From Caprimulgus europaeus (taxonomy: Eukaryota > Chordata > Aves > Caprimulgiformes > Caprimulgidae): DNA of 64,000 nucleotides. A program made the position numbers and the translations under genes. The stretch is taken from the NCBI GenBank assembly GCA_907165065.1, contig OU015541.1, forward strand, positions 15,428,501 through 15,492,500, given 5' to 3'. Below are positions 1 to 64,000 of this stretch, piece after piece. The notes beneath the pieces are model-generated. The model ran no database searches and was not told where the DNA came from. It worked only from the letters and a program-made list of their open reading frames with translations. Within the stretch, counting starts at the first letter, position 1, and every line of letters starts with the position of its first letter.

Positions 1-3000
1 TGAGCCAGATATTGAAGGAGAACCATCTGGAGTTCCTCAAGCAGGCAGAGCAAATGAACGTGCTCCTGCTTCAAGAAGAAAGCACGAAAGTAGCACTAAC
101 ATCGTGCCAGCAGCAAGTGAATCTGCTTGAGGAAGAGGTGCAGAAGAGAGAGGAATACAACAAAAGTCTGATGCAAAAACTCCAGCGCCAGGAAGAAGAA
201 CTGAAGACCTTGCAGTATGTCCAGCTTAGGCTAGGCAAGAGGAACGAAGGGGTCAGACAGGAGGGAGAGCCAGAGAAGCTCCTGGAAGAAGCCTTGCCTG
301 AGAGGGAACGAGAGACCAAGGCTCAAGGTGAGCAAAAAGAGTCAGAAGAGGAAATAAGAGCTCTTCAGGCAAATCTCCAGCATGTTCAGCAGACTGTGAC
401 AGAGAAGGATGAAGAGATCAAGTGCCAGAGAGACAGAGTCAGGTATTTAGAGGAGACTCTGAACGGGAGAGAACAAGAGCTCAGGAGGCAGAGTGAACTC
501 CTGAAACAACTCAGATCAGCTTTGAGATGGAAAGATGATGACGAGACCCTGCGGAAACAAATCCAGAAGCTGCAAAAGTGGGAGGAAGAGGAAGCAGAGA
601 AGAGGAGAGTTCTCCAGGACTTGCAGAGGCAGAAGGAGCTGAGCCAACAACTGGAAGCCGAGCGGAAAGCAAAGGGGGAAGAACTGGAGCGTGTGCTTGC
701 GATTTTGAAGCAGACTGAAAGCGGAGAAATCGAATGGAAGGAGAAGGCCCAAGCACTGACTCTTGCCCTCACCCAAAGTGAAATGGCCAATGGGACTCTG
801 AGGGAAGAAATCGCCGTCCTGCAGAGGATGGTTTCAGAGAGGGACACGGACCGGTTCCATCACCAGGTAGGCACTGTGACTGGTGAGCACTCGGCTAAAG
901 TGTCTGTAAAGGATTCTCATGGTGTTTCCCATAAAGATCTGGGAATGGATATTCCCATAAAGCTGTGACCTGCTTGGCCACAGAAACCACGACTGCAGCC
1001 AGCAGGCTGCAGAGCTGCGGCAGAGCTTCACCTTCACCTGCCGGAATGTTTTCTGCCAAGCCCAGAGCTCCTGCAAGGACCGCGGAGCTTGTGTCAAAGT
1101 CCAATCAAGACCAAAGGTTTGGGGTGGGTCCTTGGTTCTCTCCTGTCTAGGCAAGCTGAGCCAACGTGTCGTGCTTAGGATTTGGCATGGAAAGGAAAGG
1201 GCAGAGTTGGCCAAACAAATGTTCTGAACCTGGTAGAATTCTGTAACGAGGGCTGAAGAGCAGCTCCACTGATGGTGCTTAGAGGGTGAGGTCATTTACC
1301 TCATCTCCTCTCTGAATACCCTGCAGGCTACTGCAGAAGGGGAGCAGCCACCCCGGCCCTCAGAGAAGAGACTCCAGTCGCAGCAGCTGGAACATCTGCA
1401 GCGAGCAGTTGCAAGGCTGGAAGTGGAGAAGATGGAGCTGAAGCAATATAACGCTGAGCTCAGGAGGACTCTTGAGCAGGTAAAACAGGCTTTCGCTGCC
1501 TCTGCAAAGCCTCACTGTCCTCTGGCACACAACACATTTCCACAGACAGCACTTTGGAGTCCTCTGCTTGTCTCCTTCCCTCTCCCACTTCCCTCTGCGG
1601 ACACACGCTTTGGTGTTTTCTCTCTCTCCTGGCACCCCACGGCCTTTGCAAATGCACAGTCACCCCGGTACCACCCTTCTCGCCCCAGTGTCCCCGTGCA
1701 CACACATTGGACACTCCTGTGTCAGGAACTGTTTCCTCTTGCTCCATCTCTTCCATAGTCGACTTTGAGTGCTTTTTGCCCTCAACATTCTCTGGTGCAA
1801 GTAACGGTCTCTGAGCAGGAATCTCCTTGCTGTCATGTCCAGAGGGCCTTTTGCTCCTTGTTTGGTGGCAGGTTTCTGTGACCCTTTCTCCTGTCCAACG
1901 TGCAGGTGGAATGTGAACGGAGGAAGCTGAAGAGATACTGTCGGGGTCTGTCCCTGCCAGGTGGATGTGGATCTTCTGCCTCTGAGTGTGACCAGCACAA
2001 GGTTCCTGCTTCTGGGCAGGTGAGAACGGACTCTTCCTTGGGCAGAGGAGGCTCTGGCCATATGGAGGAACAATGGCAAATCCTGGTGGCAGCAGCCCCC
2101 CAGTGTAGACCTCATAGAAGTCCAATATAGACCATGGCCCCAGTGGAACTGGAGACTAAAAAGCCATCCTTGTGTTTTGTTCACAGGAGGAGTCTCACGT
2201 GTGCTGCGGTTGTCGGTTGGCTGAGCTGCAGAAGCAGGTGAGGAGCAGGAAAGCTCCTTCGCCTGTGCACAGCGTTGGCTGGGAAGTCCCTTTGAGCTCT
2301 TACTTTCCGTGTGTGCTACTGGCTTCCAATTCAGCTCTGTGCACTCCCCTTCCAGAGCTGGCTGCCCCACTTTCACATCTAGTCTGCTCTAGATGCTTAG
2401 CAGATGAGGGTCCCACTTTTTATCTGGTTTGCCTTTCTGTTGACAGACCTTGGTCTTGTCATTCCAAGGCAGCAGGGGCCTTAAAGCTCCTTCAGGAATT
2501 GCTTCTGTTACTTGCGTTCACTTGCCAAGAACTGATATTTTCCCCTTCCTAGCTGGAGGCTGGGGATTGCATTGCCATGTGGAACAAGCCCTTGGCAAAG
2601 CACAGGTCACTCTGAAAACAGAGGAAAACCTCTGGCCTGAGCTCTTTTCCCCAGAAGAGCAGAGCCCTGAGCGCTGCTCCCTGTGCCGGCATCTCCTCCG
2701 CTCCAGAGCAGACAGAGGGCAACACGCCAGAGCTGCTGTGGCTGCACAGTGCTGCAAACCTCAGAGGAGGTGAGGGCAGCTGGGTGTCTCCCAGCAAAAA
2801 GCCCAGCAGGCACAACCCCGTGGTGTCAGGATAGTGATTAACAGAGTTAGAGGAGTTTTGAGGCCTCAGCAGTCCTTCAAGGCTCATTTCTCCTCTGGCT
2901 TTGTTCATCCAATTACGCTCTGCTCATCTGTGAATGCTCTACAGTTAGGAAAGATGGGAGTTTGCTCCCTTGTCATGTGTGAGCTGCCAAGTTCTTAAAC

Positions 3001-3576
3001 TAGATCCTAACAGAACATGTTGTGCTGCACTACCTTGTGTAGGCAGGAGTCCTCCTGCTGAGGAAGAAGCACATGGAAGTAAGGTGTGAGTAACCCAAAC
3101 CTCTCCTTTGAAAACCAGAGTTGGGTTACTCAATCCTGTGGGAACCTCTGTCCTTAGTGTCCATGTCATGTCCCGGTGTTGTACGGGTGAATGGTTTGCC
3201 AGAAAGGAACTTGAATTGTTGGGAACCCGAGTTCAGTTCTGGGTGACGCCGGGAGCCTGTCCCTTCCCATTCCACAGGGACCAAGTGTTTGTCAGGGCTG
3301 GAGTCAGAGGGTGCCTCTCCCCTGAGAGCTGGCACCGTGGAGCTATGGATGGTCCTAACAGCGTGGGCTTGTCTGAGCTCGGCCTTTTGCCTCTTTCAGG
3401 TGTCCCTTCTGCAGACACAGCTGGAACAAGAACGAAAATACAAGCAGGACTATATTGAGTGCTGTGCAAAGACCAGCCAGGAGCTGTCAGAGCTGCACCA
3501 GGAGCTGTCTTCCTCCTTAGCAGCCGTGGTCAGGGAGCCCAGAGCTGCTGTTCTGGAGGCAGAGACGCAGAAGCTG
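1..3576 (+). repeat. Inverted duplication, arm 1 (partner 8444-12018)
   Basis: Exons and introns alike mirror 8444-12018. Every exon edge obeys x + y = 12019 up to about 3390, then 12020, so the arms differ by one net base. That base is an extra T in the polypyrimidine tract before the last exon (plus strand GCCTCTTTCAG versus GCCCTTTCAG). Substitutions are sparse. The arm reaches the window edge, so its full length is unknown. The inner breakpoint is at 3576, inside the last CEP250 exon just after the codons for EAETQKL. Confidence 0.97.
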
Positions 3577-3684
3577 GATCGGTCTCTGAACCTGAACTTG
3601 GGCACTAGTATGGACCGTCAGTCTCCTGTGAGACAGCTGTTGCCTTCAACAACCAGATCTGCCAGAAGCGGTGACCTGAGGTAA
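1..3684 (+). CDS. CEP250: CEP250 (C-Nap1) copy A, 3' part only, native C-terminus intact
   Basis: CEP250 is a coiled-coil linker protein holding the two centrosomes together at centriole proximal ends; NEK2 kinase releases it. Five in-phase exons are visible: 1-866 (continues left of the window), 1327-1479, 1906-2019, 2187-2237 and 3400-3684, giving 488 residues and a TAA at 3682-3684. Order and sequence match the human C-terminus as I remember it: a heptad-rich rod with GEIEWKEKAQ, then LEHLQ.AVARLEVEKMEL, RRTLEQVECERRKLKR, ELQKQVSLLQTQLEQERKYK, and the tail LEAETQKLDRSLNLNLG. No frameshift or stop is seen. Positions 1-3576 are duplicated in inverse orientation at 8444-12018; only this copy keeps the real last 36 residues. 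Whether its 5' half exists outside the window is unknown. Gene identity is secure; function of this copy depends on unseen sequence. Confidence 0.9.
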
Positions 3685-3829
3685 CAGGGGCAGTGTAGAG
3701 CAAAAAGCCTCAGCAGGAGCCAAATCAGGGACCGGAGCCCAAAGGAAGATGAAAGCTCAGAGCACAGTGTTCACTGCAGGAGCTCCAGCAGAAGCAGCGG
3801 TGGGACAAAACTGGTGCTAGCTTGTGAGG

Positions 3830-4395
3830 ATGGGGTCAGTCGTAGGCCAGGAAAAGCAGGATGCACCTGATGAGCAGGTACAACTCCTTCCATTTCCAAA
3901 GCTCTCCATCACAGTGTGGCTCCAGGTGGGCTCTCTCAGCCTGTCCTCACAGCAGAGCTGCTCCAGCCCTCGCATCATCCTCGTGGCCTCCTCTGCACTG
4001 GCTCCAGTAGCTCCATGTCCTTCTGCTGTTGGTGGCCCCAGCACTGGAGGCAGCACTGCAGGTGGGGTCTCAGGAGAGTGGAGCAGAGGGGCAGAATCCC
4101 CTCCCTGGCCCTGCTGCCCACGCTGCTCTGGGTGCAGCCCAGGACACGGTTATTGGCTCTGTGCTGCCAGCGCACGGTGCTGGCTCATGTGGAGCTTCTG
4201 GTCCCCCAGCACCCCAAGTCCTTCTCCTCAGAGCTGTTCTCCAGCCATTCTCCACCCAGCCTGGATCTGTGCTGGGGATTGCCCTGACCCAGGTGCAGGA
4301 CCTTGCACTTGGCCTTGTTGAACTCCATGAGGCTTGCCCGGTCCCAGCTCTCCAGCCTGTGCAGGTCCCTGTCACTGTACAGTTGACACGCATGA
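3830..4395 (-). mobile_element. CR1 LINE fragment
   Basis: Read on the minus strand, this gives the standard CR1 3' region: a phrase placing a friend-of-translation such as caggtcctgcacctgggtc, then ...ctggagccagtgcagagg, gccacgaggatgatgcgagg and ctggagcagctctgctgtga. The same block recurs at 63085-63512. It lacks the terminal ATTCTATGA tail, so it is truncated. It lies about 150 bp after the CEP250 copy A stop codon. Confidence 0.85.
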
Positions 4396-4565
4396 TGTGT
4401 CTGTTTCTGGCTGCCTCCTTTCCTTCAGCTGGTAACGTGGAGGAAAAGGTGACTTGGGCACCAATGTTTTTCATCCCCTGGGTTTTATAGTCTCCCCTGA
4501 TTTTGCCCAGGGTCTGGCTTGTGGTGTCTCATGCCCACAATCTCCAGTTAGGTATACTGGAAAGA

Positions 4566-4613
4566 GATGGATGGATGGATGGATGGATGGATGGATGGAT
4601 GGATGGATGGATA
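4566..4613 (+). repeat. (ATGG)n microsatellite
   Basis: About 11-12 uninterrupted ATGG units. The reverse-complement tetramer (CATC)n occurs at 62016-62068. Confidence 0.98.
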
Positions 4614-4955
4614 AAAACAGCATTAACCTGGCAGAGCCAGACCTTTCTCTGCAGTTCTCTAAAGACAGAAAAACACCCTCCCTCAGTTTCCAAATTACAT
4701 TTCCTTCCAGGCCTGGGGAATTATGAGAAACCAAAAGGAATGCAAAGTTGTATTTAATGACTGTGCAGAGCAGCTTCCACCTGGGTTGGGTACCTACGGC
4801 CAGATACGGAACCAACATCAAGAGAACATGAGACCAAAGGTTACCTACAAGCAGAGCAAAGCATCCACACAAACAACACCAAGTGAAGTGAAATCATCTC
4901 ACTGGGATTTAACATTTGTGCAGGCAGAAACAAAACAACTTTTTTCATACAAGTG

Positions 4956-4961
4956 AATAAA
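4956..4961 (+). terminator. Candidate poly(A) signal for CEP250 copy A
   Basis: An AATAAA followed by a T-rich stretch lies about 1.27 kb after the stop codon at 3684; another AATAAA is at about 5197. No nearer canonical hexamer was noticed between the stop and this site. Use of either by CEP250 is inferred from position only, and the CR1 insertion would then lie within the 3'UTR. Confidence 0.3.
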
Positions 4962-6479
4962 CTTATTTTTATTTGAAGACAGTTTTCTTTTTCAGCATTT
5001 CCACTGTTTCTGGTTCCTTCACACACATGAATATTGCATAAAGACAGGGAGGAGAACTTGTGTTAAATCAAATGCCCAACACTTAGGTTGCAAAAATGCG
5101 ATACATACAATATGTTCAATATACACAGCTGCATGAAAACAAATATACGTATTGTATTGTCAACTGTAACTCAGAATATCCAAATGTGGCTGTAACTAAT
5201 AAAAACTGATATTCAGTACCTCCTAAGAGGGATCTCCATGAGGTCTACCCACTCCCACAGTATTTCAAAATGAAAAAAATGGAGAGAGCAATTGCTCATC
5301 ATCTGATTTTGTTGGCTACCCATTAGCATTCTCCTCGTTAGGAAAGTAACTCTCCTTTCTGTTCTCTAGGGAAGGAAAAAAAAAGGAGGGGGGATTATGA
5401 GCAAAGGTTCTACTGAGGCAGAAAACAGTCTCAGCTTCATGTGCAAAAAAAAAAGACCAGGCTCTGAGCTGTGCATTTCCCTCGAGGGTCAGGGAAGACT
5501 CCTTGGCTGGTGGTTGGTGCCATGAAAACACTGCCCAGGAAAAGGTTGAGAAAAGGAGGGGAGGGTGGTGGAGAATATCAGGTTAACTGCCTGCATCATG
5601 CTGAGCCTGGAGCTTTATCCTGGGTGCAGTCTCAACAGGCTGTAACAGACGCGGGAGGTCCTGAGAGCTGAAAACAGTTGCACATGGAGAAAAGTAGCAG
5701 CAGCCTTTTTACCTTGTTATTTAATGTGGCAGAATTCCCATAAAGCGGAAGGTTTGACTGCTGTGGATGAAATGACCAACACCAAGATGAGTTCGGGCAT
5801 CAGCACGTTATTGAAGCTTTGCACTGCTTATATCTCCTTTTTTCCTCCCCACGCCCCACGCACGCGGCACTCTTTCACTTTTGATTCGTTACCCCTTATC
5901 ACACACGTGCCTGAACAACTGACATGGTTGGGTCAATCCACCTGTTCACGAGCTACTGGTTACTGATTACAGCTCACCATCATCCCTTATCTTGTCTCAT
6001 ACACATTCTTGCTTGTTAGGCCACTTTGTTTTATTTTTCACTCACGGTCAGGAATTAATTGCTCAAAGCTGAAGCCGCCTGCAGCTTCGGCTCTTAAAGC
6101 ACCAACAGAACAACATACTACTGCACATCCACACAAACCTCATGCTGCTTTAGGCTCTCTGAAACATAAATCACCAGCAGATTGTTAGTTTATTATTAGC
6201 AGATGATAAGTCAGAGGCTGCATAGGAAGAACCAGTCTGAGGAGCTGTGAGGCTGCAGCAGGTACGATGCCAAGTGAAGCTTCCTCGAGCAGCGTGGGCA
6301 GAGCAACCCAACAGAATCCACTGGGAAGGCAGACACAGTTTCCTTCATCTGCCCTAAAGACTGAAATTGCTTGTACGACGCGGATCTGGCGTGATAAATC
6401 ATTTTGTGGACCCCTCTCTCTCCAATGCGTCTCACTTGGAAGCGCATCCAAGGGCCTCTCTCCCTCCACTGTCCTGCCT

Positions 6480-7430
6480 CAGGGGCCGATTTTTCAGCGG
6501 CGGGATTTGCGAGACGCCCGAGCTGCCGCTGCCCGCCCCGTCAGTGCTCAGCGGCCCCAGACCGGGAAAACGGATCATCGTGGGGGAGTCCCGGGAGCGC
6601 GGGGCGGGGACGGGGGGTCCCGCACTCGCTCCCTCTGCTGTGCTCTGCTCTACTCTGCCCACCTGCAGCCGTCAGAGAGGCGCAGAGAGACGTGCAGGCG
6701 CTCTCCTGGCAGGAGGCCATGAGCCAACTTTGGCACTCAGCAGCCTCTGGGGGAGGGCAGCCCGCTCCCGCCCTCACGGCGACCGGCGGGGGCAGGAACC
6801 AGCCCCATGCAGCTCTGCGGCGGGTGAAGCTGCTGCGGGGGCGGCGATACCGAGAGAACGTCCCCTTCTGCTTAAACACCGCGACACTGTCAGGCGGTTA
6901 CACCCGCTCGGCCGAGTCCAGTTCAGAGCCGGACAGAGACCACAGGAGCCTTGAGGCGTCGGATCTCGGGGAAGGCACCGAACCGCTTCCACCGCTGCAG
7001 CGAGTCCACGGCGCCGCGCAGCCCAAACCAAACCCGCCCTCCGGGGCCGGGCCGGCACCGCCCAAAGCCCTGAGGCCGAGGGGGCTGGCGTGGAGAGGAG
7101 GGGGCTCCCGCTCTCCTCCGGCCCGGGAAGCTCCTCGCTCTTCCCGCCCTCCTGCCAGCGGCCCCCGGGCCTCTGAAGGGCACCCGGGAGACGCTGCCTG
7201 GGCCGAGATGGCGGGGCTGGAAAGGGCTCAGAGCAGGCGGAGCTGCCGGCAGAGAGCGGTTCTCCCTCGCTGGGACACAGGCCCCCTCCCGCCCGTGGCT
7301 GCCCTCTGGGCAGGGGCTGGAGTTGGTCACTGGTGCCCTGCTGAGACCCGCCGAGCTGTCCCCGGGCCGGCTGTCGCGCCGACAAAGTGAAAAGCAAATC
7401 ACCTCAGGAGAGCCCCGGGGCTGCTTGTGC
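6480..7430. promoter_or_regulatory. Orphan CpG-island-like block in the palindrome spacer
   Basis: The sequence is strongly G+C rich with many CpG dinucleotides, unlike the AT-rich flanks. It resembles the island at the CEP250 promoter (26590-27740), but I saw no direct sequence match. Long open frames on both strands are the expected by-product of stop-poor GC-rich DNA and do not resemble a known protein. It could be a promoter, the remnant of one, or a GC-rich first exon. No splice-linked downstream exon was recognised. Confidence 0.5.
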
Positions 7431-7437
7431 TGCGGTG

Positions 7438-7605
7438 AGGAAGGGAAGGGGAAGGGGAAAGGGAAAGGGAAAGGGAGAGGGAGAGGGAGAGGGAGAGGGA
7501 GAGGGAGAGGGAGAGGGAGAGGGAGAGGGAGAGGGAGAGGGAGAGGGAAGGAAGAAGAAAAGGAAGAAGGGAAGGAAGAAGGGAACGAAGAAGGAAAGGA
7601 AGGGA
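7438..7605 (+). repeat. Purine-only (GGGAGA)n / (GGGAAA)n / (GGAAGAA)n tract
   Basis: Roughly 165 bases are almost entirely G and A on the plus strand. The tract passes from GGGAAA units to GGGAGA units to GGAAGAA-type units. Its repetitive open frames ([14 protein letters not shown]) are not genes. Confidence 0.97.
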
Positions 7606-7739
7606 GGAAACAAAAAACCCCACTCAGTTGTTCCCCCTCACTCCCTGGGCTGCACTCTCCACCCCTCCAGTTTGATAACACCTCCATCTCCCTCTCTCCT
7701 CACAGGGAACGGCTCTGAGCTCCAGAGGTTAAAGCCAAC

Positions 7740-8281
7740 TGTGCTGGTTTGGGTGGATTCACCCTTTTTGCTTGCAGCCAAACACAGTCACTGTCCCACC
7801 CTAACTACCCCCCAACCTTGCCCAGGGAGTAGGGGAGAGAATTAGAAAGAAAAGGGCATGGAAACTCATGGATTGAGATAAAAACTATTGACCAATTTAA
7901 ATAAAATGATAATGATAACAACAGTGATAACAGAATATTCATATGAGTGACACACAGCGCTCACCGCCCACTGACCGATGCCCGGCCTGTGCCAGCCAGC
8001 GATCCCGGAGCAGAGAGAGTCCCGAAACCGAAACCCCGCAAGAGCGAGAGCCCGAGAGAATCCCCCCGATCTCGGGCCAGCCCTGGTTAATGCACTGACA
8101 TGATGTGACATGATCTGGGATATCTCCCTGGCACATCCCAATGCCAGTTTGGGGTTTGCTATTCACTGCGCTTCTCCCTCCCAGTCCTAATGCAGCTGTG
8201 AAGCAGCCAAACACCACGGCCTTGGGCTCCAGCAGCAACTCCTCACACCAGTACTGTTATCAACGTTCTTCACATAACAAG
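7740..8281 (-). mobile_element. Truncated endogenous retroviral LTR (minus orientation)
   Basis: The same LTR family occurs at 28129-28739. The block 8085-8281 is nearly identical to 28443-28640 (a handful of differences in ~195 bp), while the remainder is clearly diverged. Read on the minus strand, this copy starts abruptly at 8281 and lacks about the first 100 bases present in the other. No internal retroviral coding region is seen. It ends only about 160 bp from the palindrome breakpoint. Confidence 0.8.
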
Positions 8282-8443
8282 TTCTGCTGAAAATGATTTA
8301 AAAAGCAGCATCACTTGGAGGTGCTTCCAAAGGCAAAGAGAACAAACACACCCACATTTCCCACAGCAAAACAGAATGTATTCCTGGGAAGGGCACAAGG
8401 CAGGAACCCCGCGATGCTGCAGCTGCTCTGCTACAGGAAAACA

Positions 8444-11400
8444 CAGCTTCTGTGTCTCTGCCTCCAGAACAGCAGCTCTGGGCTCCCTGACCACGGCTGC
8501 TAAGGAGGAAGACAGCTCCTGGTGCAGCTCTGACAGCTCCTGGCTGGTCTTTGCACAGCACTCAATATAGTCCTGCTTGTATTTTCATTCTTGTTCCAGC
8601 TGTGTCTGCAGAGGGGACACCTGAAAGGGCAAAAGGCCGAGCTCAGACAAGCCCACGCTGTTAGGACCATCCCTAGCTCCACGGTGCCGGCTCTCAGGGG
8701 AGAGGCACCCTCTGACTCCAGCCCTGACAAACACTTGGTCCCTGTGGAATGGGAAGGGACAGGCTCCCGGCGTCACCCAGAACTGAACTCGGGTTCCCAA
8801 CAATTCAAGTTCCTTTCTGGCAAACCATTCACCCGTACAGCACCGGGACATGACATGGACACTAAGGACAGAGGTTCCCACAGGATTGAGTAACCCAACT
8901 CTGGTTTTCAAAGGAGAGGTTTGGGTTACTCACACCTTACTTCCATGTGCTTCTTCCTCAGCAGGAGGACTCCTGCCTACACAAGGTAGTGCAGCACAAC
9001 ATGTTCTGTTAGGATCTAGTTTAAGAACTTGGCAGCTCACACATGACCAGGGAGCAAACTCCCATCTTTCCTAACTGTAGAGCATTCACAGATGAGCAGA
9101 GCGTAACTGGATGAACAAAGCCAGAGGAGAAATGAGCCTTGAAGGACTGCTGAGGCCTCAAAACTCCTCCAACTCTGTTAATCACTATCCTGACACCACG
9201 GGGTTGTGCCTGCTGGGCTTTTTGCTGGGAGACACCCAGCTGCCCTCACCTCCCCTGAGGTTTGCAGCACTGTGCAGCCACAGCAGCTCTGGCGTGTTGC
9301 CCTCTGTCTGCTCTGGAGCGGAGGAGATGCCGGCACAGGGAGCAGCGCTCAGGGCTCTGCTCTTTTGGGGAAAAGAGCTCAGGCCAGAGGTTTTCCTCTG
9401 TTTTCAGAGTGACCTGTGCTTTGCCAAGGGCTTGTTCCACATGGCAATGCAATCCCCAGCCTCCAGCTAGGAAGGGGAAAATATCAGTTCTTGGCAAGTG
9501 AACGCAAGTAACAGAAGCAATTCCTGAAGGAGCTTTAAGGCCCCTGCTGCCTTGGAATGACAAGACCAAGGTCTGTCAACAGAAAGGCAAACCAGATAAA
9601 AAGTGGGACCCTCATCTGCTAAGCATCTAGAGCAGACTAGATGTGAAAGTGGGGCAGCCAGCTCTGGAAGGGGAGTGCACAGAGCTGAATTGGAAGCCAG
9701 TAGCGCACACGGAAAGTAAGAGCTCAAAGGGACTTCCCAGCCAACGCTGTGCACAGGCGAAGGAGCTTTCCTGCTCCTCACCTGCTTCTGCAGCTCAGCC
9801 AACCGACAACCGCAGCACACGTGAGACTCCTCCTGTGAAGAAAACACAAGGATGGCTTTTTAGTCTCCAGTTCCACTGGGGCCATGGTCTATATTGGACT
9901 TCTATGAGGTCTACACTGGGGGCCTGCTGCCACCAGGATTTGCCATTGTTCCTCCATATGGCCAGAGCCTCCTCTGCCCAAGGAAGAGTCCGTTCTCACC
10001 TGCCCAGAAGCAGGAACCTTGTGCTGGTCACACTCAGAGGCAGAAGATCCACATCCACCTGGCAGGGACAGACCCCGACAGTATCTCTTCAGCTTCCTCC
10101 GTTCACGTTCCACCTGCACGTTGGACAGGAGAAAGGGTCACAGAAACCTGCCACCAAACAAGGAGCAAAAGGCCCTCTGGACATGACAGGAAGGAGATTC
10201 CTGCTCAGAGACCGTTACTTGCACCAGAGAATGCTGAGGGCAAAAAGCACTCGAAGTCAACTATGGAAGAGATGGAGCAAGAGGAAACAGTTCCTGACAC
10301 AGGAGTGTCCAATGTGTGTGCACGGGGACACTGGGGCGAGAAGGGTGGTACCGGGGTGACTGCGCATTTGCAAAGGCAGTGGGGTGCCAGGAGAGAGAGA
10401 AAACACCAAAGCGTGTGTCCGCAGAGGGAAGTGGGAGAGGGAAGGAGACAAGCAGAGGACTCCAAAGTGCTGTCTGTGGAAATGTGTTGTGTGCCAGAGG
10501 ACAGTGAGGCTTTGCAGAGGCAGCGAAAGCCTGTTTTACCTGCTCAAGAGTCCTCCTGAGCTCAGCGTTATATTGCTTCAGCTCCATCTTCTCCACTTCC
10601 AGCCTTGCAACTGCTCGCTGCAGATGTTCCAGCTGCTGCGACTGGAGTCTCTTCTCTGAGGGCCGTGGTGGCTGCTCCCCTTCTGCAGTAGCCTGCAGGG
10701 TATTCAGAGAGGAGATGAGGTAAATGACCTCACCCTCTAAGCACCATCAGTGGAGCTGCTCTTCAGCCCTCGTTACAGAATTCTACCAGGTTCAGAACAT
10801 TTGTTTGGCCAACTCTGCCCTTTCCTTTCCATGCCAAATCCTAAGCACGACACGTGGGCTCAGCTTGCCTAGACAGGAAAGAACCAAGGACCCACCCCAA
10901 ACCTTTGGTCTTGACTGGACTTTGACACAAGCTCCGCGGTCCTTGCAGGAGCTCTGGGCTTGGCAGAAAACATTCCGGCAGGTGAAGGTGAAGCTCTGCC
11001 GCAGCTCTGCAGCCTGCTGGCTGCAGTCATGGTTTCTGTGGCCAAGCAGGTCACAGCTTTATGGGAATATCCATTCCCAGATCTTTATGGGAAACACCAT
11101 GAGAATCCTTTACAGACACTTTAGCCGAGTGCTCACCAGTCACAGTGCCTACCTGGTGATGGAACCGGTCCGTGTCCCTCTCTGAAACCATCCTCTGCAG
11201 GATGGTGATTTCTTCCCTCAGAGTCCCATTGGCCATTTCACTTTGGGTGAGGGCAAGAGTCAGTGCTTGGGCCTTCTCCTTCCATTCGATTTCTCCGCTT
11301 TCAGTCTGCTTCAAAATCGCAAGCACATGCTCCAGTTCTTCCCCCTTTGCTTTCCGCTCGGCTTCCAGTTGTTGGCTCAGCTCCTTCTGCCTCTGCAAGT

Positions 11401-12018
11401 CCTGGAGAACTCTCCTCTTCTCTGCTTCCTCTTCCTCCCACTTCTGGAGCTTCTGGATTTGTTTCCGCAGGGTCTCGTCATCATCTTTCCATCTCAAAGC
11501 TGATCTGAGTTGTTTCAGGAGTTCACTCTGCCTCCTGAGCTCTTGTTCTCTCCCGTTCAGAGTCTCCTCTAAATACCTGACTCTGTCTCTCTGGCACTTG
11601 ATCTCTTCATCCTTCTCTGTCACAGTCTGCTGAACATGCTGGAGATTTGCCTGAAGAGCTCTTATTTCCTCTTCTGACTCTTTTTGCTCACCTTGAGCCT
11701 TGGTCTCTCGTTCCCTCTCAGGCAAGGCTTCTTCCAGGAGCTTCTCTGGCTCTCCCTCCTGTCTGACCCCTTCGTTCCTCTTGCCTAGCCTAAGCTGGAC
11801 ATACTGCAAGGTCTTCAGTTCTTCTTCCTGGCGCTGGAGTTTTTGCATCAGACTTTTGTTGTATTCCTCTCTCTTCTGCACCTCTTCCTCAAGCAGATTC
11901 ACTTGCTGCTGGCACGATGTTAGTGCTACTTTCGTGCTTTCTTCTTGAAGCAGGAGCACGTTCATTTGCTCTGTCTGCTTGAGGAACTCCAGATGGTTCT
12001 CCTTCAGTATCTGGCTCA
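8444..12018 (-). repeat. Inverted duplication, arm 2 (partner 1-3576)
   Basis: This is the reverse complement of 1-3576 with a one-base net length difference. Amino-acid differences seen across the shared exons include KQAEQ/KQTEQ, EELERV/EELEHV, EEIAVL/EEITIL, VECERR/VERERR and VSLLQ/VSPLQ (arm 1/arm 2), plus one CGA/TGA stop. The breakpoint at 8444 joins CEP250 coding sequence to unrelated DNA. Confidence 0.97.
8585..8587 (-). other. CEP250: Premature TGA in last exon of CEP250 copy B
   Basis: In arm 1 the codon at 3433-3435 is CGA (Arg in LEQERKYKQDY). The matching codon here reads TGA on the minus strand, a typical CpG transition. It ends the protein after ...QTQLEQE. Read past it, the frame would also leave CEP250 at the breakpoint (8444) after EAETQKL. 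Confidence 0.95.
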
Positions 12019-15000
12019 TTTTGTCTAGCTCCTGCTGCAGACTCTTGGCCTGCTTGCCCTCTAACTCCTTCTGCTCGCGAAGGTCCTGGACATGCTCTTG
12101 CAAAGACACTATCTCTTCATCTCTAGCTTCTAGAGAAGATTCAGCATGCTCCAGTTTTTGCAGTATAGCTTTAGCCTGCATCACTGCCTCCTCCTTTTGC
12201 TGCTGAAGCTTGGAGAGAGCCTCCTCCAGAAGCCCTATCTGTTCTTCTCTTTCTTTCAGAGTCAGTTTTGTTGCTTGAAGATTTCTTTGCTCAGCTTCAT
12301 GCTCTTCCTCCTTTTCCTTGCATGCCTCACACAGCTTTCTAAGGGACACAATTTCTTGATCTTTTTCCTTCAGTGCCACTTGAAGGTGTTGCAGAATTTC
12401 CTTCTGCTGCTCAGATTCCTGTTCTTGTTTTTGGAAGGTCTCAATCACTTCCTTCTGAGATTCAATCATCAAATCCTTTTCTTTCACTATTGCTGCGCTG
12501 TGTGCCAAGTCTCTGCGTAAGATATTCAGCTCTTCTTCTTTTTTTTCCTCATAGCTCCTTGTTTGTTGCTTCTGGATGTCTATGAGTCTGTCCTTTTCTT
12601 TCAGGGTTTCCAAGGTCTGCTCCAGTTGGTCACGGACAGTCCTTAACTGCATTTCCATGACTTCTTCAGCTTCCTGCATTTGCTTTTGCTGTGACTCAAG
12701 CTCCCGATCTTTTTCAGATAAAGAAAGTGCCATCTCCTCTACTTGACCACGAAGCTCTTGCAGGTGCCCCTCTTGCTCTTCCTTGTCCTGCTGCAAGAGC
12801 CTTAGCTGATCCCTTTGAGAGTCACACTCACTCTCTCTGTCCTCAAGAGCTGCCCTCAGGTGTTCGAGGCTGGTGCGCAGAGATTTCACCTCTGCTCTCT
12901 CCTTCTCCAGCTCTTGGATCTGCTCCATCAGAGACATAAGCTCTAGGTTTTTCTCCTCCAGGTTTCCTTTCACATGGTCAAGATCCACCTGCAGACTTCT
13001 CACTTGGGATGCACCATGTTGCTCTAGAATCATTATTTTCCCTGCCTGGAATTTGATCTCCTGCTCTCTCTCCTCCAGCTCTTTGCTCATCTTGCTGACA
13101 GCCGTCCTCTGCATTTCTCCCTGCTTCTCCAGTTCCCGAATCTCTTCTCGCTGGGATTTGATCTCCTGCTCTCTCTCCTCCAGCTCTTTGCTCATCTCAC
13201 TCACAGCAATCCTGTCTTTTTCTTGCTGCTTCTCCAGCTCCCGGATCTGTTCTTGCTGGGATTCTGTCTTCTGCTTTCTCTCTGTTAGGTCCTTAACAAC
13301 CTGATCAAGAGTAGTTTTATGCATTTCTTCCTGCTTTTCCAGCATCCTCATCTGATCCTGGTTCAACTTCATTTCTCCCTCCTTCTCTGACAGGAGGGCA
13401 GTCAGACGAGTGAGAGTCTCCTGCAAAGTTTTTCCCTCTGCTGCCTCTTTCTCCAGCATCTGGATTCTCTCCCACTGCGTCTCCACTTCCTCATTTTTCA
13501 TTTTTAAGATAGACAATGTAGTTTGAAGTTCTTGTTGAAGGCAGTGGTTCGTGTCTGTTGCTGTATTTGCTCGGGTTTCCGAGGCTGTGACCGACTCCTG
13601 AAGCAGTTTTACCTCCCAGACCAGTTTTTCTGTCACTGCTTGCAGTCTGTCCCGGTCACGCTGCAAAACAGTGAGAAAAAGACTGAACAAGTCCATCCAC
13701 AGATGTTTGCTTTTCAGTGCAGTCAAGGGCTGTCCTCTATGTCCCTGACTCGAGTTTTCATCCCCTAGAACCCCTCTGTGCCCTCTGAGTGACGCTCAGA
13801 TCTCAGTCTGTCACGCTGTGTTTGAAATCAGGACTAGTTTTCCCCTTGCAGGCAAACATATTTACCTGGATCAGCACTTTTGGTTCTCAGATCTATTTTT
13901 CCCCACTTTCTGCTCTCAGATGGGCAATGTTGAACAGCTTTCTAGTATTAGCAAACTTTGTCTTCTCACCCCTTTTTCCAGATCCAGATAATTAGAAATC
14001 TAATATGGATTTGGACACAGTTAATTGCCCAAACCATGCAATGTAAATAAAGACAAGTTTGAAAATTGCTTTGACTAAAGCTTCAAGGGCAGAAATCTTC
14101 AGAACGGAGGAAAACCATCACCTTGAACCATAACTGGGTTTTCTATCACTACAGCATCTTTTCCTGCTTATTCAGAAGAATGCCAGTGGACAAGTGAAAG
14201 CAAAAACCAGCCACTGGTATAAATAACACTCCTCTGCTCCTCTCGTGGTCTCTCCACATGGTTTGTGATATCAGTCACCTCAACCAACTCTCCTTTCTGG
14301 ACTGTCTTCTCTTACCCAAGGTGATGACCCTGCTAATTCAGCTACATGGCCTGGCAGGAAAGTAAAAGTCTGGGAACAAGGAATGATGAGTGGAAGGAAG
14401 GGGAAAAAGAGAGAGAAACTTGGTCAGCATTTTCCCTACTCTGGATCTTCTCAGATTTGCACTGAACCTGCACAAGACCACCCCAAATCTGCTCTCCACT
14501 GGAAAAGGTTGCTCCTTAGAATGATTAACCAAAGGCCATCAATATGTAAGGAAAAGCCCTTCACAGCATCTGCCAGCCTCACCAGGACGTCCTTTCTCTG
14601 CTTCTCGGTGCTCTCAAGTTCCCTTTCCAAAGACGCCACCTCTTGATGTAGACTCAGGGCCTCCTTCTTTAGAGCAGCGGCCTCTTCCTGCCAGGCAGCT
14701 TGTAGAGAGTTGTTCTTGCCTTCTGCCATCTGTGTCTCTGCAGCAGTAAAGGTGAAGGAGAATGTTCAAAGCAAAGCAAAGCCAAACTGATTTGCATCCT
14801 ACAGATAAAACCTCGTTTTCTTATCTGCCTGTCTGTGTTTCCCAGGCCCTAAGCCCACAAGGACTTTCAGAGCAGACAGAAGGAAAGGAAACTTCCAGGC
14901 AGAGAAGAAAAGAAGAATCAAAGTGGCAAGATTCAGAAGAAGAAGAAAATGTGTTTGCTCTTGTGCTTGTTGAAAGGCCAGCGTTAAGGGCAAGGCAGCA

Positions 15001-18000
15001 CATCCCCCACAGTGTTAGAAGCAGGTAGAACCGCCATCAGTCAACAAGGACAGAGAGTAGCTGAGAGTCAGATGTAGTGTCCTAAAGGAAAAGGGAGAAG
15101 AAGCAAAAGTGAAGACTGACTATGACACAGTTAACTGACCTGGAAGACTTAAGAGACATTAGAGAAAAGAACAGATGTCAGTGTTGTGCTTGAAGATGCA
15201 CTTTGGTATTGGTCCAAAAGAATGCTAGAGGAATATGTTGTGCACTGGCAGAAAACAGAAGAAGGGAAATATTCAGCGATACCAGGCAACAGCAAGGCAG
15301 GAACAAGTGAGCACCATACCAGGACCAAGACCTGAAGCAAGAAGGACTACAGAGAGCTACCAGGGAACTAGGAAAAGCAGCAGAACAAAGGCTGCAGTAA
15401 CCCAGGAGCTGAACACTGAACTAATGCTCTGTGACTCTGTCACGCAGGAGGAAAAGAAGCCAATAAAGACAAGGCTTTTTGCAGGCTGGTGCTTTTCAAA
15501 AGCATCCGGAGAAGGATGCTGTGAGGCATCAAGCTGCACCTACTTAGAAGTGACATGTGACCTGAAAGGCATCACCTTTGCAGGTGTGTCACCAGGAGCA
15601 CAGCCAGATGCAGGGCCAGCACTGGACCTTTATAAAAGCCCTTCACTGGTAGTTCTCTAGATAAGTCTCATGCTTGTTGTTGTTCTCCTCCTCCCCTCGC
15701 CCTGCACCACCCTCTTCCTCTGCGTGATGTCAGAGATCTCTGCTGGTGAGACGGGATGGGGTCAGTGGGTTGGAGAGGAGAAGCTGTACCTTCCTGGCTT
15801 TGAGCCAACTGTTTCTGCAGCTCTTCATTGTGGGCACTCAAACCGTCCCTCTCAGCTTGCCTCTCGCTCAGCTCCAGCTCCAGGTCCTGTATCTTCTTCC
15901 TCGCATCATTCTGGAAGAGGTAAGAAGAGAACCATCACCTCCCAGAGCCACTGCTGGCAGGAGACAGAGCTACAAACGCTAAGGCAGAAACAGCCAAGGC
16001 AGGAGGGGGCAGCTGGACAGTAACGGTAGATGTGATCAGGGTTCTCCTTTCTCCCCGGGGCAGCAAGCCAACCTGGCCTACAAGAATCTACCCCCATTCT
16101 GGCCTTGGGACTCTGCTTGTCAGGTCAGTTCAGCAGAGGGACAGGATTTCTGGGTGCTGTGGACACACGTTACCAGATCTTGCTGAGTCTGCCTCAGGTG
16201 CTGACACAGGTCTTGTAGGGCCGCTGCCACTCTGTCCACTATGAGCTCTGCAGGGAGGTCCCTGGCCTGAGGAACAGCGAGGCCCCCGACACCACCCTGT
16301 TCTGAAGAGAGAAGCCATTCTGTTTCAAGCTGTCACTGAAGAGTCTCCAACAAACAAGGCCTCTTTAGACACAGGAGAAGGTGGCAGTGCCTTTGCTGTT
16401 GTCCTAGAGCTCACATGACAGCGAGATGCGTGTCACAGGCCAACGTTATGCTAATGACCACTAATGTCAGCGCTGCCCCAAGGAAGAATGCACACGCCCC
16501 GTGACTGGGCATGACCTGGGCCCTGTTTCAGTTTGATGCTGGTCACTTCTCCACATACAAACATGGACTCGCCCTCCACAGGGTTGTCAGGCTTGAGCCA
16601 TCCTAAACTGAAAGGCTGAGTCTATCGCACTGGGATTACCCAGAACCAGCCCTCCCTCCCTCTGCTCTCCCGCACGTGCTCTCCAGCCCTGCTCACCCAG
16701 CCTGCCGGGCTCACCTGAACTCCAGGTGCCTGAGCCTCTGCTGTCACAGACCGTGCGGTGCAGAACCAAGCGCAGTTTGTCCAGCTGGGATCGGGCTTCG
16801 CAGCGGGCAGCGCTCGCCTGCTGACACTCTGTGGCCAGCGCCTTTGCTCTGCTCTCTGTGCTGCAGAGCCTCGCCCGCAGCTCAGACATCTCAGCCTCCA
16901 GCGCGCGCAAAGAGTCCCTCAAGCACCGCTCGCCTGCTCGGGACTCCGCCAGGTCCTGCAGCAGCTGCTTCTCTCGAGTTGCCAGGCCAGCCTCCTTCTC
17001 CAGCACCACTGCCTGCAGTGACTGTACCTGTGACAGATGCACAGAGCCTCAGGGGCAGGGCAGCTACTGAGGCAGCAGGGCAGGAAGTAGAGGAAGGAAG
17101 GAAGGAGAAATCGCTTCAAGCAAAAAGCACGCTGGAAACAGAAGGCACAAAGCCAAGGATTCAAACCGAGCAAAAATAAGCCAGAAACGGGTATCTGGAG
17201 GCTGAGGGGCCAAAAGGAAGTGTCCCCGTCCCCAAAGAATGGCCCAGCTGTCAGGCTGCCAGGCTTTCCAACCTCAGGAATGAAGCTCTGTGTGTGTGTG
17301 TAACCGTGAGAGCGGGGGGCTGGCAGGGTGAGGTGGCAGATCAAGCCCCCCTGCATGGAGAGCGGGGCTGCCAGGGATTCTTGGCAGTGTAAGTAAAGGG
17401 GAGACAATCGGCATCCTTTATGGTGCATCTCCAAAGTGCCAGATGAACTGGCTGAGATGGAAGTGCCTTCCACAGACTGCCATCACCACTTCTGCTTCAC
17501 CACATTGCTCGGTGCCCGACAGAGGTAGAAACACCATCTGGGGACAACACTTGTAACAGAGATGCTGAGAAGCTCCAAAGGAGTCTTCTGTTTCTCCTCA
17601 GAGGTTTAATGCTGTGGACCCTGAGAGAACAGGGAAAAACACAGGCAGAACCCAGCAGATCCAGCCCTGACCTCCACGTGCAAAGTCTCTGGGCAGAATA
17701 AATACAGGAGGGTGTGTTGTTGGGAGGGGAGACAAGTTGGGGCCTACAAGCTGCAGGTGGTATTCCGTGTCCTTGGAGAAGAGGATGCTAGTGCATAGGT
17801 CACCTGGTTGTTGAGCTCTTGTATTTCTCTCCTGTGGTCTGAATGGAGCTGCTGGGCCTGGTGAACAGCAGCAAGAAGCCGAGACACTTCATTCTGCTGG
17901 GCAAGGTTGTTTTCTTGCAGGGTTCTGAGGCTCAGTTCCTTCTCTTCCAGAGACAGAGTCAGTCTGAAGGAGAGAGCATGCAACTTGTTACTACACGGTA

Positions 18001-21000
18001 CAACATTTAATAAACTCTTAGAACTCCCTCCAGCAAGGGGAAAAGTGCTTTGTCTGCTGAGCTTTGTCTAAACAACCAGGCTGCTTGTTCAGGCCTAGGC
18101 CAGGCTGGCAGTCGCACCCAAGCACGTGGCATGGAAGTTTCACTGAACAGGATCAAAATGCCAACCTAGCGAAAGAACACCTCCCTTTCAGGAAAGGACT
18201 GCTCCAAAAGCCATAACCTTCAGAAAAACTGTACCTGAAGGGTTGAAAGAAAAGAAAATGAAACCCAGGATGAGAGAATGAAACATATCTGCACGGCCAG
18301 TGTAGAACTCTGCTTTTTAGGAAATGCTGCTGGAGTCACTTGTGTATGCAAAGACCTGAAGGAGGGACGCCCTCAACAGAACGGAGAGTCTCACAGGCTT
18401 CCATTTACCTGGCTTTTTCACTCTCTAGGACCTTCAGTGAAGCCTGAAATTCTGTGTTGTGACGCTCCACTTCTTCCCATCGACTCTTTTCCCCCTCCAA
18501 GGTCTGCAGACACACTTGCAGCTCCTTGTTCTGATGCTCTACCTCTGCCCATTGACTTCTCTTCTCCTCCAGGATCTGCTGGAGGTGCTGAACCTCCAGC
18601 ACCTTCTGCCTTGTCAGTTCCTGTGCCTCACTCAGATCTCGCTGAGCTTTGCGGCCAGTCACTTGCTGGGACTCTTTAGAAGCTGCTAGCTGAGCTCTCA
18701 ACTCTTCCACCTCAAATAAAACATAACAAAGCAGTCAAAGACTACAGCTTGTCACTGTCAGCCATATCCTCTCCTGCCAGGAAAGGGAAAGAACAACTTT
18801 CCATTTCACCCTGTCATGAGAGAACCAGATTTCCAATGGATACAGATGATTTGTTTAAAAATCTAAGGGGGTCACCATGCTCATCTGAAAAAAGCCCCTT
18901 AAATAACAAGAGCAGAGAAATCCATTCTGATGATTGCTGGCAAACAGGCAAAAGGACCAGCCCATCTGTCCAGGGCAGCAGCTGAGATTCAGCTGGCTGC
19001 TAAGTCTCCTTCAGAGCAGCTGAGATGGAGACCAGAGCATGTTGGCAGCCAGAGGGATTACCCCATCAGCCTGCTGCTCTGCAATGGAAAGGCAAGAAGG
19101 GGACACACCCCCTGTTTGATGACTGGAGGAGCCATTGCTGTTTCAGTCACCTGTTTTTGCAGAGCATCCCTCTGCTGAAGAAGGATATTCATTTCCTCTT
19201 TGACAGTTTGGATTTCTTCCTCGTGCCTCTTCTCCGCTGCCTTGATCTGACTCTCAGTTTCCTGCAGCTCTGCCTGCAGCTTGTCTGTGATGTTCTGTAA
19301 GCACAACAGGAGATCAAGCTACTGGGACCTGCCATCAGGCCCAGCTTCTTCCCCTTTCTGTCTCCAATTCACATTCATTCAGACAATTCCTTCTGCTTTT
19401 CCACCCAGCTCTGTTTCCACTGTAACCCTCCTTCCTGTTGCTGAGCTCTGGAGCTTTCCAGGCTCTGTGCTCTCAGTGCCTGCACGAGTCCTTGCCTCCT
19501 CCGTTGCAGGACTTCTCTTTGACTTCCTTGTTCCTGCCCTTCCCTCTGGCTCTCTCAGCCTCTCTCTCAGCTTACGTCCATCTGCCAGCGGCCCGTTCCT
19601 TCAGCCTCCCCTCCCCGTCAGACCTACCTGCCCCTTCTCTCGCTGCTCCTCCACCTCCTGCCGGAGCTGCTCTACCTGCTGGCAGGCTTCTCTGAGCTCT
19701 CCCCGAGTCTGGAGCAGTGTCTCTAATAAAGCATTCTGCTCACGCTCCTTTTCTAGCAGGACCTGCACAGAAATAGAGAGAAGAAGACTGATGGGCTCAC
19801 GTGTTCTCCAAGCACTGTGCTGCTGGTCTCCCAGGGCATCATCTGCCCACTTGGAGACACAGCTTCCTAAGTGACATTGGCAGTATCGACATGTTCCATC
19901 CACGGTCCATCTGTGACTGAATCTCCAACAAACTCTTAGTCATTTAACAGGAGAACGTGTGGCGTTTCTCAAGTGTCTTGCCTTGCTGGTGAGGGTGTCC
20001 CTCATCTGCTGTGTCCTCCTTGACTTTCAGTAGTGACTTTTGCACCTACTTAGCAGGAGAGAAAATGCAAGGCTGCCAGAGGGCTGAAGCCAGCAGCTCC
20101 TTCAGAAAACTCCTGTGTTCTAAGCCGGGACGGGTAGAAATGACTTCAGTTTAAAGGTCTTCAGTTTGGTTTTATCTCAACCCATGATTTTTCTCACTTT
20201 TACCCTTTTGATTCTCTCATCCCAGTCGGGGAGGGTGAGCGAGTGGCTGTGTGGTGCTTGGCTGCCAGCCAGGCTAAAACCACCACACCTTGCAAAAAAC
20301 CACACAAATTCTCCTTTCACACTCTTTACCTCTTCCTTGGCATTTTCAGCTCGGGTTCGTTCTTCTTCTTGTTGAGCTTGCATGGCAGCAACTTGCTGCT
20401 TCATGTCAAACAGCTTCTTCTTGTGCTCCCTTTCTGTCTCTGCTTTCTCCTTTTCCTGTTGCTCCAACATCTCCTGCAGCTCTGAGTGGTGCCCTTCCCG
20501 CTCGCTTGCCTGATGAGGGGAGGAAAAGCCTTCACGATGGAGTCCCAGACAAGGTCCTCAAAAGAAAATGGGAAACTTCATCCCTCCCACAAACCTCCAC
20601 CTCAACAGCACTCAGCAGTGGCATCGTGCCCTCTGTAAATCATGTCCTATCAAGGAACTTGAAAGCAGGGTCAGCAGGTGGAAGACTCAAAGAATCATTT
20701 AGGCTGGAAAAGACCTTTAAGATCATTGAGACTCTTTTCTCAGAGTCTCTGTTTTCAAAGCTCAACTCCACTCCCATCAATGAAAAGGTGCAGATGGACT
20801 GCAGGGTGAGGAAGAGGCCAGTACCCCGGGGCCCTGTCACAAGACAGGCCAAGAACTGCAGTACCAGGAACAAGGGGCCTGTTCCATACGCTTCAAGCCC
20901 AAAGACAGTCCCTCTGTCAGCCAGGAAAGGACAGAAGGAAAGGAACAAAGTTCCCGTGACCGCAGCTGGCAGGAATGTTCGGAGTCTCCCTCATGGTGGG

Positions 21001-24000
21001 CAGGAGTCTGGGAAGATCCTACCCCTTATGCTGCCATGTGCTGGCTGGAGACCACCCAACCTTCTGCTGAACTCATCTTATGCCCAGACTGAATCACTGG
21101 AGTGGCAGCTGCATTTACTGTCCCAGCTCAGTCCTGTGGGTCTTCAGGGGCCGTCAAGTAGGAGCCACTGGCTCTGCTGCCCCTGGCCTGCAGCGTCTGG
21201 CCTGTGGCTGATGATGGCCATTGCACACGCTCAGGCTGTCATTTAGCTACAGCCAGCCCACAAGGCTTGCTTGAAGAAGTCAGAAGCACATTGTTTCCTA
21301 CCAGCTCCTGCAGCAGCTTGTTTATTTCCACTTGGTGCTCAGTTTGCCGAAGCCTGAGGGCATTCTCATACTGCTGTTCCGTCTGCAAGAGCTGTTGGGC
21401 CGTGTTTGCCCGTTCCTGCCTGATGAGGGATCTCTCTGCTTCCAGCTCACGTTGAAGATGCTTCAGTTCCCCTGCAAACATGACAAATGGCAAGAGTCAG
21501 AGTCTACACCAACAGTGGTTCTGACTTTACTGACCTTAAGCCCTTTGAATTTCAGTGTAGGAGGGATCTGTCTCCAGCTCCTTCACTATCCAGAAGCACT
21601 GCGGACAGAGAGCTATTTTTATACCATTTTCCCCAGGCTGGGGGATCACCAGAAGCAACACACAGGAACCTCTCACCTTGTATCACCTCCTTGGCCTGCC
21701 TGACTGTGTCAAGCTGCATTTCAAGCTGACTCCTGGTGATCTCCAGCCGAGATAAGTGCTGCTGAGTCTCAAACAGGCTGGATTCCAGGCTCTCCTTCAC
21801 TGACCTAGGAGTTGCAAATACAGAGAGAAATTAGTGTCTGGCTCCTGGCACCCACAGGGAGTTATTCCAGTAACAAGTGGTTCAGGATCCCTACAGCCCT
21901 GTACAGAAAATGAGTTGCATGGAAACTTGTACACAGAAAACATCTTTCTGCCATTTAAAACAGCAACACAGGCCCCTCCAAGGGAAGGCCCAGGCTCTCC
22001 TTATGGCCCAGCGTGACACAGAAAGCCCAGCTGAAGTTGATCTCAGTAGCCAAATCTGAAATTGCCGGTGCCTGACCTGTGACACACAGGTAGCTGTGCC
22101 CACAGAGTCTGTGCCAGCCTCTGCTCACAGCCCTGATCTCCTCAGCACTCCCAACTTGCTCTGCAGGGGATCAGAATAAGAGTATTTCCCTGGCTGACTC
22201 AAGACTTCTTAATGCTGTTCATAGTGCAGGTAGAGATATTTCATTCTCCAGACTCCCTGCATTTCAAAAGACTAAAGAAATACATCAGATGATAGAGGAA
22301 AACCTCGTGCTTGTAGCAGCATTTCTAAGAAACCTGAACTGGATTTTATCAGAACAAGGACTAGAAACAGCTGTCCTTCAGTTTAAACTCTTGGAAGTTG
22401 AAGAGAAAAACTTGCTCCTGTTCTGGAAGTGCTGCTAAGCGGGCAGTGGCCCAAACGACTGGTCGCTCTTTCAGAGGGAAGTTGTGGTACCACAGAGGTG
22501 AATTGTTACACCCACAGACTCCAGCCAACTGCTGTGTCCCACACACAGGATTCTGGAAGCAGGAGCTGAAGTTACCTCCCTGATCTAACAGCGTCCTGTG
22601 TGCAGGTTCCTACAATACACAGCACTGCCTCACTGGTACAGGGATGCAACCAGAACATCCTTCAGGGGAAAGGGGCACCTGAGCTGTACAACAACCAAAC
22701 CCTCAACAGCAGGATTTCACTGCTTTGATGGACAGTGGTTCTTCGGGAAGGAGAACAAGCACCTATTTCTGAGCACGCCAGTCTCTGGCCATCCACAGGA
22801 AATATGCTCCATTTTAAGGAGAAATCCAAGTCAGTCTCTAAAGCAGGACAGAAAAGAGAGAGTCCAAAACTGTGACAACAAAAGGCTCTTGAGAACAACA
22901 TCTGGCAAGGAGAGTTTCTCCAGCCCAATAATTGACCAGACATAATTCAGTTGGATCAAATAGGAGAAGCTGGAGCTCAGAAGAAGCAGCAGCTCTCAAG
23001 AAACACACTGAGTCTAAATGGTGCTTCTCAGCCTTGCTGACAACAAACTCCAGAGTGCTAAAGCGTCAGAGTCAGGAAATGTGACAAACAACCCCTAAAA
23101 CATCATTTGGACAGCTCTGCAAGTCCAGGAGTCTTCTAAAAAATGCCTAAGAGGAGGACAAACAGCTCGATACATTGGGTTGGTTTGGGGTTTGGTTTTG
23201 TTTTTTTGGAAAAGGAGAACTTGTCACCTTTGCTCTTAGAAACCTGATACAGCAGAAGCACAGAATCTTGTTCCTTCCCTCTCTAACTTCTCCGTGACGT
23301 CTGTCTCTGAACAGCATGAGGTGGGGAGTACAGGGCCCAGACATCAATGGTGGGCAAGAATTCCCAAACACTGGCGAGAATTCACAAGAGGTTTCCCTGC
23401 TGCTGGTGTAACCAACTCCAGATCCTGCACCACAGGTAACAAGAGTCAGCTTAGAAGCAGAAGGCCCTCGAGAATTTCAGCATGAGGCTCCAGCTTCCCC
23501 CTGAACAGCAGCGTCCTGCTCACAATGTCCATATGCAATCGCCTTGAATTCTGAAGATCTCGTGTCCAACCACTTGATAAGGAAAGATCTGTGTTCAAAT
23601 GCACAGAAAACCCAAACCAGAGAGAAGCTTCAGGTTTCAGTAAACATCTGCATGGTTTAATTGCGAGTCAATGCAGAGCCAAGGTACCAGACACCGAGGA
23701 ATTACACTGGCGCGCTTTGGACTGCACACACGGATGTGCAAGGGGCCGTAAACACGAGCCCAAGGCTCAGGAGAGCTTTGCTGGCTTTAGCTGTCAGGAA
23801 AATGACATTCAAATCACAGTGTGCTGTTGGGATTTTTTGCTCAAGATTCTTCCATGTTCTGCCCATGCATGGTGGAAACACCTGAGCAGCACACAGGGTG
23901 CAATAAATCCTCACGTAATGATGACCAGCTTTCTCATGACAGACATTAAATCACGTCCTGCCCAGGTCTCCTCCCTGCCTTTACCTGGCCTCTGCCAGCT

Positions 24001-27000
24001 TCTCCGAAAGGCCTTGTCTGTCCCGCTCCACGGCTGCCAGTCGCACCTCTAGGGCAGCCTTCTCATGCACCAGCAGTTCCTTCTCCTTGGACACCTTGGC
24101 CAGTGCGTGCCCTTGGCGAGAGGACTCCTGGCGCAACTGCTCCAGACCACTGCTGGCCGACTCTTGCTGGCGGTGAACCTGAAAGCGGGACAAAATGCAG
24201 TCAGAGTCCTTTCTCTGGAGCTCTGTGCAGAGACAGCCCTGTCCTTCGGGAGGAAAGCTGAAGGGCATCTGCTGCCTACTGCACTGATACCCTGGGCTGC
24301 CAAAAGGCACTGGGACTGGGAACTTGCAAGGGATGAGTAAGGCCCTACTGGGTTGCCTGTGCCCAGACAGCTCCTTCACAACAAACCTACATACCCCAGA
24401 GTACGTGTTCTCCTGCAAAAATACTGCATTGTCCAGAACTGCCACCTTGCAAACTGCCATTGGATCAGAATCCAGAAGCCACCCCTCTTTGTGCGAAGGC
24501 TGGAGAGCAAACGCTGGGCTACGGCCCAGAGAAAGCTCAAACTTACTAGAATCTCCAGAGTCTCCCTCAGTGTTTTCATGGTCTTCTCCTTCTCCTCATT
24601 CTGCTTCTGAGACTGTTCAAGCAAGGCTGAGAGCTCCACCACCCTGAGAAGAGAAGGTCCACGTGCCATTCCAAGAGCATGGCACACCATCACCTGTTCA
24701 AGAGCCAAGCAGCTCCCAGAAGCACAGCAGAGACAGTTCGACCCAGAGGATACAGCCAAGGCAGCGTTCATCTCTACCCGTCAATAACCCACACGCTGCA
24801 CTTCTTGCCCCAGAGGCCTTCTGCACTCAGTCCTGCAAGGAAGTGGCAGCACAGGGGTGCTACACTGCTTCTGCTGCTCCTGGGCAAGCTCCTCCCAACA
24901 ACCTTAGCACAGCCCTGGGGAGCAAAAGGGCTCTACAAGAGGCAGAGCTCTGTCTACAGTGGTGTCTCCATTTCTCATTAAATATCAGGTGACAGCAGAA
25001 AGAAGAGCTTCTGTCAGCCAGACGGTTTTTCTGTCCTCGCTGTTGAAGGCAAGAGTTTGACTGGGCACAGGAACAGGGCTGTGCAGAGTGGGTGCGTTTT
25101 AAACACCAGCACAGCCCGTCTATGAAGCCAAACCCCAGCTCAAAACAGCCATTCAGCAGACAACACGATGACTGCGCCACTGAAAACAGACTGGGGACCT
25201 TTCTCCTCACAAAGCTGTTTGTACAACCACTTCCCCTGGGCAGACGAGGTAGCACCAACAGCTTTTCCCTCACTTCCATGAGCATCCAGGGTCCCAAGTA
25301 TGAGGGAACGCTTCTCCCTTGTACCTCTGCTGCTCTTCTTCCAGTTGAAGCAGGGCTTTCTCCAGGCTCTGGTCTCCTCTGGCTTCCCACCTGCCTGGAA
25401 GGGACCCCTTGAGAACAAAGGAAATGTTTAGTCAAATTCTTGTGTTCCCTTCACTACTGTTGGCATCCATCGCTTTCCCCTCTCTTTGTTGTGTGTCTCA
25501 GGAGCTCGTGGCTTCTTCCAAGCGTAACAGCGTTGTGACTACGGAGAGGAAGGGAGGGCGAGGCTGATGCTTAATGCGAGTGGCTCTCCTCAGACTCCCA
25601 CTGTCGCACTCACAGCTCGGTAACCTCAGCTCATGACCGTGAGCGCTCACTTCACCTTGAAGCCCAGGAATGCTCTCCTACTCTCCTACCCTTCGTTTCC
25701 TACGTTTACTTTAGCTGTGAAGCAGAGAGAAAAGCACAGAGCCAGCTCTGTACCTTGAACACCAGCATTCTGGCCTTCCAAAATGCTACATTTCAACTGA
25801 TTCTTTTTCAGAGACACCCATATCATGGAACTGGCAGTGGAGCCCTCTCCTGAGGCCTCGGACAAATGTTACTCCAGCCATAAAGCACTCTTTCACAAAA
25901 CTAAAATCCTTCTCGACAGGGTTTTCTGGACTGGTGTTACTGGGCCTACTGGCTGCTCTGAGAATGGCAACCGGACAAAACACTGACGGCCAAACTTGCC
26001 GCGAGCGTTTCTTTATACCCTCAGAGAGCAAAATCTTGTTTTCTTCTGTCACGGCTTTGGGAGGTTTTTTTGCCCGTGTTAACGAATGCTGCGTGCACTA
26101 TCTTTAGTGAGCAACCTGCACACTCACCCCTCCTGCTTCCAGTCGCTGCTCCAACTCTCGACACCGAGTGCGGTACTGCAGTACCTAGATGGATACAGAG
26201 ACCGAGGGTGAGCGAACGCAGCTGGCGACAGACTCGGCTCCTCCTGCATTAGCTTTTCCCTAAGTCTTTCCAGCCCAAGCACAGGACATTTCACAGTGCT
26301 GCCCACACAGCCAACGAGAGGCCGTTGCGATCTAGGGAAGCTTCACTCGATCTCATCTCATGAGACAGGGTTTCCTTCACACAGCGTGCGACCTGCTCAG
26401 CTGAAGACAGCGATGGCAGGCAGAGCAATGGGACAGACTCAGCCAGCCATGCCGGCCCTATGGCCACCCCGTACCCCCCAGACGCTATTTCCAAGGGGCT
26501 CAAAGTCCAGCGGCTCCCGGCAGGGACAGGAATGAGCTTTCACCATCGCTTGTCACTACTGAGCAAGTGAAGCGCGTTCCGAGCACAGTCCCGCTCAGCC
26601 ACTGCAGAACGCGGGGTTCTGCTCGGCTGCGGCAGACAAGCCGGGGCAAGAAAAGCAGGACGAGCTCCCAGCAGCGCCGGGACCACCGTCGGGCACCGGG
26701 CCGGGCCGGGCACGGCCTGCCCCGACCCTCCGCCCAGGGCTGCCGCCCTCCTCGCTGTCAGCGCTCCTGCGCTCCGGGCCAAGCCGGACAGAGCCGCCTC
26801 TGCCCGGGACCGCCCGAACGCGCCCCCGCCGGCTCGACTCCTGCCTCCGGGACAGCCCCGGCTCCCGCGGCCCGGCAGAGGCGTTCGCACGCCGGGCACC
26901 TTTCTTTCCGGCCGGGAGAGGGCGAGCGAGAGGCGCGGGAGGGTGACAGCGGCAGCGCCGAGCGCCTGGGCGGGCCGGGCTGGGCCGGGTGGAGCAGGGC

Positions 27001-27317
27001 GGCTCCCGGCGCCTCCTCCCGGAGCTCCGAGCTACCGGCTCCGCACCGTCCCGCCCGCGGCAGCACCGGGCTGGGCCCTGGGGAAGGCGCCGTTGGGGTC
27101 GCGCGTTCGCCCCCGAGGTGGCCGCCGCCGAGTCCCTCCTCAGCGCGGCCCGGGCTGCCCGGGCACCCCGGCCCCTCTCCCGGGCAGCTCCCCTGGGCCG
27201 GGCGCCCCCGCTCCTCACCTTCGCCTGCAGCTTCTGCACCAGCACCGCTTGCCGCTGCTGGGCCTCCTGCGAGCTCTGCAGCCGGTGCTGCAGGGAGACC
27301 AGGCTCCGCGCCGCCAT
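8585..27317 (-). CDS. CEP250: CEP250 (C-Nap1) copy B, full 5' end, truncated C-terminus
   Basis: This centrosome-linker coiled-coil gene has 21 in-phase exons: 27219-27317 (ATG, QEAQQRQAVLVQKLQAK), 26128-26184, 25325-25407, 24547-24643, 23985-24178, 21677-21804, 21302-21471, 20330-20509, 19628-19762, 19151-19294, 18409-18710, 17804-17963, 16715-17027, 16174-16301, 15790-15910, 14583-14737, 11153-13660, 10540-10692, 10000-10113, 9782-9832 and 8585-8620. All boundaries are GT/AG and phases agree throughout, giving about 1775 residues against roughly 2440 in human. Landmarks shared with human include ELSALLEQSQKQNE, ESSLFE, RQAKEVIQG and ERERRKLKR. Relative to remembered human CEP250, about 190 residues are absent between exons 3 and 4. 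A TGA in the last exon and the breakpoint behind it remove about the last 80 residues. It may still be expressed; loss of the C-terminal tip could affect centriole targeting or NEK2 control (inference). Confidence 0.9.
11153..13660 (-). CDS. CEP250: Giant 2508-nt coiled-coil exon of CEP250 copy B
   Basis: A single exon of 836 codons (about residues 823-1658) begins RDRDRLQAVTEKLVWEV after an AG acceptor at 13661 and ends RDTDRFHHQ before a GTAGGC donor. It is continuous heptad coiled coil, rich in E, Q, K, L and R, with almost no proline. Vertebrate CEP250 is known for a very large rod exon, so this organisation supports the identification. Its last 866 nt are also present, inverted, at 1-866. 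Confidence 0.95.
13016..13370 (-). repeat. CEP250: 35-residue (105-nt) tandem repeat within the CEP250 rod
   Basis: The nucleotide string beginning atttgatctcctgctctctc starts at 13051 and again at 13156, a period of 105 nt or exactly five heptads. The protein unit is of the form I-R-E-L-E-K-Q...M-S-K-E-L-E-E-R-E-Q-E-I-K. A more diverged unit (MRMLEKQEEMHKTTLDQVV...) precedes them. Human CEP250 has similar degenerate ELEKQRE-type repeats, so the repeat mode is old, but the two central units here are recent. Confidence 0.85.
20165..20287 (+). mobile_element. 3' fragment of an endogenous retroviral LTR
   Basis: It starts in the family's conserved ttttatctcaacccatga stretch and ends in ...aaaaccaccaca. 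Corresponding sequence occurs near the 3' end of the LTR at 33211-33858. It sits in the CEP250 intron, about 40 bp from the donor side of the exon at 20330. Confidence 0.75.
20685..20775 (-). mobile_element. CR1 3'-end remnant
   Basis: The string agaatcatttaggctggaaa followed by agacctttaagatcattgag is the reverse complement of the usual CR1 3' end (compare 42020-42070). It is short and lies inside a CEP250 intron. Confidence 0.6.
21805..23984. other. 2.2-kb CEP250 intron without recognisable features
   Basis: This intron separates the exons ending LAEAR and beginning SVKESLESSLFE, which are adjacent in human CEP250, so no missing exon is expected. No coding-like or repeat segment was recognised. 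Confidence 0.6.
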
Positions 27318-27740
27318 GGCCCTCCGCTCGCCAGCCGGGCCCGCCGCCCGAGGGGCTCCGCCGCCTGACAGGCCTCGCGGCGGGGGCTGCTCCGCGGCCT
27401 GGCCCCGGCGGACGGCGCTCAGGTGTCCCCGGGCCGCGGCCGGGCGCCTGCCCCGGCGGGGCGGAGGGGTTCCCCCTGCTCGCCGGGGGCGACCAGCAGC
27501 CGGTCCGCGGTGCGGGAGAGCCGGGCTCGTTCGGGGCTGCTCTAGGGCAGCGCTTCCCTTCTCGCTCCTCACTAATGAATCCGCGCCGGGCTGCGGTGCT
27601 GCCGCGGGGGAGAGGCCGCCTCGGCAGCGCTTTGCTCCAGCGAGTTGTGCTCAGAGGCTGTGAACGGCCCCGGAGAACGTTGCGGGCAAAACGCTCCCTC
27701 GAGCGCGAGGAAACCAACGGTCCCTGGCCGCAGAGCGGCG
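26590..27740 (-). promoter_or_regulatory. CEP250: CpG island / promoter of CEP250 copy B
   Basis: The sequence is G+C rich with dense CpG and spans the first exon (ATG at 27315-27317) and flanks. The island continues upstream of the start codon to about 27740 and weakly to 27980. This is the usual housekeeping-promoter arrangement. The many long overlapping open frames here are a composition effect. No divergent gene was recognised on the plus strand. Confidence 0.75.
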
Positions 27741-28128
27741 CGGGGGGTCACGGGGAGCCGGGAGCGAGGCGGGCGGGACCGCAGGGACAGGAGGAAAGGT
27801 CCCTGGCCCCGGGGAGCCGAGGAAACAGCCAGAGCTTTCTCCTGAACGCTCCAGCTCCAGCCCTCGGCCGCCCACGCAGGCGGAATGGCCGAGTCTTTTT
27901 CTGCCTCCTGTGCAGCAGCAGCGGGACAGACCGCGAGCGCTCGGAGAGAAACGGGAATGGGAGAGAAAACGGCACATTCCCAGGACAGCGCGCTCTCTCG
28001 ATTGAGCTTTATTTCCCGAGCTCATCAAGAAATCCAGCAAGCAAACGTGACAAACAGGGCTGAGTCCCCTTGGCCCTCACTACCCCATTACGTGAATTCA
28101 CATCTTCACCACTCGAGTCGGGAGGTTT

Positions 28129-28739
28129 TGTGGGGGTTTCACTGCTTTGGCTGCAACCAAACACAGTCGCTCTCTCACTCTCGGCGCCTGCCAGGGAGTT
28201 AGGGAGAAAATTGGAAGGGTAAAAGTAAGGAAAACCATGGATAGAGATAAAACAGATTTATTAATGGAACTAAAATAAGAATTATAATAACAGTAAGAAT
28301 AAACAATTGAGTGATGCCCAGTGCAATTGCTCATGCCCAGCCTGTGCCAGCAGTCCTGGAGCAGAGACAGTCCTGAAACTGAAACCACAAAGAGTGAGCC
28401 TGAGAGATCCCCGAGAGAATGCCCCTGTTTTCTGGTCAACCCTGGTTAATGCACTGACATGATGTGACATGATCTGGAATACCTCCCTGGCACATCCCAA
28501 TGCCAGTTTGGGGTTTGCTATTCACTGCGCTTCTCCCTCCCAGTCCTAATGCAGCTGTGAAGCAGCCAAACACCGCGGCCTTGGGCTCCAGCAGCAACTC
28601 CTCACACCAGTACTGTTATCAACGTTCTTCTCATAACAAATCCCACACCGAAACCAAAGCACAGCTATTCTGGCTACTAAGAGAATTAACTCTATCCTAG
28701 CAAAACCAGGACAGGTTTTATTACTTACAACCCCTAACA
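28129..28739 (-). mobile_element. Endogenous retroviral solo LTR (minus orientation)
   Basis: On the minus strand it runs from tgttaggggttgtaagtaat to ...aaacccccaca, with an AATAAA-type signal in its 3' third. It belongs to the same family as 7740-8281 and has the same orientation. No internal region or second adjacent LTR is seen, so a solo LTR is likely. A target-site duplication was not evident. It sits about 0.8 kb upstream of the CEP250 start codon. Confidence 0.8.
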
Positions 28740-31054
28740 CTTAATTTGTGCACTTAGGAGAAAAGAAAAATAGCCAGTGGGGAGAGCACTCATCCTTCTG
28801 TCACGGTGCGGGCATCCCTTGTGTCACTCTGGGAAGCACGAAAGCCTCAGCAGTCCAACTGTGTTGGATCTGCTTGAAAGGCTTTTTGGGCAAGCTGATG
28901 TTTTACACCTTACCCCTTGGTTCATGTTATTTCTAAAAGTCATCAGAGTCTGACAAAGTGTCACACCAGTGAGAGATGATTTCAGCCTTCAGGAGGGGTC
29001 TGCAGAGCCATGGGAGTGGCATCAGATTGTAATGACCACTGCAGATCTTCAATATCTTCAGATCTTCAGTATGCTGTAGATTATGCAGACCTATTACAAT
29101 ATTTCATTTAATGTAATATTTCATCTCATTATGATGTAGACCTATGATAGTATTTAATTTTGATGCTCTACAGGACATTTTGCTTTCAAATAACGCCGTC
29201 TTGCACATACCATATGAATGCATCTGTACTGTTTTCTTGGCCCGGCTGGGTCTGCAAGCAGACAGTTGCTTCCATGTGGAACCAAAGCCAATAAAACCTG
29301 TGGACCCAGGCTGCCATGGACATCTCCATCTCGGAGGTCTCAAACTGTGTTCCCGGGCGTAGGAGCTCCACTGAGCGCTCTGCAGGGGCTAGCAGTAGCC
29401 CTCACAGCTGGACAGAGTCCTGTAAGGAGAGGCTGTTCCTGTAGAGCCATTTGAGTGCCTGGACTTAATCCTCAGCGCTGACTTCTGGAATAACTAATCA
29501 GTGTCTGCTCAGCTCCATGCATGTGACAGAGCCCAGCCTTGGTCCAGCCTTGGACTCCAGCTGATAACCCAAGGTGCTGTGAAACAGTCAGAGATGTTGA
29601 CGTGGCTGTGAAGGGCCAGCCTGGTGATATGGTCAGCAGATCCTACTGGACCTGAGCAGCCAGCTACTGTATCATGTAGCACCTGTATTGTGTACTGATA
29701 CCACATAATACCTTTATCTGCAAGGTTTTCCCATCACCTGAGGTGTCATAATGCTCAATTAACCTGATACTGTTAAACAGAATATCTGTCTGTAATAAAT
29801 TTGATCATATTCATTTTTATATGATCAAATCAGGGAAAGGCTTTCCAGAATTATTTTCATGGTAAGTACGAGTGTCCTCTGGCCCTGACGAGGTTTGACA
29901 GCCAGCTCATAGCGTTTGCTGCCATAGTCAGATATTCTAACGGACAGATCAGATCAGCTGTGTAACAGCTTTTGTGTTACAGCATCTAATTGATTCCACA
30001 AGCAGAGATAACTTCAGGGCAAAACAACGACAAAAGACAGTCATGAGGATGAAGTGTTACTCAAAGACCAGACGGTGAGGCCAATAATTCTGTACTCTAC
30101 AGTAACAAACAGAAGACTCAGTTCCTGTTTTAGCTACTACTTTTCATATGGTATTGAAACGTCTGTCTTTGTGCAGGGCCAAGTAATGACTTAATTATTC
30201 CTTTGATTGAGGTGTTGAATAAAAGAAAAAAGAATACGAAGCTTCATAAAGGCATTGAAAATACCTTCGCCCGCTGGCACCCTCTGTTCCCTCCCTGGCA
30301 GGAGCTCAGGGTTCCTGTGAAAGCCACCTGGATGGGTGCAGGGCTGTCTGGGTTTCGTGGTGCAGTAGACCCATTCTGAGCTTTTCTGTGGTCCCAAACA
30401 AGCACTGAATTAACAGTCTCCTTCAGCGCTGGAGAGATGTGGGGAAACAATTACTGCAGAAAGAACGAGAGGCTTCAGGTTTTTTTGCTTTGTGTCCTTG
30501 GAGGGTAAACATTGCAGTCCCTGATAAAGGGCGTCCATTCAGTGCAGCATCAGGTAGAGCAGCTTACTTTTCAGGTTACTGTGAAATGAGCAAGAAATGG
30601 GAAACGTGCCCTTGGCGAGCTGGGTCGGGGCAATGAGATGGCATAAAGCTGTCAGCTTCCTCTCCAAACTCTTTCTGCTGGTTGGTAAAACACACGTGAC
30701 TCAGCCTGTCTCATTTTCACTTCTGTCAGAGACATCTTCTTCTGTAGAAACATGATCACCTCTGCCCTGCAAGCTGGATCTTCTCTGTCCTAATGAGGTG
30801 AGGACCTTATTCTTCTGAGCAGCAGCAGCTGTTTTCTGTCTGGAGGAGCTGGAACTCCTTTCTGCTGACAGAAGGGTTTGTGTTTTCTTTCCCTGGGAGT
30901 TGTTCTCTCTTTGGGGCATGTCTGGCTTGATCCATCTGTTTTTTCCTTTTAATTGCAGGATTCATTGACTCCTTGATCTATCACTCGGCATGTGCCATCC
31001 AGAAGAAAATCTGACTTGGGAAGACAACATAAAGAAGAAAAGACGTCACCCCAC

Positions 31055-31215
31055 AAAAGAAAAGAAAAGAAAAGAAAAGAAAAGAAAAGAAAAGAAAAGA
31101 AAAGAAAAGAAAAGAAAAGAAAAGAAAAGAAAAGAAAAGAAAAGAAAAGAAAAGAAAAGAAAAGAAAAGAAAAGAAAAGAAAAGAAAAGAAAAGAAAAGA
31201 AAAGAAAAGGAAAAG
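31055..31215 (+). repeat. (AAAAG)n pentanucleotide tract
   Basis: About 31 almost perfect AAAAG units in a row, purine-only on the plus strand. The open frames through it (KRKEKK or FLFFSF repeats) are artefacts. It probably varies in length between individuals. Confidence 0.98.
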
Positions 31216-32752
31216 AAACCCTTAAGGAGAACCCAGCAGGGTTTTTGAAACACAAGTGCACAAGGGAAGAGCTTTGGAATTACCATATGGCCCTGACTGC
31301 TCTTACATTACTGTCCTGTCATCCTTTGTTTGGCATTAATTGTGGATGGAACTGCTTGAACCTTGCTGCTCTGAAGATCAGCCAGTTTGTCTGGCTGTGC
31401 AGACCCTACTGTAAAAATCCTTCTGCGTCAGTCTGTGTTCATCCAGTTCCATCTCTCTCCCCATTCTGTTTGGCTCCAGAAATCATGTACTGTCTTGTCA
31501 TGAGACCTGGAATGGACTGAAGTTGCCATCAAACCAGCTTTGTAGCACCATTGTCTAGTTGTATTTAAATTTTTCTTTAAAATGTTTCTGAGCCTGCTGC
31601 TGTACCGTGGGCCATCGCTGCAGAGCGCTCTTCTTACAAAAGATGCAAGTTGATGTTTCAGCAAAAAAAGCGTTTGGAGTTTTAATTGATTTTTAAATTA
31701 GATTGTGTTTTTCACTTCCGCTCTGTTTATATTTTGAAATCAAGTCCATCCTCTGTGTGTTTTGGTAAAGCATTTGGAAGAAAAATTAAATAATTTGAAC
31801 TAATCCTAGTACTGAATTATAATTAAAAAACACACCTGCATTGTGGCAAAGTATGTAGATATCATTATGATGATGAGGGTTTTTTTCTTTTTAATGATCT
31901 ACACAAGTGAGTAAAGTGCTTAGTATGTGAAATTATATTGGTAAAAATTTTAAAGTAATGAGGAAAAATTAAATATTGTGGATTCCTGCCTCATTTTGAG
32001 GCAAACCAGACTGATTACTTTTAAATCTCAACTGTGGATTTGCTTTGGTATTGCCTCTAAACTTGGTCCAAGCAATTAGTCCAGCAGTGCACAGTGAGTG
32101 TGACAGACACAGGCTCAGATCAAGGCAGAGAGAAATCTATTTTGTAATTCATTTGAAAGTGTTTTTTTGTTTGTGGGTTGGTTTTTTTTTTAATTAGTTG
32201 AACGTGTCTACAAACCAGGGAGTATAAAAACCTGTGGTTTTTTCAGTTGGGGAGAGAAGTGATTTGAGGTAAGGAGACTGATTAATCTCCGAGCTAGATA
32301 CTGGAAAAAAAAATGGATTTGTTAAAAAAACCAAATATTTGAAAGGAGGATATTTAATAAATCCATCGAGTCAGGATCATAAAGTACCCCTGCAATGTGA
32401 GGAAAGGGTTATAGTATCTCTCTGTTTTATCAAGAACAGAAAGTGAGCTGAACAGCTTCAATAGCACAGCAGAGCACACGGCTTTTAGTAAAAGCTGAAA
32501 GAAGAATCAGGAGGGGGATGGATGGAAATAATGCAGGAAGAGTTTCACCCACAGCTGAACAATTACCAGCTGATGGCTCATCTTTGAGAAGGAACCTCAG
32601 AAAAGCATTGACGAGCCTGGCACTGAGGAGTGCGCAGCACCAAGAGAAAGCAGAGGGCAGGTGAAGGGGCAAGACTTGTACTCAGTGTGGGAAACTGGAT
32701 ATGATAGAGCAGAGACACCCAGAAATGGAGATTCTGCCTGGAGAGGTAGAAA

Positions 32753-32838
32753 ATCAATGAAGCTGATGGTTAATACTGTGGTTAATAATGAAGCTGATGG
32801 TTAATAATGAATCAATGAAGCTGATGGTTAATACAGGC
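32753..32838 (+). repeat. Short imperfect tandem repeat
   Basis: The unit aatgaagctgatggttaata occurs three times with variable spacers (gtggttaata, atgaatc). Confidence 0.85.
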
Positions 32839-33210
32839 TGCTGCTGTAAAATGGGAGCTCAGGAGTAGGAGAGAGCTGGTGATTTTAACAGATGGAAAGA
32901 CCAAATGACTAATAGCCACGGAAAAGCCGAGTGGGATTCAAGGATGTTCATGTTGGTGATTGAGAGTAGGAAAAGATGTCCTGCTAATGCTGCTCTGAAG
33001 GAGAGAACCTCCTCTGGGGAGCTCAGTCTCCAGGGTCTGCAGTCGTGTTCTGCGGGGTGGGGCTGAGATAGATTGTGCTGTCTTTTGAAAGCAGTAAGGG
33101 CTCAAAAAGTAAAGCAAATGTTAATAATAGATTAACGTGTTTTTTCAAAGTTTATTCAACATAAGATCATTTCAACTGTACTTGATTCTGTTGTCTTCTG
33201 ACTTGGCATA

Positions 33211-33858
33211 TGTCCTGGTGTGAGCTGGGCCAGAGCTGGTTCTGTTCAGCAGCTGGAGCAGCGCTGGGGGTTGGGTTCAGCTGGGATTTGTTAGGAGAGA
33301 AACGCTGAGAACATCCCCATGTTGGCATTGGTGTCCCTGGCACTGAAGGACTTTGTGTTTGTCCCTCTGCAAGCGCAAGAGCTCAGGGGTGAGGAATATT
33401 GACATGGATCAGCTCCATGGGCATTTGGCTCTGCCAAGGGGCTGTTCCATCTCCTGTCCCCCATGGGCAGGAGATCTATGAGGGGCTCTTCCTCTCTGGC
33501 TCTCTCTGGCTCTCACTCGGGCTCTCGCTCTCCCGGGATTGCGGTTTCGGGTCGGGATTGTCGCTGCTCTGGGATCGTTCTCTGGGAACGGGCCGGGCTG
33601 GGTCAGCGGGTGGTGAGCAGTGGCACTGGGTGTCACTCATTGGCATATTTTATTACTGTTATCATTATCACTTCTATTTTAATATTAGTATTATTTTAAG
33701 TTTTCTTTTATTTCTATTATTAAACTGTTCTTATCTCAACCTACGAGACTCCTTGCCCTTGCCCCCAGTTGTATCCCCTCTCCCCTGGGGGTGGTGGGAC
33801 AGTGGGTGAATGGCTGTGGTGGCTGCTGGCCAAGGGCCAGCCCAGGGAAACTATCACA
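33211..33858 (+). mobile_element. Solo LTR of an endogenous retrovirus, probable 5-bp target duplication
   Basis: The element begins TGTCCTGGTGTGAGC and ends ...CTATCACA, so it has TG...CA termini over 648 bp. Flanking pentamers are GCATA on the left and GCGTA on the right, a 5-bp target duplication with one transition. The 3' part carries TTATTAAACTG and ttatctcaacctacgag, shared with other LTR fragments in the window. A 5-bp duplication fits ERVL-type integrases (inference). No internal genes remain. Confidence 0.75.
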
Positions 33859-34433
33859 GCGTACTCGATTATTTTTCTTTCTTACTCTTCTTTGATGCAA
33901 TTTTTAAAGTATTTCCTAAGCTATAAAAAGACAGGAAGGGAAGATGCCCCTCTCCCCTTGCCCAAAGAACAACTATGAACCTCCCCTAAAAGTCATCAGT
34001 GGGTGGCAATATCAGCTCCGTGATGCACACAGTCACATTTGAGTGGCTGCCATCACCACCACTGCTGTCACCCAGCAGCTTTGTGGCCACTGCAGGGACA
34101 AGCAAAGCAGCTCACAGGCTCCATGCCCACCTCCAGCTCCACTGTCTCCCCTTCCTCTCCCAGCCAGCGTGGCAGAGCCGTGCCCACCCCGTGTCCAGCC
34201 AAATGTAATGTCCCTGGTGCCATGGGAGTGTGTCACCTCCTGGCACCCGCAGTGCCCAGCTGGTGGGACCGGCACAAGCAGCACCCAGACCCCAGGGCTC
34301 ACGGGGTCTGTGAGGAGGCACGTCACAGCGCTGCGGGGGGAGAAGCAAGCTAAAGAGCCGAGGCAGCTGCCGGCAGCGCAGGGGGCTGCCAGTTCCTGCG
34401 CCAATGGCCTGGCTTCAGTTTCTTGGGAATGTA

Positions 34434-36633
34434 TCATCTGTAGAATAAAACCCTGCCCTCGGCCGCCAGTCTCTCAATGAGGCTGAATTCAGCGTCGGCG
34501 TCGTGGACCCTCGTCCTGCGAAAGGCTCCGGACCAGCGGTTTTTCTCCCAGTAGTGATGCCAGTTCCCTTCGCCGTCTGCTCCGAAGCCAAACACGGACA
34601 CCTGCCCGGACACCAGAGGAGCCGCGGCTGACGCAGCCGCTCGCTCGGCCCCAGCGCGCAAGCGAGCGGTGCGGCGGTGCCACGGCGGCAGCGCCCGGTC
34701 CCACCGGCCGCACTCACCCGCTGGCAGGTGTGCAAGGCGAAGAGCAGGGCCGTGAAGCCGGTGGAGGGGTATCGCCCGCGGCGCCGCGTCCAGTTGTCGT
34801 GGATGTACTTGAGGAAAGCTGGGCTCAGGATCAGCACCTGAGTGGGGAGCGGAGGAGCCATCAGCTGTGAAGGGGACAGCCAGCCCCGGCCACCAGCTCT
34901 GCCCACGTCCTGCTGAAAAACAAACCGGGTCTCGGCTGCCCAGGAGGCGCTGGAGCCCGCCAAGCCCTCACCTTGTTCCTGTCAGCTCTGATGAACTGTT
35001 TCACTCTCACGTACGTGCTGCAAAAGCCAGAGGACAGCAGTGAGCATGGGGCACTGCCCGGGGCCTTTCCTTTGCTGTGTCTGTCAGCACCTTGGCCCCA
35101 TGGCACCCCCAGCCCCTTGGGCTGGCCCAGCAGTGTCCCCAGGCCTGGCTCTGGGAAGGGACACATCAAGCAACAGTGGGGACAGCCACCATCCCACCAG
35201 TGGGGTTACACGAGTGCAGGATGCCCAAGCTCTGCAGGGACAGGTCAGTGCCCGCTTCCCAAACTGCAGTGCAGAGGGATGACCCTCACCCAGGGGCCCT
35301 TCCTCCCAACAGGACTGTGGTGCCAGGGCCCCAGAGAAGCATCAGGGTCCCCAGGGCCACCCCGTGCCATCCCCAGGCTCTCCAGGCCAAGAGTTGCTGT
35401 TCTCCAAAGCTGACGCACTGTGTGAGCTCTCCGGTGGAGAATGCACTGGCCACCCACTGCAGGTCCAGTGGCTTGAAGGGGACGAGGACAAGGTGGACGC
35501 CAGGGCTGAGGTTCACTGCACTCTCTGGGTACATGAAGTGATGGGTTGTTCTCATGCCGACATCCATCTCAAAGCCAGCGATCTTTGCTCTGTTCATCCT
35601 AGGGGACAGTGGGAAGGCATGCCCCAAAATAAAGGTGCATGCCATGCCAGGTCCAGGCAGCTGGTCCCACTGGGCAGGGACACCAGGTCACCCTGGCCAA
35701 CAGCAAAGGGGGACATGGGCGACACAGGGCTGGTGTGTGCCCCAAGGTGGGGGGCTCCAGGGAGCAGGGCCAGCAAGCTCCCCTGCCATCACAAGGCTTG
35801 AGTTGGTGGATTTCACAGGGTGGCCAGGGACTGGGCCACTCCAGGGTCCCAGAAAGACAGGGAGGGGCCAAGCCCCTTTAGGTCACCCACCTCAGCACCC
35901 AGTCGTGGGTGTCGATCTGCAGCCCGTGGCCAGACCCCTTCAGCCGTCCCGAGTTCCCCACGACTGCACAAGTTCTGCAGTGAGATGGGTCCCACACACC
36001 GCTGGTCGGGGCCGGGAGGACAGTGAAGAGCTGCTGAATTATGGCCTGGAGCTGGACACCCCTTGGGGGACCCTGCAGGGTCTGAGGGAGCAAGGGCAGC
36101 GATAGGCAGCATCAGCCCCCACTAGTACCACCAAAGGGGGACAGAGCCCCACTGCTCCAGTGGAGCCCTGCAAAAGGCACAGGAACACCCAGTGGGACAT
36201 CAGGAAAAGGGTGCGGGAGAGCCCAGAGAGGTGGGTGGGCTGTGGGTGGTCAGCTGAAGTCCTTTCACCCTCTTTGTCCCCCATCACATCTGTCCAACTT
36301 GACCTTGGCCCTGCCCCACCACAAGCAGATTCAGGGAGCCCGGGAAGAGCCCGAGCTCCCGCCCGTGCCCTCACTCACCAGCCACCAGTGAACCACGTCG
36401 GAGGAGAGCTCGTGGGCTGCGCTCGTCAGCAGAGGCCCCACGGTCACGTTGTAGCGGGCGTTGAACCAGGCAGAGCCGTTGGTGCCGACAATGCAGCGGG
36501 CAGCGGGGGTGTCCAGGAGGGAGGGAGCCCAAGGGAAGGGGCTGAGACCATCCGTGGGGGCTCGGAAACATTGCCACAGCACCAGCAGCAGGCACAGGAC
36601 CAGCACCACCTGCACACGCCTCTGGCACTGCAT
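34434..36633 (-). CDS. Beta-galactoside alpha-2,3-sialyltransferase, ST3GAL1/2/8 group
   Basis: This Golgi type II enzyme transfers sialic acid from CMP-Neu5Ac to Gal-beta-1,3-GalNAc on glycoproteins and glycolipids. Six in-phase exons (36379-36633, 35891-36081, 35419-35598, 34972-35017, 34718-34837 and 34434-34601) encode 319 residues. Residues 1-7 are cytoplasmic and 8-22 the membrane anchor ([12 protein letters not shown]). Sialylmotif L starts at C123 (CAVVGNSG). Sialylmotif S holds GRYPSTG (245-251) and C262, the expected partner of C123. Motif III is HYWE (280-283), and the VS motif HDADAE gives H297 and E302. Possible N-glycosylation sites are N52, N62 and N239. All catalytic motifs are intact. 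A short stem and distinctive residues separate it from ST3GAL1 and ST3GAL2. Linkage to an ASAP gene mirrors ST3GAL1-ASAP1 on human 8q24, so ST3GAL8, the paralogue missing from mammals, is my preferred name. A non-coding 5' exon is likely. Confidence 0.93.
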
Positions 36634-39600
36634 CCCTCATGCCACCTGCAGCAAGATGGCACAGGGACCAGTGACACCACAGAACCATCCCTGCCCAGCC
36701 TCCTGGAACAGCCCTTGGCTGCTCACCGACCCTGCAGGGACCTGAAATAGCCTGGCACACAGTTCCTCTTCAAACCATTCGATGGCTTTATTGCTGTGCT
36801 CTGCTCCTGGCACTGCCGCAGCCACCCAGGGCCGTGCTGTGCCTGGTGCTGCTCTCTGCCTGCCACACCTTCAGGGTCTGCAAACTGACCCGCGAACAAG
36901 TGTGAAAGTGTCACCCTGGCACCAGCCAAAGGCCAGCTCCCCCCCAGCACGGTCGCTGCCCCCCCCAGCAGCCCCAGTGTTTTGCACCTTCAAGGGCACC
37001 AAGTCATCAGTGGGAGGAAGGAGCAGGAGGTGCTCACTGCCACCTGTGTGCAAGAACCTTGCTTAACTATCCATATTTAAGTGACACTTCTGTGCCTAAA
37101 TGCACTCAGATAAACCTAAAACCGGAGGGAAAAGGTTTCTCTCATCCTCAGGGTGTTGATGAGGTGCTCAGCCTCTCAGGACCTGGCTCCATGGAGCCAA
37201 GGTGAGAGTGAGGAGCAGGGCTGTGGGGACAACCTTGATCCCAGGGTCAGAAGAGACTGCAGCAGGTTTGTGGGGATCTCCTGTACTGGGAAAGCTAAAG
37301 GAGAGAAAAACCCTGCTGTCCTCACAGGAGAACCCTGTGCTTCCTCCAGTCTCCCGGGCACTGACTTGGGGCCACAGGTCAGCACTGGCTTTGTTTTTCC
37401 ACATTTAACCATTTTCTGCACCTCCGGCAGCACGGATGTACCTGCTCGCCGTGGTATCCAGCCAGCTGCACTCAAATCTGACCCACACCTGGCAGCAAAA
37501 CTGCTGCTCTCCGAGAGGAGAGATGTGGAGGAGGGCTTTGGGTGATCCCAGGTGACCACAGTGGGCTGTGCTCCCCTGCCAGCCTGCCCTTTCAGAAGGC
37601 AACTGACCCGTCACCTCTTCTCGCAGGGAAGCACCAACAAGCCACCACCAGCACCCCGGAAACGCAGATGTGAGTTCCCCCAAGCAGGAAGTGGCCATGA
37701 AATGCCGGCTCTTCACCCCGCAGACTCGGGGGGAACCCCAAAGGCCCCCACACTCTGGGGTGACTGAAGACCCCTGTGACTTAGTCTTTTGCCCTCCTGC
37801 AGCAGCTATGAACATTCGCTGAGATAGAGGCAAAGAGCATCTGTCTGATGTGCCAGTCGGGCCAGGAGCCAGTGGTCCCCAGGGCAGGTTCGGGTGCTTG
37901 TGGATCCTCGGGGTTATTAAGCCACAGCCCATGGAGGAGGATGAGCTGGCTGGTGGCTGCATGGCTGGTGCCACCAGCCCCATGGAGCCCACAGGCAGGG
38001 GACTCGAGCAGCACAGTGAATATCTCATGAAGCTTTTTGAAGTTGCCCATCGCTGGGGAGAGCTCTGGACAGGCAGGACTGAGTGGCCCCATCTCCCTGC
38101 CTGCACCCATGTGCAGCCCCTGCCCCAGACAGGACCTCTACCCCTGCACCCGCACCCCCATGGCAGCTCAAACAACCCTCTGGCCCCATGCCCAGAGCAG
38201 CCCTCTCCTTGGACTTCCCCAGCCCAGCACCACAAGCCACCGTGTCACAGCTGCTGCATCGGGTTGTGCCCAGTGGCCACAGACCTGTCCCTGTCCCCGC
38301 TCAGCCCCAAGGGACACTGCCAGGAGCTCCCCAGACCTGCAGCTGGGAAAGAGACCTTTATGGTGCCACAACGCCCTGGTCCCCACCCAGCTGTCCCCAG
38401 GGCCCCTCACCTCCTCAGAGGAAGTGCCGCTGAGCAGTGCCAGGAGAAGGTGACGTTCCTTGGCTTGGTGGCCCCACCAGTGCTCGTTGCAAGCTGCAAT
38501 GACTGTCACAGGAAGAGGAAGTGTTGCACCATGACGCTGAGAATAGAGCCTCCAGAGTGGCACAGTGAGGTCAGGGCTGCCGTCCCTCCTCTGGCAGTGC
38601 CCACCACCCTGGTGTCCCAGCCCTCCCAAGCAGCCCAGACCACAGCGGCCACCAGTCGCACTGGAACCGAATGTCCTGGCCATGTTCCCAGGGCCAAATC
38701 AGGAAATTCATCATTAAAATGTTCCTCTGAGGGTAGAAGCTGCCTGGAGTGGAACTGCCCTCCTGCCCCTCTGGGTCCTGCTGGGACGGCTCAGTTTCTG
38801 CCAGGACTAACACCAGCAACACAGAGGTCTCAACAGCCTCATGCATCCAGCACCTCACCAGCTGGTTTCTTTTGCTCACCTGGATGGGAATTTTGGCTCA
38901 GAGAAAACAGAGGAAGGCTGTGAAATGTGCCTCAGCAACTGGAAAAACATAGCCAGTGCCAATGGCTAAAGCCATGCAAGCTGAATTGTGAGTAATTTTA
39001 TCCCAGGGGAGGTCAGTCCTCTTTGATGCCTGCAAAGAGGTTTGGTGCCTGAGGGAGAGCAGCGAAGAGGAAAGATCTAGAAATGCAATCTAGAAGAGCC
39101 GTGTGAAATACAGGGAACCAAGGACTGGTATTTATTGGTGGCCTCTCCACCATTGCTGGTGGGCCAGGCTCCAAAGGAGCAATGCCCTGAGCTGCCACAG
39201 AGCACATTTTCTGGAGCACAACCAGTGAATCCTAGGTGGGAGGAATTAGGGATGGCACAGGCTGGAGGTGCTGCTGGCTCCACAGCAGTCATGTTGCATT
39301 TTCAGGCTCCCGGGGTGCTCAGCCCTCAGCAGAAGCCCTTTCCCAGGGGTTTGCATCCAGCACGGCTCCACTTGCAGCTCCAGAGCCCACAGGGCACAGC
39401 GCTGCTCTGTCACCAGCGTGTGATTGAGCTGGTGTTTCCATTGGCACCAGCAGGGCAGGGCGCAGCACGGGACAGGCAGGGCGGGAGGGCGTTTGGCCGC
39501 AGAGGGGTACGTACACCCGTGGTTACTGCACGTGGAGGAGACTGAGGCAGCAGCACGTCTATAGAGCATGTAGGCTGCTGTGTTCTCTCAGGCTGCCTGG

Positions 39601-39824
39601 CCGAGGGGGGCCTCTGAGACAGTCTGGCACTGCTGGCAGCCCCTGGGAGGAGAGGGGTGGGGTGGGGGGACAGGGGTGGTTGGGCAGCAGAGGTGAGGTG
39701 GGCAGCACTGGATGAGCTGATGTTCCCAGCTCAGGCATCCCCAAGGTCCTCAGTGCAGACAGGAGCTTGGGGAATTTCATTTGAAGCAGTTGATCAGATC
39801 TTCTTTCTTGAATGGCAGCAGCTC
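36634..39824. other. Intergenic between ST3GAL 5' end and ASAP-like 3' end
   Basis: This 3.2-kb stretch probably includes the sialyltransferase promoter and the ASAP-like 3'UTR. Two minus-strand segments look coding-like but match nothing I know. One is 37785-38060 (...KLHEIFTVLLESPACGL...). The other is 38411-38502, bounded by AG and GTGAGG and reading IAACNEHWWGHQAKE. Neither is linked to a full gene, so neither is called. Confidence 0.5.
39131..39136 (-). terminator. Candidate poly(A) signal of the ASAP-like gene
   Basis: TTTATT on the plus strand is AATAAA for the minus-strand gene, about 690 nt after its stop codon at 39825. Assigned from position only. Confidence 0.4.
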
Positions 39825-62179
<22,355 letters not shown>

Positions 62180-63084
62180 CTGGAAATGCAGAGGAGATGG
62201 TCATTGACTACATCTGTATGCACACTTCTGTAACCCACAGGGCTTAGCACAAGCCCCAACATCTCCAAGCTGAACTGTCCTGCCAGCAGGTAGGTGATGA
62301 TCCATGTATATCTTAAATATCTACAAGCCTTCCTGATGCTCTTCTGAAAGAAGTGGTCAAACATTAAGGAAGGACTGGAAAATATGTTGGAAAAAGGAAC
62401 ATAAGGTGCTGAAGAAAATGTGAATTTCAGTGGCAAGAAACAGTTACAAATCATATCATTTCCATCACTGTCAGAGTCATTCCTGGGCTGAGAGGAGGAA
62501 GCGCAGGTGGCTGAGGGGAGATGTTTGGAGGCATCTAAACTCTGCCTATGAGAGACTGGATTACAGATGTTATTTCATACAAGTACTGTTGGAAGGGCTC
62601 CATGCAAACTCTCCTCCGGAGAAGGATTATTGTCAATACCAGATCAGGTTGGCTGTGCTTTGCTTAGTTAGGTCAGGTCACCTCTCTATGAACCTCTTGC
62701 GGGGCTGCACCACCCTCTGCAGAAGCAGCTTTTCCTAATGCCCAATCTGAATTTCCTGAGCCATTCCCTGCCAGCCAGGCCAATGCTCTCAGGCCAGGAG
62801 CCTTCCCTGCTTTGGAGGAGCAGCTCCGGGGTGAGGCTGCTCCATAGCACCCCAGAGGCCATCACCAACAGGCAGCACCCCCTCCCCCCATCCCGTGAGG
62901 ATCCAAGGATCAGGAGCTGTGGATGAGTGCAGTCACTGGACACAAGGCAGGAAGTTCTGTATCTGCTGCTCGGCGCGGGGAGCCTCGAGCTCCCTTCCCT
63001 GCCCGGACTTATCCCCACGTTCATGTGTCTTGCAGGCACAGACCTGGTTCTGCACTCAGCCAAGCTGCGGGACTTCCTCTTGGG
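62180..63084. other. ASAP-like upstream intron or flank, no gene seen
   Basis: This lies to the right of the first visible ASAP-like exon. No segment resembling the ASAP N-terminal leader or the exon before ALDADR was found, so those exons are probably beyond the window edge. Confidence 0.55.
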
Positions 63085-63512
63085 GATCCACTTTGCTCTC
63101 GTGAGACCCCCCCTGCAGTGCTGCCTCCAGTTCTGGGGCCCCCAACACAAGAAGGACATGGAGCTACTGGAGCCAGTCCAGAGGAGGCCACGAGGATGAT
63201 GCCAGGGCTGGAGCAGCTCTGCTGTGAGGACAGGCTGAGAGAGTTGGGGCTGTTCAGCCTGGAGAAGAGAAGGCTCCAGGGAGACCTTCTAGAGACCTTC
63301 CAGTACCTGAAGGGGCTCCAGGAAGGTGGGGAGGGTCTTTGGCCAAGGGCAGGGAGTGACAGAACAAGGGGTGATGGCTTGAAACTGGCAGAGGGGAGAT
63401 GGAGATGAGATGTGAGGAAGAAATTTTTTACTGCGAGGGTGGTGAGACCCTGGATGGTCTTTAAGGTCCCTTCCAACCCAAACCAGTCTGTGATTCTATG
63501 ATTCTATGACCT
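63085..63512 (+). mobile_element. CR1 LINE 3' end with complete tail
   Basis: It has tgagaccccccctgcagtgc, gaggccacgaggatgatgcc and ggctgttcagcctggagaag, and ends tgtgattctatgattctatg, the typical CR1 terminal repeat. It is the most complete 3' end in the window. Confidence 0.95.
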
Positions 63513-64000
63513 GCCTCCAGCTGTGGAAAACTGGCTGATGTTCTCCCCCTGCAGCTCAGCACCCTTTCCCTCTGCTGCCCACACCACTGCCAGGCTCAAT
63601 GCACACCGTGCCAGGCTCTCCTTGCCCAAGGACACTCTCTTGCTGTGTTACAGCTTTGCCCCACACCGGTGCTGCTCTGCTACCTGCTCAGGGCTGTTTG
63701 CAGGCACTAAGACTCTCTGCTGTACAGAATTCCCCACGTCATCAATAGAAGCTGCTGGCTGAACCACTGCAGAAGTCACTGGCACCAGTATTCCTGCCTT
63801 ACAGAGGTGAGACCAAGGAACAGAAGTACCCTGTGGTTCTGGCTCTTCCAGAACTTTTTTCATCCTGTGATTTCCCAGGTGCTGTGGTCACATCACGCTT
63901 CTCCCTTCTCACAGTTCTCAAGAGTGCAGAAAAGCTCAGATGGAGAGTGACTGTCAGCTCACACCATCTGACTGCACAGACATGGCATTAACACTCACAA
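63513..64000. other. Right edge, nothing recognised
   Basis: No coding exon, repeat or regulatory element could be supported in this last half kilobase. Confidence 0.5.

Follow-up and report, generated by a model that had tools for sequence, protein, structure and literature searches.

Trimmed copies beside the complete CEP250 gene of Caprimulgus europaeus, with gene bodies most likely homogenised by gene conversion

On contig C17 of Caprimulgus europaeus, two stretches of the gene CEP250 lie as near-identical inverted arms, which raises the question of whether they arose by a recent duplication or have been kept alike by ongoing gene conversion, the two options left by the original prediction for this locus. 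The window, i.e. the whole stretch of 64,000 nucleotides analysed here, covers C17:15428501-15492500 within a 1.18-Gb genome of 121 contigs.

The palindrome and its two CEP250 genes

Self-BLAST of the window returned a single inverted match, positions 1-3576 against 12018-8444, with 99.05% identity, 33 mismatches and one gap, exactly at the coordinates that had been predicted for the two reverse-complementary arms. Self-BLAST and exon comparison identified the left arm (1-3576, plus strand) as the 3' part of a complete CEP250 gene, here called L, whose exons in the window lie at 1-866, 1327-1479, 1906-2019, 2187-2237 and 3400-3684 on the plus strand. In the right arm (8444-12018, minus strand), homology to L runs on to 27315. 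The only indel between the arms is a T at 3392 with no partner in the right arm, which explains the reported shift of the paired exon edges from a sum of 12019 to 12020 with one net indel. The substitutions, expected to be sparse, number 33 (24 transitions and 9 transversions), with 12 differences in 1359 coding and 21 in 2217 non-coding positions. Five of the coding differences are synonymous and seven nonsynonymous, including, in the right copy, a CGA-to-TGA change at 8587. A chance match was ruled out by 99% identity across 3.6 kb, and a palindromic read artefact by the unique spacer and the natural substitution pattern.

The last exon of L extends past the end of the left arm, its frame continuing for 35 codons to a TAA at 3682-3684. 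The right arm ends at the same codon (AAG CTG) and is followed by different DNA. The spacer between the arms (3577-8443) comprises the 3' flank of L, a repeat that we take to be CR1-like, a CpG-rich stretch with no assigned gene at ~6250-7400 and a presumably LTR-like repeat at 7748-8280 (plus strand). The latter is 79% alike to a direct partner at 28127-28639 (plus strand), which we likewise assume to be LTR-like, and the two flank the right gene copy on both sides. Away from CEP250, an inverted pair of 411 bp with 95% identity lies at 47857-48266 and 52833-53243. On the minus strand upstream of the right copy, exons at 34434-34967 and ~39886-46399 match glycosyltransferase family 29 (ST3GAL1-like), SH3 and ankyrin repeats, the last two belonging to what we take to be an ASAP-like gene. 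Rfam and tRNA scans gave no matches.

It had been suggested that the palindrome may reach beyond the window edge, and indeed 30 kb more sequence on the left prolonged the match to C17:15406303-15432076 against C17:15455815-15436944. The arms thus measure 25.8 and 18.9 kb, inverted around a unique 4.9-kb spacer. Their blocks are separated by insertions and deletions and are 97.7-99.2% alike (mean difference 1.2%), so that an identity above 99% over the arms is not reached. L starts at C17:15406283, outside the window. Its exons match residues 1-2451 of owl (Strix) CEP250, and 31 of them chain in one frame of 2447 aa. A frameshift suspected in its big exon proved to be a late alignment start, the exon being open for 864 codons. 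No match to GDF5 or ERGIC3 as neighbouring genes was found in the C17 stretches examined with human fragments as queries.

The right copy, R (8588-27317, minus strand), starts with an ATG at 27317, comprises 21 exons encoding 1815 aa and stops at the nonsense codon TGA (8587-8585, minus strand) where L has CGA. The exon models of both L and R are mechanical and contain a few doubtful stretches. R lacks the regions corresponding to Strix residues ~87-252 and 286-666 as well as the last 35 codons, and its first exon has a weak, below-cut-off match to the Rootletin profile. A second full CEP250 copy had been proposed head-on to the first. The pair is present and lies tail to tail, and the left copy is the complete one. 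The window is therefore the tail-to-tail junction of two CEP250 genes, the complete L and a trimmed paralog, R.

Further trimmed copies on C17 and C14

The locus is not the simple two-copy palindrome it had seemed, as it belongs to an amplicon that comprises, on C17, no fewer than three trimmed copies plus a fragment. Copies C (C17:15204606-15224782, plus strand) and D (C17:15159427-15139461, minus strand) and fragment F (C17:15173364-15174843), which has the same 3' junction, sit 0.2-0.3 Mb left of the L/R pair. C and D lack the block 286-666 with the same edges as R, and R, C and D have the loss of a 5.95-kb block in common. C and D retain the block 87-252, and ~950 bp are missing in frame from their largest exon. 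C and D form the arms of a second inverted repeat, 97.3-99.6% alike per block. Other repeats, direct as well as inverted, 1.4-6.8 kb long and 96.4-99.6% alike, lie in the region C17:15130987-15233683, where D and C stand head to head. Next to the 5' sides of these two copies, fragments of the canonical last exon of L and its 3' flank occur at three places (C17:15164937, 15192962 and 15202327).

The trimmed copies share both of their ends. Whereas L starts with MATWPTEAARS, the start of the trimmed copies, MAARS, is six codons shorter, and homology of L to R, C and D begins at codon 7 of L. Beyond this point the 5' flanks of R (27318-27815, minus strand), C and D are 97.3-98.3% alike, that of R being 97% like those of C and D. 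The 5' flank of L shows a faint but significant relationship to the C, R and D flanks, with alignment scores of 80.5-85.3 against maxima of 72.5 (C) and 67.75 (R) in 500 dinucleotide shuffles each and of 71.75 in 86 control CpG-rich windows-by-strands. At the 3' end, the last 35 codons and TAA of L (3577-3684, plus strand) are missing from R, C, D and F. The junction flank of R (8281-8443, minus strand) is identical to that of C over 163 bp (100%), and D and F share 82 bp of it (99-100%). The 3' flank of L showed no homology to that of R (z 0.6). In the last exon, the TGA derived from CGA is present in R, C and F, whereas D has CGA followed by a TAA at most three codons on.

A genome search with the trimmed junction flank led to a fifth place, C14:149493-149646, with 90% identity. 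It belongs to another trimmed copy, X (C14:122136-149646), which lies near the contig end, is interrupted by inserts and has a gap in mid-gene. X starts with MAARSPVSLQRRLQSS, the trimmed-type start, in place of the longer canonical one, and ends at the trimmed 3' junction. Its 5' flank can be aligned to that of C over 508 bp (84%), and to that of L in only one 62-bp block. The flank of R is 79-84% like the C14 flank. X, R, C and D thus agree in their MAARS start, 5' flank and 3' junction, none of which is found in L. X retains CEP250 exons of the block lost from R, C and D and has neither the last-exon stop of R, C and F nor that of D, its frame continuing to LEAETQKLCVFL and then a stop. In R, C, D, F and X, coding homology ends after LEAET[QR]KL or at most 9 residues past it. 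Compared over 4,489 positions, the body of X is about equally distant from L, R, C and D (11.6-11.8%), and L and R differ there by 0.8%.

The trimmed type in other birds

The best matches are bird proteins named CEP250. No protein in the list of 91 exceeds ~80% identity over the arm, so that the list holds no near relative of the species. We collected 125 bird proteins, of which 76 carry the C-terminal motif. After this motif, 22 of the 76 (from 8 species) end within 13 residues and 54 continue for 30-45. A start was readable in 25 proteins: all 10 with a trimmed tail begin with MAARSQASL, none of the 7 with a full tail does, and 8 have no readable tail. The association between start and tail is significant (Fisher p 1.2e-4, counted by rows with a partial Zapornia protein left out; by species the comparison is 5 vs 4). 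Five other birds have CEP250-like proteins with both trimmed ends. Trimmed tails occur in Accipitriformes (Gymnogyps, Morphnus), Sphenisciformes, Procellariiformes, Nyctibiiformes, Otidiformes and Ciconiiformes, and where readable the last residues are similar (HFL in a penguin, LFL in a stork, HCL in a potoo and VFL in X). More broadly, CEP250-like proteins of Morphnus, Haliaeetus (presumably also Accipitriformes), Gymnogyps, Aptenodytes, Calonectris, Nyctibius, Mycteria, Chlamydotis and doves have the same MAARS start (MAAPS in doves), the missing C-terminus or both, and in Morphnus, Aptenodytes and Chlamydotis several copies lie on one contig. These are predicted proteins only, several of which lack other exon blocks than R does. 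Because both trimmed ends co-occur across orders, these protein annotations, the sole evidence from other birds, suggest that the trimmed type had one origin early in Neoaves and is about as old as Neoaves.

For phylogenetic analysis of the arm region, 51 of the 91 proteins were hand-picked for alignment, giving a first tree of 45 rows, including the window pair, and a second of 32 rows. The window pair are sisters, as are the full and trimmed proteins of the bustard Chlamydotis (100/100). A single clade of trimmed rows was rejected (p-AU 3e-44), for a grouping chosen after the first tree had been seen. Both results speak for conversion. The trimmed copies of eagle, condor and shearwater group apart from the full Sagittarius protein (84/81, 99/88), so that conversion is not seen there, and no full-length copies of these species were among the protein matches found. 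Either conversion is not universal, or the full copies of eagles, condor and shearwater are unsampled. The condor, eagle and shearwater proteins lack nearly the same block, Strix residues ~261-493. Furthermore, a low-quality CEP250 prediction of Cyanistes caeruleus contains part of the C-terminal region twice, and Patagioenas fasciata has many short CEP250-like predictions on one 17.6-Mb contig, with MAAPS as the readable starts. The owl CEP250 query found no relative among viral contigs.

Gene conversion, rival explanations and known systems

Over 15,637 positions common to L, R, C and D, the copies differ pairwise by 1.0-1.5%, and L from the other three by 1.2-1.4% (L-R 188, L-C 188, L-D 214, R-C 210, R-D 237 and C-D 157 differences, counts that include a tandem-repeat zone inflating R). 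The equal conservation of exons and introns claimed originally holds in the 3.6-kb arms but not over the whole gene: with the tandem-repeat zone removed, the L-R comparison gives 28 differences in 4725 coding positions (0.59%) and 151 in 11970 non-coding ones (1.26%; Fisher p 8e-5), and the C-D comparison 0.69% and 1.11%, respectively. The L-R coding differences comprise 18 nonsynonymous and 10 synonymous changes, which, at a neutral site ratio of 2.48, gives a ratio of ~0.73. The bodies would therefore be under mild constraint, or copied from something constrained.

The ends of the copies give the tree (L,(X,(R,C,D))), and the bodies give (X,(L,R,C,D)), two opposed trees that a plain duplication tree cannot both yield. 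Without exchange, the distance from R to L, which lacks the trimmed ends, should equal or exceed that from R to X. As L is more than ten times closer, the bodies should have converged after the trimmed type had arisen and X had split off. Homogenisation, most likely through gene conversion, has thus affected the C17 bodies of CEP250 and its trimmed copies and left their ends different. We consider it highly probable, from these sequence comparisons, that the trimmed copies are old and that the C17 bodies are kept near-identical by conversion that stops where homology ends. The copies, their ends, the clash between ends and bodies and the conflicting sites are observations. That the exchange took place by conversion, how fast and in which direction it ran, how old the trimmed type is and what its proteins might do are inferences. 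Mechanistically, the inverted and dispersed C17 copies could pair during repair, with conversion proceeding without crossover. Conversion would be confined to common sequence, so that promoters, junctions and missing exons remain private. L would supply the complete protein, and R would persist as a trimmed paralog with its own 5' flank and MAARS start, lacking the C-terminal 35 codons and internal exons.

Exchange among the four C17 copies is also indicated by single sites. After removal of the tandem-repeat zone and near-gap positions, 28 of the 14,998 positions retained support a pairing at odds with the main four-copy tree (14 pairing L with C and 14 pairing L with D, against 51 for the main pairing of L with R). 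CpG transitions account for 8 of the 28, and parallel mutation simulated at CpG rates of 1, 10, 20 and 40x yielded means of 0.5, 1.5, 2.6 and 3.7 such sites, with a maximum of 10 (300 runs each). In the last exon, all four combinations of two neighbouring variants (~20 bp) occur across R, F, C and D. Neither a switch test (P 0.25) nor a pair test (P 0.52) detected clustering of the 28 conflicting sites along the gene, and hence no long conversion tract is visible. Some of them could come from polymorphism older than the amplification. Sites separating L from R, C and D are weakly enriched near edges (11 in 1590 positions within 400 bp of an edge vs 53 in 13,573 elsewhere), and at 13 such sites that could be polarised, X agrees with R, C and D at 11 and with L at 2.

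Of the two options initially named, conversion stands and recent duplication does not, because the trimmed ends occur on the C14 copy 11.6% away, which makes the duplication older than the arm divergence suggests. A scenario in which CEP250 gained an inverted copy between a few hundred thousand and a few million years ago, which was trimmed and amplified with no conversion, would account for arms 98.8% alike, for the missing 5.95-kb block and the junction that R, C and D have in common and for the near star-like distances among L, R, C and D. It is nevertheless very improbable, since several bird orders also have proteins with trimmed ends, L has a 5' flank that is a diverged relative rather than a copy of the trimmed one, 28 sites conflict, and the C14 copy would have to evolve at least ~10 times faster than R. 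Somewhat less improbable, though still very unlikely, is a single recent overwriting, in which the CEP250 body replaced that of an old trimmed copy (or vice versa) before amplification produced R, C and D. The nearly star-like distances agree with this, and R, C and D show no clear block of common derived body changes apart from L, sharing few or none, which also fits one recent overwriting and amplification rather than steady exchange. However, the conflicting sites in four copies require exchange after amplification, and so do the four variant combinations in the last exon.

The remaining alternative, a second CEP250 haplotype placed inverted beside the first by the assembly, could draw on an arm difference of ~1%, which lies within the range of bird heterozygosity. 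We give it hardly any credence: the private flanks, junction and missing exons of R recur in C and D and partly in the C14 copy and in the proteins of other birds, no N occurs in the window or in 260 kb of sequence examined, and the 24:9 ratio of transitions to transversions with one indel in the first 3.6 kb resembles mutation rather than read error. A false haplotype duplication would consist of allele-like copies with no private structure, whereas R has such structure.

If old trimmed copies are indeed homogenised by conversion, the pair in each species should be near-identical inside and different at both ends. Bird annotations of CEP250 and CEP250-like genes could then not be sorted into orthologs by their bodies, and read mapping and dN/dS would be misleading. 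CEP250 (C-Nap1) and its C-terminus have a role in centrosome cohesion. It is conceivable, and we propose it only tentatively, that a trimmed paralog under a promoter of its own has survived for much of neoavian history while its body was repeatedly rewritten from CEP250, and that its protein may tune or oppose CEP250, for example in the germ line. A single genome here holds the complete gene, adjacent trimmed copies and, as a clock, an unhomogenised trimmed copy on another chromosome.

A literature search, mostly outside subscription journals, found no report of a CEP250 palindrome, of the trimmed type or of its conversion. In the Asian king vulture, CEP250 and SPAG4 are listed among the families that have expanded (PMC11043450). 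That expansion is similar, but the accessible part of the paper describes no palindrome, trimmed type or conversion. Arm-to-arm gene conversion is best known from sex chromosomes. Primate X and Y palindromes are described as large inverted repeats with near-identical arms undergoing such conversion (PMC8981503, PMC3723533), and the CEP250 locus resembles them in its inverted arms and in an old duplication that appears homogenised by conversion. In contrast to the >99% identity of primate palindromes, the CEP250 arms are 97.7-99.2% alike. Moreover, one arm here carries a complete centrosomal gene and the other a trimmed one, and further copies lie outside the palindrome. Unlike the primate X and Y, C17 is not known to be a sex chromosome. 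This genome holds what is needed to test arm-to-arm conversion elsewhere.
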